A stretch of DNA of 64,000 bases from an uncultured Cohaesibacter sp. (lineage in GTDB: Bacteria > Pseudomonadota > Alphaproteobacteria > Rhizobiales > Cohaesibacteraceae): assembly GCF_963678225.1 (NCBI RefSeq), contig NZ_OY782764.1:2795001-2859000 (forward strand), given 5' to 3'. The notes under the pieces are model-generated. The model had not been told where the DNA came from, ran no database searches, and saw only the letters and a list, made by a program, of their open reading frames with translations. The position numbers and the translations under genes were made by a program. Positions 1 through 64,000 of this stretch are shown in pieces; position 1 is the stretch's first letter; each line of letters opens with the position of its first letter.

Positions 1-506
1 TCAGCCTTTTCGGACTGGTCATCGGGGTGAACAAGATTGCCGCGATTGTGGCGACCATCGTCATGCTGGCTTTTCTCGACTGGTTCATGCGCAAGCAGAA
101 ACACGGCATCGCCATGCGCGCTGCTGCGGAAGATTTTGCCGTCGCCCGGCTGATGGGCATTCGCGCCAACACGGTGATTTCTGCCGCCTTTGCGCTCTCT
201 GGCCTGCTGGCCGGGGTGGCCGCTGTGCTCTGGGTTTCCCAGCGGGCGTCGGTTGATCCTCTGATGGGCTTTGCACCTGTGCTGAAGGCCTTCATCGCTG
301 CCATTCTCGGCGGATTGGGCTCTCTGCGGGGTGCTGTAGCCGGTGGTTTCGTGCTCGGCTTCATCGAGATCTATCTGGCGGCCTTCCTGCCGTCTGACAT
401 GCAGGAATTCCGAGAGCCGATCGGGCTGGGCATCGTCGTCTTCATCATGCTATTCCGTCCGAACGGACTAATCCCTGCCGCCAGCCTGAAGGCTGAGAAA
501 GTGTAA
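1..506 (+). CDS. Branched-chain amino acid-type ABC transporter permease (LivH family), 3' part
   Basis: This is the C-terminal part of an inner-membrane permease that would work with a LivM-type partner, LivF/LivG ATPases and a binding protein. The reading frame is open to the left edge, so the start lies outside the window. The visible part has about four hydrophobic segments and the family signature GIAMRAAAEDFAVARLMGI, the cytoplasmic loop typical of LivH proteins, followed by AILGGLGSLRGAVAGG. The next gene begins 15 nt downstream, so the amidohydrolase and isochorismatase-family genes are probably in its operon. That points to an amide-like or amino-acid-like substrate rather than leucine itself, which is an inference. 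Confidence 0.88.
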   Translation, partial: SLFGLVIGVNKIAAIVATIVMLAFLDWFMRKQKHGIAMRAAAEDFAVARLMGIRANTVISAAFALSGLLAGVAAVLWVSQRASVDPLMGFAPVLKAFIAAILGGLGSLRGAVAGGFVLGFIEIYLAAFLPSDMQEFREPIGLGIVVFIMLFRPNGLIPAASLKAEKV

Positions 507-521
507 TCAAGGTTCCCTTTC

Positions 522-1274
522 ATGACGCAATTGTTGCAAGCTGGCGATCCTTCGCCGTCCCTCATTCTCAATCCCGAAGGGACATGTCCCATCCTGTTAG
601 CCTGCGAGCATGCCGGGCAGGGGATTCCCAAAGCTCTGGGCGATCTTGGCCTCAGCCGCGAGCAGCTGGACATGCATATTGGCTGGGACATCGGAGCCGC
701 GGCGCTCACGCGTCTGCTCTCCGAGCGCCTCAATGCCACCGCCATTCTGCAGCATTACAGCCGTCTGGTCATCGACTGCAATCGCCCGCCCGAGGCACCG
801 GATTCCGTGCCCGAAGTCAGCGATAAGGTGACCATCCCGGCCAATGTGGATGCGGATAACAAGCAGGCCCGCGTGGACGAGATTTTCACGCCCTATCAGG
901 GGCAAGTGTCGCGCCTGCTTGATAGTGGCCGCTACAAGGCTGCGCTTTCCATTCACAGCTTTACACCCGTCATGCAGGGCGTGCCGCGCCCATGGGATAT
1001 CGGGTTTTTGTTTGGCACCCATGAAGACACATCACGCAGGCTTGCCGCCTTCCTTGAGAAGGCCTACCCTTGGATGACCATCGGTTTCAACGAGCCCTAT
1101 CAGGTGAGCGGCCTGTCTGATTGGTTCGTCCCCCGCCATGGGGAAGCAAGAGGCCTGCCGCATGCTCTTATCGAGGTGCGCAACGATCATATTTCAGACA
1201 AGGACGGTCAGGAAAAATGGGCCGATATTCTTGCTGCATCCTTTAGGCATTTTCTTGAAGAGGTTCCTGCATGA
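522..1274 (+). CDS. N-formylglutamate amidohydrolase family protein
   Basis: The 250-residue product belongs to the N-formylglutamate amidohydrolase (FGase) family, zinc-dependent enzymes that cleave N-formyl or similar amide bonds. Family landmarks are ACEHAG (residues 27-32, with E29 and H30), HIGWDIGA (52-59), SRLVIDCNRPP (80-90) and a SIHSFTP segment near residue 145. A ribosome-binding AAGG lies 8 nt before the ATG. The stop overlaps the next start as ATGA, so translation is probably coupled. No histidine-utilisation genes are nearby, so a HutG role is not indicated. With the adjacent ABC permease and isochorismatase-family hydrolase it more likely deacylates an imported compound of unknown identity. 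Confidence 0.85.
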   Translation: MTQLLQAGDPSPSLILNPEGTCPILLACEHAGQGIPKALGDLGLSREQLDMHIGWDIGAAALTRLLSERLNATAILQHYSRLVIDCNRPPEAPDSVPEVSDKVTIPANVDADNKQARVDEIFTPYQGQVSRLLDSGRYKAALSIHSFTPVMQGVPRPWDIGFLFGTHEDTSRRLAAFLEKAYPWMTIGFNEPYQVSGLSDWFVPRHGEARGLPHALIEVRNDHISDKDGQEKWADILAASFRHFLEEVPA

Positions 1275-1906
1275 CTTTGACCCGTGACATACCCCTTGAT
1301 CCTTCCGTCTCTGCGCTGTTGTTTGTCGACGTGCAGAATTTCAGTTGCAGCCGCAAGGGCGGCGAGTTTGCCCATCTCAGCGAGCAGGAGCTGGAGGAGA
1401 AATGCGGCTGGTTCTTTGAAAAGGCCGAAACCGAAATCGTGCCCAACATGCAGGCTCTTCAGGCCAAGTGCCGCGAAAAGGGCATCGAGGTGATGTATAC
1501 CACCATCGAAAGCCTGACCTTTGACGGCCGGGATCGCTCGCTTGATTACAAAATTACCGGATTCAACGTGCCCAAGGGCTCTTGGGATGGCAAGGTGATC
1601 GACGAGATTGCGCCGCAGGGCGATGAAATCGTGCTGCCCAAAAGCTCGTCATCGGTCTTCGTGTCTACCCATATCGACTATATCTTGCGCAATCTGGGCG
1701 TCAAACAGCTGGTCATCTGCGGCATGCTGACAGACCAATGCGTGGAGAGCGCCATTCGTGATGCCTGCGATCTTGGCTATCTGGTGACCGAAGTGACCGA
1801 CGCCTGTCTGACGCTCACTCAAGAGCGTCATGACAATTCTCTCAAGGCGATCAAGGGCTACTGCAGACAGATCACGACAGCCCAGTTGCTTGAAGAACTG
1901 GGATAG
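1271..1906 (+). CDS. Isochorismatase-family cysteine hydrolase
   Basis: The 211-residue soluble protein has the isochorismatase-like hydrolase fold. The Asp-Lys-Cys triad is visible as D20 in LLFVDVQN, K124 in VLPKSSSS and C157 in GMLTDQCVESA. Presence of the Cys favours a true amidase such as nicotinamidase, N-carbamoylsarcosine, biuret or ureidoacrylate hydrolases, over isochorismatase proper, which lacks it. The gene overlaps the preceding amidohydrolase by 4 nt and ends just before a terminator, so it closes the operon. The substrate is not determined by the sequence. Two consecutive amide-bond hydrolases suggest stepwise breakdown of an N-acyl or ureido compound. Confidence 0.86.
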   Translation: MTLTRDIPLDPSVSALLFVDVQNFSCSRKGGEFAHLSEQELEEKCGWFFEKAETEIVPNMQALQAKCREKGIEVMYTTIESLTFDGRDRSLDYKITGFNVPKGSWDGKVIDEIAPQGDEIVLPKSSSSVFVSTHIDYILRNLGVKQLVICGMLTDQCVESAIRDACDLGYLVTEVTDACLTLTQERHDNSLKAIKGYCRQITTAQLLEELG

Positions 1907-1933
1907 AGATAGCGTTCTCAGATCTGCAATGTG

Positions 1934-1958
1934 AAGGCCCCTCTGGGGCCTTTTCTTT
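1934..1958 (+). terminator. Rho-independent terminator after the isochorismatase-family gene
   Basis: An 8-bp stem (AAGGCCCC at 1934-1941, GGGGCCTT at 1945-1952) closes a 3-nt loop and is followed by a T-rich tail. It lies 28 nt past the stop and ends the first operon. Confidence 0.8.
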
Positions 1959-2115
1959 GCATGCGTCCTCTGATTATGCGACCCTCATACAAGAGAACTG
2001 GCAATTCATGAATCTGCCTCATTGCCGCTATCGAGAAGGTCCGTCTAATCATTTTCTCCCTCGAACCACACATAGGGCGAGGACATTCACCAACATGCCC
2101 TCAGGAGAACATGAC

Positions 2116-3222
2116 ATGACGAACAAGACCGAACTGGAAGCAGCGATTGAGACACCGGATGCGGGCCGCCGCAATCTGCTCAAATTGGCTGGCGTCAGCT
2201 CTGCGACCATCGCAGCTGCATCCCTCGTGGCCGCTCCCGCCATGGCCAAGGCAAAAAGCCTCAATCTCACGGATGAGTGGGATAAGACCTTTGAAAAGAG
2301 CGATGCTGTCGATCACAAGAAGGTGACCTTCGCAAACCGCTATGGCATCACTCTGGCAGGCGACCTCTATATCCCGAAAGAGCGTGCTGGTGACAAACTG
2401 CCAGCGCTCGCTGTCGCCGGTCCATTTGGCGCGGTAAAAGAGCAATCCGCTGGTCTTTATGCCCAGACCATGGCCGAGCGCGGCTTTGTAACGGTTGCGT
2501 TTGACCCGTCCTTCGTGGGCGAAAGCCAGGGCGCAGACATGAGTGTCGCTTCCCCGGACATCAACACCGAAGACTTCATGGCTGCGGTCGATTTTCTTGG
2601 CCTTCATGAAGCGGTTGATCAGGAGCGCATCGGCATCATCGGCATCTGTGGCTTTGGTGGCATGGCTCTAAACGCAGTGGCCGCCGACAAACGCGTCAAG
2701 GCCGTTGCAACGGCCAGCATGTATGACATGTCGCGCGTCATGGCCAAGGGCTATTATGATGCGATGACACCAGAGCAGCGCGCCGAAGCCCTGAAAAACA
2801 TGAGCTACCAGCGCTGGGAAGACGCCAAGTCAGGCGAAGCTGCATTGGCCGGTGGTCTGCCCGATACGCTCGAAGGCATCGATGATCCAGTGATCACCAT
2901 GTATTACGGCTATTATAAAACCGACCGTGGCTATCATCCGCGGTCTGTCAACTCCAATGCCGGCTGGACGGTAACCAATCCGCTGTCTTTCATGAATATG
3001 CCGCTGTTGACCTATGTTGACGAAATCTCACCGCGCCCGATGCTGCTGATTGCTGGCTCTGAAGCGCATTCGAAATATTTCAGCGATGATGCCTATGCGT
3101 CTGCGGCTGATCCGAAAGAGCTAATGATCATCGACGGAGCTGACCATTGCGATCTCTATGATCAGGTGGACATTATTCCATTCGATAAACTTCAGTCCTT
3201 CTTTGATAAAAATCTCGCATAA
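2116..3222 (+). CDS. Tat-exported alpha/beta hydrolase with a cysteine nucleophile
   Basis: The start chosen is the ATG 9 nt after an AGGAG at 2103-2107; the reading frame extends further upstream but without a ribosome-binding site. The 368-residue protein opens with a twin-arginine signal (RRNLLKL from residue 18, then a hydrophobic stretch ending near AMA-K at 43), so it should be folded before export to the periplasm. The mature part looks like an alpha/beta hydrolase of the dienelactone-hydrolase/YcjY type. The nucleophile elbow is GICGFG with Cys178 where Ser is usual, and a DGADHCD segment near the end carries the probable catalytic His. Substrate unknown. It stands alone between two terminators. 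Confidence 0.82.
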   Translation: MTNKTELEAAIETPDAGRRNLLKLAGVSSATIAAASLVAAPAMAKAKSLNLTDEWDKTFEKSDAVDHKKVTFANRYGITLAGDLYIPKERAGDKLPALAVAGPFGAVKEQSAGLYAQTMAERGFVTVAFDPSFVGESQGADMSVASPDINTEDFMAAVDFLGLHEAVDQERIGIIGICGFGGMALNAVAADKRVKAVATASMYDMSRVMAKGYYDAMTPEQRAEALKNMSYQRWEDAKSGEAALAGGLPDTLEGIDDPVITMYYGYYKTDRGYHPRSVNSNAGWTVTNPLSFMNMPLLTYVDEISPRPMLLIAGSEAHSKYFSDDAYASAADPKELMIIDGADHCDLYDQVDIIPFDKLQSFFDKNLA

Positions 3223-3236
3223 TTGCGCTGGAAAGG

Positions 3237-3272
3237 AATGCCTGCCACTATTGGCAGGCATTCCGCCTTTTT
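3237..3272 (+). terminator. Rho-independent terminator after the Tat hydrolase
   Basis: A 10-bp perfect stem (3237-3246 with 3253-3262) and a 6-nt loop are followed by a pyrimidine-rich tail containing TTTTT. It separates this gene from the convergent MgtC-family gene. Confidence 0.8.
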
Positions 3273-3297
3273 CCTCTCCATCCCGCTTTTGGGTAGC

Positions 3298-3798
3298 CTA
3301 GTTGCTATCGCTCTCCGTCTCGATATCATCGTGCAGTTTGCCTTTTACCAGACCCAACAGCCCCAGCACGACAAATGCCAACACCGTTGTTAGAATGGCG
3401 ACCTGCCAGAAGCCGAAACCGGTTGCCAGCCCGATGGCTCCGGCCATCCACATTCCGGCGCCAGTGGTGAGGTTGCGCACGCGTCCACGGCTAAACACAA
3501 TCAATCCCGCTGCCAGAAAGGCCACACCAGAGGTAACAGCTTCGATCAGTCGGAACGGATCTATCCGGATTGCATCGCCCTGAAAGGCTGGCATATGGGC
3601 AATATCGATGGACAGGATGGCCATGAGAGCCGAGGCGAGACTGACCAGAATATGGGTGCGCAGACCGGCCGCATTGTGACGCCATTCTCTCTCGAAACCG
3701 ACAACGGCGCCTAGTAACAGTGCAATTGTCAAGCGGATTGCTATTACATCCATGCCCAGCCAACTCTCATTGGCCCAATATAAAATATCGGTATTCAT
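3298..3798 (-). CDS. MgtC/SapB-family membrane protein
   Basis: The 166-residue protein has four to five hydrophobic segments and the MgtC N-terminal signature: an RLTIALLLGAVVGFEREWRH segment, then AAGLRTHILVSLASALM, with a GVAFLAAGLI repeat later. It is the short form without the C-terminal ACT-like soluble domain of virulence MgtC, ending in an acidic tail. Members act in the inner membrane, some modulating F1Fo-ATPase or Mg2+ adaptation, but short MgtC-like proteins are mostly uncharacterised. The next gene on the same strand, a cation-exchanger homologue, starts about 1.1 kb further right and ends 115 bp away, so a shared transcript is possible but not shown. Confidence 0.87.
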   Translation of the reverse strand: MNTDILYWANESWLGMDVIAIRLTIALLLGAVVGFEREWRHNAAGLRTHILVSLASALMAILSIDIAHMPAFQGDAIRIDPFRLIEAVTSGVAFLAAGLIVFSRGRVRNLTTGAGMWMAGAIGLATGFGFWQVAILTTVLAFVVLGLLGLVKGKLHDDIETESDSN

Positions 3799-3913
3799 TG
3801 TCTTGTTCCATTCGCTTATTCTTGAGAAAAGAAACCGTATGCCGGTTACGAAAAGATGATAGGGAGAAGTGGGAGACCGTGCAGAAGCAGGGTAGGCAGA
3901 CAGCCAGCGTCTG

Positions 3914-4945
3914 CTACCCCATGATGGATTGCAATGCTACGGCTGCGCCAAAAACCAGAAAAAGCGCAACACTTTCAAAACCGATTTTCGCCGTGCCTTC
4001 CTTCTGGCGCAGCAAAAGGCCCAGCATGAGGATGGCTGTCATCACCAAAGCCACTGCATTCCAGAATAAATCCGCATCACTTATGGCGTGATAGATCGAG
4101 CCGTCACGATATCCGGCATCTGCGATGGTCAGGAACAGGGTGTCGAAGGTGTTGCCTCCGATGATGCCGCCCACTGCGAGCTGCAGCGCGCCGCGCCGCA
4201 CGGCGGCCAGCGTTGTAACCAGTTCGGGCAGCGATGTAATGACTGCTGTCATCAGGGCACCAACAAGCGTTTCTGAAAGGCCGATCCTGTCAGAGAGAAC
4301 CGCACCGGAGCGGGCAATGGCCCAGCCCGCAATGGAGAGAAAGATCGCCATCACGAGGAATGCCAGAATGAGACGCCCGGCGCTTTTGGCCTTGGGGCCT
4401 TCGTCTTCGGGCTCATCCAAGCGCGTCACCTCAGTATGTACCGGCTCCCACATGGGATTTTCTTTTACCCAGCGCGTGGCCAGTAGCCCAAAGCCATAGA
4501 TGGCAGGAATGGCGAGCGAAAGCGGATGCATGCCGACAAGAGTGAGTTCCGGCGTGGTGGAAGCCAGAAAGGGAATGGCCAGCAGGAGCATCAACAGGCC
4601 CGCCTGAAACATGTTGGTTATTTCAGCGGAGGCATGCTCCAGATTGGCCTTGCGATAGATCAGATCTCCTACCGCCAGAAAGGCTGTCTGGGCTGCGATG
4701 CCGCCAATGCTGTTGGCAAAAGCCAGAGAAGCGCGTCCATCCAGCGCTGAGGTGAGGGAGACTATTGTACCCGAAAGAGACGTCGCCGCTCCAAGCAGAA
4801 CGCCGCCGATCAGGGCTTCGCCAAGGCCCGTCTTGTCTGCGATCTGGTCGGCAAGCGTCGTCATGCGTAGGCCGCAGACAAGAATAATCACAGTCGCCGC
4901 CGCCATAATGGCCAGAATGAAGGGAAAAGAGAGCTCTGCCATCAT
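3914..4945 (-). CDS. Sodium/calcium exchanger (CaCA) family membrane protein with a degenerate first repeat
   Basis: The 343-residue integral membrane protein has about ten hydrophobic segments arranged as two inverted halves joined by a charged loop (about 170-190), as in CaCA antiporters. The second alpha-repeat is canonical: TSLPELVTT with P240-E241 and GGNTFD with N265. The first alpha-repeat has TSLSGT (S58-G59) where the family has TSLPE, and GGIAAQT where it has G(S)NxFN, so the ion-liganding Glu and Asn of that half are missing. It may therefore transport something else or have altered stoichiometry. The ATG overlaps the stop of a possible 36-codon upstream reading frame. Family assignment is sure; ion specificity is not. 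Confidence 0.84.
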   Translation of the reverse strand: MMAELSFPFILAIMAAATVIILVCGLRMTTLADQIADKTGLGEALIGGVLLGAATSLSGTIVSLTSALDGRASLAFANSIGGIAAQTAFLAVGDLIYRKANLEHASAEITNMFQAGLLMLLLAIPFLASTTPELTLVGMHPLSLAIPAIYGFGLLATRWVKENPMWEPVHTEVTRLDEPEDEGPKAKSAGRLILAFLVMAIFLSIAGWAIARSGAVLSDRIGLSETLVGALMTAVITSLPELVTTLAAVRRGALQLAVGGIIGGNTFDTLFLTIADAGYRDGSIYHAISDADLFWNAVALVMTAILMLGLLLRQKEGTAKIGFESVALFLVFGAAVALQSIMG

Positions 4946-5052
4946 GCCGCAACTGCCCGGCCAAACAGAGGCAAACGAAGCAACGTGTTGATCGTACTGG
5001 CAGAGGTGTCGCTGTGCGAGATCACATAGAGGGCTGACGGTTCAGAGGGCAT
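4942..5052 (-). CDS. Possible 36-residue leader peptide upstream of the exchanger
   Basis: A short frame on the minus strand starts at an ATG (5050-5052) with an AAGGA 8 nt upstream and ends in TGA overlapping the ATG of the exchanger gene (ATGATGG). The product would be 36 residues, beginning MPSEPSALYVISHSD and ending LPLFGRAVAA. There is no recognisable domain. The Shine-Dalgarno spacing and the stop-start overlap are typical of translational coupling, but so short a frame could arise by chance. Confidence 0.3.
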   Translation of the reverse strand: MPSEPSALYVISHSDTSASTINTLLRLPLFGRAVAA

Positions 5053-5316
5053 TGCGCAAGTCCTTATTCTAGCTCCTTATTGTTAACTGTGCTGCCGCCT
5101 GATTGTTCCCTTTTTTAATCAGCTTTGAGCAAGTGACATAAAAATGGCCCGTTGGGGCCAAGTGCTTTCGATCTCTCTCGACCAAGGGAGCGAGTTTTCC
5201 AAGCTTGGAGACAAATATCCAATCGGTTGGAACAATTCGGTAAAAAACTTTTGCCTTTGGGCCATAATCGGCGCAACTAAAGACGACAAAAATAAAAAAT
5301 CACCACGAGGTAAGAC
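5053..5316. other. Intergenic region between divergent exchanger and aminotransferase genes
   Basis: This 264-bp gap holds the divergent promoters of the exchanger operon and the aminotransferase. I could not pick out a convincing -35/-10 pair or operator. The aminotransferase ribosome-binding site (CACGAGG) sits at its right end. Confidence 0.4.
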
Positions 5317-6498
5317 ATGTTTGAAAAAATGCAGGAACAGCCACCTGTAAGCCTGTTGGGGCTGCTCATTGCCTATCAGGCCGATCCACGCCCGCACAAA
5401 ATCGATTTGGGTGTAGGCGTTTATCGCGACGCAACTGGGCATACGCCGGTCATGCGTGCCGTCAAGGCGGCAGAAAAGCGCCTTTGGGAAACGCAGGATA
5501 GCAAGCGCTATCTTGGCCGTGAAGGGGACATGGGGTTTGTTGAAGCACTCAAGCCGATCATTTTTGGCGCTGGCAGTGACCTGATTGATCAAACGACAGG
5601 ATTGCAGACACCCGGTGGCTGTGGCGCCATCAGGCTGGCCGCTGATGTAATCGCGACCGCTAGTCCTGATGCGCGGGTCTGGACGGGAACCCCGGGGTGG
5701 CCGAACCATAATCTGTTCTTCTCCCATTCTGGACAAGAAGTGGTTGAATATCCCTTCTTTGATCTGGCGACCCAGACCATCATGTTCGACAAGGTGCGCG
5801 AAGCGCTGACCTCTACCCGCGAAGGCGATGTCTTCCTCTTACATGGCTGCTGCCACAACCCGACCGGCGCGAATTTTACCACAGAGCAGTGGCAGGAAAT
5901 CGCCGATTTGCTCGTGGAGCGCAAGCTGGTGCCATTCCTTGATTTGGCTTATCAGGGGCTTGGACGAGGTCTTGAAGAAGATGCCAAGGCCCTTCAGCTC
6001 GTGCTTTCTGCCGTAGATGAAGCTTTCATTTCCTACTCATGCGACAAGAATTTCGGGCTTTATCGTGATCGTGTCGGTGTGCTCTACATGATGAGCCGCA
6101 ATCCTCGTGAGCTGAAAATTGCCGCCAGCAATGCGACCGCTTGTGCTGCTCCGGGCTGGGGAATGCCTCCAGATCATGGGGGGGCTGTTGTGCGCACCAT
6201 TCTTGAGAGCGAAGAACTGACCGCCATCTGGCGCGCAGAGCTCAAAGAGATGGGCGAACGGGTGAATGGCAACCGGGCCGCTTTGGCCAATGCTCATCCG
6301 GACCTGGCCTTCATAAAAGAGCAGGGCGGGCTATTCTCCACGCTCAACATGTCGGTCGAAACTGCAAAGAAGCTGCGCGAACACTACGCGATCTATTTTG
6401 CAGACTCTGGTCGCATGAATCTGGCGGGCATGCAGCCGGCGGACGTGAAACCGATCATCGATGCGTTGGTTGCAGAGGGTGTTCTCAAGGCTCTTTAA
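5317..6498 (+). CDS. Aromatic/aspartate-type amino acid aminotransferase (class I PLP)
   Basis: The 393-residue protein matches the AspC/TyrB subgroup of class I aminotransferases: IDLGVGVYRDATGHTPVM near the N-terminus, the GGCGAIR loop, HGCCHNPTGA for cofactor binding, and SCDKNFGLYRDRVG with the PLP lysine at K244. Length and gap-free alignment with the family suggest an intact cytosolic enzyme that transfers the amino group of aromatic or acidic amino acids to 2-oxoglutarate or oxaloacetate. The ATG is preceded by a weak CACGAGG. It is a single-gene unit convergent with the D-amino-acid transaminase and separated from it by a two-way terminator. Aromatic versus aspartate preference cannot be read from sequence alone. 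Confidence 0.9.
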   Translation: MFEKMQEQPPVSLLGLLIAYQADPRPHKIDLGVGVYRDATGHTPVMRAVKAAEKRLWETQDSKRYLGREGDMGFVEALKPIIFGAGSDLIDQTTGLQTPGGCGAIRLAADVIATASPDARVWTGTPGWPNHNLFFSHSGQEVVEYPFFDLATQTIMFDKVREALTSTREGDVFLLHGCCHNPTGANFTTEQWQEIADLLVERKLVPFLDLAYQGLGRGLEEDAKALQLVLSAVDEAFISYSCDKNFGLYRDRVGVLYMMSRNPRELKIAASNATACAAPGWGMPPDHGGAVVRTILESEELTAIWRAELKEMGERVNGNRAALANAHPDLAFIKEQGGLFSTLNMSVETAKKLREHYAIYFADSGRMNLAGMQPADVKPIIDALVAEGVLKAL

Positions 6499-6520
6499 GC
6501 CTGAAGGACGACATGACAAA

Positions 6521-6559
6521 AAAAGAGCAGGGCTTGTGCAAAGTCCTGCTCTTTTGTTT
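6521..6559. terminator. Bidirectional rho-independent terminator
   Basis: A stem of about 12 bp (AAAAGAGCAGGG at 6521-6532 with TCCTGCTCTTTT at 6544-6555, one mismatch) has an A tract on the left and a T tract on the right. It can stop transcripts arriving from both convergent genes. Confidence 0.85.
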
Positions 6560-6574
6560 TCTGTGCCGCTGTCT

Positions 6575-7429
6575 TTAGATGGCTGTTGCCAGACGGCTTT
6601 CGACATAGATGTCGCGCAGTTTCTTGGTGATCGGGCCGGGCGTGCCGTCACCGATTTTCTGGCCATCAATGCTGACGACAGGCAACACGAAATTCGTTGC
6701 CGAGGTGTTGAAGGCCTCTGCCGCTTCCTTGGCTTCTTCAAGGGTGAAGGGGCGTTCTTCAACCTTGATGCCAGCCTCCCGAGCGAGATCCAGCGTGCTG
6801 GCGCGCGTAATGCCAGGCAGGATCACATGGGACAGGTTGCGTGTGACCAGCGTGCCATCCTTTTTGACGATGTGAGCGGTTGCTGAGCTGGCTTCGGTAA
6901 CAAATCCGTCTTCCAGCAACCATGCATCATCGGCGCCCTGACGGGAGGCCTGCGTTTTCGCCATGGTCGGATAGAGCAGCTGTACGGTCTTGATGTCGCG
7001 ACGTTCCCAGCGCCAGTCTGGCAGGGAAATCACGGAAATACCGGACTTGGCGTATGGATTTTCCAGCACTTTCTTGGTCTGTGTGAACATGGAGAAGGTC
7101 GGCTTCATTTCTTTGGGATAAACGAAGTCCCGATCATCCACGCCACGAGAAATCTGCAGATAGATCATGCCTTCTTCGACATTGTTTCTCGCCACGATTT
7201 CGCGATGTACGGCGAGCAGTTCGTTTTCATCAAGCGGGCAAACCATGCCCAGCTCGCCAAGAGAGCGCTGCATGCGCGCCGAATGGCCGGGATAGTCGAT
7301 GAGCTTACCGCCCACGATTGCGGTCACTTCATAAATGGCATCGGCAAAGGTGTAGCCACGATCAAAAATGGAAATTTTGGCATCGGCTTCTTCGAGCCAT
7401 TCGCCATTGAGATAAACAGTGCGAGACAC
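6575..7429 (-). CDS. D-amino acid aminotransferase (class IV PLP)
   Basis: The start chosen is GTG at 7427-7429, preceded by AAAGGAGAG at a good distance; a longer in-frame reading would overlap pxpA. The 284-residue enzyme has class IV features: ISIFDRGYTFADAIYEV, the PLP-lysine region LLYPTMAKTQA, and TEASSATAHIV. The DRGYxFADGxYEV form and the length fit D-alanine transaminases better than branched-chain aminotransferases. It would interconvert D-amino acids and 2-oxo acids in the cytosol. It follows pxpA by 28 bp on the same strand, so pxpA and this gene are probably cotranscribed. That suggests the lactam or its product may be handled as a D-amino acid, an inference. Confidence 0.86.
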   Translation of the reverse strand: MSRTVYLNGEWLEEADAKISIFDRGYTFADAIYEVTAIVGGKLIDYPGHSARMQRSLGELGMVCPLDENELLAVHREIVARNNVEEGMIYLQISRGVDDRDFVYPKEMKPTFSMFTQTKKVLENPYAKSGISVISLPDWRWERRDIKTVQLLYPTMAKTQASRQGADDAWLLEDGFVTEASSATAHIVKKDGTLVTRNLSHVILPGITRASTLDLAREAGIKVEERPFTLEEAKEAAEAFNTSATNFVLPVVSIDGQKIGDGTPGPITKKLRDIYVESRLATAI

Positions 7430-7457
7430 GGGTCTCTCCTTTGGATTGCTGGATTTA

Positions 7458-8231
7458 TTATACTTGCGGGGTTTTAAAGGGAGCGAAGGAAATGCCTTCT
7501 TGCGCCAGAGCATCACGCAAGGCGCGTGCGACGGCTACCGCTCCCGGGGTGTCGCCATGAATGCAGACCGTTGCCGCCTCCACAGGCAGCTTTTTGCCGC
7601 CAACTGTGGGGATGAAACCCTCCTTGACCATGCTGAGAACCTGATCGGTGCTCTGTTTGAGGTCATGAATGACCGAGCCTTCCTTCTGGCGCGAGGTCAG
7701 CATGCCATTGTCATCATAGCTTCTGTCGGCAAACACTTCGCAGGCAACATCAAGGCCTGCTGCTTCGGCTGCCTTCATGGTTTCCGAATAGGGCAGGGTG
7801 ACAAAGGTGAGATGCGGGTCTACCGCCTTGATGGCAGAAGCGCAGATGGCGGCAAGTTCTGGGTCTTCAGCGGCGATGTTGCCTAGAGAGCCGTGGGTTT
7901 TGACATGGGTAATCGGCCAGCCCAGTGCTTCGGACATGCCCTTGACGGCGGCAATCTGATAGATCAGCTGCGCTTCCAGATCCTTGGGCTTTTCGCCATA
8001 GATCCGGCGGCGACCAAAACCATACAGATCCATGAAGGAGGGATGGGCCCCAATGGCCACGCCCTTCGCCTTGGCAGCCAGAATGGTATCGCGAATGACA
8101 ACCGGGTCGCCCGCATGAAATCCACATGCGATATTTGCGGTATTGATCAGCTCGAACATGGCCGCATCATCGCCTATGGTGTAGGCGCCGAAGCTTTCTC
8201 CCATGTCGCAATTGAGATCGATCGTTGTCAT
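7458..8231 (-). CDS. pxpA: 5-oxoprolinase subunit A (LamB/YcsF family)
   Basis: The 257-residue protein carries the LamB/YcsF signature DLNCDMGESFGAY at the N-terminus, followed by TANIACGFHAGDP and VKTHGSL. In the family, PxpA joins with PxpB and PxpC to open 5-oxoproline to glutamate using ATP. Here pxpA is transcribed away from pxpBC across a 216-bp gap and heads an operon with a D-amino-acid transaminase. Some LamB/YcsF proteins act on other cyclic amides, so the exact lactam is open. The ATG has only a modest AAGGACAG upstream. Confidence 0.92.
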   Translation of the reverse strand: MTTIDLNCDMGESFGAYTIGDDAAMFELINTANIACGFHAGDPVVIRDTILAAKAKGVAIGAHPSFMDLYGFGRRRIYGEKPKDLEAQLIYQIAAVKGMSEALGWPITHVKTHGSLGNIAAEDPELAAICASAIKAVDPHLTFVTLPYSETMKAAEAAGLDVACEVFADRSYDDNGMLTSRQKEGSVIHDLKQSTDQVLSMVKEGFIPTVGGKKLPVEAATVCIHGDTPGAVAVARALRDALAQEGISFAPFKTPQV

Positions 8232-8410
8232 GTTACTGTCCTTTCACCAACTGGCACCATCTGGAAAATTCAGACTGTTGGGCGAAGGGCAAAGCGCATA
8301 AACTCCGATCCAAAGGGCAGCGAGTCCCCCTTAGAAACCGCATGCTCGGGCGAGCATAATCAACACGCAGACACTTCATTCCCGGAGGTCTGTTTTTTAT
8401 CATTTACTCC

Positions 8411-8441
8411 TGACATACAATTGGTATACTGAAATGGCAAG
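8411..8441. promoter_or_regulatory. 31-bp element shared with the TRAP transporter promoter
   Basis: This segment reads TGACATACAATTGGTATACT followed by GAAATGGCAAG. It matches the minus strand of 18429-18459 at 26 of 31 positions without gaps. It includes a GTATAC palindrome, of the kind bound by FCD-type GntR regulators, and an extended -10-like TGGTATACT. It ends 6 nt before the annotated pxpB start. Two FCD GntR genes lie in the TRAP operon (13933-15290), the natural candidates to bind it. Confidence 0.6.
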
Positions 8442-8447
8442 AACATA

Positions 8448-9239
8448 ATGACGCGGAAAATGAAATTGAAACTGTTTGATAAATTGCGCAAAGGCTCCGC
8501 TGCTTCGGGGCAGCGCGGGCAACTCTCAGCGCGATTCCTTCCATGTGGTGACAGCGCCATCGCCGTTGAACTCGCCAGCGAGATCGATGAAAAGGCCAAT
8601 CAGCAGGTGATCGTTCTGGCCGAGGATCTTTCCAAGCGCCCCATCGAGGGGATCGAGGAAGTGATCCCGACCTATCGTTCGCTGTTGGTGCTTTATGATC
8701 CGGCTGTTATTCGCGGACAGAAGCTTATCGAGGCCCTGCAGGGGCGGCTCGACAAGCTTGTCGTGTCCGATACCCAGACGCGCCATTTTTCCATTCCCGT
8801 GCTCTATGGCCATGAGGCCGGGCTCGATCTGGAAGCCATGGCCGAGATGAAAGGGGTAACGCCTGAAGAGATCATCTCGCTGCATTCCAGCGCGGAATAT
8901 CGGGTTTACATGATCGGCTTTGCTCCGGGCTTTGCCTATCTGGGTGGTGTCCCGGAAATCCTTCATACGCCGCGCCTTAAAGAGCCTCGCCAGCATATTC
9001 AGGCAGGCTCCGTCGGCATCGGGGGCAAGCAGGGCAACATCAACTCCGTTGCATGCCCAAGCGGTTGGCGCTTTCTGGGCCGCACACCGCTTAAATTGTT
9101 CGATCCGACGCGTGAGGAGCCCTTCCTTCTTCAGGCTGGGGATACGGTGACTTTCCGTCCCATCGAGCGCGAAGAGGCTCTGGAGCTGGATGCCGCCGTT
9201 GCGCGTGGCGAAACCGGAGTGGAGGCCAGCGTAAAATGA
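8448..9239 (+). CDS. pxpB: 5-oxoprolinase subunit B (KipI-like)
   Basis: The 263-residue protein contains the PxpB/KipI domain: FLPCGDSAIAVEL near residue 30, MIGFAPGFAYLGGVPE, and IGGKQGNINSVACPSGWRFLGRTP. It should form the ATP-using lactamase with PxpA and PxpC. The start is uncertain. ATG at 8448 gives about 28 residues ahead of the family's usual N-terminus, an ATG at 8460 is also in frame, and neither has a good ribosome-binding site. If the extended -10 in the overlapping 31-bp element is used, the transcript leader would be only about 10 nt. pxpC overlaps its stop by 4 nt. Confidence 0.9.
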   Translation: MTRKMKLKLFDKLRKGSAASGQRGQLSARFLPCGDSAIAVELASEIDEKANQQVIVLAEDLSKRPIEGIEEVIPTYRSLLVLYDPAVIRGQKLIEALQGRLDKLVVSDTQTRHFSIPVLYGHEAGLDLEAMAEMKGVTPEEIISLHSSAEYRVYMIGFAPGFAYLGGVPEILHTPRLKEPRQHIQAGSVGIGGKQGNINSVACPSGWRFLGRTPLKLFDPTREEPFLLQAGDTVTFRPIEREEALELDAAVARGETGVEASVK

Positions 9240-10186
9240 ACGTCATTCAGATCAAGAATCCCGGCCCCATGATGACCGTGCAGGATCTCGGACGTCCGGG
9301 CATGCTGCATGCAGGCGTCTCCCGCTGCGGCCCGATGGACACACCGTCTTTCCGTCTGGCCAACGCGCTGGTGGGCAACGCAGAAGAGTGCAGTGCCATT
9401 GAATTTGCCATGTTCGGCGGCACCTTTGTGGCGTCCGTTCCGGTCCGGATTGCCGTGACCGGTGGCATGGTGGATGTGAAAATCGATGGCGTGACGGTTT
9501 CTCCATGGGAAAGCCACTGGCTGCAGCCGCAATCGCAGTTGACAATCGGCGCCATGAAGGGGGCTGTCTGGGGCTATCTTGCCATTTCTGGTGGATTGAA
9601 TGTGCCTGAAACCCTGGGGTCGCGCTCGACACATATTCGCACCGGTCTTGGCGGGCTGGATGGCCGCTGCCTGCAGAAAGATGATATCATCGAGCTTGGC
9701 CAAGCGTCTTCCGCTCCCTTGATGGTGCAAAGCCATCCGCGCATTTTCAATGGCGATGTCATTCGCGTCGTGCCGGGCCCGCAGGCCGACTATTTCGATG
9801 ATGAAGCCTGGCAGATCTTTCTTGGCCAGCCCTTCACGATCTCAGCCAAGCGCGACCGCATGGCGCAGTCACTCGAAGGCCCTCAGCTGAAGGCTGCCCG
9901 TGGCCATGACATCGTTTCCGATGGCACGGTCTTTGGCTCCATGCAGGTGCCCGGCTCAGGCCAGCCACTGGTGCTGATGGCTGAGCGCCAGACAACCGGC
10001 GGCTATCCCAAAATCGCCACGGTTGCCACTGTTGATCTACCCAAATTCGCCCAGACGCCCACCGGCGCGTCTGTCCGTTTTGTTTCCATTTCAGCAGAAG
10101 AAGCCGAAGATCTGCTGATCGCCGATCGGCAAGCGATCAAGGCCAGTCTGGCTGCGCTTGCCAAAAAACCTGACCCCGCAGGATGA
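9236..10186 (+). CDS. pxpC: 5-oxoprolinase subunit C (KipA-like, biotin-dependent carboxylase-like fold)
   Basis: The 316-residue protein begins with VIQIKNPGPMMTVQDLGRPG and continues with GVSRCGPMDTPSFRLAN, the hallmark of the PxpC/KipA (AHS2) domain. SGGLNVPETLGSRSTHIRTGLGG and MAERQTTGGYPKIATV follow in the normal order. It pairs with PxpB to form the catalytic core of 5-oxoprolinase with PxpA. The ATG overlaps the pxpB stop (ATGA), so the two are translationally coupled. A strong hairpin follows within 10 bp of the stop. Confidence 0.92.
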   Translation: MNVIQIKNPGPMMTVQDLGRPGMLHAGVSRCGPMDTPSFRLANALVGNAEECSAIEFAMFGGTFVASVPVRIAVTGGMVDVKIDGVTVSPWESHWLQPQSQLTIGAMKGAVWGYLAISGGLNVPETLGSRSTHIRTGLGGLDGRCLQKDDIIELGQASSAPLMVQSHPRIFNGDVIRVVPGPQADYFDDEAWQIFLGQPFTISAKRDRMAQSLEGPQLKAARGHDIVSDGTVFGSMQVPGSGQPLVLMAERQTTGGYPKIATVATVDLPKFAQTPTGASVRFVSISAEEAEDLLIADRQAIKASLAALAKKPDPAG

Positions 10187-10192
10187 AGTCAT

Positions 10193-10233
10193 CTCCGGCC
10201 CCTGCTGCTCGTGGGGAGCGGCAGGGGCCGGAG
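10193..10233 (+). terminator. Very stable GC-rich hairpin between pxpC and the dehydrogenase gene
   Basis: A 13-bp perfect stem (CTCCGGCCCCTGC at 10193-10205 with 10221-10233) is extended by a wobble pair and a GCTC/GAGC pairing to about 18 bp, leaving a 5-nt loop. There is no proper T tail, so it may be a leaky terminator or an mRNA-stabilising element rather than a full stop. Confidence 0.55.
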
Positions 10234-10312
10234 TCTTCGTCCATTCCGTCATCCGCATTTGAAGAAACCAGTCAACAAGATCAAATGCGCCTTATGGAAA
10301 GAAAAAGAAGAA

Positions 10313-11251
10313 ATGAAGTGCCTGATCATTCAGCCGATCCATGAGATTGGCCATACCATGCTGCGCGACGCCGGCATTGAACCCGTGATGTGCCCATCTC
10401 CAGCTATGGAGACGGTGACCAAGATGATCCCCGGTTGTGATGCTGTCATCACCCGCGACGCCGGCTTTTCCGCAGAAGCTGCGGCTGCCAGCGACAAACT
10501 CAAGGTCATCATCGTGCATGGGGCCGGTCATGATGCGGTCAACAAGGAAGCCGCCAGCGAGAAGGGCATCCTTGTTTGCAATACGCCGGGGCAGAATTCC
10601 CGCTCTGTATCCGAACTGGCTGTTGGCCTGATCCTCTCATGCCTGCGTCATATTCCTGAGGCCAACCGTGCTGAACGGGCCGGAGAAAAAGGCATTCGTG
10701 AACGTGAAACCTATACCGAGCTGACGGGCAAGACGGCTCTGATCGTCGGATGGGGCACCATCGGACGCGGCCTTGGCCATATGCTCAAGTCTGCCTTTGA
10801 CATGACCATTCTGGTCTATTCTCCGCGCGCTCCACAAGTGGATGGCTTCGAACGCGTCAGTAGTCTCGAAGAAGGGCTCGCCAAAGCTGATGTCATCTCG
10901 CTGCATACGCCCATGCGGCCCGAGACTGCCAACATGATCTGCAAGGCCTCTCTGGCCAAAACGAAGCCGGGAGCTGTGCTGATCAACACCGCCCGCGCCG
11001 GACTGGTCAATGAATCCGATCTCGCCGAAGCGATCCTGTCCGGTCAGATTTCCGCTGCCGCGCTGGATGTCTATTCCCATGATGCGCCGACAGGGCCACT
11101 GGCTGAAACAGGTCATGTGATCTTCACCCCGCATTTGGGGGGAACAACCACCGAAGCCATGAAGCGCATGGCCATTGGGTCGGTTGGTCATCTGCTCAAG
11201 GCTCTGTCAGGTGAACGCCCCGAAACGGCTGTGAACGAGCCAAAGATCTAA
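10313..11251 (+). CDS. D-isomer-specific 2-hydroxyacid dehydrogenase
   Basis: The start chosen is the ATG at 10313, after a purine-rich GAAAAAGAAGAA; an upstream in-frame stretch has no family similarity and overlaps the hairpin. The 312-residue protein has the NAD-binding GWGTIGRGLG motif, NTARAGLV with catalytic Arg228, and TPHLGG with catalytic His274. It would interconvert a 2-oxo acid and a D-2-hydroxy acid in the cytosol. It lies between pxpBC and the M20 hydrolase, all on the plus strand, so it probably processes a product of that pathway, perhaps the oxo acid left after transamination. Substrate unknown; 3-phosphoglycerate dehydrogenase is unlikely because no ACT domain is present. 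Confidence 0.88.
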   Translation: MKCLIIQPIHEIGHTMLRDAGIEPVMCPSPAMETVTKMIPGCDAVITRDAGFSAEAAAASDKLKVIIVHGAGHDAVNKEAASEKGILVCNTPGQNSRSVSELAVGLILSCLRHIPEANRAERAGEKGIRERETYTELTGKTALIVGWGTIGRGLGHMLKSAFDMTILVYSPRAPQVDGFERVSSLEEGLAKADVISLHTPMRPETANMICKASLAKTKPGAVLINTARAGLVNESDLAEAILSGQISAAALDVYSHDAPTGPLAETGHVIFTPHLGGTTTEAMKRMAIGSVGHLLKALSGERPETAVNEPKI

Positions 11252-11316
11252 AAATTTCGCATAAAATACCTTCCAAAAGAAAAGCCTCCCACAAGAGAGG
11301 CCAGAAGAGAATTCCT

Positions 11317-12552
11317 ATGAACGACGTCATTCGAGAAACCGTGAACCGCTTGCTGGACAGGATCAACGCCCTTTCCGATCCCGGTCCGGGCTATACGCGC
11401 CCTTCCTATAGTGAACTGGAAAGCAAGGCTCACGATATCGTGGCGGAAGAAGCCGAAGCCTTGGGAATGACGGTAACGCGCGACGCCGGGCTCAACATGT
11501 TTGCCCGGTTGCCGGGCCTTGATCGCACGGCCCCGCCGCTGCATATCGGCTCTCATCTGGATACTGTACCCATGGGCGGCGCCTATGATGGACAAGCAGG
11601 CGTTGCTGGCGCCATGGCGCTGGTCGCCGCCTTTGTGAAATCTGGTCAGAAGCCCAAGACCGACATTGTGGTGACTGTTACCCGCGCCGAGGAAAGCGTG
11701 TGGTTTCCGGTTTCCTTCATTGGTTCGCGTGGCCTTTTGGGGCGGCTTGACCCTCAGGATCTTGAGGCCAAGCGGGCAGACACCGGCAAGACCCTGGCCC
11801 AGCATATGCGAGAGCTTGGTGGCGATCCGGACAAGGTGCTAGACGGAGCTGGTCTTGAGCCGGCGCGCTTTGTGGAATTCCATATCGAACAAGGCCCGGT
11901 TCTGGATGATGCCAAGGAACCCTTTGGCATTGTCACGGCCATTCGCGGCGGTTTGCGCTATCGCAATGCCGTGATCGAGGGTACATGGGCCCATTCGGGC
12001 GGTGCTCCTCGCGAAGCGCGTGCCGATGTGGTCTTTGCGCTGTCCGAACTTGTTATGCGGCTCGATGAGCTATGGGGCAAGATGTTGGATGAGGGTAAGG
12101 ACATCGCGGTTACCGTTGGTCGGATTGATGCAGCAACTCCGGAACATGCCTTTGCCAAGGTGCCCGGTCGGTTGGAATTCTGCATCGATCTGCGCAGCGT
12201 CGATGATGCCGCACTCGATCAGATGGACGCCTTGCTCAAGGAAGAAATCGCCAGGATTGAAGCCAAGCGTGGCGTTACCTTCAAGCTGGGCACCCAGTCA
12301 CGCAGCACACCGACTCCTTTGTCTACTCAATTGGGCGACGAGGTGGAAGAGGCTGCCAAGGCGCTTGGCATTGCGCCGCGCCATATGCTGTCCGGTGGTG
12401 GCCATGATGCAGCAGCCTTCGCACTGGCTGGCTGGGAATCTCTGATGGTGTTCATCCGCAATTGGAATGGCAGCCACAATCCCGATGAAGCCATGGACCC
12501 CGAAGATTTGATTACTGCGGTGAGCGTGCTCCACAAGGCGTGGAGCGAGTGA
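11317..12552 (+). CDS. M20-family amidohydrolase (allantoate/N-carbamoyl-L-amino-acid hydrolase type)
   Basis: The 411-residue protein has the metal ligands of the hydantoinase/carbamoylase branch of M20: IGSHLDTVPMGGAYDG (His and Asp), VTRAEES (Glu), FHIEQGPVLD (His) and LSGGGHDAAAF (final His). The dimerisation-domain motif reads HSGGAPREARAD where close relatives have H(A/S)GTTPM..R. Such enzymes cleave N-carbamoyl or ureido groups from L-amino acids. Placed beside 5-oxoprolinase genes, it suggests the pathway handles cyclic amides or imides and their ring-opened carbamoyl products. The ATG is preceded by AGAAGAG at a suitable distance. Confidence 0.88.
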   Translation: MNDVIRETVNRLLDRINALSDPGPGYTRPSYSELESKAHDIVAEEAEALGMTVTRDAGLNMFARLPGLDRTAPPLHIGSHLDTVPMGGAYDGQAGVAGAMALVAAFVKSGQKPKTDIVVTVTRAEESVWFPVSFIGSRGLLGRLDPQDLEAKRADTGKTLAQHMRELGGDPDKVLDGAGLEPARFVEFHIEQGPVLDDAKEPFGIVTAIRGGLRYRNAVIEGTWAHSGGAPREARADVVFALSELVMRLDELWGKMLDEGKDIAVTVGRIDAATPEHAFAKVPGRLEFCIDLRSVDDAALDQMDALLKEEIARIEAKRGVTFKLGTQSRSTPTPLSTQLGDEVEEAAKALGIAPRHMLSGGGHDAAAFALAGWESLMVFIRNWNGSHNPDEAMDPEDLITAVSVLHKAWSE

Positions 12553-12688
12553 TATATGCCGGGAGCTGACAGGCGTCGGCTCCCGGTAGATTTGGATCAT
12601 TGTGAAACTGCAATCCTCGATGTGTCGAGGCAGATAAAAGGGCCTGTAATGCCAGACGGGCGCTCACAAGAGACTAGAAAGCAAGATT

Positions 12689-13858
12689 TTGACAGACCAA
12701 TTCAAAATGGTGCGCGGACGTGAAGCCGCTTTTTCCGAAGAAGAATTTGCGCAAAGACAGGCGCGCGCACGAGCGGCGGTCGAAGCAGCCGGTCATGACG
12801 TGCTTCTGGTCACCAGTCCTGAAAATATCTACTGGCTGACGGGGCGCCAGACGGCAGGCTACTTTGCCTTTCAAACGCTACTCCTTCCAGCCAGTGGTGC
12901 CCCCACATTGCTGGTGCGCCAGTTGGAATTGAGTGGGTCCATTGCCAATTGCTGGCTGGAAGACATCGTGGCCTATCAGGACGGCGAAGACCCGATTGCC
13001 TTGCTCGGAAGCATCCTTTCCAAACGGCACTTTGCAAATGTGGCTATGGAGATGGATGGCTGGTTTGTCTCTCCCAAAATGGCAAGCCAGATCGAGGCAT
13101 CTTTGCCAACGGGGAAATTGTCCGACGGTTCCGGCCTTATCGCGCCTCTGCGCATGATCAAGTCACCTGCTGAACTGGTCGCAATCCGTCATGCCGCACG
13201 ATATGCCGAAGCGGGTCTAGCGGCCGGTATCGACGCATGCGCTGCGGGCGCGGACGAGAATGCCGTTGCGGCTGCCATGTTGGCCGAAGCCGTGCGACAG
13301 GGCTCGGAGACCATGGCTATGGAACCTCTGGTCTCCTCCGGCCCACGCAGCGGTTTGCCCCATATGACATGGCGCAGGCGGACTCTGGAAGCGGGTGATC
13401 CACTTTTCCTTGAGCTGGCCGCCAGTCATCTGCGCTATCATTCCGCGCTTATGCGCACCGTCTGGATTGGGCAACCAAGCCAAGAAGGCCAGCGCATGAT
13501 GGACTGCGCTCTTCTTGCGCTTGAGCGTGCCCTTGAGGCCATCAAACCCGGCGTGTCTTGCGCCGAGCCACATCTGGCTGCCCAAAAGGTTATTGATGAT
13601 CATGGATACACGGCTGCCTTCCGCAAGCGCATCGGCTATTCAATGGGCGTTGCCTTCGCGCCGGACTGGGGTGAGGGAGGTATTCTGAGCCTCTTCACGG
13701 GCATCGAACAGGAAATCCAGCCCGGTATGGTCTTCCATCTGCCTGCCACCTTGCGCTCCTATGGCGAATGGACAGTGGGGGCCTCTGAAACCGTGATCGT
13801 AACGCAAAGCGGCATCGACATCCTGTCGGACTTGCCGCGACAGATCTGCATCAAGTGA
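12689..13858 (+). CDS. M24-family creatinase/ectoine hydrolase-like protein
   Basis: The 389-residue protein (TTG start at 12689; an ATG at 12707 is an alternative) has a creatinase N-terminal domain, with SPENIYWLTGRQTAGYF near residue 37, and a pita-bread C-terminal domain. Where metallopeptidases carry paired Asp ligands it reads LFLELAASHLRYHSALMRTV, and the downstream GYSMGVAFAPDWGEGG resembles ectoine hydrolase (DoeA). The metal site therefore looks incomplete, as in creatinase-type enzymes that open C-N bonds without metal. It probably opens or trims a small nitrogen compound rather than peptides. It follows the M20 hydrolase on the same strand, echoing the M24/M20 pairing of ectoine degradation, but no other ectoine gene is recognisable. 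Confidence 0.8.
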   Translation: MTDQFKMVRGREAAFSEEEFAQRQARARAAVEAAGHDVLLVTSPENIYWLTGRQTAGYFAFQTLLLPASGAPTLLVRQLELSGSIANCWLEDIVAYQDGEDPIALLGSILSKRHFANVAMEMDGWFVSPKMASQIEASLPTGKLSDGSGLIAPLRMIKSPAELVAIRHAARYAEAGLAAGIDACAAGADENAVAAAMLAEAVRQGSETMAMEPLVSSGPRSGLPHMTWRRRTLEAGDPLFLELAASHLRYHSALMRTVWIGQPSQEGQRMMDCALLALERALEAIKPGVSCAEPHLAAQKVIDDHGYTAAFRKRIGYSMGVAFAPDWGEGGILSLFTGIEQEIQPGMVFHLPATLRSYGEWTVGASETVIVTQSGIDILSDLPRQICIK

Positions 13859-13888
13859 TGGAATGATGAAGTGATGAATGTGAGGATG

Positions 13889-13905
13889 CGCGGGCGCAGC
13901 CCGCG
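13889..13905. terminator. Short GC hairpin between convergent genes
   Basis: A 7-bp perfect stem (CGCGGGC 13889-13895, GCCCGCG 13899-13905) with a 3-nt loop lies between the M24 gene and the convergent GntR gene. There is no T tail, so its role as a terminator is weakly supported. Confidence 0.3.
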
Positions 13906-13932
13906 TGTCAGAGACAATGGCGAGAGTGTGTC

Positions 13933-14574
13933 TCAGACCCGAGACAGCCAGTCCAGAAAACGGACACGCACATTGTCGAAATGATGCTCCATGGCTGCCC
14001 GAGCCTCATCCGGTGCGCCCGCCTCGATGCCGGCAATGACAGCCAGATGATCCTGCGCCTGCGCGGCAAACTGATCATGCACCCGCGTGATGGTGCAGCG
14101 CCGGGCCGTGACGCGTAGTTTCTGGATCATGCCGCTGAGCATGGGCAGATCCGCTGCGTCAATCACCGCATTGTGGAAGTCATCATCTAGCTCCCAGAAA
14201 TCATCAAAAGCCATGTTGGTGTCCGGATCGAGGCAATGCGCCATGACGTCACGAGACGCTTTGAGAGCACCGGTCATGCCGTTTTCAGCAGCACGGGCGG
14301 CGGCGGCTCCTTCCAGAATGCGGCGCACCTGCACGATCTCGAGCAACTGCTCCACCGAGACACGACGTACCAGCAGGGCACCATTATCCAGCCTATAGAC
14401 AACGCCTTCTTTCTCGATACGGGAAATGGCCGAGCGGAGAGGGGTCCTGGAAATACCAAGCTCTGCAGCAAGGCCACGTTCGGTCAACACCTCTTCAGGC
14501 TGATATTGCTGGGACAATATCTTCTGCTTGATGGCGTTATAGGCCTGTTGTGCCAGCGTTTCTTTTTCACTCAT
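13933..14574 (-). CDS. GntR-family transcriptional regulator, FCD domain
   Basis: The 213-residue protein has a GntR winged helix in the first 70 residues (LAQQAYNAIKQKILSQQY, then ERGLAAELGISRTPLRSAISRIEKEGVV) and an all-helical FCD ligand domain with histidines typical of a metal site (DDFHNAVIDAAD, MEHHFDNVRVRFLDWL). FCD regulators usually bind small organic acids and repress a neighbouring catabolic operon. It is the last gene of the minus-strand TRAP transporter cluster, 68 bp after another FCD GntR gene. The 31-bp element before the TRAP operon and pxpB is a likely target for one of the two. Confidence 0.9.
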   Translation of the reverse strand: MSEKETLAQQAYNAIKQKILSQQYQPEEVLTERGLAAELGISRTPLRSAISRIEKEGVVYRLDNGALLVRRVSVEQLLEIVQVRRILEGAAAARAAENGMTGALKASRDVMAHCLDPDTNMAFDDFWELDDDFHNAVIDAADLPMLSGMIQKLRVTARRCTITRVHDQFAAQAQDHLAVIAGIEAGAPDEARAAMEHHFDNVRVRFLDWLSRV

Positions 14575-14642
14575 ACCCGTGTCCGATGGTTTTGATGTCC
14601 TCGCTTTGAGGTGAGGTAATTCGACGTCGCTCCATAGTGCGT

Positions 14643-15290
14643 TCAGATTTCCGGTGCGGCGGCACTAAAGCCTGCCAGTCGTTCCAGAATAGCCTGCTTG
14701 GCATTGTCTATATGTTGCGCCATGCGCACCTTAACTTGTTCTTCGTCGCCGTCTTCAAGCGCCTGCAGGATGGTCAGATGCTCCTGATTGCCCTTCAGGA
14801 ACCGGCCCCGCACTCGCGTATGGTCGAACATGCAGGTACGCAGGCGCAAGTCATTGACCGTGCTGATGAGGGTCTGGTTGTGTGTGGCTCTGGTGAGCAT
14901 ACCGTGGAAATCTTCATCCACTTGCCAATGCTCTTCGCCTTCCCCGGGCCCGGCCTGCAAAAGCGCCTCAATGCGTGATTGCATGGCTTCAAGCGTTGAT
15001 TTGGGCAATTTGAGCGCCATGCGCGCGGAATAGACTTCCAGCTCGCTACGCAGGAAAAAAATCTCTTCCACTTCGGCGGGAGAGAGCAGCCGCACGCGCA
15101 AGAAGCGTCCGCTCTTTTTGGCTAGCCCTTCGGCCTGAATGCGGTTGATAGCCTCGCGCACCGGTGTGCGTGACATATCCAGCTGTTCACCCAGCTTGGC
15201 TTCCTGTAGAGCATCCCCGACCTTCAGCTCGCCTGAGAATATCATCTCGATAATTTGCGTGTATGCACGCTTTGCCAGCGGTTCGGTCAT
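14643..15290 (-). CDS. GntR-family transcriptional regulator, FCD domain
   Basis: The 215-residue protein has the GntR helix-turn-helix (AYTQIIEMIFSGELKVGD, KLGEQLDMSRTPVREAINRIQAEGLA) and an FCD effector domain with DEDFHGMLTRATHN and NQEHLTILQALEDGD. It is close in layout to the next GntR protein on the same strand but not a recent copy, sharing only the usual family residues. It lies downstream of the TRAP large permease gene behind a terminator, so it may have its own promoter or be expressed by read-through. Two FCD regulators in one cluster suggest that two effectors or two promoters are controlled separately. Confidence 0.9.
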   Translation of the reverse strand: MTEPLAKRAYTQIIEMIFSGELKVGDALQEAKLGEQLDMSRTPVREAINRIQAEGLAKKSGRFLRVRLLSPAEVEEIFFLRSELEVYSARMALKLPKSTLEAMQSRIEALLQAGPGEGEEHWQVDEDFHGMLTRATHNQTLISTVNDLRLRTCMFDHTRVRGRFLKGNQEHLTILQALEDGDEEQVKVRMAQHIDNAKQAILERLAGFSAAAPEI

Positions 15291-15361
15291 GGAGGTCTGA
15301 CGGTGCCTTCTTCTGGTGGTCCAAGCCTGTTCAATGGCCGCTCAGGACCCATCGAACGATT

Positions 15362-15410
15362 CTAAAACGAAAAACGGTTAGCGAAGAGAGAAAACTCCCA
15401 CGCTAACCGC
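15362..15410 (-). terminator. Rho-independent terminator of the TRAP transporter operon
   Basis: Read on the minus strand, a 9-bp stem (15401-15409 with 15375-15383) is followed by TTTTTCGTTTT. It lies 17 bp past the large-permease stop and would end most transcripts before the GntR genes. Confidence 0.8.
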
Positions 15411-15426
15411 CATGAATTGCAGATCC

Positions 15427-16731
15427 TTAGTTGCTGCCCGAAAGGCTGTTCGGCAACCAGGTTACGATTCCGGGGAATACAGCAATCGTGAGCACAAACG
15501 CTGCCATAATCAAGAAGAAAGGCATCGCTGCGCGTGCGATGGTGCCGATCTTGTCGCCTGTCAGGCGTTGGATCACAATAAGGTTGAAGCCAACCGGTGG
15601 TGTGATCTGAGCCATTTCCACAACTAAAACAAGGAACACCCCGTACCAGACCTTGTCATATCCGGCCGCGATAACCAGTGGCAGGGTGATCGGCAGGGTC
15701 ATCACGATTGCGGACATGCCCTCCATGATGCAGCCAAGAATCGCATAGAACAGCAGCAGCACCAAAATCAGCACAAGCGGCGAGAGTTGCAGAGACTGAA
15801 TATAGCCTGCGATGAAGGACGGCAGCCCCAGATACCCCAACGATACCGACAGGAACATGGCCCCGACAATGATAAAACCGATCATCGAAACGGTCTGGGC
15901 GGCATGGTAGACAGCTTCGGCCAGGTTCTTCACGTTAATCGAACGCTGGAAAAGGCCGATCAGAATGGAGCCAGCCACGCCGACGCCTGCGGCTTCGGTA
16001 GGGGACGCAATGCCGCCATACATGGAGCCGATGACGGAAATGATGAGCAGCAACACCGGACCAAGGCCCATCAGTGCTTCAAACTTTTCCTTCCAACTCG
16101 TGGAAGGAGTTGCCTCACCAACCATGGCCGGATTAAGCGTTGAGCGAATGGCTAGATAGCCCATATAGGTCGCAGCCAGACACCCGCCCGGAATGATGCC
16201 AGCCATAAACAGCTTGAGGATCGACTCTTCGGCCAACACGCCATAGATGATCATGATCACGGATGGAGGAATGAGGAAACCAAGTGTACCGGCTCCGGCA
16301 AGGCTGCCGATCACCATCTGGCGATCATAGCCACGCCCGAGCAGCTCGGTCGCCGTGATGCGGCCGACCGTTGCTGTGGTTGCGGCTGAAGAGCCGGAAA
16401 CGGCAGCAAACAGAGTGCAGGCCAGGACCGTGATATGGCTCATTCTGCCCGGCAGACGCCGGGTCCATGGCGCCAACCCGCTGAACAGGGATTCTGAAAG
16501 GCGGGTGCGGAACAGGATTTCAGCCATGAGAATGAACAGTGGCAAAGCCAGCATTTCCATGCTGACGGCGGAGTTCCAGATCTGCTGGGCCAGAAGTTTG
16601 GTTATCGGGAAGCTTGATTTGAAAATCGACATCGTCAGGATGCCCGTGCCGATCAGGCCGAGGCCAACCCAGACACCGGCGCCCAGAAGCAGGGCAAGCA
16701 GGCCGACAAGAGTGAGAGTTAGTTTACCCAT
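15427..16731 (-). CDS. TRAP transporter large permease (DctM-type)
   Basis: The 434-residue polytopic protein has about twelve hydrophobic segments and the DctM signature regions: GSSAATTATVGRITATELLGRGYDR, FLIPPSVIMIIYGVLAEESI and a conserved ITPPVGFNLIVIQRLTG near the end. It forms the transport channel of a tripartite ATP-independent periplasmic transporter driven by a Na+ or H+ gradient. It overlaps the small-permease stop by one base (TAATG), so the two are coupled. Na+ coupling would fit the Na+-pumping Nqr complex found later in the window. Confidence 0.93.
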   Translation of the reverse strand: MGKLTLTLVGLLALLLGAGVWVGLGLIGTGILTMSIFKSSFPITKLLAQQIWNSAVSMEMLALPLFILMAEILFRTRLSESLFSGLAPWTRRLPGRMSHITVLACTLFAAVSGSSAATTATVGRITATELLGRGYDRQMVIGSLAGAGTLGFLIPPSVIMIIYGVLAEESILKLFMAGIIPGGCLAATYMGYLAIRSTLNPAMVGEATPSTSWKEKFEALMGLGPVLLLIISVIGSMYGGIASPTEAAGVGVAGSILIGLFQRSINVKNLAEAVYHAAQTVSMIGFIIVGAMFLSVSLGYLGLPSFIAGYIQSLQLSPLVLILVLLLFYAILGCIMEGMSAIVMTLPITLPLVIAAGYDKVWYGVFLVLVVEMAQITPPVGFNLIVIQRLTGDKIGTIARAAMPFFLIMAAFVLTIAVFPGIVTWLPNSLSGSN

Positions 16732-17288
16732 TACAGCTGGTCCTCGATATCTGCATCATTATGTAGGGTTTCGCCGCCCACTGTACGGAGCACCTGCGCG
16801 AACATCTGAAGTGTGAAAACCAGAGCGCCAACAACCATGAAGCCTTGGGGAATCCACAAAGGAGTTCGAACGACAGAAGAGGAGGTCGAGCCTCTCTTGA
16901 GCGAGAGCATGGCCATATCGCTGACCGCATAGAGAATAACCAAAGCGATGGCCAGCCCGATCAGGCAGGCAACGGCATCGAGAACTTGCTGACCCTTGGG
17001 GGGAAGATAGTCATGAAGGGCGGTAACGCGGACATGGCCGCCAGCTTTCAGGGTTGCACCTGCTGAGAGAAAGATGCAGGCCCCCATCATGTAGGCTGCA
17101 AAATCCCAGCTGAAGGGGAGGCTGGTACCAAGAAAGTTACGCGCTGTGATTTCTGCGGCGATAAGTGCAAAAATGGCAACCAGACAAACGCCACCAATTA
17201 TGCAGGAGTAACTGCTAATTTGATCGATCGGGTTTGTGATTGCCGAAAATTTCCGATCCTCGGACACTGGCATGGTATGTACCTGCAA
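16731..17288 (-). CDS. TRAP transporter small permease (DctQ-type)
   Basis: The 185-residue protein has four hydrophobic segments separated by short loops and the typical PFSWDFAAYMMGACIFLSAGATLKAGGHVRV segment, in which a conserved charged GGHVRV precedes the third helix. It joins the large permease in the inner membrane. The start is ATG at 17288, with an alternative ATG five codons later. A GC-rich hairpin separates it from the binding-protein gene upstream. Confidence 0.88.
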   Translation of the reverse strand: MQVHTMPVSEDRKFSAITNPIDQISSYSCIIGGVCLVAIFALIAAEITARNFLGTSLPFSWDFAAYMMGACIFLSAGATLKAGGHVRVTALHDYLPPKGQQVLDAVACLIGLAIALVILYAVSDMAMLSLKRGSTSSSVVRTPLWIPQGFMVVGALVFTLQMFAQVLRTVGGETLHNDADIEDQL

Positions 17289-17354
17289 ACGGCGTTAGCC
17301 AGAATAGTCTGTAGAGTAAACACAGGTCTCGTGTCTGGCAAAAGAAGTGGAAAG

Positions 17355-17380
17355 GCCGCCCCGAACGGGAGGGGCGGCCC
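17355..17380 (-). terminator. Intercistronic hairpin between TRAP binding-protein and small-permease genes
   Basis: A 9-bp GC stem (17355-17363 with 17372-17380) closes an 8-nt loop, with TTT just after it in the minus-strand direction. It probably acts as a leaky terminator or 3'-end protector, so the periplasmic binding protein is made in excess over the permeases. Confidence 0.55.
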
Positions 17381-17386
17381 GTTTGA

Positions 17387-18367
17387 TCAGTTGCGAACGG
17401 CCAGATAGGCGTCGATATAGTCTGCGGCTTCAGGAACACGTTCCTTGAACTCGTCCCACAGCGGTTGGGCGCGCTTGATCAACTCGGCTTTCAGCTCGGC
17501 AGATGGAGCGGTAACGGACATGCCGTTTTCTTCCAGAATAGCGATCTTCTTTTGGTCTTCTGCACGGCTTGCTTTCCAGAAGTCGCCTTCGAGCTTGATG
17601 GCAGCCTTTTCAATGGCTTCTTGATGCTCTTCGGACAGATCGTTCCAAGCATCAAGGTTCACGGTGACAAGGTTGCTGGATGCCTGCCAGTTGAAGGTGC
17701 TCATGTTGCCCATGAATTCCCAGAAGGATCCGTCAACGCCTGAAGAGGAAGAGGTGGTCACACCTTCAATGGTGCCTGCTGCGAGGGAAGGAACCACTTC
17801 ACCCCAAGGCATCTGAAGGGGAGCTGCACCCAGTGCGGTGAAGAAGTTCTGGCCGTTTGCGTCAACAACGCGCAGTTTGACACCGTCCAGATCTTCGATC
17901 GTCTTGATCGGGTTCTTGGTGTAAACAGCCTGACCGGGCCATGGAACCATGTAGAGCAGCTTCTGGTTCATGGATTCGGCCACTTCTTCAATCTTCGGGC
18001 GGAAATATTTGTGCAGCAGCGCAAGGTCGGACATGGTCGGAGCGAGGTAAGGCAGGCTTTCGATACCCAGTACCGGCGCTTCGCCAACCTGCTGGCTCAT
18101 CAGGATGTCGGCGATCGGAACCAGACCATCACGAACAGCGGCCATGCCTTCTGGGCCCTTGATGCCAAGAGAGCCGCCCGCATGCACGGTGATCACGACT
18201 TCACCGTCGGTGACTTCCTTGACCGTGTCGGCAAATGTGATGGCGTCCTGGGTGTGGAAGTTGCCCTGCGGCCAGACCACAGACATGTCCCAGTTGGTTT
18301 CTGCGTAAGCTTGAGCAGCAAAGGCAATGGTGCCAGCTGCGAGAAGTGCGCGGAATGCTGATTTCAT
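17387..18367 (-). CDS. TRAP transporter periplasmic substrate-binding protein (DctP-type)
   Basis: The ATG at 18367 was chosen because it starts a clean signal peptide (MKSAFRALLAAGTIAFAAQAYA, cleaved near residue 22), with GAGGG upstream; the longer frame would add 48 unrelated residues. The 326-residue protein has the DctP fold, including EVTDGEVVITVHAGGSLGIKGPE, the conserved Arg in LDGVKLRVVDANG that normally holds a substrate carboxylate, and GVTTSSSSGVDGSFWEF. It delivers an organic acid, probably an amino-acid derivative given the neighbours, to the TRAP permeases. It is the first gene of the operon, downstream of the shared 31-bp element. Confidence 0.92.
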   Translation of the reverse strand: MKSAFRALLAAGTIAFAAQAYAETNWDMSVVWPQGNFHTQDAITFADTVKEVTDGEVVITVHAGGSLGIKGPEGMAAVRDGLVPIADILMSQQVGEAPVLGIESLPYLAPTMSDLALLHKYFRPKIEEVAESMNQKLLYMVPWPGQAVYTKNPIKTIEDLDGVKLRVVDANGQNFFTALGAAPLQMPWGEVVPSLAAGTIEGVTTSSSSGVDGSFWEFMGNMSTFNWQASSNLVTVNLDAWNDLSEEHQEAIEKAAIKLEGDFWKASRAEDQKKIAILEENGMSVTAPSAELKAELIKRAQPLWDEFKERVPEAADYIDAYLAVRN

Positions 18368-18808
18368 CGGTATGTAACCCTCATCGTTCGGTGTAGCGAT
18401 TGCGTTATTTTTATATGGCAGAAATCGGCTTGCAATTTCGGTATGCCACCTGTATGTCAAAACAGGAGCGACCATACGATGGAAAATTAGGCAACGCAAG
18501 AGGGTGCACAATATTTGAGCTGATTTTTTGGGTCGCTCGTGAAAAAAGGTCCATTAGTCTAAGAATGAAACCAGCATGTTTCTGCGCTTTTGGCGCTAAA
18601 CTGGGACGTTTGAATTTGCTCTGTATATTGCCTAGCAAGAAGAAGGCCATTTTGGAGGGGCAAATTAAAATGGCCTGCGGTTGGCTGTCAGGCTCCGTCC
18701 GGTCAGGCTCGCCGTGCATTCAAAAGGCTGCATACTTGAGTGCAATGCACAGGAAGCCATTGAAACAAATTCCCTTTTGGGGAAAGGCAAAACAAAAGGA
18801 AGCTTTGC
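18368..18808. other. Divergent regulatory region between the TRAP operon and the aminotransferase-ridA operon
   Basis: This 441-bp gap separates the minus-strand TRAP operon from the plus-strand aminotransferase. It contains the 31-bp shared element near its left end. Near 18717-18752 is a TGCATT...AATGCA inverted repeat with unclear meaning. I see no gene in it. Confidence 0.5.
18429..18459. promoter_or_regulatory. 31-bp element shared with the pxpB promoter
   Basis: On the minus strand this reads TGACATACAGGTGGCATACC followed by GAAATTGCAAG, matching 8411-8441 at 26 of 31 positions with no gap. It starts about 60 bp upstream of the TRAP binding-protein ATG and includes a TTGACA-like hexamer at its upstream edge (18457-18462). 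It is a candidate operator or combined promoter-operator. Confidence 0.6.
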
Positions 18809-20026
18809 ATGTCGTTGGAAACAAAATTCAGGATGCTCGGCACAGACAATGCTCCGGGGCAGGAAGTCCGGCAGGGGTTGGATGGCCTTGGAGACCTGAT
18901 GCGGGGAGGCACTCTGGAAGGGCGCCCCGTCGACTTTTCTCACGGGGATGTGGATGCCCACGAGCCCACGCCAGGCTCTTTCGAGCTGTTCGCAGAGGGG
19001 TTTGGCAAGGGAGCTGCGCAGGCCTATACCGAATATCGCGGCGATATTGGTATCCGCGAGCAGGTGGCCGCCGACTTGGCTACCTTCACTGGCGCGCCGG
19101 TTGATGCTGCAGACGGGCTTATCATCACGCCGGGCACGCAAGGTGCGCTGTTTTTGGCCATGGCCGCAACGGTTGGACGTGGCGACAAGGTCGCCATCGT
19201 GCAGCCGGACTATTTTGCCAACCGCAAGCTGGTTCAATTCTTCGATGGGGAAATGATGCCGGTACAGCTGCACTATACCAAGGCAGAAGAGGGGACGGCC
19301 GGTCTGGATCTCGGTGAATTGGAAGAGGCATTCAAGGCAGGGGCTAAGCTGTTCCTCTTCTCCAATCCGAACAACCCGGCCGGTGTGGTCTATTCAAAGG
19401 AAGAGATCGCAAGCATTGCTACATTGGCCGAGCGCTACGGTGCGACGGTGATTGTTGACCAGCTCTATTCGCGTCTGCGCTACAGCAATGTCGCTTATAC
19501 CCATTTGCGCGCCGAGCCGATTGATCCGGAAAATGTCATCACCATCATGGGCCCATCCAAGACCGAATCCCTTTCCGGCTTCCGCCTTGGGGTTGCTTAT
19601 GGCTCAAGCAAAATCATCACGCGCATGGAGAAGCTACAGGCAATCGTCAGCCTGCGGGCTGCTGGCTACAGTCAGGCTATCTTGCGTGGCTGGTTCCATG
19701 AACCCGCCGGCTGGATGGAAGACCGTATCGCCCAGCATGAAGCTATCCGTGACGATTTGCTCAAACTTTTCCGCGCCATCGAAGGTGTCAGCGCCCGCAC
19801 GCCGCAGGCTGGCAGCTATCTGTTCCCTGCGTTACCCGATCTGTCTGTCTCTCCAGCTGATTTCGTGAAAATCTTGCGGCTTCAGGCGGGCGTCATCGTT
19901 ACGCCAGGCACCGAATTCAGCCCGCATACGGTCAACAGCATCCGCCTCAACTTTTCTCAGGATCACGCAGCTTCGGTAGCTGCGGTTGAACGTCTGGCAA
20001 CGCTCGTCGAAAGGTATCGCACATGA
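18809..20026 (+). CDS. Class I/II PLP-dependent aminotransferase
   Basis: The 405-residue protein has the fold-type I aminotransferase landmarks: EYRGDIGIREQVAADL, TPGTQGALFL for the cofactor phosphate, FSNPNNPAGVVYS, and MGPSKTESLSGFRLG with PLP lysine K251 and the arginine that holds the phosphate. A C-terminal arginine in NSIRLNFSQD would bind the substrate carboxylate. AAGGAAG lies 8 nt before the ATG. It overlaps the RidA gene by 4 nt. RidA proteins clear reactive enamine/imine intermediates, so this pair fits degradation of an amino acid via an unstable imine. Specificity is unknown. Confidence 0.88.
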   Translation: MSLETKFRMLGTDNAPGQEVRQGLDGLGDLMRGGTLEGRPVDFSHGDVDAHEPTPGSFELFAEGFGKGAAQAYTEYRGDIGIREQVAADLATFTGAPVDAADGLIITPGTQGALFLAMAATVGRGDKVAIVQPDYFANRKLVQFFDGEMMPVQLHYTKAEEGTAGLDLGELEEAFKAGAKLFLFSNPNNPAGVVYSKEEIASIATLAERYGATVIVDQLYSRLRYSNVAYTHLRAEPIDPENVITIMGPSKTESLSGFRLGVAYGSSKIITRMEKLQAIVSLRAAGYSQAILRGWFHEPAGWMEDRIAQHEAIRDDLLKLFRAIEGVSARTPQAGSYLFPALPDLSVSPADFVKILRLQAGVIVTPGTEFSPHTVNSIRLNFSQDHAASVAAVERLATLVERYRT

Positions 20027-20454
20027 GCTGTCCAACAACAGATGCCCCGATCCCGCAGGGCAATTATATTGCCGCCAAACGCCATGGGGATCTTGTCTTC
20101 ACCTCTGGTATGACGCCGCGCAAGGCTGGCGTGCTGCAGCTGGAAGGGCCGGTCAAGGCGCAAGTGCCGATCGAGAGTTACAAGGATGCTGTGATTCTGG
20201 CGTGTTCAAATGCACTGATCGCTGCACGCAACCAGCTTGCCGAGGGAGAAGCGGTCGCAGCCATTCTGAGCATGACAGTGTTCGTCGCCGCAGAGGAAGG
20301 CTTCACCGCCCATTCCAAACTGGCCGATTTCGCGTCTGCCTATCTTGCCGAAACGCTCGGGCCTCAGGGGATTGGCAGCCGCGCAGCAGTTGGTGTCGCC
20401 ACCTTGCCCGGCAATGCGCCGGTCGAGATCCAGCTAGTCGTCGCGATTGGCTGA
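20023..20454 (+). CDS. RidA-family (YjgF/YER057c/UK114) protein
   Basis: The 143-residue protein shows the RidA pattern: an N-terminal PQGNYIAAKRHGDLVFTSGM, and IGSRAAVGVATLPGNAPVEIQLVVAIG with the conserved Arg that binds imine carboxylates. Family members hydrolyse 2-imino acids released by PLP enzymes or oxidases, protecting PLP enzymes in the cytosol. It is translationally coupled to the aminotransferase (ATGA overlap), which makes a direct functional link likely. Its length and N-terminus fit the Rid sub-families outside classical RidA, so a specialised substrate is possible. Confidence 0.9.
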   Translation: MSCPTTDAPIPQGNYIAAKRHGDLVFTSGMTPRKAGVLQLEGPVKAQVPIESYKDAVILACSNALIAARNQLAEGEAVAAILSMTVFVAAEEGFTAHSKLADFASAYLAETLGPQGIGSRAAVGVATLPGNAPVEIQLVVAIG

Positions 20455-20996
20455 CTATTGAAAAATGAGCCTCCGCGTCGCCTATGTGCGATGCGGGCCA
20501 AGATCATATAAGCCCGTTGCCTTGGCATCCTTTGCCCGGGGCTGCGGGCTTTCTATTTAGGTCTTTACTGCGACAGGCTGAGTCTGAGTAGGCTTGAATA
20601 TACTATCCGGCTTTGATCAAAAATTAGCCATCGTCTCGACCGAATTTTATCATGCGAAAGTCTATAGATTTTTCGATTATGTCATAAATATCTGAAAAAA
20701 TTATATAATTTACCATTTTGTACGTCGTTTCAGAGTGCGAGAAAACAGATGTTTATTTGATCTTGAAAAGATGAATGCATCAAATCATAGTTTTGATGCA
20801 TCATAATTCCAATTGAATATATCGCAGCTAAAAGACCATCGCCCCGACCAACCCTTCCAGACACGTCCATTCGGGCATGCAATTAACGCAATCGCGGACA
20901 TCCACATTGGATGATGTACCGAGCGGGATCTGCCCTCGGAAGCCTATCGGTCCCCTCGTACGATCAGTTGATTAAAGAATATCAGGAATCTGCATC
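20455..20996. other. AT-rich regulatory gap upstream of the class III aminotransferase operon
   Basis: This 542-bp region holds a weak terminator for the ridA operon (AAGCCCG 20510-20516 pairing with CGGGCTT 20545-20551, then TTCTATTT) and the ATGCAT operator-promoter described separately. The stretch 20560-20760 is strongly AT-rich. There is no credible gene. Confidence 0.5.
20763..20801 (+). promoter_or_regulatory. GntR-type operator and promoter of the aminotransferase/ABC operon
   Basis: ATGCATCAAA at 20775-20784 and its exact reverse complement at 20792-20801 form a 10-bp inverted repeat. The ATGCAT cores are 21 bp apart. A TTGAAA (20763-20768) and a CATAGT (20786-20791) spaced 17 bp make a -35/-10 pair, with the two half-sites flanking the -10. 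The same geometry recurs at 26879-26920 in front of the local GntR gene. Confidence 0.72.
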
Positions 20997-22346
20997 ATGA
21001 GCATTACGCCCAATTCAGTTGAAGCACGCGATATCGCCTACCATATGCACCCAGCCGTTAATTTGCGCAAGTTCGAAGAAAAGGGCGGCCTCGTCATTGA
21101 AAGCGGAGATGGCGTCTATGTCTACGACAACACCGGCAAACGCTATATCGAAGGGCTGGCCGGTCTTTGGTCTGTCGCTGTTGGCTTCGGAGAGAAGCGG
21201 CTGGTTGAAGCGGCCACCGCTCAGCTGCAAAAGCTGCCTTACTATCACTCCTTCAACTACAAGACCAACGGTCCGTCGGTTGATCTGGCAGAGCTGCTCA
21301 TCAGCATCGCGCCGGTTCCCATGTCCAAGGTGCATTTCACCTCTTCGGGGTCAGAGGCCAACGATCTTGTGGCCAAGATGGTCTGGTATCGCTCCAACGC
21401 ATTGGGCAAGCCGGAGAAGAAAAAGATCATCGGACGCATCAAGGGCTATCACGGCGTGACGATTGCTGCGGGTTCCATCACAGGCATTCCGGCAAACCAC
21501 ACAAGCTTCGACTTGCCGCTTGATCGCATGGTCCATACATCCTGCCCGTCCTTCCCCCATTTCGGTGAAGACGGCGAGAGCGAAGAGGCCTTCACTGCAC
21601 GCATGCTGAAGGATCTGGAAGACCTGATCGTCAAGGAAGGGCCGGAAACCATCGCCGCCTTCTGGGGCGAGCCGGTCATGGGTGCAGGTGGCGTGCTCAC
21701 CCCACCAAAGGGCTATTGGGAAGGCGTTCAGGCCATCCTGAAAAAATATGACATTCTGCTGGTGGCCGATGAGGTGATCTGTGGCTTTGGCCGTACCGGC
21801 AAGATGTTCGCCTGCGAAACCTATGACATCAAACCCGATGTGCTGGTCATTTCCAAACAGCTGTCATCATCCTACATGCCTCTGTCGGCCATCATGATGA
21901 ATGACAATTTCTATCAGCCGATTGCCGATGAATCCGACAAGATCGGGGTCTTTGCCCATGGTTTCACGGCCTCCGGGCATCCGGTGGCAACCGCCGTTGG
22001 CCTTGAGAATGTCAAGATCATCATCGAGCGTGATCTCGTCGGCAATGCGGCTCGCCTTGAAAAGACCTTCCTTGATGGCCTTGCAAAACTGGCCGAGCAT
22101 CCGCTCGTGGATTCCTCTCGCGGCATCGGCCTCATCGGGGCGCTTGAGCTGACCCCATGGGAGCAGGAAGGGGCCGGAGCGGCAGCACTGGCTGTTGCAG
22201 AAGCCATTCAGGAAGAAGGCTGCATCATCCGCAACATTGGCGAAGCCATCTGCTTCTGCCCACCACTGATCATCACCGCAGAGCAAATTGAAGAAATGTT
22301 CGCAATCGTTCTGCGTGCGCTGAACAAGGTTGCCGAGACGCGTTAA
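20997..22346 (+). CDS. Class III (omega) aminotransferase
   Basis: The 449-residue protein aligns with omega-amino acid:pyruvate and putrescine/polyamine transaminases: YIEGLAGLWSVAVGFGEKRLVEA, FTSSGSEANDLVAKMVWY, KGYHGVTIAAGSITG, LLVADEVICGFGRTGKMFAC and VISKQLSSSYMPLSA with PLP lysine K287. It would remove a terminal amino group from an imported amine or omega-amino acid, making an aldehyde. It leads an operon with a polyamine-type ABC importer behind the ATGCAT operator. The stop is 92 bp from the binding-protein gene. Substrate could be a polyamine, beta-alanine, or an aminated sugar or amino alcohol. Confidence 0.88.
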   Translation: MSITPNSVEARDIAYHMHPAVNLRKFEEKGGLVIESGDGVYVYDNTGKRYIEGLAGLWSVAVGFGEKRLVEAATAQLQKLPYYHSFNYKTNGPSVDLAELLISIAPVPMSKVHFTSSGSEANDLVAKMVWYRSNALGKPEKKKIIGRIKGYHGVTIAAGSITGIPANHTSFDLPLDRMVHTSCPSFPHFGEDGESEEAFTARMLKDLEDLIVKEGPETIAAFWGEPVMGAGGVLTPPKGYWEGVQAILKKYDILLVADEVICGFGRTGKMFACETYDIKPDVLVISKQLSSSYMPLSAIMMNDNFYQPIADESDKIGVFAHGFTASGHPVATAVGLENVKIIIERDLVGNAARLEKTFLDGLAKLAEHPLVDSSRGIGLIGALELTPWEQEGAGAAALAVAEAIQEEGCIIRNIGEAICFCPPLIITAEQIEEMFAIVLRALNKVAETR

Positions 22347-22438
22347 GCGCGTCTTAGGCAGCCCAGGATTTCACCCTTAAAGATAGATCGGGACAACCCG
22401 GCGTTTTTAAAGCAATCAACCTACCGGAGATACTAATC

Positions 22439-23476
22439 ATGAAAAAATGGGCACTATTGGCGTCTGTTCTTGCTCTTGGCGCCATGTCAAGCGCGGCTCA
22501 GGCCCGCGACCTGACCATCACCAGCTGGGGCGGTAGCTACCAGACTGCGCAACAGGATATCTATTTCAAGCCATTCTCTGAAAAGGTTGGCAAGCCGGTT
22601 CTGGACGAAAGCTGGGACGGCGGCTATGGCGTGCTTCAGGCCAAGGTGAAAGCCGGTGCTCCCAACTGGGATGCCGTGCAGGTGGAAGCCGAAGAGCTGG
22701 CCCTTGGCTGCGACGACGGTATCTTCGAAATGATCGACTGGGACAAGATGGGGGGCGAAGATGCCTTCATGCCAGCCGCTGTCAGCGATTGCGGCGTGGG
22801 TACCATCGTTTGGTCTCTGGCTCTGGCCTATGATGGCAACAAGCTCAGCGATGGGCCTAAAAACTGGGCTGACTTCTGGGATGTCAAAAAATTCCCGGGC
22901 AAACGCGCTTTGCGCAAAGGCGCCAAATATACCCTTGAGTTTGCCCTCTTGGCAGATGGCGTTCCGGCTGATGAGCTCTATGATGTTCTCTCCACCCCGG
23001 AAGGCATCGACCGGGCCTTTGCCAAACTTGACGAGTTGAAACCGGATCTGGTCTGGTGGGAATCCGGCGCCCAGCCGCTGCAGTTCCTCGCTTCTGGCGA
23101 AGTGGCTATGGCCGCATCCTATAATGGCCGTATCACCAGCATCAACAAGACAGAAGGCAAGAATTTCAAGATCGTATGGCCTGGCTCCATCTATGCTGTC
23201 GACAGCTGGGTGATCCTCAAGGATGCCGAAAACAAGGAACTTGCTCAGGATTTCATCGCCTTTGCCAGCCAGCCGGAGAATATGGCCAAGCTGCCTGAAT
23301 ATATCGCTTACGGGCTGACAAATAAGGAAGCTTCCAGCATGGTACCGGATGAATATAAGGCAGACGTGCCAACCACGCCGGAAAACCTGGAAGAGGCACT
23401 CTCGCTGAATATCGATTTCTGGATCGATAATTCCGAAGCCCTGAACCAGCGCTTCAACGCCTGGCTCGCCCAATAA
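22439..23476 (+). CDS. ABC transporter periplasmic binding protein, polyamine/opine type (PotF-like)
   Basis: The 345-residue protein begins with a signal peptide (MKKWALLASVLALGAMSSAAQA, cleaved near residue 22) followed by RDLTITSWGGSYQTAQQDIY, typical of the spermidine/putrescine binding-protein family 1. ALRKGAKYTLEFALLADGV and NGRITSINKTEGKNF are also family-like. It captures the substrate in the periplasm for the downstream ATPase and two permeases. A good AACCTACCGGAGA precedes the ATG. A hairpin follows the stop, which would favour higher levels of this protein than of the membrane parts. Confidence 0.9.
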   Translation: MKKWALLASVLALGAMSSAAQARDLTITSWGGSYQTAQQDIYFKPFSEKVGKPVLDESWDGGYGVLQAKVKAGAPNWDAVQVEAEELALGCDDGIFEMIDWDKMGGEDAFMPAAVSDCGVGTIVWSLALAYDGNKLSDGPKNWADFWDVKKFPGKRALRKGAKYTLEFALLADGVPADELYDVLSTPEGIDRAFAKLDELKPDLVWWESGAQPLQFLASGEVAMAASYNGRITSINKTEGKNFKIVWPGSIYAVDSWVILKDAENKELAQDFIAFASQPENMAKLPEYIAYGLTNKEASSMVPDEYKADVPTTPENLEEALSLNIDFWIDNSEALNQRFNAWLAQ

Positions 23477-23486
23477 GGCAAAAGGC

Positions 23487-23520
23487 AAGCGCGTGGAGCA
23501 AAGCTCCGCTTCATGCGCTT
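23487..23520 (+). repeat. Intercistronic hairpin after the binding-protein gene
   Basis: Nested pairing (AAGCGC 23487-23492 with GCGCTT 23515-23520; GGAGC 23495-23499 with GCTCC 23503-23507) sits 11 bp after the stop. It lacks a T run and probably stabilises the upstream mRNA. Confidence 0.4.
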
Positions 23521-23654
23521 CCCCCACGCATTCTCATCCGTTTGTTCACGAGAAGCGACAGCTTTCCCGAGCGGATGCGTTTGCCTTGTGATTTCAGGCG
23601 TAGGATAGACCGGCTTGTCCCGAGACTGTCTGGTCATACGTTGCAGGAAGAAAA

Positions 23655-24728
23655 ATGACCGAGCAGCCATATATTGAATTCCGAAAAGTCAGCAAAGTCT
23701 TTGGGTCCCTGACCGTTGTTGACCATCTCGATCTGACCATCAACAAGGGCGAGTTCGTTTCGCTTCTTGGTCCATCCGGATCGGGCAAGACAACCTTGCT
23801 CATGATGCTGGCCGGCTTTGAAGATCCCACCGCAGGGGACATTCTGCTCGGTGGCTCTGTGCTGAACCGCACCCCGCCTTACAAGCGCAATATGGGGGTT
23901 GTGTTCCAGAATTACGCCCTGTTCCCCCATCTCTCTGTGGCTGAGAATATTGCCTTTCCGCTCAAGAGGAGAGGCGTCGCCAAGGCCGAGATCGCAGAGC
24001 GGGTCAATCGCGTGTTGGAAATGGTGCAGTTGCCCGACCAATCCGAAAAACTTCCCAGCCAGCTGTCCGGTGGTCAGCAGCAGCGTGTGGCACTGGCCCG
24101 TACGCTGGTCTTTGAGCCCAACGTGGTCTTGATGGATGAACCCCTAGGCGCGCTCGACAAAAATCTGCGCGAGCAAATGCAATATGACATTCGCCGTCTG
24201 CACCGGGATCTGGGCCTGACGATCGTCTTTGTTACACACGATCAGTCTGAAGCCCTGACCATGAGCGATCGCATCGCCGTGTTCAACCATGGCAAGATCG
24301 AACAGATCGGCACGCCACAGGATATCTATGACCGGCCAAATACGCATTTTGTCGCCGAATTTATTGGCGAGACCAATCTCATTCCCGTCAAATATCGCGA
24401 AGGGGATCACTCCCGTTGTTCGGTGACCACAAATACGGGCAAGGATCTGGAAGTAACCAGCCCCGTGACCCTGTTCCGCGGAACAGAAGTATTGCTCTCC
24501 TTGCGGCCGGAACATATCGAGCTGGGTGATAGTGCCGAAGGGCTGGAGAATGCCATGCCCGCGCGCATCAGCGATGTGGTCTATCAGGGCGACCACCTGC
24601 GAGCCGATATCGAGGTGGATGGCACAAAGCTGGTGGCACGCCTTGGCCGCCATTTGCCGCCGCATGATCCCGGCGACGAGGTCTTCATCGGTTTCCGGCC
24701 TCAAAATGCACGGGTGATCCTGCCATGA
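23655..24728 (+). CDS. ABC transporter ATP-binding protein, polyamine type (PotA/PotG-like)
   Basis: The 357-residue ATPase has Walker A GPSGSGKTT (about 43-51), Q-loop FQNYALFPHLSV, signature LSGGQQQRVALARTL, Walker B VVLMDEPLGALD, an H-loop in VTHDQSEA, and a C-terminal TOBE-type regulatory domain (about 270-357). This arrangement is standard for the spermidine/putrescine and iron(III) importer class. The ATG follows GCAGGAAGAAAA. The stop overlaps the first permease start by 4 nt. Confidence 0.94.
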   Translation: MTEQPYIEFRKVSKVFGSLTVVDHLDLTINKGEFVSLLGPSGSGKTTLLMMLAGFEDPTAGDILLGGSVLNRTPPYKRNMGVVFQNYALFPHLSVAENIAFPLKRRGVAKAEIAERVNRVLEMVQLPDQSEKLPSQLSGGQQQRVALARTLVFEPNVVLMDEPLGALDKNLREQMQYDIRRLHRDLGLTIVFVTHDQSEALTMSDRIAVFNHGKIEQIGTPQDIYDRPNTHFVAEFIGETNLIPVKYREGDHSRCSVTTNTGKDLEVTSPVTLFRGTEVLLSLRPEHIELGDSAEGLENAMPARISDVVYQGDHLRADIEVDGTKLVARLGRHLPPHDPGDEVFIGFRPQNARVILP

Positions 24729-25900
24729 CTGCAAGACTAGGCCCACATCTCAAAGCCTCGGCGCTTGTGCTTCCGTTGGTGCTGTTTCTGGCCCTGTTTT
24801 TTGTCTGGCCGATCATCGCCATGCTCAAACAGTCCATCTCCGACCCCGTCGTGCACAATACATTGAGCCAAACCAGCGCCATCGCCGCCCAATGGAACGG
24901 CAAGGCACCGGTTCCTGCTGCCCTGCAGGACGCACTTGTGGCCGATATTCGCGCCACGACGGATCGGCAGGAAATGGGCGCGGTCGTACGGCGCCTCAAC
25001 AGCGCCAAATCCGGCTTCAGAACGCTTATGCGCAAGACGCGCCGCGCCATTCGAAAAACCGATGGCCCGATCAATCTGGGCGAAGTCGACAAGCGCTGGA
25101 ACGAGGTGGCATGGTGGCACACCATTGCGCAGGCATCTTCGCCCTATACGGACCGTTATCTGCTTGCAGCGCTTGATTATGGCCGAGACAAACATAATCA
25201 GATTGTGGCTCTGCCCGAAGATGCCTCCGCCAACAGAACCATTCTGGCGCGGACATTCGTCATCAGCCTGTCTGTGATGCTGTCCTGTCTGGCAATTGGG
25301 TTGCCGTTTGCCATGGTCATCGCTTCCACCTCTGGCTGGTTGCGCAACGTGTTGCTGGCCGCGGTGTTGCTGCCGCTCTGGACCTCGCTTCTGGTACGCA
25401 CCACGGCGTGGTTCATCATTTTGCAGAATAACGGTCTCATCAACTCGGCCCTTCAGGCACTGGGGATCACCGATCAACCAATCCCGCTTATTTTCGAACG
25501 CACCGGTGTCATCATCGCCATGACGCACGTATTGCTGCCCTTCATGGTGCTGCCCATCTATAGCGTGCTCTTGTCCATGCCGGGTAATCTCATGCAGGCG
25601 GCGTCTTCGCTGGGTGCACACCCGATCGTTGCCTTTCTCAAGGTCATGTTGCCTCTCTCGGCAAGGGGCATTGCCTCTGGCTCGCTGTTGGTCTTCATGT
25701 CTTCGATTGGCTACTACATCACACCGGCTCTCATCGGTGGTCCGTCTGACCAGATGATTTCCTCCGTTATTGCCTTCTATGCAACGGAATCGGCGAACTG
25801 GGGCATGGCCGGTGCGCTCGGTCTGGTTCTGCTCTCGATCACCTTGCTGCTCTATGTCGTCTATGGACGTCTTTCGGCTGAAAAGAAGGGAGTCGCGTAA
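24725..25900 (+). CDS. ABC transporter permease (PotB/PotH-like) with a long first periplasmic loop
   Basis: The 391-residue permease has a first transmembrane segment at about 14-34, then a hydrophilic stretch of roughly 135 residues (38-173), and then the usual five-helix permease core beginning TFVISLSVMLSC. The cytoplasmic EAA motif appears as QAASSLGAHPIVAFLKVMLPLSARG. Typical PotB/PotH proteins are about 280-300 residues with a much shorter first loop, so the extra domain is unusual, although similar extended permeases occur in this transporter class. It may contact the binding protein. It overlaps both neighbouring genes (ATGA and TAATG). Confidence 0.9.
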   Translation: MTARLGPHLKASALVLPLVLFLALFFVWPIIAMLKQSISDPVVHNTLSQTSAIAAQWNGKAPVPAALQDALVADIRATTDRQEMGAVVRRLNSAKSGFRTLMRKTRRAIRKTDGPINLGEVDKRWNEVAWWHTIAQASSPYTDRYLLAALDYGRDKHNQIVALPEDASANRTILARTFVISLSVMLSCLAIGLPFAMVIASTSGWLRNVLLAAVLLPLWTSLLVRTTAWFIILQNNGLINSALQALGITDQPIPLIFERTGVIIAMTHVLLPFMVLPIYSVLLSMPGNLMQAASSLGAHPIVAFLKVMLPLSARGIASGSLLVFMSSIGYYITPALIGGPSDQMISSVIAFYATESANWGMAGALGLVLLSITLLLYVVYGRLSAEKKGVA

Positions 25901-26706
25901 TGTTCCCAACAGTCAAAAAAGCCTTTGGCATTCTTGTCATGTTGTTTCTGATTGCGCCACTGGCAGCCATTTTGCCTCTGGCCTTCACCTCCAGTGCGCT
26001 GCTCACTTATCCGGTGCCAGAGTGGTCCATGCGCTGGTTGACCGAGCTGGTGACTGAGCCGGTCTGGCGCCGCTCCATCGCCAACAGTCTGATCATCGGT
26101 GGCGGAACGACAGTGCTCGCGACCACCCTTGGCACGTTGGCCGCTCTGGGGCTGCGGCGTTATTCCTCGCTGTTCGCCGGAGTGCTCAAGACCTTCTTCT
26201 TGCTGCCGATGGTGGTGCCTGCCGTGGTGCTTGGTGTGGGCATGCAGGTCTTCTTCGTCCATGTGGGCATCGCCAACTCCTATCTGGGTGTGATCGTGGC
26301 GCATACAGTGATCGCCATGCCGTTCGTGTATGTCAGCGTGTCAGGCTCGTTGGCGGGTATCGACCCTCGTGTCGAGTTGGCCGCCGCCAGTCTTGGAGCG
26401 TCGCCCTCCACGGTGCTGCGCACGACGACCTTGCCGCTCAGCCTGTCCGGTATCCTGTCTGGTGCTGTGATGGCCTTTGCGACATCGCTCGATGAGGTGA
26501 TCCTGACGCTCTTCATCGCAGGGCCTCATCAGCGCACACTGGCCAGACAGATGTTCTCCACCATTCGTGAGAATGTGTCTCCGGCCATTGCGGCTGCGGC
26601 CTTTGTCTTCATTGTCGGCACCATTCTTGTTGCCTGCCTGATCATGCTGGTGCGTATGCGCACCGGTGGCACCATGCAGAAGACTGTTGGGCCTGGCATC
26701 TCATAA
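25900..26706 (+). CDS. ABC transporter permease (PotC/PotI-like)
   Basis: The 268-residue membrane protein has six hydrophobic segments and the EAA loop ELAAASLGASPSTVLRTTTLPLSLSG. FATSLDEVILTLFIAGPHQRTLARQMF is the strongly conserved C-terminal segment of PotC-type permeases. It is the last gene of the transporter operon, starting at TAATG with the preceding permease. A hairpin with a T tract follows. Confidence 0.93.
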   Translation: MFPTVKKAFGILVMLFLIAPLAAILPLAFTSSALLTYPVPEWSMRWLTELVTEPVWRRSIANSLIIGGGTTVLATTLGTLAALGLRRYSSLFAGVLKTFFLLPMVVPAVVLGVGMQVFFVHVGIANSYLGVIVAHTVIAMPFVYVSVSGSLAGIDPRVELAAASLGASPSTVLRTTTLPLSLSGILSGAVMAFATSLDEVILTLFIAGPHQRTLARQMFSTIRENVSPAIAAAAFVFIVGTILVACLIMLVRMRTGGTMQKTVGPGIS

Positions 26707-26712
26707 GGGTCT

Positions 26713-26759
26713 GTGGCGCCTCGGGGGCATGCCTCCGGTGTGCCACGCCCATTCTTTTT
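26713..26759 (+). terminator. Probable terminator of the ABC transporter operon
   Basis: GTGGC (26713-26717) pairs with GCCAC (26742-26746), enclosing an inner 6-bp stem (26722-26727 with 26732-26737) around a CATG loop. ATTCTTTTT follows a few bases later. The internal loop makes it imperfect. Confidence 0.5.
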
Positions 26760-26878
26760 CGTGGTGAAAATCAACAAGGGCAGAAGCCAAATCGGTGCGC
26801 ATGAAGCATCCGGCTCCTGCTTGAGGGAAGTCTGCCTTGGCTGGTCGCAGACCGGAGAGGGCGCAGTGACAATTGTGT

Positions 26879-26920
26879 TTGATTAGGATGATGCATCAAG
26901 ATATAAATAAGATGCATCAT
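26879..26920 (+). promoter_or_regulatory. GntR-type operator and promoter of the GntR/kinase/lyase operon
   Basis: ATGATGCATC (26888-26897) and GATGCATCAT (26911-26920) form a 10-bp inverted repeat, with ATGCAT cores 21 bp apart. A promoter TTGATT (26879-26884), a 17-bp spacer and TATAAA (26902-26907) lie within it, so the half-sites flank the -10 just as at 20763-20801. This predicts autoregulation by the GntR protein encoded next. Confidence 0.75.
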
Positions 26921-27009
26921 ATATGGAGAGTGCCTTCATTCACGGCGTGGATCGCCAACGGAGTGATCTCCATACTACGGGAAACACTGTAACTGGATAG
27001 AGTTTGAAC

Positions 27010-27672
27010 ATGCAATCGCAACAAGAAGGCAAAAAGCTCTCTGATATGGTCTATGACAGGCTGTGCGAGGCTCTGCTCAAAGGGCACTATCTTCCGGGCA
27101 AGCGCTTGAAGATCCGGGAACTGGCTGAAGAGATGCAGACCAGCGTGACGCCAGTGCGCGATGCCATTTTGCGTTTGCACTATGACGAGGCGGTAATCTA
27201 CAACTCGCCGCGCTCTATCCATGTCACCTCTCTCAGCCGCGCGCGCTATGAGGAAATCCGCAAAATTCGCCTGCCACTGGAAGTAATGAGCGCCAAGGCG
27301 GCTGCGCAATATGCCACCCTGTCCGATGTCAGCGCGCTTGAAAGCCTGATCGCGGAGAATGAAGAAGCCATGGCCGAAGGCGATGGCGTTCGCGGCGCGG
27401 CTCTCAATCAGCAATTTCATTTCAAGTTGGTCGAAATGTCAGCCATGCCGGTGCTCTATGGAGTATTGCGCCGTCTTTGGCTGCAAACCAGTCCATTGAT
27501 TGCTCATGGCTATCTTGAAGCCGGGCGGGCGATGATCGATCATCATTACGAGGTTCTCGAAGCGGTGCGCAACAAGGATGTCGAGGCCGTCGCCATTGCT
27601 GTTGAGCGCGATCTGACTTTGGGAGGCGCGCCGTTGGTACGCATGCTCGACAAGGTGTCGGACGGCACTTGA
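27010..27672 (+). CDS. GntR-family transcriptional regulator, FCD domain
   Basis: The 220-residue regulator starts at ATG 27010 (a TTG two codons earlier is possible). Its winged helix spans about 10-75 (YDRLCEALLKGHYLPGKRLK, ELAEEMQTSVTPVRDAILRLH) and an FCD helical domain follows, with NQQFHFKLVEMS and HGYLEAGRAMIDHHYEVLEA carrying likely metal-binding histidines. The ATGCAT operator sits 90 bp upstream, and the same operator precedes the ABC operon. It is therefore the probable regulator of both operons, most likely a repressor released by the transported compound or a breakdown product. Confidence 0.9.
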   Translation: MQSQQEGKKLSDMVYDRLCEALLKGHYLPGKRLKIRELAEEMQTSVTPVRDAILRLHYDEAVIYNSPRSIHVTSLSRARYEEIRKIRLPLEVMSAKAAAQYATLSDVSALESLIAENEEAMAEGDGVRGAALNQQFHFKLVEMSAMPVLYGVLRRLWLQTSPLIAHGYLEAGRAMIDHHYEVLEAVRNKDVEAVAIAVERDLTLGGAPLVRMLDKVSDGT

Positions 27673-27815
27673 TTAAAAGGCGTGCATCGGGGTGAGAGTT
27701 CTACCACTCGAACCCGTTTCAATCCCAACAATTCACCCTTAGGGGCAACCCTACACCTGATGGCCATCATCACAGCGCTCTTTATAAAGACACAATAATT
27801 GGAGGAGACCGGCCA

Positions 27816-28871
27816 ATGACCACAGTAGACCCAGATATCGGATCGCTTCTGACGACGCCTCCACCCGCGATTTCACAGCAGGAGGCGTGCGCGATTGCCA
27901 AAACGACCTTCGGTCTCACCGGTAGTCTCAAGCAGTTGACCTCTGAGCGTGATGTTAATTTCTTGCTCCGCGCGGATGACGGCAAAGGCTATGTGCTCAA
28001 ATTCACCAACGAGATGGAGCCGGAAGAGCAAACCGATTTCCAGACCAAGGCTCTGCTACATCTGGAAAAAACGGCACCATCCCTGCGCGTGCCACGGGCC
28101 GTACCGACGCTTTCGGGAGAGCTGTGGCTGGAGCTGGAAAACGGCTCCCGCGCGCGGCTCCTAAGCTATGTTGAAGGAAGCCTCAGCTCGACGCTTCCCA
28201 AATCGCCAACTCTGGCCGATGCGGTCGCTACTGCGGGGGCCAAACTGGTCAATGCCCTGGAAGGGTTCGAGCATCCTGCTGCCAATCACTATCTGATCTG
28301 GGATATCAAGAATGCCGGAACCCTGCGCTCCATGCTGCCCCTGATCGAGGATAGCGAACAGCGGGGACTGGTCGAAAGGGTGATTGATGGATTTGATGAA
28401 AGAATAGCACCACGCCTTGATGACTTGCCATGGCAGGTCATTCACGGTGATCTCAATCCGCAAAATCTGGTGACCGAAGATGAGACTGATCTGGAAATCG
28501 GCGTGCTGGATTTTGGTGACATGGTGCGTTCGCCGCGCATTTGCGAACTGGCGATCGCAGCGGGCTATCAGCTAGACTTTTCCGATGTCGAGGCATCCAT
28601 CGTGCAGTTCCTTGCCTGCTGGCACAGCATTTGTCCGCTGACCCGTGCCGAGGTTGAGCTGTCTGCCGATTTCATTGCTGCCCGTTTTGCTACCATCATC
28701 ACGGTCGCCAACTGGCGTGCTCAACGCTATCCGGAAAACAGGGCCTATATCACCCGCAATCTGGCGTTGGCTTCCAATGGGATCAGGCATCTGACCAATC
28801 TGGATACCAAAGGGCTCTATGAGGTTCTGGCTGATAGAGCCGAGGCCAAACTGCATAAGGAGATTTCATGA
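27816..28871 (+). CDS. APH-family small-molecule kinase (hydroxylysine/choline kinase-like)
   Basis: The 351-residue protein has the aminoglycoside phosphotransferase/choline kinase fold. The Brenner-type catalytic loop is HGDLNPQNLV (H210, D212, N217) and the metal-binding motif is LDFGDM (D232). A glycine-poor nucleotide loop lies around DVNFLLRADDGKGYVLKFTN. Its partner is the next gene, an AGXT2L-like class III PLP enzyme overlapping it by 4 nt. In animals, hydroxylysine kinase and phospho-lyases form such a pair, and related bacterial enzymes are adjacent or fused. It therefore probably phosphorylates the hydroxyl of an amino alcohol for later elimination. Antibiotic inactivation is unlikely in this context. 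GGAGGAGA precedes the ATG. Confidence 0.82.
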   Translation: MTTVDPDIGSLLTTPPPAISQQEACAIAKTTFGLTGSLKQLTSERDVNFLLRADDGKGYVLKFTNEMEPEEQTDFQTKALLHLEKTAPSLRVPRAVPTLSGELWLELENGSRARLLSYVEGSLSSTLPKSPTLADAVATAGAKLVNALEGFEHPAANHYLIWDIKNAGTLRSMLPLIEDSEQRGLVERVIDGFDERIAPRLDDLPWQVIHGDLNPQNLVTEDETDLEIGVLDFGDMVRSPRICELAIAAGYQLDFSDVEASIVQFLACWHSICPLTRAEVELSADFIAARFATIITVANWRAQRYPENRAYITRNLALASNGIRHLTNLDTKGLYEVLADRAEAKLHKEIS

Positions 28872-30175
28872 TGTCGCAAGACCAGTCCATGGCAAATGCC
28901 TTCGTGCCGGGGCAGGCGATCCTGTCTGCGGGCGATGAAGCTCTTTTGCAACGCCGCACCGACACGCTTGGGCCTGCCTATCGCCTATTCTATGAAGAGC
29001 CCTTCCATCCGGTGCGAGGGGAAGGGGTGTGGCTCTATGATGAAGATGGTACGGCCTATCTTGACGCCTACAACAATGTTGCCTGTGTGGGCCATTGCCA
29101 TCCGCGCGTGGTGGAAGCCATGGCTCGACAGGCCTCTATGCTGACCACCCACACACGCTATTTGCAGAATAATATTGTCGATTTTGCAGAAGATTTTCTG
29201 GCGAGTTTTCCCGATCCCCTGTCTCACATCATGTTTACCTGCACAGGCTCGGAAGCCAACGATCTGGCGCTGCGCATTGCTCGCGTAAAAACCGGCGGTA
29301 CCGGCGTCATCGTGACGGAGAATGCCTATCACGGCGTTACCATCGCCTTGGCTGCCATGTCGCCTTCTCTGGGAGCTGGAGCGCCCAAGGATGACAATGT
29401 CTTCACCATTCCTGCTCCGACCGGACAGCATGGCGAGCAGGAAGGCGAGGTCATGCGTGCTAACGTGGAAAAGGCACTCGCCGCCATGGCGGAACGAGGC
29501 ATCAAACCCGCAGCTCTCTATGTCGACACCATCTTTTCTTCCGATGGCATTTTCAGTCATCCCAAAGGGTTTCTCAAACCCGCGGTTGACGCCTTTCGTG
29601 CAGCCGGTGGGCTGTTTGTCGCCGACGAGGTGCAGCCCGGCTTTGCTCGCACAGGCGAGGAGATGTGGGGCTTCCTGAGACATGGATTAGTGCCGGATAT
29701 GGTCTCCATGGGCAAGCCGATGGGCAATGGCTATCCTGTTGCTGCATTGGTCGTGCAGCCTGATGTCGTGGCCGAGTTCGGTGAACGCACCCGCTACTTC
29801 AATACCTTTGGCGGCAACACAACGGCCATCGCCACAGCGCAGGCCGTTTGGGATATCATTCACGATGAGAGCCTGCAGAAAAAGACGCTTGAAACCGGCA
29901 ATGCCTTTCGTACCGAGTTGGAGATCCTTGCCAGAGAAGGGGATGTCATCTGCGATATCCGCGGTAGTGGCTTGTTTATCGGTGTACAGATTGCCGGAGA
30001 TGATCCAAGGGGGCGGACTGCCCGCCTCGTCAATGCACTGAAGAAAAAGCATATTCTCATCAGTGCGTCTGGCCCGGGCGGTGATGTTCTCAAAATCCGC
30101 CCGCCGCTGGCCTTTGGCTCCGATGCGCTGGACTTCTTCATGAGCGGGCTACGAGAGGCCATCAAGGACATCTAG
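28868..30175 (+). CDS. Class III PLP enzyme resembling AGXT2L-type phospho-lyases
   Basis: The 435-residue protein has a class III aminotransferase fold with PLP lysine K283 (MVSMGKPMGNGYPV). The segments YNNVACVGHCHPRVVEAM, THTRYLQNNIVDFAE and CTGSEANDLALRIAR closely match the ethanolamine-phosphate and 5-phosphohydroxylysine phospho-lyase branch (NTRYLHDNIVDYA-like) rather than ordinary omega-transaminases. Such enzymes eliminate ammonia and phosphate from an O-phosphorylated amino alcohol to give an aldehyde. Overlap with the kinase gene supports this. An alternative is a plain transaminase. The next gene, an SDR, could reduce or oxidise the aldehyde. Confidence 0.82.
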   Translation: MMSQDQSMANAFVPGQAILSAGDEALLQRRTDTLGPAYRLFYEEPFHPVRGEGVWLYDEDGTAYLDAYNNVACVGHCHPRVVEAMARQASMLTTHTRYLQNNIVDFAEDFLASFPDPLSHIMFTCTGSEANDLALRIARVKTGGTGVIVTENAYHGVTIALAAMSPSLGAGAPKDDNVFTIPAPTGQHGEQEGEVMRANVEKALAAMAERGIKPAALYVDTIFSSDGIFSHPKGFLKPAVDAFRAAGGLFVADEVQPGFARTGEEMWGFLRHGLVPDMVSMGKPMGNGYPVAALVVQPDVVAEFGERTRYFNTFGGNTTAIATAQAVWDIIHDESLQKKTLETGNAFRTELEILAREGDVICDIRGSGLFIGVQIAGDDPRGRTARLVNALKKKHILISASGPGGDVLKIRPPLAFGSDALDFFMSGLREAIKDI

Positions 30176-30259
30176 CCCGAGGGGCGGGCGACTGGCCCGT
30201 TTCCGTTTCAATTAAACGATAATGCACAAGTGCGCAGCTTCCATTGGAAAGAACCGGAT

Positions 30260-31006
30260 ATGAGTTCGAACGAGAGAAAAACCCTTTTGATTACCGGTGC
30301 CAGCCGCGGCATCGGTCACGCCACCGTAAAGCGCTTCTCTGATGCTGGGTGGCGGGTGCTCAGTTGTTCCCGACAGCCCTTTGATGAAAAATGTCCCTGG
30401 CCGATGGGCAAGGAAAACCATATTCAGGTGGACCTCAGCGATCTGGCAAGCATCGGCAGGGCAATCGGCGTCGTCAAGGAACGCCTGAAATCGGAAGGCG
30501 GCAGGCTACATGCGCTGATCAACAATGCGGCCATCAGCCCCAAGGACGAAAACGGCCAGCGGCTTGATAGTCTGCGAACCCCTCCGCATTTGTGGCACAC
30601 CGTTTTCACGGTCAACTTTGTTGCGCCCATTATGCTGGCCAATGGCCTGATTGAAGAGCTACGGGCAGCAAAGGGGTCTATCGTCAATGTTACGTCCATT
30701 GCAGGCATGCGCGTTCATCCCTTTGCCGGTACGGCCTACGCCACGTCAAAGGCGGCACTGTCCACATTGACACGCGAAATGGCCGCTGATTTTGGCCCGC
30801 ACGGTATTCGGGTAAACGCCATCGCACCTGGAGAAATCGACACCTCGATCCTGTCGCCGGGGACCGAGAAGATTGTCGAGACCATTCCGCTGCGACGTCT
30901 GGGGGAGCCTTCCGAGGTGGCCGAAACCGTCTTCTATCTATGCTCGGACGCCAGTTCCTATGTTTCAGGCACGGAAATTCACGTCAATGGCGGCCAGCAT
31001 GTCTGA
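30260..31006 (+). CDS. Short-chain dehydrogenase/reductase (SDR)
   Basis: The 248-residue protein has the classical SDR Rossmann motif TGASRGIG (12-19), NNAA (88-91) and the catalytic set N119, S146, Y160 (TAYATSKAAL) and K164. IRVNAIAPGEIDTSIL and a SYVSGTEIHVNGGQHV C-terminus are typical. The ATG at 30260 fits the family N-terminus; a GTG 30 nt earlier would add ten unrelated residues. It sits 84 bp after the phospho-lyase gene and probably converts the aldehyde or an alcohol in that pathway with NAD(P)(H). Confidence 0.9.
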   Translation: MSSNERKTLLITGASRGIGHATVKRFSDAGWRVLSCSRQPFDEKCPWPMGKENHIQVDLSDLASIGRAIGVVKERLKSEGGRLHALINNAAISPKDENGQRLDSLRTPPHLWHTVFTVNFVAPIMLANGLIEELRAAKGSIVNVTSIAGMRVHPFAGTAYATSKAALSTLTREMAADFGPHGIRVNAIAPGEIDTSILSPGTEKIVETIPLRRLGEPSEVAETVFYLCSDASSYVSGTEIHVNGGQHV

Positions 31007-31403
31007 ATGAGCCATCCCTGATGTGCTGAATATGTGCCTCTGCTCTCGCCACATGTTGTGAGGGTGGGGCACGGCTCTTTTCCCGCCGTTAAACAGGGGA
31101 AGGAACTGGGCCATGACTGGAGAAGGTTATCTTTTTCGGTTATCGTTGACCAGATCCTCCCGGATCCAGTCTTATCTTCCTGATCGGAGTGTTCTCCTGC
31201 CTCATCGGGGTGAGCCTTGAGACCATGCGTCTTGAGCCCAGTCAGGTTGGCCTGCGCACAGGCAAACCGCATTCTTCCCGCCATGACGAACACTGCTTCG
31301 CCACGATGCCCGAAGGGAGCAGGACAGCACTCTGCATGGAAGATGAATTGCAAGGGACGCGGCGATCGCGCCGCTCAAGATGCGCCCAAAAGAGAGTATT
31401 GTG
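31007..31403. other. Intergenic region upstream of the L-2-hydroxyacid dehydrogenase gene
   Basis: This 397-bp gap has no convincing gene, terminator or operator, and no copy of the ATGCAT operator. The dehydrogenase ribosome-binding site (AGAGAG, 31391-31396) is at its end. Confidence 0.4.
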
Positions 31404-32393
31404 ATGAATAAGAATAAACTGGTTGTTGTCGGCGTAGGCCATGTTGGCTCTTATGTGCTGGCAGATGCTATGAAGACGGGCCTGTTCGCTGAAATCGGCG
31501 TAATCGATATTTTGGAAAATGTCGCCTATGGCGAAGCGCTAGATCAGGCACAGGCAACGGCCCTGACCTATATGAACAATGTGGATGTCAAGGCTGGTGG
31601 CTATGAACAATGCGCCGACGCCGATGTGATCGTCGTGGCTGCGGGTCCGAGCGTCATTCCCGATCCGGATAACCCCAAGGCCGAACCCGACCGCACGCTG
31701 CTGACCAAGACCAACTGTGAAGTCATTCGCGAGGTCATGACGGGTATTACCAAATACACCAAGGACGCCATCGTCATCCTGATCACCAATCCGCTCGACA
31801 CCATGGTGTATATTGCGGAAAATGAATTCGGATATCCCAAGGGCCGCGTTTTCGGAACCGGCACAATGCTGGATTCAGCCCGCTTGCGCAAGCTGATCGC
31901 CGACACCTATCAGGTCGATCCCAAGTCGATTTCCGGCTATATGATGGGTGAACATGGCAGCACGGCTTTTCCTGTGCTTAGTCATGTGACCGTGGGCGGC
32001 ATTCCGTTTGATGCCGTTGATGAGTATCTGGCGCCCACCAGCAATATTCAAGATCCGGATGTCGTTAAGACAAGCATTGTCTCTGCCGCCTATGAAGTGC
32101 TCAACGGCAAGGGCTGGACCAATGCTGGTGTTGCCCAATCTGCCATCACGATGGCAAAGGCCGTTTTGCTGGATGAGCGCAGCATCTATCCCGCTTCAAC
32201 CACGTTGCGCGGTCAATATGGTCATGATGGCGACGTGGCCCTCAGCATGCCATGCGTCATCGGCCGGGAAGGGATCATCAAGCAATTGCCCGTTGATCTG
32301 AATGAATGGGAAAAGCAAAAGCTGCAGGAAACGATCGCTTTCATTCAGTCCACTATGGTGGATGCCAAAACGGGGCCGGACAAAGCAAAATAA
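31404..32393 (+). CDS. L-lactate/L-2-hydroxyisocaproate dehydrogenase family protein
   Basis: ATG 31404 was chosen for its AGAGAG 7 nt upstream; an ATG 24 nt earlier is also in frame. The 329-residue protein has the NAD motif GVGHVG (10-15) with an Asp (VIDI) favouring NAD over NADP, ITNPLDTMVY, GTGTMLDSARLR and the catalytic histidine H184 in GEHG. The substrate-specificity loop (AAGPSVIPDPDNPKAEPDR) is unlike classical lactate (AAGxxQKPGE) and malate dehydrogenases, being longer and proline-rich. It therefore probably acts on a bulkier L-2-hydroxy acid. It could finish the pathway encoded upstream but lacks the shared operator. Confidence 0.85.
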   Translation: MNKNKLVVVGVGHVGSYVLADAMKTGLFAEIGVIDILENVAYGEALDQAQATALTYMNNVDVKAGGYEQCADADVIVVAAGPSVIPDPDNPKAEPDRTLLTKTNCEVIREVMTGITKYTKDAIVILITNPLDTMVYIAENEFGYPKGRVFGTGTMLDSARLRKLIADTYQVDPKSISGYMMGEHGSTAFPVLSHVTVGGIPFDAVDEYLAPTSNIQDPDVVKTSIVSAAYEVLNGKGWTNAGVAQSAITMAKAVLLDERSIYPASTTLRGQYGHDGDVALSMPCVIGREGIIKQLPVDLNEWEKQKLQETIAFIQSTMVDAKTGPDKAK

Positions 32394-32525
32394 TCTGACA
32401 GATTTTTGAAAGAAAAGCGAATAGCGGACGGGGCGCCCGTCCGTCATCCCCGCTCTATCAACGGCCGGTTGGGCTTGCTGAGTGGCAAGCGTAAAGATGC
32501 TTCAATGTCAGGAGATGCGCTTGGT

Positions 32526-33137
32526 CTAGCTGCTGGTAGCCTTAGAGGTCATGTCCGTCGTGTGCTCGGCCAACTCCTTGCGCCAACGCCCCGCCTCAAA
32601 GGCTTTGCGCGCCAAATGCGCTTTGCGGCGATGCTGATAGGACCGAGCGGCATGCCGGGTCAGATAATAGAAAATCAATGCCACTGCGATGCCGACAGGC
32701 ACAGCGCCCACGGCCATGATCTTGATCGTTGGGAGAATGGCTGAGAGAGACTGTGACAAGAGCCCATGCTGAAGCGCATGGATCTTGTGATGCATGATCG
32801 GCTGTCCCAAAATCAGACAGCCCGTGGAATAGGTCGCGCTCCAGATAAACGGAAATGTCAAAGGGTTGCCGACCGCAGTGCCAACTGCAGCTGCGAGCAG
32901 GTTTCCACCGATCAAGAAGGCAATGGCCCACGCGATAAGAAAGTGAAATCCCAGAAAAGGAGTGAAAGAGGTGAAAACACCCGCCGCAACCCCGGCCGCG
33001 ATGGCATAAGGGGAGCCTGTCAGGCGCAAGACGCGCTTGATATAGTAGACGCCAGACCGTTTCCAGCTACGACGCGGCCACAGCAATACACGCATACGCT
33101 CGGCAAACTTGGGCTTGTTCTTTCGACCAAAAATCAC
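32526..33137 (-). CDS. DUF2062 membrane protein
   Basis: The 203-residue protein has the DUF2062 pattern: SPYAIAAGVAAGVFTSFTPFLGFHFLIAWAIAF with FTPFLGFH, and VGTAVGNPLTFPFIWSATY. Two or three transmembrane segments lie between basic N- and C-terminal tails. Members occur widely in Proteobacteria and have no settled function; some neighbour lipid or cell-envelope genes. It is divergent from a CDP-alcohol phosphatidyltransferase gene, consistent with an envelope role, but that is weak evidence. Confidence 0.85.
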   Translation of the reverse strand: MIFGRKNKPKFAERMRVLLWPRRSWKRSGVYYIKRVLRLTGSPYAIAAGVAAGVFTSFTPFLGFHFLIAWAIAFLIGGNLLAAAVGTAVGNPLTFPFIWSATYSTGCLILGQPIMHHKIHALQHGLLSQSLSAILPTIKIMAVGAVPVGIAVALIFYYLTRHAARSYQHRRKAHLARKAFEAGRWRKELAEHTTDMTSKATSS

Positions 33138-33566
33138 GGTTTCCAGTCTCTTTCTTCTTTTTGTAAGACCGATGTGCCATCGAGCACCTTGCGCTGGTCC
33201 ACCTTAAGCCAGCTCGCCCGCAACATAGCACATAAAGTCACTATTTTCTTTTAAAGACAAACACTATTTTCCAAGTGTTTCTCACCTCAAAGAAGGGGCA
33301 TCCTTTATCCGAAGATATAAGATGTCTTATTGCTCCTGAAAAGGGCCATTTCGTGGCCGATTTCCTGCGATTTTTTCCAATTAAGGGTTTAGGCCTCTCT
33401 TGGAATTGTTGCAATCTATTTTAAATAGGAGAAAGGCAAATGGTGAATAAATTTGTATCACGGAGATTATTTCTAGCCTAAAGGGCAGCTTAGCGGATAA
33501 TCAGAGTGGATCTTTTGGGCATTTGCTATAAAGAACACGAGAACGATCAAAACCGGGTGTAAGATT
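33138..33566. other. AT-rich intergenic region with divergent promoters
   Basis: This 429-bp gap between DUF2062 and the phosphatidyltransferase gene is AT-rich. I see no RNA gene or clear operator in it. Confidence 0.4.
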
Positions 33567-34160
33567 TTGGACTATTTCAACAAGGGGGAAGCGGAAAAAC
33601 AGGCCGTTTTTGCCGCCAAAAGGGATCTCATATTCCGCCCGCTCGTTCGATTTCTGGCGCGCAAGGGGGTAACGCCCACTGCAATCAGCATGGTTGGCGT
33701 CATGTTCGCGTCCTTTGCTGTGGCCATGCCTGCTGCACTTTGGGAGCTGGCTGCTGGTGGATTTCTACTCTATGTCCTGATGGATGCCGTTGACGGGCCA
33801 TTGGCGCGGCTTACCCGGGCAGACAGTCATGGCGGTTCGCTGGTTGATATCTTTGCCGATCAGTTTGGTGTGGTTCTGGTGGCGTTGGGGGCCATATGGT
33901 GGCTGGATGCCAGTATTCTGGCCAACGTCATGTTTGCCTTCTTCTATAGTCACACGATCTATCTGATGGTGATCTGCAATCTGCTCTCGGTTCCCATGCC
34001 CTATGTGCTGAGGGTGAAATATATCTATTTCATCGTCTATATCTGTTCGCTTTATGCCCAGAGCAATATGCCCATCAACATATTTGCTGTCATTTTTCTG
34101 GCCTACTATCTGGTTTATTTCGTTATGCTTTTCAGGCAGGTGCTCAAGCGCAGGCCTTGA
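33567..34160 (+). CDS. CDP-alcohol phosphatidyltransferase family protein
   Basis: The 197-residue integral membrane protein (TTG start) carries the complete active-site motif DG-x2-AR-x8-G-x3-D-x3-D in DGPLARLTRADSHGGSLVDI followed by FAD. Five to six hydrophobic segments follow the usual layout. It would transfer a phosphatidyl or similar phospho group from a CDP-linked donor to an alcohol. Which phospholipid is made is not clear; the N-terminal soluble part is short and basic. It is followed 158 bp later by a PHP-domain gene on the same strand. Confidence 0.82.
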   Translation: MDYFNKGEAEKQAVFAAKRDLIFRPLVRFLARKGVTPTAISMVGVMFASFAVAMPAALWELAAGGFLLYVLMDAVDGPLARLTRADSHGGSLVDIFADQFGVVLVALGAIWWLDASILANVMFAFFYSHTIYLMVICNLLSVPMPYVLRVKYIYFIVYICSLYAQSNMPINIFAVIFLAYYLVYFVMLFRQVLKRRP

Positions 34161-34317
34161 AACCACGACCCGTGTTTAGGCGATCTTTTGATAAGAAACC
34201 CTGCTGATTAACGCTAATGTGTTAGTCAAAAGACTGGCTTGTAAGCTTGCCTCTTGATACACTTATCAAGGAGATTGGCCAGCATGTGGCCTGCACGGAG
34301 AGGAGAGGCCTTCCCAT

Positions 34318-35193
34318 ATGGGGTTGTATGAGCCAAACAAGGGTTTTGCGATTGATACGCATTTTCATGCGAACGTCTTTCGGCGTCCTCATGCGAAGCG
34401 TCGGCGCATTGCCGCTCAGCTTTCTCGCTATGCCGCGCATCTGGATGGACTTTGCTCAACCGAGCACGCCTACAAGCAGCCGCTGGAGGCCTATGACTTT
34501 CTGTGCGAGATGGTCGGGCATTATGGACTTGAACTGACCATTGTGCCTGGCGTTGAGAATATCTCGCGCGAAGGGGTCGAGGTTATTCAGCTGTTTGAAA
34601 GCCGTGCCGCTCTGGTGAGTGCTCTCAAGGCCTTTCCGGCCTTCTCATGGTCCATTCATGATGCTGTCACCCTGCAGTCCCCTGACTGCGTCACCATTCT
34701 ACCGCATCCTTTTTCGCCGAGCGGCACAGGTATCATGAGCGGTATCGGCTTTGAAAGGGCCTGCCAGTTACTTCCGCATTTTGATTATATTGAAATATCC
34801 AACGGGTCGTTTCTGGAAGTGCCGCTGGATGCGTTGCCGCGTATGAAATTCAAGGATCAGGTGAAGAAAACAACGCAGTTTCCTGAAGAACTTATGCCCA
34901 GCGGAGTGGGGCGCAGCTATGGCTCGGATGCGCATCGGCCGCGGGATATTAACCTTTTCAGTACGCTCGCGAAGGGGTATGACGAGAGCGTCTTTCAGGC
35001 TCTGACCATGCGGCAGGATCTCACGCCGATCTTGCGGACGATTGCCGAATTTCGCGCCGTGGGCAAGATTTCACGCAGCCTGCTGACTTCCAGCATCGAA
35101 TATATGCAAAAGCAGGATTACAAGCTCACCAACAATGGCGACGGTACGCGCCCTTCGCTCGCCAAACGGGCCCGCAGCCGCATTCTTGGCTAA
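34318..35193 (+). CDS. PHP-domain metal-dependent phosphoesterase-like protein
   Basis: The 291-residue protein has PHP-type metal motifs: DTHFHANVFR (13-22), VPGVENISREGVEVI, ILPHPFSPSGTG and YGSDAHRP. This order of His/Asp/Glu clusters fits a trinuclear PHP phosphoesterase such as the TrpH/YciV type. It has a basic C-terminal tail. The strong purine-rich GGAGAGGAGAGG before the ATG supports this start. The neighbour is a CDP-alcohol phosphatidyltransferase, so a role in phospholipid head-group or glycerophosphate metabolism is possible but unproven. Confidence 0.75.
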   Translation: MGLYEPNKGFAIDTHFHANVFRRPHAKRRRIAAQLSRYAAHLDGLCSTEHAYKQPLEAYDFLCEMVGHYGLELTIVPGVENISREGVEVIQLFESRAALVSALKAFPAFSWSIHDAVTLQSPDCVTILPHPFSPSGTGIMSGIGFERACQLLPHFDYIEISNGSFLEVPLDALPRMKFKDQVKKTTQFPEELMPSGVGRSYGSDAHRPRDINLFSTLAKGYDESVFQALTMRQDLTPILRTIAEFRAVGKISRSLLTSSIEYMQKQDYKLTNNGDGTRPSLAKRARSRILG

Positions 35194-35275
35194 GCGACCG
35201 GCTGGGCCTGAGCGATCATGCCAGCCTGCTTCTTCCCAAATAAGAAAAGACCCGATGCCGAAACACCGAGCCTCT

Positions 35276-35315
35276 CCCCTCTGCTATCAGGCAGAGGGGC
35301 GCTCTGAAGCGCCCC
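35276..35315 (-). terminator. Two overlapping hairpins after the binding-protein gene
   Basis: CCCCTCTGC (35276-35284) pairs with GCAGAGGGG (35291-35299), while GGGGCGCT (35296-35303) pairs with AGCGCCCC (35308-35315). They share the bases 35296-35299, so only one can form at a time. They lie at the 3' end of the minus-strand gene and before the convergent PHP gene end. A terminator role is likely, though no long T run is present. Confidence 0.5.
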
Positions 35316-35335
35316 TCATGAGCTTTTGAACACGC

Positions 35336-36619
35336 TTATTTTCTCTCTTTTTCAAGGGCTTCATTGATGCCCATGACGATCTCGTCAGCAGCTTCTTCAG
35401 CCGTCAGCTCGCCATAGGCGAACATTTCGATGGCGTCGCCAAAGGCTTCTTCCACTTTCGGATGGTCAAAATAGGCGGAGATGGCCGGACCCGAAGCGTC
35501 CAGAACCAGATTGTGGGCCTTCAGAAGAATCGGCTCGATTGCGCCTTTGTCCATCAGATGCTTGAAGGCCACCTTGGAAGCGGGGATGCCGCGTGTAGTG
35601 CCCAGAATATCGGCTGCGCCAGCATCGGTCAGCAGGCAGTTGACGACTTCAGCCGCAGCTTTCGGGTTCTCCGAATTTTTGGAAATCGAGAACAGCATGG
35701 AAGGTTTGCGGAAGACCCCGTCGTTGGTCGCATCTGCATTTTTGAGGATCGGGGCAGGCACCAGCTCCTGGCCTTCCTTCATTGGGTCGGCGATCTTGTG
35801 ATAGGTGGTGTCCCACTGATAGGTGCCGGCAATGCGACCGTCGGCCCACTTTGGATCTTCATGCAAAGGCACGTTGGCACCGGCAGCCGCTACGGTTTTC
35901 CAAGGTACGATGACTTTTTCGTCGGAGAATGTCTTGTACAGATTCAGACCGTCGATGAAATCTTCCTTGGTGAAGTTCAGCGCAAGCGTGTCCGGGTCGA
36001 TCATGGTAACGCCCTTCTTCTGAACGATATAGGCGCGGATTAGGCCTCGGGCGTCCAGACCATGAGAGGTCAGGCCGGTTGCTTCATAAGGATAGTAGCC
36101 ATCGCCCAGCTTCTCCTGAAAGACCTTGGCTGCAGCAAGCAGGTCATCCCAGCTTTTGGGCAGAGGCAGCCCGGCCTTGTCAAAGGTGGTTTTGTTAAAC
36201 CATGGCACACGACCGGTAATGGAAAGCGGCAGACCCTGCAGATGACCCTTTACGGAGGTGGCCTCCAGTTCGCTCTCTGACCACTGGGAAAGATCGATGA
36301 TGTCTTTATAGTCATTCAGATCGGCAAAGCCGGTGCCATCTTTGGTGAACAGAGGCAGCCATGGCCAGTTGATCTGCATGATGTCGGCTTCGGTGCCACC
36401 AGCAAGCTGCACGGTAACTTTGGCCAGATGGCCATTCCAGCTGGTGAATTCAGGAGCAATGGTATGACCCAGCTTCTCGCCGCAATATTTCAGCGCCTCT
36501 TGCGTGGCTTCGTGGCGGCTGTTGCCTCCCCACCATGACATGCGCAAATCGGCAGCATTGGCAACAGAAAGGCTGGTCGCGGCCATGAGTGTGGCCAAAA
36601 TCGTCATCTTCAGTTTCAC
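35336..36619 (-). CDS. ABC transporter sugar-type periplasmic binding protein (orphan)
   Basis: GTG 36617-36619 was chosen because GGGAGG lies 5 nt upstream and it starts a proper signal peptide (VKLKMTILATLMAATSLSVANA, cleaved near residue 22). The 427-residue protein belongs to the extracellular family 1 (MalE/UgpB-like) solute-binding proteins: LRMSWWGGNSRHEATQEAL, FTSWNGHLAKVTVQLAGGTEADIMQINW, and a C-terminal VEEAFGDAIEMFAYGELTAEEA. These usually bind oligosaccharides or sugar derivatives. No permease, ATPase or sugar enzyme is adjacent, so its transporter must be encoded elsewhere. Confidence 0.9.
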   Translation of the reverse strand: MKLKMTILATLMAATSLSVANAADLRMSWWGGNSRHEATQEALKYCGEKLGHTIAPEFTSWNGHLAKVTVQLAGGTEADIMQINWPWLPLFTKDGTGFADLNDYKDIIDLSQWSESELEATSVKGHLQGLPLSITGRVPWFNKTTFDKAGLPLPKSWDDLLAAAKVFQEKLGDGYYPYEATGLTSHGLDARGLIRAYIVQKKGVTMIDPDTLALNFTKEDFIDGLNLYKTFSDEKVIVPWKTVAAAGANVPLHEDPKWADGRIAGTYQWDTTYHKIADPMKEGQELVPAPILKNADATNDGVFRKPSMLFSISKNSENPKAAAEVVNCLLTDAGAADILGTTRGIPASKVAFKHLMDKGAIEPILLKAHNLVLDASGPAISAYFDHPKVEEAFGDAIEMFAYGELTAEEAADEIVMGINEALEKERK

Positions 36620-37309
36620 AGGAACCTCCCTAAGATATACAAGTAGATGTATTTCCAAAAGCCGGATAACTCAGGCTAGGGCCCTTGCTACCGGCATTGT
36701 CGTAACGCGAATGAACGGTCCTTGATGGCGCAGCATATCCGGTTGATCCTCGCTTCACCCGTCGGGTGATCTCAACCGTCCTCTCCTCGATATCCTGCCC
36801 TTTCCGTGACCTGATTTTGGTCAACAGGGGTGGTTTGCCTCGCCATATATTTCCTCGGACAGGGCTGTGAGACAGGCTCCAACCCTTATTCAAATTCTTG
36901 ATAAAATTATACAAAAGATCGGGGGCATTAACATGGACGAACTTGTAATTTCATGGGCCTGAAAATCTACGATTCTCTCCATGCTGGTTGGTCTGGAAGG
37001 GACCTACCGCTGCGATTGCGTACTCTATGAAGGAAGGGAGGTGTGTTCTCTCTGGCGGAGTGGTTGCCGTCTACTCGATGCGAATGCTCTCGGATGGAGT
37101 GTGTCCTGGGAGACAGATCGGAACAGTGCGTATTTTTGGCAAGTGAAGGTCTTGTCAGGCTTCAGAAAAAAAGCGCCACTTGGGAAAAGTGGCGCCTCAA
37201 GTTGTCAGTAGCACCGAGCTACATGAAACAAGTGAATACCTGGGGACATTGGTATCCAAATGTGTTTATTCATTGGGGTTATTGTTTGCTACTTATCTGA
37301 AATATGAAC
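36620..37309. other. 690-bp region without a convincing gene
   Basis: The left part is the promoter zone of the binding-protein gene and has a small inverted repeat, ATACA (36637-36641) with TGTAT (36648-36652), that could be an operator. The right end holds the terminator of the luxI transcript. A 76-codon frame at 36981-37211 shows no family features and crosses that terminator. Confidence 0.45.
37163..37195 (-). terminator. Rho-independent terminator of the luxI transcript
   Basis: On the minus strand a 9-bp stem (37187-37195 with 37173-37181) and a 5-nt loop are followed by a run of T (37172 down to 37166). It lies about 115 bp past the small gene that follows luxI, supporting a luxI-small gene transcript. 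Confidence 0.8.
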
Positions 37310-37498
37310 TTATGCTGACTTCTGCTCCATGTTGTTGACAAAACCATTGTCGCTCTTAAGTAATTCCTCAATTGCCATCCTCAGAAAGTAGGTCAACATG
37401 GGATTACCTATCGTATTTGAACCAAGCATGGCTCGTCTCAGATCGGTTTCAATCTCATTCTTGATTTGAGCCGATGAGTAGTGAATTTGCCCATCCAT
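37310..37498 (-). CDS. Small unknown protein downstream of luxI
   Basis: The 62-residue product (MDGQIHYSSAQIKNEIETDL at the N-terminus, VNNMEQKSA at the end) has no family I recognise. It looks soluble and mainly helical, with an amphipathic C-terminal half. A textbook ribosome-binding site (AAAAAGGAGA, 7 nt from the ATG), 33-bp spacing from luxI and a shared terminator make it very likely expressed with luxI. Small genes beside luxI sometimes encode regulators of quorum sensing such as RsaL or antiactivators, but nothing in the sequence shows that here. Confidence 0.65.
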   Translation of the reverse strand: MDGQIHYSSAQIKNEIETDLRRAMLGSNTIGNPMLTYFLRMAIEELLKSDNGFVNNMEQKSA

Positions 37499-37531
37499 GC
37501 TAAATCTCCTTTTTAGCCAAGCTCTTCAGCT

Positions 37532-38185
37532 CTACGCCGCGACTTCCAGAGGGTCGTTATGAACCCCGTTTTTGTGGTAAAGCGTAGATGAGACCGCCAA
37601 TTTGGTCCGCATAGCGGCAAGAACCGGCTCAGAAACTTCAAACACACCGCAACAAACAGGGCGTTTGCCATATCCGTCTGCACGGCCCAATTCCTGAACC
37701 TTTACGCCAGCGCGGCGGTAGACCAGCTTCATCTGGGGTTCATAGTTGGACACCATGGTATGGATGCCGTGATCAAGCGCACATTCGCAAAGCGCAAGGA
37801 ACAGTAGGCTGAATGCGCGGCTGGCTTCCATCGACGGATAAACCGCGTTGATGGCTTCCTGATCGATGCACATACGGGTACCTTCCCAAATGCCTGGGGC
37901 AGAAAGGGAGACCTGGTTGGGGAATGTTCTTCTGAAAACATCATAAAGAAGAGTAGGCCCAGTTGTCGGCATTAGCCGCATAGAGCCATATAGCTCTGTG
38001 CGGTCATCGTTGCACCAAACCAGATATGCTGGCATTTTCTCATCATAAATATCGCGCTCATAGTCACCATCGACTGAAACATCCCAGTCGAGCTGGTCAG
38101 AGAAAACCTCTTTGCGCAGCTTGAACATGCGGTCCATTAAAATCGGATATTTATGATATTCATGCGCTTCAATTGTCACAAACAT
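37532..38185 (-). CDS. Acyl-homoserine-lactone synthase (LuxI family)
   Basis: The 217-residue enzyme makes an N-acyl-homoserine lactone from S-adenosylmethionine and an acyl-ACP or acyl-CoA. Conserved positions are R24, F28 and W34 in LRKEVFSDQLDW, the acidic DGDYERDIYD cluster, YGSMRLMPT with R70, and the WEGTRMCID segment. It is intact and of normal length. GGAG lies 7 nt before the ATG. A lux-box-like palindrome is found about 90 bp upstream and the luxR gene follows on the same strand further upstream. The acyl chain cannot be predicted from sequence here. Confidence 0.93.
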   Translation of the reverse strand: MFVTIEAHEYHKYPILMDRMFKLRKEVFSDQLDWDVSVDGDYERDIYDEKMPAYLVWCNDDRTELYGSMRLMPTTGPTLLYDVFRRTFPNQVSLSAPGIWEGTRMCIDQEAINAVYPSMEASRAFSLLFLALCECALDHGIHTMVSNYEPQMKLVYRRAGVKVQELGRADGYGKRPVCCGVFEVSEPVLAAMRTKLAVSSTLYHKNGVHNDPLEVAA

Positions 38186-38262
38186 CTATTAGCTCCATCG
38201 GCAAAACTGATGGCTCTACAATGTTTCAAAACCCATGAAGATGGAATTCGCATAAATGGATG

Positions 38263-38291
38263 AACACATATAGCTTCGCACATATGTGTTG
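38263..38291. promoter_or_regulatory. Lux-box-like inverted repeat upstream of luxI
   Basis: AACACATA (38263-38270) and TATGTGTT (38283-38290) form an 8-bp inverted repeat. Overlapping it is TCGCACATATGTGTTG (38276-38291), centred on the palindrome CACATATGTG. The core matches the element at 39127-39142 upstream of luxR. It is the likely binding site of the adjacent LuxR protein. Confidence 0.6.
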
Positions 38292-38328
38292 AACTCATGT
38301 CTGGCGGCGCGTTGTATGTGAGGGAAGG

Positions 38329-39066
38329 TCAGGCGCCGATCAGATGTAAGGTGATGGCCTTGGCGACAGCCTGAGACATGTTGGAACAATTGAGTTTATA
38401 GCGGGCCGAACGCATATAGGTCCGCACAGTATGCTCTGATATGCCAACAATAAGGGCGATTTCCTTGTAATCCTTGCCCTTTGCCGACCAATGCAGAATT
38501 TCCAGCTCCCGTGGACTGAGAACCGGAACTGGATCTTCATCACCAAACAGCTCGATGATGGCCTTTTTGTGCAGGACATGGGCAAGCTCCATCCAGTCTT
38601 GCCGGAATGATTTGACGAAGCCGGACCAGTTGGTCTCTCCCGCTCTGGAATTCACCGACAACAAAGCCCTTCGGCCAACCTTATCGGTGATCGGTATGGA
38701 ATATCCATATTCTCCCATGCCGTGGACCTGGAATTCGGACATCATTTCCATAGCTTCTTCAGTCGGTTCAATCTCTGACCAGTCAAATGGTAAACTGCGT
38801 CTGAGGCCCTCCTTGACCACTGGATCGATAGTTACATAGCTTCTGGTCAGGTAGATGGCGATCCAGTCTGGCGGATAAGTCGTACGCACAAAGGGCGCGT
38901 CGATCTGCATTTCCGCAGTCACGGTCTGAGCCATATGATAGGTCACATGACCAAGGCGATAGCCGTCACGCAGTTCGAAAACTGCCTTTTCAACATTCTC
39001 GGCCTCTTTGATTTCTCTGAAGATGGTTTCGCGCAGCAGAAGAAATCTGTCGGAAGTTTCGCTCAT
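38329..39066 (-). CDS. LuxR-family quorum-sensing regulator
   Basis: The 245-residue protein has an N-terminal autoinducer-binding domain with the typical YPPDWIAIYLTRSYVTIDPVV (conserved Tyr, Trp and Asp-Pro positions) and a C-terminal LuxR helix-turn-helix (LSPRELEILHWSAKGKDYKEIALIVGISEHTVRTYM). It should bind the lactone made by the neighbouring LuxI and act on lux boxes. A matching palindrome 61 bp upstream of its start suggests self-regulation. It is encoded upstream of luxI on the same strand with a 143-bp gap containing the luxI lux box. Confidence 0.92.
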   Translation of the reverse strand: MSETSDRFLLLRETIFREIKEAENVEKAVFELRDGYRLGHVTYHMAQTVTAEMQIDAPFVRTTYPPDWIAIYLTRSYVTIDPVVKEGLRRSLPFDWSEIEPTEEAMEMMSEFQVHGMGEYGYSIPITDKVGRRALLSVNSRAGETNWSGFVKSFRQDWMELAHVLHKKAIIELFGDEDPVPVLSPRELEILHWSAKGKDYKEIALIVGISEHTVRTYMRSARYKLNCSNMSQAVAKAITLHLIGA

Positions 39067-39126
39067 GGTCCGCTCTCAATTGCTTTCCTAAGTAATCGCA
39101 AAATCGATTTATCCGCGCAAGTCCTC

Positions 39127-39142
39127 TCGTACATATGTGCGA
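39127..39142. promoter_or_regulatory. Lux-box-like palindrome upstream of luxR
   Basis: TCGTACATATGTGCGA is a 16-bp palindrome with one mismatched pair. It shares TCG, ACATATGTG and a closing G with the site upstream of luxI. Its place 61 bp from the luxR start fits autoregulation. Confidence 0.6.
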
Positions 39143-39563
39143 GGTAACTATACAAATAGCAATCATAGAGAGTAAAAAAAATTCAATGCACGAAATACTT
39201 TATCTATTCTCTGCAATTTTTGAATGCATCTATAGGTGGTAATGGGATTTGTGTGAAATTTCTGGGTTAATGTTATTTTAACCAGTAGAAAAAGGCCCCC
39301 AATGCGTTGAAATTGGCCATAAATTTAGCCAAATAAAGCTATTTGAACCTTTATTGGGAAAGAAAGCGCTTGAACGCAGTGCAAGCATAAGAGACTGCTG
39401 CGCCGTGAATGTTCCTATGCTCAGATATGCAAAAGGCCCCAGAGGTTGAAATCCGAGGCCTTTTGCAAGCACATTACCGCTGAAAGGTAGAGTTGATCGC
39501 TTAACCGATGGCGCGTTTTACCTGTGAACAAACTCAGCTGAAGCGTATAGGACGCAGAAAAAC
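39143..39563. other. AT-rich gap between luxR and the GGDEF-EAL gene
   Basis: This region contains the promoter side of luxR and a 10-bp perfect stem-loop (39429-39438 with 39457-39466) that can terminate the GGDEF-EAL transcript coming from the right. I see no gene in it. Confidence 0.45.
39429..39466 (-). terminator. Probable terminator of the GGDEF-EAL gene
   Basis: GCAAAAGGCC (39429-39438) pairs perfectly with GGCCTTTTGC (39457-39466) around an 18-nt loop. The stem carries its own A/T tract, as in many two-way terminators. Confidence 0.55.
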
Positions 39564-41630
39564 TCAGGCCCAGATGACCTCTGCATCCAGAGTTTCCGGC
39601 AAACGGGACCGCATTTTGTGCTGATGACGCGATGTCAACAGCTCGATAAGCGATTCCAGAGGAACGGGGCGCGAATAGAGAAAGCCCTGATACTGATCGC
39701 AGTGATTCATGCGCAACCAGGCCAATTGATCGATCGTTTCCACCCCTTCCGCAACGGCGGAAATACCGATCAGGCGGCAGAGGGAGAGGATCAGATTGAT
39801 CACAGAGCTCTGGTCTTCGATCATATTGACGAAGGAGCGATCCACCTTGAGGCTGGAGATGGGATAATCCTGAATATAGGCGAGGTTGGAGTAACCTGTG
39901 CCGAAGTCATCCACCGCAATGGAGAAACCTGCGCGGCATAGATCCATCAGAATGGCCTTGGCATCAAAGCCGACCCCCATAAGCATGCTTTCAGTGATTT
40001 CAATTTCCAGTCTGTCGGTAGGGCAGCCAGTCTTGGCCAATCCTGCGGTTAGCCGATTGACAAAATCGGGCCGTTCAAACTGTTTGGGCGAAATGTTGAT
40101 GGAGATGGGAATATCATAGCCCATGTCCGCAAGCTTTCTCTGATCCCTTCCAGCACGATCGGCAATCCAGTCGCCAGCCCGATGGATCAGGCCTGTATCT
40201 TCCAGCGCTCCGATAAATTCTCCGGGAAACACCAAACCCTTCTCAGGATGCTGCCAGCGCATAAGAGCCTCGGCACTGACAACCTTTTGAGTCTGGCAAT
40301 CGACCCGAGGTTGATAGTAGAGGCAGAATTCCTTGTTCTCCACGGCGCGGACAAGATCCTTCTCAAGCGCACGCTTGGCAAGGGCTGCGTGCTGCAGCGC
40401 CGGGCGATAGAAACGGTAGGTGTTGCGGCCACTATCCTTGGCTTCATGCAAGGCAAGATCACAATGACGCAGGAGAGTCGGCAGATCCTTGCCATGTTCG
40501 GGGAACAGGGCGAGGCCGATACTGGCATTTGCACTCAGGATATGATCGCCCACGCGGCACTCTGCATTGATCGAGGCCAGTATCATCTGGCAGCGGTTAT
40601 CAAGGTCGGATGTTGATGCGTAAGGCTTGACGATCACAAACTCGTCGCCGCCAAGGCGTGCGATCTGTTCGGTTTCGCTAAGAGAAAGCTGTAGCAGGGA
40701 CGATACATGCTTCAGCAGGGCATCACCAGACGGGTGTCCCAGCGTTTCATTGATTGATTTGAAGTGATCTAGGCCGATAACCATGAAGACAAGTCGTTCA
40801 TTGTCGCGAAATGCGCCTTCGATCATGTCCGGATAGTGGGAGTTGACATAGTTGCGGTTATGCAAGCCGGTCAACATGTCATAATGGGCAAGATAGCGAA
40901 CGCGGCTTTCTTTCTCTTTGAGCTCCGTCACGTCAGATTCTGTGAGAATGAAAGCTGGCTGTCCGGTTGGACCATCGAAGCATGTCATGCCTGTGATTTC
41001 GTGCCAGCGCTTGCCTTCTTTTGTCTTGACCTCGCATATCTTGGAGATCGAGCGACCCTTTTTGATATTGCGGATAAAGCGGTCATAATCGGACTTTTTA
41101 ACAAAGCGCCCGCGCAGGTTAAGCGACGCGTCGCCGTAGGTTTCAAGCGCTGCCGGATTCTTGTAGAGAGACTGACCGCCCATATTGAAAAGCGAAATGC
41201 AAACCGGAATATGATTGAGTGCTTCGGCACTTCTGATCTGTTCCGGCACACGGTTGACGTCAGCGGTGGCCTCAAATCTCAGGCCAAACCGGCCGTCCGG
41301 CAATTCATGGGCGCAAATGTGAATATGGTACGGGCAGGGCTTGCCTTCCGGGTAGAGTGTCCAGAGTTCGCGAAAGGATTGGCCGGACTTGCGGGACGCT
41401 TCCAAATATTGCTGCAAACGTTCAACAACGGTCGCGCTGATATCTGGGCTCAGATCGCGATTCATTAGCTCTTCTGCGCTGTCTGCTTGCCAAAGTTTGC
41501 AGGCAGAATCGTTCGCCCAAAGAAGACGCAAGGTTTCAATATCAAGAACCCACAAAGGTATAGACAGTTGCATTGCATCTGACGCACTGAATACTGCTTT
41601 CTCGGTAATTTTCTGGGGGACTCGAGTCAT
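39564..41630 (-). CDS. PAS-GGDEF-EAL cyclic-di-GMP signalling protein
   Basis: The 688-residue cytosolic protein has two PAS-like regions (about 20-130 and 130-240), a GGDEF domain with intact ARLGGDEF (327-331) and an EAL domain starting near 430 with EALMRW (454-459). NISPKQF, EITESML, DDFGTGYSNLAYI, KVDRSFV, AEGVET and a C-terminal DQYQGFLYS complete the phosphodiesterase site. Both catalytic motifs look intact. No RxxD inhibitory site precedes GGDEF. There are no transmembrane helices, so the PAS domains sense an internal signal. It is a single gene near the quorum-sensing genes and may link motility or biofilm to that state. Confidence 0.93.
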   Translation of the reverse strand: MTRVPQKITEKAVFSASDAMQLSIPLWVLDIETLRLLWANDSACKLWQADSAEELMNRDLSPDISATVVERLQQYLEASRKSGQSFRELWTLYPEGKPCPYHIHICAHELPDGRFGLRFEATADVNRVPEQIRSAEALNHIPVCISLFNMGGQSLYKNPAALETYGDASLNLRGRFVKKSDYDRFIRNIKKGRSISKICEVKTKEGKRWHEITGMTCFDGPTGQPAFILTESDVTELKEKESRVRYLAHYDMLTGLHNRNYVNSHYPDMIEGAFRDNERLVFMVIGLDHFKSINETLGHPSGDALLKHVSSLLQLSLSETEQIARLGGDEFVIVKPYASTSDLDNRCQMILASINAECRVGDHILSANASIGLALFPEHGKDLPTLLRHCDLALHEAKDSGRNTYRFYRPALQHAALAKRALEKDLVRAVENKEFCLYYQPRVDCQTQKVVSAEALMRWQHPEKGLVFPGEFIGALEDTGLIHRAGDWIADRAGRDQRKLADMGYDIPISINISPKQFERPDFVNRLTAGLAKTGCPTDRLEIEITESMLMGVGFDAKAILMDLCRAGFSIAVDDFGTGYSNLAYIQDYPISSLKVDRSFVNMIEDQSSVINLILSLCRLIGISAVAEGVETIDQLAWLRMNHCDQYQGFLYSRPVPLESLIELLTSRHQHKMRSRLPETLDAEVIWA

Positions 41631-42014
41631 GAGTATTTTCCAACGGTTCTTTATTGTCTGCCTGCATCACCGTGTTTCAGTGATTGCGTTTTTATCTGCG
41701 CCCTATATTTGAAGTCGAAGAGATCAAACACAGCATAGTTTGGGCGCGCCTCTACCCTCTATTGGTTGATGCAATTAAACGATATCATCAGTAAATAATA
41801 ATTTAAGTTGCAATTGACAAATAACATATATCGAAAAACGAGAGGATTTCTCTGCATTTCCTATTGGCTCAACCTGTAAAAACTATCAATAAATCAAATT
41901 GATCCCTTCTATGCTCATGGTTATCAAATTGATTATTTTATGCAGGCTTGCTTGAAAGACCGCTCGATCCCTCTTTTCTTAAGAGAGCGGAAACTATAAA
42001 AGGGAAATACACAT
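41631..42014. other. AT-rich gap between GGDEF-EAL and GNAT genes
   Basis: A hairpin at 41960-41990 (CCGCTC with GAGCGG) lies just past the end of the minus-strand GNAT gene and may terminate it. The rest is AT-rich and probably holds the GGDEF-EAL promoter. Confidence 0.4.
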
Positions 42015-42536
42015 TCAAAATGCCAGTTTGACCGTTTGAAGCGCTTCCCACGCCAAATATTCCACATTTACGGGATAACCAAACAGGGTTTCCCGCTTTC
42101 TGGCGCCGGGGTTAGCGCCGTGGCGCAGATAAAAACGGCGCGCACCGTCGTTGCCAATCAGAACGGAGAGACTGGCTGTCTGCTCACCTCGCTCGGCGAG
42201 TTGAGTCAATGCAGCCCTCAAAAGCTGCGATCCGATGCCAAGGCCTGTACTCGATGGATGACAATGAAGGTGATCAATAAAAGGAGAGGGCCGGCTCCAT
42301 ATGGAAATAAAGCCGACAAGCGCAGCCGTTTCGATATTGATTGCCAACAACACAAGATCCCGCTCGCCTAATCTGCATTTCTTCCAACTGTCAGCAATAT
42401 CTGCCGTCAGACGATCGCGGATATAATGAGGGGGCAAAAAAGACCGATAGGCCAACGCCCAGCTCTTCGCCTGCAGTGCGGCAATGGCTGGGAAGTCTGA
42501 ACGGACTGCTGAGCGAAGCGATATATGTGGCTGCAT
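42015..42536 (-). CDS. GNAT-family N-acetyltransferase
   Basis: The 173-residue protein has the GNAT fold: ISLRSAVRSDFPAIAALQAKSW at the start, a strand with AALVGFISIW, the acetyl-CoA loop STGLGIGSQLLRAAL (motif A) and SLSVLIGNDGARRFYLRHGA (motif B). It would acetylate a small molecule or protein amine; the acceptor is unknown. It is next to a LysR gene on the same strand, 42 bp away, and could be its partner in an operon. Confidence 0.86.
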   Translation of the reverse strand: MQPHISLRSAVRSDFPAIAALQAKSWALAYRSFLPPHYIRDRLTADIADSWKKCRLGERDLVLLAINIETAALVGFISIWSRPSPFIDHLHCHPSSTGLGIGSQLLRAALTQLAERGEQTASLSVLIGNDGARRFYLRHGANPGARKRETLFGYPVNVEYLAWEALQTVKLAF

Positions 42537-42577
42537 TGAACGGGCCGTATCAAACTGGCAAACAGCAAAGCTTGGCT

Positions 42578-43603
42578 CTATGCCAGAGCATCGGATGATG
42601 TGCGAGACGATTGGGCCTTTGCTTTTGTATCTGCTTCCAGCTTGGCTTCATTTTCTTGTTTGATGCGCTGGAGTGCTTTTTGGCAGGCCTCGCTCGTTTG
42701 AGGCAGATCGCGGGCAACCGTCTTGATTAATTCACGGAACCATTTGTGCCGAGGTGAATGGCGGTTGCGAATATGCCAGACCATGAAAAATTCGCTCGGA
42801 GCCAGTTCAAGGGGAGGGTTTACCCATGCAAGGCCGCGAAAGATCGAGTCAGCGAGGCGCGAAGGCGCTGTGGCCAGCATGTTTGTTCCGCGCACGACCA
42901 TCGCGGCGGAAGAAAAATTCGGTCCCAGATAGGATACGTTGCGAGAGCGCCCCAATTCGGCAAGGGCCTTGTCGACGGACGTGCTTTCGTTGCTATCCCA
43001 TGAGAGGATCGCGTGGTCGGCACTGCAAAAATCATCCAACCCCTGTGGAGCTTCCCGCACGGTGGGGTCGTAATAGGTCAGCATGCGGTCTCCGCACAGC
43101 TTGCTGACAACCAGATCGGTTGAGTCCTCTGGCGCATAGGGGCAGAGCTCGAGATCGGTGAAGCCCTTTTCAAGCGGATTCCGGACAGCCATGTTCAACT
43201 GATAAGTCTTGAGCGAACAATGGGGTGCTTCCTGCTTGAGCCGCTCGAAAATAGCCGGCACCAGCAAGTCATGCTCATAGTCGTTACAGACAATCGAAAA
43301 GCGGTCGCTGGAATTTTTGGGGTCAAAAACAGCCTGACTATAAAGAGACTCGATGCCCTTAAGAACAGAATCGATATCGCTCATCATCGTCTCGACCCGT
43401 TCCGTCGGCACCATGGCGCGCCCCACTTTCAGAAACAGCGGGTCACCCAGCATGCTACGCAGCCGGTCAAGAGAGTGGCTCACCGAAGACTGGGTCACAC
43501 CCAGAAGTCTGGCCGCCTCGGTCACGGAGCGATGCTCATGGATCAGTTTGATCATGTAGAGCGAGCGCCCGTCGAGAGACAAGTAATCGATATTCTTCAT
43601 CAT
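42578..43603 (-). CDS. LysR-family transcriptional regulator
   Basis: The 341-residue regulator has the LysR N-terminal helix-turn-helix (SLYMIKLIHEHRSVTEAARLLGVTQSSVSHSLDRLRSMLGDPLFL) and an effector domain in the remaining part, with a charged, alanine-rich C-terminal tail of about 30 residues. The arrangement of MVPTERVETMMSDIDSVLKGIE resembles the NodD/NahR-like branch. It is divergent from the flavodoxin-fold gene at 43739 with a 135-bp gap, the usual layout for a LysR protein and its target. Confidence 0.9.
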   Translation of the reverse strand: MMKNIDYLSLDGRSLYMIKLIHEHRSVTEAARLLGVTQSSVSHSLDRLRSMLGDPLFLKVGRAMVPTERVETMMSDIDSVLKGIESLYSQAVFDPKNSSDRFSIVCNDYEHDLLVPAIFERLKQEAPHCSLKTYQLNMAVRNPLEKGFTDLELCPYAPEDSTDLVVSKLCGDRMLTYYDPTVREAPQGLDDFCSADHAILSWDSNESTSVDKALAELGRSRNVSYLGPNFSSAAMVVRGTNMLATAPSRLADSIFRGLAWVNPPLELAPSEFFMVWHIRNRHSPRHKWFRELIKTVARDLPQTSEACQKALQRIKQENEAKLEADTKAKAQSSRTSSDALA

Positions 43604-43738
43604 AGCTATTAATATAATGCATTTGAAAACATTTTAACAATTCTTATTTTCGGCGAGATCAAACTAATCGTCTGTTTTTTGACGTGGTGAGCCAATTTCA
43701 AGATTCCCAAGATAATGGGCAAGAAAAAAAGGAAAATT

Positions 43739-44335
43739 ATGAAAATGACCGATGTCCGCGAAGCGTCCGTCGTCGTCTTGTATCACAGCGGATACGGACA
43801 TACTGAAGCTGTAGCCAAATCTGTTGCTAAGGGCGCTGAGTCCGTTGACGGCGTGTCCGTTCAGCAGATCAAGGCCGATGATGAAAATCTGAACTGGGAA
43901 GCACTGGCAGACGCTGACGCCATCATTTTCGGTAGCCCGACCTACATGGGCTCTGTTTCCGCACAATTCAAAACCTTCATGGATGCAAGCTCCAAAGTCT
44001 GGGCTTCCATGGGCTGGAAGGACAAACTGGCCGGTGGCTTTACCTGTTCTGCGTCGCAGTCTGGCGACAAGCTGAACACACTGATCCAGCTTGCCGTATT
44101 CTCCGCCCAGCATGGCATGCAGTGGATTTCCACCGGCACGCTGCCTGGCAATAACAGCTCTCAGGGATCCGTTGAAGATGTGAACCGTCTTGGTTCCACT
44201 TTGGGGCTTATGGCGCAGGCCAATGCAGACCAGGGCGCTGATGTAGCGCCTCCGGCAGCGGATCATCGCACAGCCGAGCTTTATGGTGCTCGCATTGCAG
44301 AAGCTGCAAAGCGCTGGAATGGCCTTGCTGGCTAA
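43739..44335 (+). CDS. Flavodoxin-like NAD(P)H:quinone oxidoreductase (WrbA-related)
   Basis: ATG 43739 follows AAGGAAAATT and fits the family start; an ATG eight codons earlier is in frame but has no ribosome-binding site. The 198-residue protein has the FMN phosphate loop VLYHSGYGHTEAVAKSV (P-loop-like SGYGHT), FGSPTYMGSVSAQFKTFMD and FTCSASQSGDKLNTLIQL. It should be a soluble FMN enzyme that reduces quinones or nitro compounds by two electrons. It is probably controlled by the divergent LysR regulator. Confidence 0.88.
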   Translation: MKMTDVREASVVVLYHSGYGHTEAVAKSVAKGAESVDGVSVQQIKADDENLNWEALADADAIIFGSPTYMGSVSAQFKTFMDASSKVWASMGWKDKLAGGFTCSASQSGDKLNTLIQLAVFSAQHGMQWISTGTLPGNNSSQGSVEDVNRLGSTLGLMAQANADQGADVAPPAADHRTAELYGARIAEAAKRWNGLAG

Positions 44336-44379
44336 GCCGAGGCTTGCTCTGCCGGAAGGTAGGAAAAGAAAATCAATCA

Positions 44380-44411
44380 AGCAGGGATGCCTCCGGCTCC
44401 CTGCTTTTTTC
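44380..44411 (+). terminator. Rho-independent terminator of the flavoprotein gene
   Basis: AGCAGGGA (44380-44387) pairs with TCCCTGCT (44398-44405) around a 10-nt loop. TTTTTT follows. Confidence 0.85.
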
Positions 44412-44516
44412 TTGTGATTGACGATTGGGGCAATTGAGATTGCCTCAAATCGGTTCTAAGCTGCAGCAAATTGGTGTGGATTGGCACAATTATGAATAGG
44501 GCTGAAGCGGTAAGCT

Positions 44517-45398
44517 ATGGCAGGAATTTATAAATTCAAAACCTCCCGGCTTGCTCATTGGGCGCTCTGGTTTGCCAGGCTCTCTATTCCCGTGGCCATT
44601 CTGTCCTTTCTGCTTATGCGGTTTGGCGGTTTGCATCCTTCGATCGCCCTTTATTGTTTTGTGGCGTCGGTCTGTCTGGCGCTGTTGTCCATTCTGACAA
44701 GCTGGGTTGCTTTCCACGCCATCTGGTTCGATGGTCAAAAGGGAGGTCGTGCGCTGTGGGGCGCATTTTTGCGCAGTCTGGTTGTGCTCTTGCCCACTCT
44801 GGTTTTCGCCTATTTTTATTTCACGTTGCCGCCTTTTTCCGATCTTTCTACCAATCCACTCGATCCACCAGAATTTGTTGCCGCCTGGCAAATACGCGGT
44901 GATTCCGACAATGCCTTGTCCGTTGCCTCGCTGGATATGCGCGAAAGGCAGGCGCTGGCTTATCCTGCCCTTAAAAGCCAGACTTACGCCCAGTCCGTCG
45001 CATTGATGCAATTGGCGATTGCTGATGAATTGGCAAAGAATGAATGGCAGATATTGCGTGCGGAAGAACAGCAGGACGAAGACGGAAACGCTTATTACGA
45101 AGCCTATACACGGTCGGTCTTTACCGGATTGCGCTATGTGGTCAGCATTCGCCTCAGTCCAGCCGGAGAAGATGAAACCAGACTTGATATGCGGTCGGCC
45201 TCACTGTGGGGCCCGCGCGACTTTGGCATGAACGCACGCAGAATTCTGGGCTTTATCTCCGGGGTTGAGAGCCGTCTGGACACCAATGCGCAGCGCTATG
45301 AACTCAAGTTGGAAGAAATCGAGCGGTTGCGCCGCCTGCAAAGGGGACCTATTCCTCGTCCCAAACCGGAGAATTTGGGCCAGAGCGCCACGGGCTAG
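44517..45398 (+). CDS. DUF1499 membrane-anchored protein
   Basis: The 293-residue protein has three hydrophobic segments in the first 110 residues and then a soluble DUF1499 domain (about 115-260), seen in PPEFVAAWQIRGDSDN, YPALKSQTYAQSV, FTGLRYVVSIRLSPAGEDETRLDMRSASLWGPRDFGMNARRI. The domain occurs alone or membrane-anchored in many Alphaproteobacteria and has no assigned role. A proline-rich tail closes the protein. It is convergent with the metallo-beta-lactamase-fold gene, leaving 12 bp. Confidence 0.83.
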   Translation: MAGIYKFKTSRLAHWALWFARLSIPVAILSFLLMRFGGLHPSIALYCFVASVCLALLSILTSWVAFHAIWFDGQKGGRALWGAFLRSLVVLLPTLVFAYFYFTLPPFSDLSTNPLDPPEFVAAWQIRGDSDNALSVASLDMRERQALAYPALKSQTYAQSVALMQLAIADELAKNEWQILRAEEQQDEDGNAYYEAYTRSVFTGLRYVVSIRLSPAGEDETRLDMRSASLWGPRDFGMNARRILGFISGVESRLDTNAQRYELKLEEIERLRRLQRGPIPRPKPENLGQSATG

Positions 45399-45410
45399 TG
45401 GGCCTAAATC

Positions 45411-46340
45411 TCAAGACCTACGACGGGGTTGTACCAACTGATAACGGGCTGAGAGGGTCGCTTCTGCATCCAGACACTGCACGATGCCCCGCGCCAAGAG
45501 ATACTCCATCTGCGCAAACATGGAGAGTGCGGCTGCCCCATGCAATGACGGGTCAACATCCTTGTAAAGCGTGGCGACCATATCCGGAATGGTGTTCTCG
45601 CCAGCTTGAAGGTGTTCAATAAGGGCTTGTTCGCGCTTTTCCCGATGATACTTGAGCCCGGCAAGGAAGGTATGCGGATCGGAGATAACGCCACCATGTC
45701 CGGGCCAATAGAGCCGATCTTGCCGCTGCATGAGTTTGTTGATGCTATGCATGTAAGAGGCCATGGAGCCATCTGGCGGCGCGATGATTGAAGTCGACCA
45801 CGCCATGGCATGGTCGCCGCAGAACAAGCCGCTGCCATCTGGAAAGCCAAATGAAAGATGATTGACCGTGTGCCCCGGCGTGTGCACCACTTCCAGCGCC
45901 CAGTCTTCACCCTGCACAAGCTCTCCATCAACGAGAAACTGATCGATCTCCAGATTGGCATCGCCTTCTGCATCCAGCGGATTGGCTTCATCTCTGTGAA
46001 GAGGGCGCGTGGGGCGGTGGATGCCTTCGGCATAGACTGGGGCGCCACAATGTTCCTTAAGAAGACGCGCACCGGGGGAGTGATCAGCATGGCTATGCGT
46101 AATAAGAATGTGTGTGATCATCTCTCCGGCAGTGGCTTGCATCAGGGCATCAATATGCTCCGGGTCAGCCGGACCCGGATCTATGATCGCAACCTTTCCA
46201 TGTCCAACAATATAGCTGTTGGTGCCCATGAAGGTGAAAGGACCGGGGTTGTTGCAGGTCACACGCCTGACGTTGGGGGTAAGCGTTACGGCTGTGCCGT
46301 AAGCGGGAGAGAAATCCCGGTCAAATTCAAGGTCTGCCAT
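45411..46340 (-). CDS. Metallo-beta-lactamase-fold hydrolase (LACTB2-like)
   Basis: The 309-residue protein has the metal motif THSHADHSPGA (HxHxDH), HTPGHTVNHLSF, FCGDHAMAW with the bridging Asp, and WPGHGG. The C-terminal part (about 225-305) resembles the winged-helix domain of LACTB2-type proteins, which act as endoribonucleases in mitochondria. In bacteria they are mostly annotated as MBL-fold metallo-hydrolases. With intact ligands it should be active on an ester, thioester or RNA substrate; this cannot be decided from sequence. Beta-lactam resistance is unlikely. Confidence 0.88.
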   Translation of the reverse strand: MADLEFDRDFSPAYGTAVTLTPNVRRVTCNNPGPFTFMGTNSYIVGHGKVAIIDPGPADPEHIDALMQATAGEMITHILITHSHADHSPGARLLKEHCGAPVYAEGIHRPTRPLHRDEANPLDAEGDANLEIDQFLVDGELVQGEDWALEVVHTPGHTVNHLSFGFPDGSGLFCGDHAMAWSTSIIAPPDGSMASYMHSINKLMQRQDRLYWPGHGGVISDPHTFLAGLKYHREKREQALIEHLQAGENTIPDMVATLYKDVDPSLHGAAALSMFAQMEYLLARGIVQCLDAEATLSARYQLVQPRRRS

Positions 46341-46789
46341 TTATGAGATCCTGCTGGATATGCTGCAAGCAGCTTGACTGGTTGGAGCCTGCTTCGGTGC
46401 AAAGAAAAAAATCAAGAATACCAGAGATTTTCGGCCGTCCCGAGGCGTTTTGACACTTATATGACAGCCAGAGGATCGCATGCAAGAATAGGAAAAAAGA
46501 ATAGTATAGAAGAAATGTTTTTGAGCAAATATGAATATTATGAAGTGTAAACAGATCCTTATACTCTAATTCTGTGGAAATTAGGAAATTGTGAAGTAAC
46601 TTTCGTTGCAAGAAAGGCTTGCGTAACCCTTTGTTTGCTACGTTGAATTACATAGTTTTCCACGCATTAATGTCGGGGAATGGCTAAAAATATAGGTAAA
46701 TCAATTAATTTCTACCGTTTAGTCAATATTAACCGGCTTTAAGTGAAACTAACCATGCTAATATTGCCTATTGAATAAATTTGGCAATA
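46341..46789. other. AT-rich intergenic region
   Basis: About 450 bp of low-GC sequence lies between the MBL-fold gene and the PAS gene, with no gene or RNA I can recognise. The promoter of the PAS gene lies at its right end. Confidence 0.4.
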
Positions 46790-46818
46790 TTGTCGGATTT
46801 GTACAGTATTACTATAGT
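46790..46818 (+). promoter_or_regulatory. Probable sigma-70 promoter of the PAS-chemoreceptor operon
   Basis: TTGTCG (46790-46795), a 17-bp spacer and TATAGT (46813-46818) sit 18 bp before the ATG of the PAS gene. This leaves a short leader with AAGG as ribosome-binding site. Confidence 0.45.
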
Positions 46819-46835
46819 AAAAAGGCTTCTGACCC

Positions 46836-47387
46836 ATGTCTGTTGAGCAGTCAGTAACTGGTGTAGAAAGATTCTTTGGTGATGACGACATCATCGTCAG
46901 TAAGACCGATTTATCGGGGCGCCTGACTTATGCAAACAAAATATTCCTCGATATTTCCGGATATACAGAAAAAGAAGTCCTGGGCAAACCGCATAATCTG
47001 ATCCGCCACCCATACATGCCAAGAACTATCTTCAAACTTCTCTGGGATTCCATCGAGAGCGGCCACGAGATCTTCGCATATGTCAATAATCGTTGCAAAA
47101 ACGGCGATCACTACTGGGTCTATGCCCATGTGACGCCGAGTTGGAACAATGAGGGCAAGGTCAGCGGGTTCCATTCCAATCGGCGTGTGCCCGATCAGGA
47201 AATACTTCAGACGCATGTAATCCCGCTCTATGAGAAGATCCGCACCGCTGAGAAATCAGTTACCAACCGGAAGGACGGACTAAAGGCTGGCATGCAAGTC
47301 ATCGACTCGCTTCTGGCTGAAAAGGGTCTTCAGTATGATGAGTTTATCGCAACTTTGGGGCAAAAAAAGAGGCGGGGCTACCGCTGA
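46836..47387 (+). CDS. PAS-domain sensor protein (Aer-like, soluble)
   Basis: The 183-residue protein has one PAS domain (about 18-125) with the Aer-type features DIIVSKTDLSGRLTYANKIFLDISGY, GKPHNLIRHPYMPRTIF and NRCKNGDHYWVYAHVTPSW. The NLIRHPxMP segment is typical of FAD-binding aerotaxis PAS domains. A helical tail of about 55 residues follows. It lacks any HAMP, transmembrane or signalling domain, which are instead found in the next gene, 51 bp downstream. The two together look like a split energy/redox sensor. Confidence 0.88.
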   Translation: MSVEQSVTGVERFFGDDDIIVSKTDLSGRLTYANKIFLDISGYTEKEVLGKPHNLIRHPYMPRTIFKLLWDSIESGHEIFAYVNNRCKNGDHYWVYAHVTPSWNNEGKVSGFHSNRRVPDQEILQTHVIPLYEKIRTAEKSVTNRKDGLKAGMQVIDSLLAEKGLQYDEFIATLGQKKRRGYR

Positions 47388-47438
47388 TCGGTGAGAATAT
47401 CACTGTCATGCGGTTCAATGTTCCGGAGGAGAAACCAG

Positions 47439-48599
47439 ATGGTTTTTGTTAAGAAGTCCGCTTCCATCAGAAAGGCGATGGAGGTTTGTAAGGCGGTCGC
47501 TGATGGCGATTTTTCCGTGCGCATCACAAATATTGATGACAAGGGAGAAATGGGCCAGTTGATGCATGCGATCAACCAGATGATTGACCGCTCTGATGCT
47601 TACATCCGGGAATCAAAAGCCTGTCTGGACTATGTGTCGCGCAACCAGCATTTTCGCCTGATCGCGGAAAAAGGCATGGTGGGTGATTTCAAGCGCGCGG
47701 CTGAAAGTATCAACCGTGCAACATGGAAGATCAAGCAACGCCACGACCAGTTTGACGAAATGGGCACCAGATTCGAACATGAGCTGGACCATATCGTTGA
47801 AAGCATGACTGGCATGATTTCCAATCTGCAGGGGGCTTCAAAGAAAGTGTCTACCGCCTCTCATGGGGCACAGGAACAATCTTTGATCGTGGCCTCTGGG
47901 GCCGAGCAGGCTTCAGCCAACATGCAGTCTGTTTCAGAGGCTGTCGAGCAGCTCACCGATGCCATCGCGGAAATCAACTCGCAGGTGGTCAATAGCAGCA
48001 GCATAGCACGGCAGTCTGTTGAGAAATCGCACGATATGAGTGGTGAGATCTCCAGTCTGGCAACGGCCTCCCAGCAGATTAGCGAAGTCGTCTCCCTTAT
48101 TTCCGATATCGCCGCGCAAACCAATCTGCTGGCTCTGAACGCCACAATCGAGGCCGCGCGTGCCGGAGAAGCAGGCAAGGGCTTTGCCATTGTGGCGCAG
48201 GAAGTCAAGAATTTGTCGGCTCAGACAGCCGAGGCGACTGAGCAGATTTCGGGCCAGATCAGCGGACTGCAACAGGCGACAGAACGCGCGGTGCGTGCGA
48301 ATGATGATATCTCCAAGACCATTGAACGGGTAAGCGAAATTTCCACCGCCATTGCGGCCGCCGTCGAGCAGCAAAGTGCATCAACGCGTGAAATTTCATC
48401 AAACATCGAAGAAGCCGCCGTCGGGACGCAGGATGTCAGCCGTGGTGTTTCCGAAGTCAAGGAAGCAACGACGATTACGGAAGAAACCGCCAAGGAAGTG
48501 TTGGCAGTTTCCGAAAATCTGGTTCAACAGGAAGGCAGTCTGGCCAACTTGCGCGAAGAGCTCATGCGTTTCATGGGCGAAGTGCGCAAGGTGGGGTGA
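47439..48599 (+). CDS. Soluble methyl-accepting chemotaxis protein
   Basis: ATG 47439 was chosen for its GGAGGAG 7 nt upstream; a GTG 48 nt earlier is in frame. The 386-residue protein has no transmembrane segment. A HAMP-like stretch ([34 protein letters not shown]) is followed by a second such segment and then the MCP signalling domain (about 130-380), with the hairpin tip [38 protein letters not shown] that contacts CheA and CheW. It ends GEVRKVG without a CheR pentapeptide. It likely signals together with the PAS protein encoded just before it. Confidence 0.92.
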
Positions 48600-48632
48600 T
48601 CCTGCCCTGTGACAATGAGCTTGAATGTGAAG

Positions 48633-48666
48633 AAGGCGGCCCCATATCGGGAGCCGCCTTTTTATT
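48633..48666. terminator. Terminator between the chemoreceptor and pgm genes
   Basis: AAGGCGGC (48633-48640) pairs with GCCGCCTT (48653-48660), followed by TTTTTATTT. It ends the chemoreceptor operon and may also act on the convergent pgm transcript. Confidence 0.8.
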
Positions 48667-48719
48667 TCGAATCTTGTTCAGTCTGTGCGCCAAAAGGCGG
48701 CGCGTCGTCTCTCTTGAGA

Positions 48720-50870
<2,151 letters not shown>

Positions 50871-51764
50871 TCACACGCGTGCGCGTCGACTGTTCAGCAC
50901 AATGCCAATGGCAATAAAAGCAATGCCCACCAGATGATATCCCTGTAGGCGCTCGCCCAGCAGGAAGAAGGCGAGAATCGCCACCCAAACCGGCATCAGG
51001 TGAATGAATACACCTGCCTTGGAAGGGCCTATGAGGCCTACGCCCTTGTTCCAGCTGAAATAGGCCAGAAGCGAAGCAATGAAAGTCACGTAGACAATCG
51101 CAGCCAAATTTGTCGGCGTGAGCGTAACTGGCTGATAGGTGAGGGTTTCCCAGATATAGAGCGGAAGCAGGATCGTCGCGCCGAGGCCGGTGATCACCAT
51201 CAGCATGACAAGCGGATCAAGGGTTAAGGGGCGCATTTTGACCGTGATCGAATATAGAGCCCAGACAATGGCTGCTCCGACCATCCAGATGTCACCGACG
51301 GTGAATTTGAGATGGAACAGAGTTGTCAGCTCTCCGGATGTGATGACAAAGATGACCCCGAAAAAGGAGATCAAAATCCCTGCAATCTGCGCAAGGCCGA
51401 GTTTGTCCTTGAGAATGAATACCGAGAGCAACGCCATGATGGCGGGGCAAGTGGCCAGAATCAGTGTCGAGTTGATAGCAGTGGTGCTGTGCAAGGCCTG
51501 ATATTGCAGCGGGTTGAAAGCGGCAATGCCTGTTGCCGACATGGCAAGCAACAGCTTCCAGTGCTTGCGGATAACCGGCCAGTTGGCGGGCAGCTTGCGG
51601 GCTGTGAAAAACAACAGAATTAGGCAGCAAAAGAACCAGCGCCAGAAGGACAGGCCAAGCGGAGGAAGATCGCCCCGAACGGCGCGCCCGATCACAACAT
51701 TTCCGCCCCAGCACAAGGTTGCGAGGGCCAGAGGAGCATAGGCGGCAATATTGTTGTTTTTCAT
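50871..51764 (-). CDS. EamA/DMT-family transporter
   Basis: The 297-residue protein has ten hydrophobic segments in two EamA repeats: WGGNVVIGRAVRGDLPPLGLSFWRWFF with SATGIAAFNPLQYQALHSTTAINSTLI in the first, and a matching second half with FIASLLAYFSWNKGVGLIGPSKAGVFIHLMPVWV. It is a drug/metabolite-type exporter or importer of small metabolites such as amino acids. Substrate unknown. It is divergent from the DJ-1/PfpI gene with 134 bp between. Confidence 0.9.
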   Translation of the reverse strand: MKNNNIAAYAPLALATLCWGGNVVIGRAVRGDLPPLGLSFWRWFFCCLILLFFTARKLPANWPVIRKHWKLLLAMSATGIAAFNPLQYQALHSTTAINSTLILATCPAIMALLSVFILKDKLGLAQIAGILISFFGVIFVITSGELTTLFHLKFTVGDIWMVGAAIVWALYSITVKMRPLTLDPLVMLMVITGLGATILLPLYIWETLTYQPVTLTPTNLAAIVYVTFIASLLAYFSWNKGVGLIGPSKAGVFIHLMPVWVAILAFFLLGERLQGYHLVGIAFIAIGIVLNSRRARV

Positions 51765-51898
51765 GAATTTTGCTTTTTAAAGAAAGGAAGACTGTAAGGA
51801 AGGCTTTCTCCTTCGCATATTTTGATCTTGCGTGGAAGGAAAAAGACGCTCCATAGTGGGCCTGTTTTTCTCGTGATAGAAGCGACAAGGCGGCGCAT

Positions 51899-52513
51899 AT
51901 GGGTATGAAAATCGGGATATTGATATTCGAGGATGTTGAAGAGCTTGATTTTGTCGGGCCTTGGGAAGTGTTCACCATGACCAACGCCGTCAGCATCGCC
52001 AAAGGTGAGGAGCCCCTCTTCGAAATGGCGCTCATCGCGCCAGATGTCGAGCCAGTCACCTGCGCCAAGGGCATGCGGGTGTTGCCGGACAAGACGATGG
52101 CCGATACCGATGGTCTCGATGTGATTCTTGTGCCCGGTGGACAGGGAACCCGTCGCGAAGTGAATAATCCGGCCATCATCAACTGGATTGCCGAAATCGG
52201 TCAGGGGGCACAATGGGTGACCAGCGTCTGCACCGGTTCTCTTCTCCTCACCGCAGCTGGCCTGACCAAGGGTAAGAAAATCACCACCCATCACGGTGCC
52301 GTGGATCTGGTCAAGGCCCGACCGGAAAAACCTGATGTACGTGGTGAATATCGCTATGTGCGCGATGGCAATCTGGTGACCAGCGCGGGCGTTTCCGCTG
52401 GTATCGACATGAGCCTTTGGCTCGTGGGCGAGTGGTATGGCCCCGATTTTGCGCGCGCCGTACAAAAGGCCATGCAGTATGATCCGGTTCCGCCTTATTC
52501 GGCGCTGACCTGA
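51899..52513 (+). CDS. DJ-1/PfpI-family protein
   Basis: The 204-residue protein has the DJ-1/PfpI fold: KIGILIFEDVEELDFVGPWEVF with a conserved Glu, LVPGGQGTR and the nucleophile elbow VTSVCTGSLLL with Cys111, followed by ITTHHGAVDLVKARPEKPDV. This form resembles isonitrile hydratase and the N-terminal domain of amidase-like AraC regulators, but no DNA-binding domain is present. It may be a hydratase, glyoxalase or amidase. Its 3' end overlaps the convergent MATE gene by 19 bp. Confidence 0.86.
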   Translation: MGMKIGILIFEDVEELDFVGPWEVFTMTNAVSIAKGEEPLFEMALIAPDVEPVTCAKGMRVLPDKTMADTDGLDVILVPGGQGTRREVNNPAIINWIAEIGQGAQWVTSVCTGSLLLTAAGLTKGKKITTHHGAVDLVKARPEKPDVRGEYRYVRDGNLVTSAGVSAGIDMSLWLVGEWYGPDFARAVQKAMQYDPVPPYSALT

Positions 52514-53898
52514 GGGTAGTCGCTATCTGCGCCGAGGCCCTCGGCAAAGGCACGCCTTTTAAGCCTCAGCGCCATGATGCCGAGCCGCAACGTTTCTTCC
52601 AGAATGAGAATGCCATAGACGATATAGAGAGACAGCTCAAAGACATGGGTGCAGATGAGCAAGAGCGGCACCCCGAAGCCCCACTGTAGCCCGACCTGTA
52701 CCCAGAACACCCATTTGGGCCGGTCTGTCGCACGCAATATGGCGCCGATGGTGACTGATGCCGTGCGCACCAGAACCAGCAGGCCGCCATAGGGGATCAA
52801 CAACAGGAAATTGATTCGAACCCAGTCGGAAATGTGCCATGACAGCGCGTCTGCAAGCAGCGTTACGCCAACAAACAGCAGCGCAAGGCGTGGTGCCAGC
52901 AAGCGCAGGGCTGTCAGGATCGAGCGGATCGCCTTGCGCAATTCCGGGCTGCCGGGCTCCAGATCCGCGCAGGTGAGAGTAGCCGACATGGCAACCGCTC
53001 GCCCGAGCACATTGGCAACCGAGAGCCATGGGGTCATAAGCGCCAGAGCAGCAAAGGTCAAATAGGGTTGCTGGGCAAACAGCAACTGATAGGCCTGGGC
53101 CCCCACAATGAGCGCGGCCACATTCAGCATGACCGGTATCAAAACCGAACGCGGCAACAGCGTCTCGCGATCATAGTCGGTGCCTCCTGACGTTTCTGCG
53201 GCGCTTTTGTCCCGCAGTGCCACGCGCATGTCGCGTACCGTCAGCACAACAAGATAGATGAGTCGCGCGCTTTGACTGACGAGGGTTGCGATTGCTGCTC
53301 CCTTGATTCCCAGTTCTGGGGCGCCAAACCATCCATAGATCAACAAGGCATTGAGAATGACATTGAGCGGCAACTCGATGGCAAATCCTCGCAATTCTCG
53401 CGGTGCCTGTCGCCTCACATCGAAACTGATGGTCAAGAGATAGGCCGCAAAGCTGAGGGGCAGGGCATAAACCATGAGCGCCAGATAGCGCTTGGCGGCA
53501 AAGCCGATGCCGGACGTCGTAGCCAGCCAATCAACAAGAAAGTTGATGTTGAAGCGAAAGAGCAGGACCAGAATAATGCTGTGGCCGAGCCCTAGCGCCA
53601 TCATGCGCAGGAGCCTCTTGTAATAGAGGTGCATATCCCCCGCGCCAAAAGCTCGCGTCAAAAGAATCTGTGCGCCCGACCCCAGTCCGAACAACAGCGC
53701 CATGAAGACGCCATAAAGGCCAGCACACAGGCCAAGGCCTGCCAATGATTCATCGCCAATCGGCCCCACCATGTTGGCGTCAATCAGAATCGCTGAGGTG
53801 GAAAATAGCCCGGACAAGGACAGAAAACCCGCCAACTTGAGAATGGACGGCGTTTCGCGATCGAGCAAGGCAGACTTGGGCGAAGGATTGGCTGACAC
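52495..53898 (-). CDS. MATE-family efflux transporter
   Basis: The 467-residue protein has twelve hydrophobic segments in two MatE halves: FLSLSGLFSTSAILIDANMVGPIGDESLAGLGLCAGLYGVF and GLGSGAQILLTRAFGAGD in the first, with a related layout after a long loop around residues 215-240. MATE proteins export organic cations or drugs with Na+ or H+ antiport. Here the Na+ gradient made by Nqr would be available. Substrate cannot be predicted. It overlaps the convergent DJ-1 gene by 19 bp. Confidence 0.9.
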   Translation of the reverse strand: MSANPSPKSALLDRETPSILKLAGFLSLSGLFSTSAILIDANMVGPIGDESLAGLGLCAGLYGVFMALLFGLGSGAQILLTRAFGAGDMHLYYKRLLRMMALGLGHSIILVLLFRFNINFLVDWLATTSGIGFAAKRYLALMVYALPLSFAAYLLTISFDVRRQAPRELRGFAIELPLNVILNALLIYGWFGAPELGIKGAAIATLVSQSARLIYLVVLTVRDMRVALRDKSAAETSGGTDYDRETLLPRSVLIPVMLNVAALIVGAQAYQLLFAQQPYLTFAALALMTPWLSVANVLGRAVAMSATLTCADLEPGSPELRKAIRSILTALRLLAPRLALLFVGVTLLADALSWHISDWVRINFLLLIPYGGLLVLVRTASVTIGAILRATDRPKWVFWVQVGLQWGFGVPLLLICTHVFELSLYIVYGILILEETLRLGIMALRLKRRAFAEGLGADSDYPQVSAE

Positions 53899-54000
53899 GG
53901 AAATAATGAAATCTTCTATTTGCGAATGGTTGGCGTTGGGCGGACATTAGGCTAAATTGCCCGCAATGCCAATGAAGAAGACCCCAAATCCTGAAAGCGG

Positions 54001-54198
54001 TTGCTCGTGTCCAATCTTGTAATTTCCAGCCCCTATCTGGGGATCGCCGTTCTTGTCATTTTCGTTCTGTCCGGCAAAGTTTTTCGCGACAACTGGAAAG
54101 CGGCCGGGCCACACTGGAAGCGCAACTGCTGGCTCTCGGGAATCGTGGCGACCTTCTGCTTTCTTGCGCTGGCCTTCATTCCCTTCGTGCCTCACTGA
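54001..54198 (+). CDS. Small two-helix membrane protein
   Basis: The frame starts at TTG 54001 (or GTG 54007, which has GAAAGCGG upstream) and gives 63-65 residues with two hydrophobic segments (SPYLGIAVLVIFVLSG and SGIVATFCFLALAFIPF) separated by a basic amphipathic loop (RDNWKAAGPHWKRNC). The loop-helix arrangement is typical of real small membrane proteins. I do not recognise the family. It is an isolated gene 103 bp from the start of the divergent MATE gene. Confidence 0.5.
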   Translation: MLVSNLVISSPYLGIAVLVIFVLSGKVFRDNWKAAGPHWKRNCWLSGIVATFCFLALAFIPFVPH

Positions 54199-54426
54199 AG
54201 GTCTGTTTTCTGCAGATTTGTCTCACGCATACTGTCATCGCATTGCGCTTTGAAAGGGGCATCCCTGAGCGCACCATTCTAACTATGTCTGCCCTCGTTA
54301 TAGTGTCGGTTTATGCTTCCAATTCATGAGTGTTAGGACTGCTGGCAGGATTGTATCCAGTCACGCTTGGATTAGGTTCGCGATAGAAACATGGATAAAA
54401 ATCCGGCAAACCAGAAGAGACCCATC

Positions 54427-54663
54427 ATGCCCCATATAACGCTTAAAATTGCGCAGACCTGTTCTGATGAGAAAAAGAAGGCATTTGTTGACCAGATGAC
54501 CCGCACCATGAAAGAGCTTTTCGACGTTCCCGAAGAGCAGCTTTCCATTGATTTCCTTGAATTTACTCCGTCAGACTGGGTGGAGCTGGTCTATTTTGAT
54601 GACGTTCGGCCGCGTATCGGGTCTCTGCTCAAGGAACCTGGCTATGAGATCGTCCCGGCGTGA
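54427..54663 (+). CDS. Tautomerase (4-oxalocrotonate tautomerase/PptA-like)
   Basis: ATG 54427 was chosen because it gives the family N-terminus MPHITLKIAQ, where Pro2 becomes the catalytic amino-terminal proline after Met removal; an earlier ATG would mask it. The 78-residue protein continues with EKKKAFVDQMTRTMKELFDVPEEQLSIDFLEF, matching PptA-like tautomerases of the tautomerase superfamily. AGAAGAGA precedes the start. Substrate unknown; these enzymes move protons in 2-oxo acids or enols. A two-way terminator follows. Confidence 0.82.
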   Translation: MPHITLKIAQTCSDEKKKAFVDQMTRTMKELFDVPEEQLSIDFLEFTPSDWVELVYFDDVRPRIGSLLKEPGYEIVPA

Positions 54664-54709
54664 GTATGGGCGCCTGTGTTTGGCCAGTCTGGGGAGTAGG
54701 CTGGAAGTG

Positions 54710-54738
54710 AAAAAGGCACGCGATTTGCGTGCCTTTTT
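54710..54738. terminator. Bidirectional terminator between tautomerase and nqrM
   Basis: AAAAAGGCACGC (54710-54721) pairs perfectly over 12 bp with 54727-54738 around a 5-nt loop. A and T tracts lie on both sides of the stem, serving the convergent genes. Confidence 0.88.
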
Positions 54739-54766
54739 CATATAAAGCTTGAAGTTCGGAGCCTGT

Positions 54767-55027
54767 TTATTCCGCAGCACTCATGGCCGCTTCGCGCTCG
54801 GCCTTTTCGCGGGCCGCTTTCTTGCGAGGGCATTCCCCATGCAGGCGCTCCTTGAGCGGGCTATCCTTATCAACGGCTGAGCCACAGATCAGGCAATGAT
54901 CCGCATCGGAAATTGCGTTGAGGCCGCCACAAGAGCCGGCAATCGGTTTGCGCTTGAACATGACGCCAATGGACATGCCAACAACAATGACCAAAAAGGC
55001 TCCAAATACGATAAGATAGGTTGCCAT
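54767..55027 (-). CDS. nqrM: Na+-NQR maturation protein NqrM
   Basis: The 86-residue protein has one N-terminal transmembrane helix (TYLIVFGAFLVIVVGMSIGVMF) followed by KRKPIAGSCGGLNAI and CLICG, then a fourth Cys in HGECP. The four conserved cysteines (C33, C45, C48 and C66) are those of NqrM, which helps insert the iron site of Na+-NQR. The charged C-terminal tail is Ala/Glu/Arg-rich. It lies 52 bp after apbE on the same strand, and both are divergent from nqrA. Confidence 0.9.
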   Translation of the reverse strand: MATYLIVFGAFLVIVVGMSIGVMFKRKPIAGSCGGLNAISDADHCLICGSAVDKDSPLKERLHGECPRKKAAREKAEREAAMSAAE

Positions 55028-55079
55028 CTAAATACCCTCCGTGCCACCCGGCTCAACTGAGCACGGGGCAGGTTGTTGA

Positions 55080-56117
55080 TCATTTTTTCGCCGCCATCAG
55101 TGCATCAAAGGCCTTGCTGCTCGATGTCACAAATCCGCTTTCTTCGCGGCGAATGAAATAGGCCGGAATGTCCAACTTGTCAGCCAGAGCGCGACCGTCC
55201 TTCTCGCCAAGCACCAAAAGCGCCGTTGCCATTCCGTCGGCGCGCATGCCATCGGGAGCCAGCACGGTGACCGAAGCGAGATTGTGTGTAACCGGTCTCC
55301 CGGTCAGCGGGTCGATGATGTGAGACATGCGCTGCCCCTCATCATTGAAGTAGAAATTGCGATAGTCCCCCGACGTTGCGATACCCATATCACTGACGGG
55401 GAGAACTAGTTGCACGGACCGTCCAGCTTCGTCAGGCTTTTCGATGCCGATCTGCCAAGGCTCGCCCATGCTGTTCAGGCCATGAACCATAAGGTCACCG
55501 CCTATCTCTACGAGATAATTCTTAATGCCATGCTTCGCAAGAGTGCGCCCGATCAAATCTGCGCTATATCCCTTGGCAATTGCGCCCAGCGTGATCGTGA
55601 CACCCGGTTTGTTCTTGCGTACCATCGGCGGATCGGATTTGACATCCAGAAGGGTGCTCTGGCCGACGTCAGCCATGGCAGCTCTGATTTGTGCATCCGT
55701 TGGTGGGTTGTCATTATCCTCCGGACCGAAGCCCCAAAGATCGACAAGTGGCGAAACCGTAATATCGAATCGCCCCCCACTCAATTCGTGAATGGTCTGT
55801 GCTTCCAGCAAAACTTCATGAAAACTGTCAGAAGTACTTAGCCAGTCAGTCGAAGAACTGGTGTTAAAGATGGAGATTTCCGACTCGTCTTTCCAGTTCG
55901 ACATTGCCTCGTTGGCGGCGTCCAGTGTTGCCTTTATGTCATAATAAAGGGCCTCTTCGTCCACTTTTCCGCGCGCATGCAGCGCTTTGATGGTGTAACT
56001 GGTGCCCATCGTGTTGCCACGAAGCAGATATTCGTCAGTTTGTTCGGAAAAAAGATCACATCCGGCAAGAGCGAATAGACCAATAACAACGGGGATGAGC
56101 CGGAGAAACAAGCGCAA
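55080..56117 (-). CDS. apbE: FAD:protein FMN transferase ApbE (lipoprotein)
   Basis: The 345-residue protein starts with a lipoprotein signal (VVIGLFALAGCDLF, lipobox cysteine at residue 20), so it is anchored at the periplasmic face. NTMGTSYTIKAL, SNWKDESEISIFN, LGAIAKGYSADLIGRTLAKHGIKNYLVEIGGDLMVHG and ISHIIDPLTG-like MSHIIDPLTGRPV are the ApbE signatures. The enzyme attaches FMN by a phosphoester bond to threonines of NqrB and NqrC. The targets are both in this window (T229 of NqrB and T240 of NqrC). Confidence 0.94.
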   Translation of the reverse strand: MRLFLRLIPVVIGLFALAGCDLFSEQTDEYLLRGNTMGTSYTIKALHARGKVDEEALYYDIKATLDAANEAMSNWKDESEISIFNTSSSTDWLSTSDSFHEVLLEAQTIHELSGGRFDITVSPLVDLWGFGPEDNDNPPTDAQIRAAMADVGQSTLLDVKSDPPMVRKNKPGVTITLGAIAKGYSADLIGRTLAKHGIKNYLVEIGGDLMVHGLNSMGEPWQIGIEKPDEAGRSVQLVLPVSDMGIATSGDYRNFYFNDEGQRMSHIIDPLTGRPVTHNLASVTVLAPDGMRADGMATALLVLGEKDGRALADKLDIPAYFIRREESGFVTSSSKAFDALMAAKK

Positions 56118-56450
56118 TGGAGGGCCTCAATGCAGGTATAACGTGCTGCAGACGCTGGGACTGAACTTCTGGTTCCGCCTAAATAAGCGGCACGAGGCGT
56201 TAGTTGGGCTCTTCTTTGACTGAAGTCAAGGTCTTTTTAATCACTTTGCAGGATTAGAATGGTGACGATCGGGGGAAATTCATTTCATTTTATCCATTCA
56301 AATTGCTACCAATGGCAAAAGCCAACCATCTGGGTGCAAATTAACTTGAATTGTTTGATTTCCCTCGTTAGCAAAGGGGTGGTGTTGTTAGGACAACACC
56401 GTATGTTGGCGCGAGGGGCGCCGGAAAAACTCATTCAGTCAAGGTATGCT
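56118..56450. other. Divergent apbE-nqrA promoter region with leader hairpins
   Basis: Near nqrA are two hairpins: GGTGTTGT (56381-56388) with ACAACACC (56393-56400), 4-nt loop, and GGCGC (56408-56412) with GCGCC (56418-56422). They sit 28-70 bp before the nqrA start and could act in the mRNA leader. No riboswitch class is recognisable. Confidence 0.5.
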
Positions 56451-57800
56451 ATGAAGCTAAAAAAAGGATTGGATCTGCCGATAACAGGCGCTCCTGTCCA
56501 GACCATTCATGAGGGGCCAAAGATAACGAAGGTGGCTGTGAATGGTCGGGACTTCATCGGCCTGAAGCCCAAGATGCTGGTCGCGGAAGGAGACAAAGTC
56601 AAGAAGGGGCAACCGCTCTTCTTGCACAAAGCTTCCGAAGACGTGGTCTATGTGGCTCCAGGAGGCGGAACCGTTACGGCAATCAATCGTGGTGCACGGC
56701 GAGTGCTTGAGACCATTGTGATTGCACTGGATGAGGTGGAAGAAGAGATCACCTTCGAGTCGACTCCTGCAGAACAGTTGAGCGCCCTCCCGCGCGAAAA
56801 TGTCCAGAAGCGTCTCTATGAAAGTGGGCAGTGGACCTATCTCAAGACAAGGCCATTCTCATATGTGCCTGAACAAGGGACAGTCCCGCATTCCATCTTT
56901 GTCACAGCGATGGACACCAACCCGCTTGCTGCTGATCCTGCCGTTATTATCGGCGAGAATGCAGCGGCCTTCAGCGCTGGTGTCGATGTTCTGTCCAATC
57001 TGACAGACGGTCACGTTTATGTTTGCCATGCTCCGGACGATAAGATGCCCGGTGTAACCTCTGAGAAGGTCGTCTTCGAATCCTTCGCAGGTCCGCATCC
57101 GGCCGGTCTGGCTGGGACGCACATTCATTTTCTCGATCCCGTGAATGCAGAAAAGACCGTGTGGTCCATCGGCTATGCAGATGTGATCGCCATCGGCAAT
57201 CTTTTCACGACAGGCAAGATCGACACCAACCGTACCATCGCGCTTTGTGGTCCTCTGGCCAGCAACCCGCGTTTGGTCAAAACACGCGTCGGTGCTTCCA
57301 CTGATGAACTGACGGCTGGCGAAATCGAAATCGGCATCAATTGTCGTGTCGTTTCCGGTTCCATTCTGTCGGGGACGAACGCTGAAGACCAGTTCGCTTT
57401 CCTCTCCCGTTCGGCAACCCAGCTGACATTGATGGAAGAAGACACCAAACAGCGCATTCTGGGGTGGGGCTATCCTTCCAACAACTATTGGTCCTTCACC
57501 AACGTCCATCTTTCCTCGCTGCTTGGCGCGGGCAAGAAATTTGCCTTCGGAACCAACCAGCGCGGTGGACGGCGTGCCATGGTTCCCTTCGGCAGCTATG
57601 AGCAGGTTGTGCCTCTGGACATTCTGCCAACCCAGTTGCTCAAGGCGCTTCTGACGCTGGATACCGATCTCGCCCAGAATTTGGGGGCTTTGGAGCTGGA
57701 GGAAGAAGATCTGGCCCTTTGCACCTTCATCTGTCACTCGAAATATGAGTATGGCGAAGCTCTGCGAGCCAATCTCTTCAAAATCGAAAAAGAGGGCTAA
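56451..57800 (+). CDS. nqrA: Na+-translocating NADH:quinone reductase subunit A
   Basis: ATG 56451 was chosen because the protein then starts MKLKKGLDLPITGAPVQTI as in NqrA; the frame continues upstream without family similarity. The 449-residue subunit is peripheral and helps bind ubiquinone. VTAINRGARRVLETIVI and SRPFSYVPE-like RPFSYVPEQGTVPHSIFVTAMDTNPLAADP are conserved. It is the first gene of nqrABCDEF, which uses NADH oxidation to pump Na+ out of the cell. Confidence 0.95.
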   Translation: MKLKKGLDLPITGAPVQTIHEGPKITKVAVNGRDFIGLKPKMLVAEGDKVKKGQPLFLHKASEDVVYVAPGGGTVTAINRGARRVLETIVIALDEVEEEITFESTPAEQLSALPRENVQKRLYESGQWTYLKTRPFSYVPEQGTVPHSIFVTAMDTNPLAADPAVIIGENAAAFSAGVDVLSNLTDGHVYVCHAPDDKMPGVTSEKVVFESFAGPHPAGLAGTHIHFLDPVNAEKTVWSIGYADVIAIGNLFTTGKIDTNRTIALCGPLASNPRLVKTRVGASTDELTAGEIEIGINCRVVSGSILSGTNAEDQFAFLSRSATQLTLMEEDTKQRILGWGYPSNNYWSFTNVHLSSLLGAGKKFAFGTNQRGGRRAMVPFGSYEQVVPLDILPTQLLKALLTLDTDLAQNLGALELEEEDLALCTFICHSKYEYGEALRANLFKIEKEG

Positions 57801-57803
57801 GCC

Positions 57804-59012
57804 TTGGGTCTGCGCAATTTCTTCGACAGCATCGAGCCGCATTTCCATAAAGGCGGCAAGCTGGAACGGTATTTCGCCCTTTACGAAATGGTGGAATCCT
57901 TCATCTACACGCCAAAGATGGTCACACGCGCCGCGCCTCATGCGCGCGACGATATCGACCTGAAGCGTGTTATGTCCTATGTGGTTATCGCCACATTCCC
58001 CTGTGTTCTGATGGCTCTTTATAATACGGGCTATCAAACCAACTCAGCCATCGCCAGCATGGGGCTGACCGAGGTCGCCGGCTGGCGCGCCTGGATCATC
58101 AACCTTCTGGGCATTGGCTTCGATCCGAACAGCATCTTCGCCAACCTGGTGCATGGGCTACTCTACTTCCTGCCGATCTACATTTTTACGCTTGCCGCAG
58201 GTGGCATCGTGGAAGTGATCTTCGCCATCGTGCGTGGTCATGAGATCAACGAAGGCTTCTTCGTGACCTCCATGCTCTACGCTCTGATCGTTCCTGCCTC
58301 TACCCCACTCTGGATGGTCTCTCTGGGCATCATCTTCGGTGTACTGATGGGTAAGGAAGTGTTCGGCGGCACTGGCAAGAACTTCCTTAACCCGGCTCTG
58401 GTCGGTCGTGCCTTCCTCTATTTCGCCTATCCGGCTGCCATGTCAGGTGATGCGATCTGGACCCCGGTCGACGGCTTCACCGGTGCTACGGCTCTGGGTG
58501 CAACCGCACTGCATGGCACGCAGGCTCTGGCCGATATGGGCCTGTCCTGGTGGGATGCCTTCTTCGGCATCATGCAGGGTTCCATGGGTGAAACCTCTGC
58601 TCTGGCCTGCCTGATCGGCGGCATTGTGCTGGTCTACACCCGCATCGCAAACTGGCGTCTGATCGCTGGCTGTGTTGCCGGTACCGTCGGCTTCTCGCTG
58701 GTGCTCAATCTGATTGGTTCTGACACCAACCCGATGTTCGGTATGCCATTCTGGTGGCACATGGTTCTTGGTGGTTGGGCATTCGGTCTGGTCTTCATGG
58801 TCACCGAGCCCGTGTCTGCTGCTCAAACCAACGCCGGTCGCTTCTGGTACGGTGTTCTGATCGGCTTCATGGTCATCATGATCCGCGTCGTCAACCCGGC
58901 TTTCCCGGAAGGCATGATGCTCGCGATCCTGTTCGGCAATATCTTTGCGCCGCTCATCGACTATTTCGTTGTGCGCGCCAACATCAAGCGGAGGGCTGCT
59001 CGCAATGCCTGA
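57804..59012 (+). CDS. nqrB: Na+-translocating NADH:quinone reductase subunit B
   Basis: The TTG start gives the family N-terminus (MGLRNFFDSIEPHF), 3 bp after nqrA. The 402-residue membrane subunit carries about ten helices and the flavinylation motif DGFTGATAL, in which T229 would hold covalent FMN attached by ApbE. It also binds riboflavin and quinone and contributes the main Na+ path. It overlaps nqrC by 8 bp. Confidence 0.96.
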   Translation: MGLRNFFDSIEPHFHKGGKLERYFALYEMVESFIYTPKMVTRAAPHARDDIDLKRVMSYVVIATFPCVLMALYNTGYQTNSAIASMGLTEVAGWRAWIINLLGIGFDPNSIFANLVHGLLYFLPIYIFTLAAGGIVEVIFAIVRGHEINEGFFVTSMLYALIVPASTPLWMVSLGIIFGVLMGKEVFGGTGKNFLNPALVGRAFLYFAYPAAMSGDAIWTPVDGFTGATALGATALHGTQALADMGLSWWDAFFGIMQGSMGETSALACLIGGIVLVYTRIANWRLIAGCVAGTVGFSLVLNLIGSDTNPMFGMPFWWHMVLGGWAFGLVFMVTEPVSAAQTNAGRFWYGVLIGFMVIMIRVVNPAFPEGMMLAILFGNIFAPLIDYFVVRANIKRRAARNA

Positions 59013-59820
59013 GGCAACGGATAAGAAACTTGGTCCTTGGGGACGTTTTCTGGCGATGCCAGCGGACAATCCCGTCAAGACGGTTATCGTGGCCGTCGCC
59101 CTGTGCCTATTCTGTTCCATGATCGTGTCAGCTGCTGCCGTGGCTCTCAGACCGGTACAGGAGCAGAACAAGGTTCTGGACAAACGCCGCAATATTCTGC
59201 AGGTGGCTGGCCTGTTTGAGCCGGGTGTCAACGTCAATGAGGTCTTCAACGAAAAGGTTGAACCGCGCCTCGTTGATATCGAAACCGGCACCTTCTCTGA
59301 TGCAGCTGATCCGGCAACCTATGATCAGCGTGAAGCAGCCAACGATCCTGCTCGGTCAATCGATCTGCAGAATGACCCTGCTGGCATCGGTCGGCAGGCC
59401 AAACTGGCGTCTGTCTACCTGATCCGCAACGATGCTGGTGACATCGACAAGATCATCCTTCCGGTCCATGGCTATGGCCTGTGGTCCACGATGTATGGTT
59501 TTGTTGCTCTGAAAGCTGATGGCAATGAAGTTGCCGGCTTCCAGTTCTACGAACAGGGCGAAACTCCGGGCCTTGGTGCCGAGGTCGATAACCCACGCTG
59601 GCGTGCCCAGTGGCCGGGCAAGAAGATCTACGACGAAGAGGGCAATGTTGAAATTGCTGTCACCAAGACCCCTGCGACCCCTGCGACGCAGGATTACCAT
59701 ATCGACAGTCTGGCCGGTGCTACGCTGACCAGCCGAGGCGTTGACAACCTCATCCATTTCTGGATGGGCGAACAAGGCTTCAAGCGCTTCCTTGATAACC
59801 TCAAAGAAGGGACGGTCTAA
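59005..59820 (+). CDS. nqrC: Na+-translocating NADH:quinone reductase subunit C
   Basis: The 271-residue subunit has one N-terminal membrane anchor ([21 protein letters not shown]) and a periplasmic FMN domain. The flavinylation motif is [11 protein letters not shown] with T240 as the FMN acceptor. [14 protein letters not shown] and [15 protein letters not shown] are conserved. The start at 59005 was chosen for its good length and 8-bp overlap with nqrB; an earlier ATG would overlap much further. Confidence 0.95.
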
Positions 59821-60476
59821 TGTCTGTGCACAAAAATAGCATGTTGGTCGACCCGTTGGTCGATAACAACCCGATCACTTTGCAGGTTCTGGGCATCTGT
59901 TCAGCTCTTGCTGTGACCTCATCCCTCAAAGTGGCGTTCGTGATGGCCATTTCGGTGACGCTGGTGACGGCGTTCTCCAACCTGTTCATCTCGCTCATCC
60001 GCAACCATATTCCAAACAACATACGTATCATCGCACAGATGGTGATCATCGCTTCCCTCGTGATCCTCGTGGATCAGGTGCTCAAGGCCTACGCCTTCGA
60101 GATCTCCAAGACCCTATCGGTCTTCGTTGGTCTGATCATCACCAACTGCATCGTGATGGGCCGCGCTGAAGCCTTTGCCATGAAAAACCCGCCGCTTGCG
60201 AGCTTGCTCGACGGTGTCGGCAACGGTCTTGGCTACTCGCTCATCCTGATGCTGGTTGGCGTTGTGCGTGAGCTGTTCGGCTCGGGCTCCCTGTTCGGTA
60301 TTACCATTCTAAAAACCGTGAACAACGGTGGATGGTATGTGCCCAATGGTATGCTGCTTCTGCCGCCAAGTGCCTTCTTCATTATCGGTCTGATCATCTG
60401 GGCATTCCGTACCTGGAAACCGGATCAGGTTGAGGCGCGTGACTTCTCAATCATCGAACAAGAGGGAGGCCACTAA
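59820..60476 (+). CDS. nqrD: Na+-translocating NADH:quinone reductase subunit D
   Basis: The 218-residue membrane subunit has six helices. It carries one of the two half-helix cysteine sites ([14 protein letters not shown]) that hold the intramembrane iron centre with Nqr[17 protein letters not shown] is also conserved. It starts at TAATG with nqrC, so translation is coupled. Confidence 0.96.
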
Positions 60477-60478
60477 TT

Positions 60479-61087
60479 ATGGAAGGTCTAATTTCTCTTG
60501 CGGTAAAGGCGATCTTTATTGAGAACCTTGCGCTTTCCTTCTTTCTTGGCATGTGTACATTCCTTGCCGTGTCCAAGAAGGTTGAAACCGCAATCGGTCT
60601 CGGGATCTCCGTGACGGTTGTTCAGGCCATTACCGTGCCTGCCAACAACCTGATCCTGCATTTCTTCCTGGCAGACGGCGCCCTTTCCTGGCTCGGCCTT
60701 GGAAATGTGGATCTGACCTTCATCGGTCTGATCTCCTATATCGGCGTTATTGCCGCCATGGTGCAGATCCTCGAAATGATCCTCGATCGCTTCTTCCCCG
60801 CTCTCTACAACGCTCTGGGTATCTTCTTGCCGCTCATCACGGTGAACTGCGCCATCCTTGGTGGTTCGCTGTTCATGGTGGAACGCGACTATACCTTCGT
60901 GGAAAGCTCCGTTTACGGTGTTTCCTCCGGCCTTGGCTGGGCGTTGGCCATCACCGCGATGGCTGGTGTGCGCGAGAAGCTTAAATATTCCGATGTGCCT
61001 GCCGGTTTGCAGGGCCTCGGTGTCACATTCATCACCGCAGGGTTGATGGCCATGGGCTTCATGGCTTTCTCCGGCGTGAAGCTGTAA
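60479..61087 (+). CDS. nqrE: Na+-translocating NADH:quinone reductase subunit E
   Basis: The 202-residue membrane subunit is homologous to NqrD with an inverted topology. [22 protein letters not shown] and [19 protein letters not shown] carry the cysteines of the shared iron site. It begins 2 bp after the nqrD stop. Confidence 0.96.
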
Positions 61088-61100
61088 GGGAGGCTATAAG

Positions 61101-62321
61101 ATGGAAGAGTTTGCCCTTGGCATCACGTTCTTTGTTCTCATCGTTTTGGCGCTGGTGTTCCTCATTCTGTTTGCGCGGAGCCGTCTGGTTTCCTCAGGCA
61201 ATGTGAACATCACCATCAATGGCGAAAGAACCATTTCTGTTCCCGCTGGCGGCAAGTTGCTTGGCGCTCTGGCTGGTGAAAAGATCTTTGTTGCATCCGC
61301 CTGCGGTGGCGGTGGTACCTGTGCGCAGTGTCGCTGCAAGGTCTTCGAAGGCGGCGGGTCGATCCTGCCAACCGAAGAAGCCCACATCACCAAGCGTGAG
61401 GCAAAGGAAGGCGATCGCCTTTCCTGTCAGGTCGCTGTGAAGCAGGACATGAAAATTCAGGTGCCTGAAGAAGTCTTCGGCGTGAAGAAATGGGAATGCA
61501 CGGTTAAATCAAACGACAACGTGGCCACGTTCATTAAGGAACTTGTCCTGCAGTTGCCTGCTGATGAGCATGTGAATTTCCGAGCTGGTGGCTATATTCA
61601 GATTGAAGCACCGGCCCATGAGGTCGCTTACAAGGACTTCGAAGTTGCTGAGGAATATCGCGAAGATTGGGATAAATTCAATCTCTGGCAATATGTCTCC
61701 AAGGTTGATGAGCCGATTGAGCGCGCCTATTCCATGGCCAACTATCCTGAAGAAAAAGGCATCATCATGCTCAACGTGCGTGTCGCCAGCCCCCCTCCGG
61801 GCCAGCCGAACGTGCCTCCGGGCCAGATGTCATCCTTCATCTTCAACCTCAAGCCAGGTGACAAGGTCAATATTTCCGGTCCGTTTGGTGAGTTCTTCGC
61901 TCGCGATACGGAAAAGGAAATGGTCTTCATTGGTGGTGGTGCCGGTATGGCTCCGATGCGCTCGCATATCTTCGATCAGCTCAAGCGCCTTGATACCAAA
62001 CGCAAGATTACCTTCTGGTATGGTGCTCGCTCCAAGCGCGAAATGTTCTATGTAGAAGATTTTGACAAGCTGGCGGAAGAGCACCCGAACTTCACCTGGA
62101 ATGTTGCTCTGTCTGATGCTTTGCCTGAAGATGATTGGGACGGTTACACCGGTTTCATTCACAATGTGCTGTATGAACAGTATCTGCGTGACCATGAAGC
62201 TCCGGAAGACTGCGAATATTACATGTGCGGTCCTCCGATCATGAACCAGTCCGTGATCAACATGCTGCTTGATCTGGGCGTTGATCGCGAAGACATCATG
62301 CTTGATGACTTCGGTGGTTAA
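61101..62321 (+). CDS. nqrF: Na+-translocating NADH:quinone reductase subunit F
   Basis: The 406-residue NADH dehydrogenase subunit has one N-terminal helix, a plant-type 2Fe-2S domain (C68, C74, C77 and C109, in [11 protein letters not shown] and LSCQV), an FAD domain with [11 protein letters not shown] and an NAD(P) domain with [17 protein letters not shown]. It passes electrons from NADH to the membrane subunits. It is the last gene of the operon and is followed by a strong terminator. Confidence 0.97.
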
Positions 62322-62349
62322 ACCTGGGTGACCAGAAACAACGTTTATG

Positions 62350-62384
62350 AAAAGGCCGGAGCATCCCCGCTCCGGCCTTTTTGT
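62350..62384 (+). terminator. Rho-independent terminator of the nqr operon
   Basis: A 13-bp perfect stem (62350-62362 with 62369-62381) with a 6-nt loop ends in TTTTT. Confidence 0.9.
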
Positions 62385-62447
62385 ATATTCGATATATTTT
62401 CCATGAAAACGGAGGAAACGGGCGGAAGAATGAGGGCGACAGCCCTT

Positions 62448-62870
62448 CTAGTCTTTGGTAAAGCGCAAATAGCCAGCAATATGCGATTTACCGTCGCCAT
62501 CCTTGGGGTGATTGACCCCGTCAAAAACAACGATTTCTTCAAAATCAAACGGGCTGACGCCTTCAATACAAGCGACATTGATGCCAAATTCATTCGGGCT
62601 AGAGCGGCGTTTGTGATGAGTATAGATGCCGCATTTGGAGCAGAAATAATGTTCGGCGGTCATCGTGCCGAATTGATATTTGGTCAGCATCTCCTCGCCT
62701 TTGAGAAACTCGATACCATCCAATGGTGTTGAAACCGCCGCAGCGCCTCTCATCCGGCAGATGGAACATGTGCAGCGTCTCGGCGGCTTGTCATTTTCCG
62801 ATATTGTGACACGAAATTGTACGGAACCGCAATGACAGGCGGCATTATAGCTGTGCCCTGGCTTTATCAA
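62448..62870 (-). CDS. GFA-family (glutathione-dependent formaldehyde-activating-like) zinc protein
   Basis: The start chosen is TTG 62868-62870, with AAGGAG exactly 7 nt upstream; it gives the family N-terminus just before YNAACHCGSVQF. Longer ATG-initiated readings add about 48 residues with no similarity. The 140-residue protein has the GFA/CENP-V zinc residues: ACHCGSVQF, CTCSICRMRG and FCSKCGIYTHH. Despite the family name, many members are not formaldehyde enzymes; the function here is unknown. It is convergent with nqrF across the terminator. Confidence 0.84.
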   Translation of the reverse strand: MIKPGHSYNAACHCGSVQFRVTISENDKPPRRCTCSICRMRGAAAVSTPLDGIEFLKGEEMLTKYQFGTMTAEHYFCSKCGIYTHHKRRSSPNEFGINVACIEGVSPFDFEEIVVFDGVNHPKDGDGKSHIAGYLRFTKD

Positions 62871-63163
62871 CTCAAGTCTCCTTATGCGTGGCGTGAGGAC
62901 GCAAGTCTGCCGCCAATCTGCGCCCTTGGCAAGAAGCGCATCCATAGAGTGAGCGTTTGAACAGGCTATGATCGGCTCCATTAGATAGAGTTCCAAGGAT
63001 AGGGCAGCTCCCACGTGAGGGGGGCAAGGCCTTGTCGTTACAAGCCTTTTGGAGAAAATCCGAATACGTTATGCAACTATAAATACACTCTTGATTGATT
63101 GTACAAGAATTAATATATTTTTCGGGCTAAAATATTTAAACGCAGCCTGTGTATGTGTAGAGG
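62871..63163. other. Intergenic region between GFA and GntR genes
   Basis: It contains a hairpin at 63026-63048 (AAGGC with GCCTT and an inner TTGT/ACAA pair, one bulge) followed by TTTT. No plus-strand gene precedes it, so it may belong to an unknown short transcript or be chance. The rest, especially 63060-63140, is AT-rich promoter-like sequence. Confidence 0.35.
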
Positions 63164-63238
63164 GTGGCTAAGACAACGCAAATATGCGTTGAAAGCGCAA
63201 AGGCTGTGATTGTGTCTGGTGGAGGATGTATAGGGAGC

Positions 63239-63937
63239 GTGCCTAAAAATGGATATCTTGCGATCAAGGAGTATATCTCTTCTATGATCCGGAGCAAAGA
63301 ATGGCCGCCTGGCCATTTGCTGCCAACGGAAACAGAGCTGGCTGCGCAATTTGATTGCGCCAGAGCAACGGTCAATCGCGCACTGGGGGAGTTAGCCGAA
63401 GAACAGATCATCGACCGAAGGCGCAAGGCGGGCAGTCGAGTGCGCGACGGTCGTGAACGGATGGCCAATCTTAAAATCCAGTTCCCGTGTCGCGAAATCG
63501 AGGCGATGGGAAAGGAGCATCGCTATGTTTCCCTTCAAAGAGAGATGTGTGCTCTTCCCGTGTTATTGCAGAGCGCGTGCGAAGGGGGACTGGAAAACCA
63601 GTGCTTGCGGACAGAAGGGGTTCACTATGCCAGTGAAACCCCTTTTCAATTTGAGCGCAGCTGGTTTAGCAGGGATGCCTTTCCCGAACTGTTCCAAGAG
63701 GGTGGTAAGGTCAAAGCACCCTGCGTGACGCTTTTGGAAAAGAATCCCTTTTATCACGGCAGTTTGTTTATCTCCGCCTCGAAAGCCAATCACGTGGAAG
63801 CGCGCCATCTGGGGATCAAGATGGGGGAGCCTCTTATCAGCAAAGAATATATTCTGACAGATGGGCTGGAAGGGACGCCCGTTGCTGTCATGCAAATCAG
63901 ATATAAGCCGGATTATTGCGTATCCTGCATATTCTAG
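63239..63937 (+). CDS. GntR-family transcriptional regulator, HutC/UTRA type
   Basis: The protein has a GntR winged helix (YLAIKEYISSMIRSKEWPPGHLLPTETELAAQFDCARATVNRALGELAEEQII) and a UTRA ligand domain (about residues 75-230, with RSWFSRDAFPELFQ and a final AVMQIRYKPDYC). The family N-terminus fits GTG 63239, giving 232 residues; a GTG at 63164 would add 25 unlike residues, and neither has an ideal ribosome-binding site. UTRA regulators commonly sense sugars, urocanate or similar metabolites. Its target is not visible before the window ends, 63 bp after the stop. Confidence 0.82.
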   Translation: MPKNGYLAIKEYISSMIRSKEWPPGHLLPTETELAAQFDCARATVNRALGELAEEQIIDRRRKAGSRVRDGRERMANLKIQFPCREIEAMGKEHRYVSLQREMCALPVLLQSACEGGLENQCLRTEGVHYASETPFQFERSWFSRDAFPELFQEGGKVKAPCVTLLEKNPFYHGSLFISASKANHVEARHLGIKMGEPLISKEYILTDGLEGTPVAVMQIRYKPDYCVSCIF

Positions 63938-64000
63938 TGCAGTGCAATATGCCCGATCAAAGTCTTGCAGATTTGTCACGTGTGATCACATGCTCGATGG

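What the first reader, a model, noticed from the sequence alone, without database searches (positions are those of the whole stretch)
20763..26920. Two promoters with identical operator geometry define a GntR regulon
At 20763-20801 and 26879-26920 the sequence shows TTGAWW, a 17-bp spacer and a -10 element, with an ATGCAT half-site on each side of the -10. The half-site cores are exactly 21 bp apart in both cases, and the left core starts exactly 11 bp before the -10 start in both. Each site is also a 10-bp inverted repeat. One site controls the class III aminotransferase/ABC importer, the other the GntR gene and the kinase/phospho-lyase/SDR genes. The match in spacing is too precise to be chance and predicts a regulator binding both half-sites and blocking RNA polymerase at the -10.
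Basis: seen in the sequence. Interest (0 to 1): 0.75.

Follow-up and report, generated by a model that had tools for sequence, protein, structure and literature searches.

The report
Paired operators of an amine-catabolism repressor
Two promoters in this bacterium carry the same pair of ten-base palindromes, which comparison with relatives shows are very probably docking sites for the neighbouring GntR-type regulator, so the finding is a real and well-conserved but otherwise ordinary kind of gene switch whose exact operator was not found in the papers searched.

Summary
Both promoters have TTGAWW, 17 bp, a -10, and two ATGCAT cores 21 bp apart, the left one starting 11 bp before the -10. The geometry is the same in all 10 promoters of the 5 congeners (of 18 examined) in which the GntR gene was found. 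At that spacing the pair occurs exactly twice in each of those 5 genomes and in none of the other 13.

'Half-site' is wrong. Each core is a complete operator, the palindrome TGATGCATCA. In 79 related loci outside the genus, 57 carry it within about 300 bp upstream of the GntR gene, against 7 for the next commonest palindrome and 4 of 1672 control pieces. None of 88 distinct sites there has a partner at 21 bp. One palindrome suffices elsewhere; the tandem pair bracketing the -10 was seen only in this genus.

Most likely mechanism (inferred): two repressor dimers on one DNA face, two turns apart, block RNA polymerase until an amine-type effector releases them. The effector is unknown; nothing was tested at the bench.

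The parts
20763..20768 (+). -35 element TTGAAA of the aminotransferase/importer promoter
   Evidence: 6 of 6 positions invariant in 5 species
20773..20782 (.). left operator GAATGCATCA (2 mismatches to TGATGCATCA; the same variant in all 5 species)
   Evidence: 10 of 10 invariant
20786..20791 (+). -10 element CATAGT between the operators
   Evidence: 17-bp spacer; invariant in 5 species; only 4 of 6 to consensus
20794..20803 (.). right operator TGATGCATCA
   Evidence: 10 of 10 invariant
20997..22346 (+). class III aminotransferase (PRK06105 subfamily), first gene of operon 1
   Evidence: NCBIfam 733 bits, cut-off 517; best solved relative 5ghf
22439..23476 (+). ABC importer solute-binding protein, PotD/PotF-like
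   Evidence: below equivalog cut-offs
23655..24728 (+). ABC importer ATPase (potA subfamily)
   Evidence: 387.5 bits, cut-off 355.6
24725..25900 (+). ABC importer permease, PotH/PotB-like
   Evidence: below equivalog cut-offs
25900..26706 (+). presumed second ABC importer permease
   Evidence: ORF; position in the operon and conservation with it in 5 species; no domain search was run on it
26879..26884 (+). -35 element TTGATT of the GntR promoter
   Evidence: TTGA invariant in 5 species
26889..26898 (.). left operator TGATGCATCA
   Evidence: 10 of 10 invariant in 5 species; in the gapped alignment the 52 columns before the -35 keep 6
26902..26907 (+). -10 element TATAAA between the operators
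   Evidence: TATAAA, TAGAGT, TATGAT, TATAAT, TGTGAT at the same place in the 5 species
26910..26919 (.). right operator AGATGCATCA
   Evidence: 9 of 10 invariant
27010..27672 (+). GntR-family regulator, HTH plus FCD domain; recognition helix TSVTPVRD
   Evidence: Pfam PF00392 and PF07729
27816..28871 (+). APH-fold small-molecule kinase (like the kinase part of PRK06148)
28868..30175 (+). class III PLP enzyme of the phospho-lyase group
   Evidence: best solved relatives 5g4i phospholyase (1.6e-93) and 6tor ethanolamine-phosphate phospho-lyase (5.4e-84)
30257..31006 (+). short-chain dehydrogenase/reductase
   Evidence: Pfam; homologues of at least 45% identity near the regulator carry the operator within 400 bp upstream in 16 of 20 cases

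Best explanation
The GntR/FCD protein encoded at 27010-27672 is an autoregulated repressor of two operons: aminotransferase plus Pot-like importer, and its own gene plus kinase, phospho-lyase and SDR. Its operator is the single palindrome TGATGCATCA (extended TWTGATGCATCAWA), one dimer per palindrome. In this genus each promoter carries two operators with centres 21 bp (two helical turns) apart, one in the -35/-10 spacer and one over the predicted start site. Two dimers would therefore sit on one face of the DNA around the -10 and exclude RNA polymerase, probably cooperatively. Shown by comparison: the palindrome, the link to this regulator clade, the regulon genes and the fixed geometry. Inferred: binding, repression rather than activation, cooperativity, and release by an amine- or amino-alcohol-related effector.
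For: Geometry identical in 10 of 10 promoters of 5 species. Footprint at the GntR promoter in a gapped alignment: operators 10/10 and 9/10 invariant, between them 3/11, 6 of 52 columns before the -35 and 0 of 42 columns at 26930-26970. Site-to-gene distance varies (121, 121, 121, 120, 88 bp) while the inner spacing does not. Co-occurrence: exactly 2 pairs at this spacing in each of 5 GntR-bearing congeners and 0 in the other 13. Outside the genus: exact palindrome within about 300 bp upstream of the aligned GntR start in 57 of 79 loci, next palindrome 7, control pieces 4 of 1672. It also lies within 400 bp upstream of the target genes: aminotransferase 19 of 24, kinase 31 of 54, SDR 16 of 20; of the operon-internal genes, lyase 0 of 56 and binding protein 0 of 3. 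No 7-of-10 copy at 21 bp in 88 distinct sites. Recognition helix TSVTP: 66 of 88 have the palindrome within 400 bp upstream; other helices 0 of 35 (sums mine). In the window's genome 12 of the 14 other exact 10-mers lie inside called ORFs and none of the 14 has a partner at 21 bp.
Against: No binding or expression data. 20 of 80 loci lack the exact 10-mer within 400 bp upstream of GntR and 10 of 80 lack it in the whole fetched stretch. The TSVT regulators form essentially one clade (100/100), so the helix-operator link is about one evolutionary event and the Fisher p of 5.5e-16 overstates it. The scan that fetched the 80 loci used a peptide pattern including TSVTPVRD, so helix variation inside the clade was under-sampled. 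The left operator of site 1 has two mismatches. Second copies of 8 of 10 or better at other spacings within 60 bp exist at 13 of the 88 outside sites, 9 of them shifted by 7 bp, so 'single' is the rule, not universal. One search suggests weakly that in other genera the operator overlaps the -10 itself, a different arrangement. Two of the 12 10-mers counted as lying in ORFs (L170, L177) sit at the very 5' end of the called ORF, where the start choice is uncertain.
Confidence: 0.85

Rival explanations
1. One reading: the two ATGCAT cores are half-sites of one long operator, bound as a unit by one regulator dimer.
For: Fixed 21-bp spacing in 10 of 10 promoters of the genus.
Against: Each core is a full palindrome; outside the genus 0 of 88 distinct sites have even a 7-of-10 partner at plus or minus 21 bp, and 75 of 88 have no second copy of 8 of 10 or better within 60 bp (difference mine). 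The exact palindrome stands alone between aminotransferase and GntR in, for example, Mesorhizobium.
Confidence: 0.06
2. The same two-operon regulon, but the protein activates transcription, or activates one operon and represses the other.
For: GntR/FCD proteins can act either way (recalled). The aminotransferase promoter has a weak -10 (CATAGT, 4 of 6) and a longer conserved block.
Against: Operators lie in the -35/-10 spacer and over the predicted start, where bound protein normally blocks polymerase (positions; the rule is recalled).
Confidence: 0.1
3. The palindromes are sites of another regulator, and the GntR gene is a bystander.
For: No binding data; 10 of 80 loci lack the exact palindrome.
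Against: The palindrome follows this GntR clade across genera with different neighbours and operon layouts, and related GntR clades tend to have different upstream palindromes of the same frame.
Confidence: 0.05

Closest known systems
FadR subfamily of GntR regulators (Suvorova et al. 2015, PMC4494728; abstract and sections 5, 10, 16, 17 read, plus a passage search)
   Same: N-terminal GntR HTH plus FCD domain; short palindromic operator with TG...CA ends; Arg at HTH position 28 and G at the matching site position; paired sites at constant distance in divergons are described there as probably cooperative.
   Different: Operator TGAT-GC-ATCA departs from the consensus TKGT/ACMA (A for G at the third position). 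HTH position 38, which contacts G as Arg in FadR and AraR, is Val here. The paired sites here serve a single promoter, not a divergent gene pair.
BioR of Paracoccus and Brucella (PMC4554459, passages seen)
   Same: Alphaproteobacterial GntR protein with an unusual palindrome and two tandem boxes before some bio operons, one box at its own gene.
   Different: Different palindrome (TTATMKATAA as given in PMC4494728) and different genes (biotin).
McbR of E. coli, PDB 4p9f
   Same: Closest solved GntR structure by sequence (E 1.6e-19).
   Different: Distant; operator and role were not compared here.
Kinase/phospho-lyase pair: PRK06148/PRK06149 fusion proteins and ethanolamine-phosphate phospho-lyase (PDB 6tor), phospholyase 5g4i
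   Same: APH-type kinase beside a class III PLP lyase; strong sequence matches.
   Different: Two separate genes here; substrate untested; the NCBIfam whole-protein cut-offs (1128 and 973 bits for models of about 1000 positions) are not reached by the separate proteins.

Membership tests
GntR family, FadR (FCD) subfamily | GntR HTH followed by FCD domain | tested here: met
   PF00392 48.5 bits (cut-off 27) and PF07729 71.1 bits (cut-off 24.3)
GntR family, FadR (FCD) subfamily | Operator of TKGT-N2/3-ACMA type (common, not universal: BioR and NanR are named exceptions in PMC4494728) | tested here: not met
   TGAT-GC-ATCA: frame and TG/CA ends agree, but the third and eighth bases differ. Membership is claimed from the protein domains; the operator is a variant.
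GntR family, FadR (FCD) subfamily | Arg at HTH position 28 contacting G/C | tested here: met
   Residue present: R36 of the protein, 14 residues before R50 as FadR Arg35 and Arg49 are; mapping by eye; the contact itself is not shown
GntR family, FadR (FCD) subfamily | Arg at HTH position 38 contacting G | tested here: not met
   Val46 here; TSVTPVR in 80 of 80 fetched loci (the fetch pattern favoured this)
Named equivalogs (PRK11414, PhnR, NanR, PdhR, LldR) | NCBIfam whole-protein cut-off | tested here: not met
   Best is PRK11414 with 92.4 bits against a cut-off of 225
Autoregulated local repressor | Operator at its own promoter and at neighbouring operons | tested here: met
Autoregulated local repressor | Binds the operator, represses, released by effector | not testable with these tools
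   needs protein and expression work
Ethanolamine-phosphate / hydroxylysine-phosphate phospho-lyase pathway | Kinase plus class III PLP lyase | tested here: met
Ethanolamine-phosphate / hydroxylysine-phosphate phospho-lyase pathway | Substrate identity | not testable with these tools
   no assay

The most novel reading that the evidence does not exclude
This GntR clade is one arm of a group in which the recognition-helix signature predicts the operator within one fixed TG-N6-CA frame: TSVTP with TGATGCATCA, xSETP with TGATATATCA, ...MP with TGTGATCACA, ISxTP with TGTTATAACA. The TSV arm would be an undescribed regulon of Alpha- and Betaproteobacteria for breaking down vicinal amino alcohols (for example 2-hydroxyputrescine or hydroxylysine) by import, phosphorylation, phospho-lyase cleavage and transamination. 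In Cohaesibacter the operator has been doubled at two helical turns around the -10 to sharpen the switch.
Probability: 0.4. Interest if true: 0.55.

Novelty: new member of a known kind. Interest (0 to 1): 0.36.

Why it matters
It gives an uncharacterised, widely spread GntR regulator a precise operator and target set that one gel shift can test, and it links a kinase/phospho-lyase/SDR module and a transaminase/importer module, often found apart in other genera, into one regulon. The differences between related clades suggest a simple, testable recognition code in a family whose specificity rules are incomplete.

Tried and rejected
Half-site reading: rejected because single palindromes are the rule outside the genus. 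Larger regulon in this genome: the 14 other exact 10-mers were checked; 12 lie in called ORFs (two of these at the very 5' end), 2 are intergenic without a partner; inexact copies were not searched genome-wide. Structured RNA in the leaders: Rfam at gathering thresholds, 0 matches in 20450-27020. Weak neighbouring half-boxes at 7-12 nt, as in PMC4494728: not tested with a scoring matrix; at the 12 top-ranked offsets of 10 bp or more no site had 8 of 10, but copies shifted by 7 bp occur at some Azospirillum and Microvirga sites. -35 position in other genera: a TTGACA-like hexamer spaced 17 bp from an operator-overlapping TATGAT stood out only modestly and on the minus strand only (z 2.6; 26 of 88 with 4 or more matches); the offsets ranking above it overlap the operator itself.

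Pathway literature: kinase/phospho-lyase paper searches showed nothing on this regulon in their listings (15 of 19 papers listed). Operator literature: GntR with TGATGCATCA, 0 papers; TGATGCATCA anywhere, 33 papers, 30 listed, none on a GntR operator by title or start of abstract; GntR with GATGCATC, 3 papers, not opened; ATGCAT not found in the main text of PMC4494728. Its supplement and the RegPrecise database could not be consulted, so the operator may be listed there. Structure prediction was not run, since it would not decide DNA binding. The helix signatures other than TSVTP were grouped after seeing the palindromes, so they are a hypothesis, not a test.
Full report
What is there. The two sites are as described. 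Written as 31-mers they are GAATGCATCAAATCATAGTTTTGATGCATCA at 20773-20803 and TGATGCATCAAGATATAAATAAGATGCATCA at 26889-26919. Both contain two copies, exact or nearly so, of a 10-bp palindrome, TGATGCATCA, with centres 21 bp apart. The -35 starts 10 bp before the left copy and the -10 starts 13 bp after the start of the left copy, in both. Loose matches ATGCAT-N13-17-ATGCAT are 2 in the window against a shuffled mean of 0.10, and 5 in the genome.

Genes. Operon 1: class III aminotransferase (PRK06105 subfamily), then a Pot-like ABC importer. Operon 2: GntR/FCD regulator, APH-fold kinase, class III PLP enzyme closest to solved phospho-lyases, SDR. There is no exact or one-mismatch palindrome between the regulator and the kinase here, unlike in Azospirillum, so the kinase, lyase and SDR are presumably read from the GntR promoter.

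Conservation in the genus. The window's genome belongs, by inference from a 99% identical locus in Cohaesibacter marisflavi whose contig has the same length as that of G009, to Cohaesibacter. Of 18 congeners (the window's own genome included), the regulator was found in 5 (89-100% identity; one search examined 101 genomes in all). All 5 have both operons and both double sites (for the four others). The tight pattern at 21-bp spacing occurs exactly twice in each of the 5 and in none of the other 13, which have 3 hits at other spacings. A stricter pattern was found in 4 of 101 genomes, all congeners (it misses G009 by one base). Some of the 13 hold homologues of the lyase (42-48%) or the binding protein (52-55%); none of the 12 such loci examined contains the palindrome. 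The GntR promoter shows a clear footprint in a gapped alignment: operators 10/10 and 9/10 invariant, interior 3/11, 6 of 52 columns before the -35, 0 of 42 at 26930-26970; the last stretch before the gene is conserved again, 15 of 39. The aminotransferase promoter is conserved over a longer block, including the left operator's two mismatches, so there the footprint is less informative.

Conservation outside the genus. A scan of named genomes with an alignment of the regulator found 272 relatives and returned the best 80, 79 outside the genus. The exact palindrome is within about 300 bp upstream of the regulator in 57 of 79; the next commonest palindrome in 7; control pieces away from the locus hold it in 4 of 1672. 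It is in the fetched stretch in 69 of 79. It lies within 400 bp upstream of the aminotransferase (19 of 24), kinase (31 of 54) and SDR (16 of 20), but not upstream of the operon-internal lyase (0 of 56) or binding protein (0 of 3). Of the 20 loci without an exact copy within 400 bp of the regulator, 12 are Bosea, Microvirga or Chelatococcus, where the regulator sits inside a longer cluster; in 5 of the 6 Microvirga loci the exact copy lies before the kinase instead. Two are Neisseriaceae with one-mismatch copies. Around 88 distinct exact sites the extended consensus is TWTGATGCATCAWA, and none has a 7-of-10 match at plus or minus 21 bp; 13 of 88 have an 8-of-10 copy at some other spacing within 60 bp, 9 of them shifted by 7 bp. 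Hence one palindrome is a complete operator, and the tandem pair at 21 bp was seen only in this genus.

Recognition helix. In the FadR subfamily the common operator is TKGT/ACMA, and Arg at HTH position 38 contacts G (PMC4494728). Here position 38 is Val and the operator has A for the G of GT; that these two facts belong together is my inference. Across 123 distinct homologues, TSVTP proteins have the palindrome within 400 bp upstream in 66 of 88 and all others in 0 of 35. Glu proteins have TGATATATCA in 3 of 11; proteins with MP have TGTGATCACA in 6 of 8; ISxTP proteins have TGTTATAACA in 4 of 6 (sums mine; one ISETP protein is in two of these groups; the groups were drawn after seeing the palindromes). 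A tree of 70 of these proteins puts the TSVT proteins, except one palindrome-less outlier (L125) and with one TSST member inside, in one clade with 100/100 support. The association therefore amounts to about one event per clade: a lead, not a proven code.

Mechanism. With a -10 at 26902-26907 transcription would start near 26914, inside the right operator; the left operator lies in the -35/-10 spacer. Two dimers two helical turns apart on one face would exclude polymerase. This is inference from position. BioR, another alphaproteobacterial GntR protein, has single boxes at its own gene and tandem boxes at some targets (PMC4554459, passages), a precedent for doubled operators.

Pathway. Kinase plus phospho-lyase suggests breakdown of a vicinal amino alcohol via its phosphate, with the aminotransferase and Pot-like importer pointing to amines. 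In one Microvirga cluster (L066) there are also a family-5 (peptide-type) binding protein, a histone-deacetylase-fold hydrolase, an aldehyde dehydrogenase and an M20 amidase. 2-Hydroxyputrescine, hydroxylysine, ethanolamine and 1-amino-2-propanol are candidate substrates from general knowledge; none was tested.

Verdict. Observation confirmed. Regulon strongly supported by comparison. Half-site reading replaced by tandem complete operators. A new member of a known kind, modest interest; the clade-by-clade operator differences are the most novel part.

Noticed in passing
window 26920-27003 and the same place in L019, L020, L021: The GntR leader has ATGGAG (ATGGAA in L021) and, further down, CTCCAT around a variable stretch, followed by a conserved stretch like GAAACACTGTAACTGGATAGAGTTTG before the start codon, in 4 of 5 species; a possible leader hairpin (seen, not folded).
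   Followed up: partly
window 20755-20833: The aminotransferase promoter is nearly invariant over about 80 bp in 5 species, beyond the operators, including TAATTCCAATTGAATATATCGCAGC downstream (one base differs in G014); with a minus-strand promoter-like hit at 20812-20784, a second promoter or another regulator's site may lie there.
   Followed up: no
L126, L132, L136, L135, L138, L139, L202, L206, L207, L127, L188, L189, L194: Related FCD regulators have other palindromes of the same TG-N6-CA frame upstream (TGATATATCA, TGTGATCACA, TGTTATAACA).
   Followed up: partly
L037, L049, L058, L078, L087: Palindromes overlapping at a 7-bp shift (TGATGCATCATGCATC) in Azospirillum and Microvirga, a different way of doubling the operator.
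   Followed up: no
window 14643-20454: Neighbouring block with a second GntR/FCD regulator, TRAP-type transporter genes (named by eye), a class I aminotransferase (PRK06207) and a Rid-like protein; no TGATGCATCA there even with one mismatch; aminotransferase and Rid gene not found at this place in G014.
   Followed up: no
L066 6308-7354: Histone-deacetylase-fold hydrolase (acetylpolyamine-amidohydrolase-like by recall) in a Microvirga version of the cluster.
   Followed up: no
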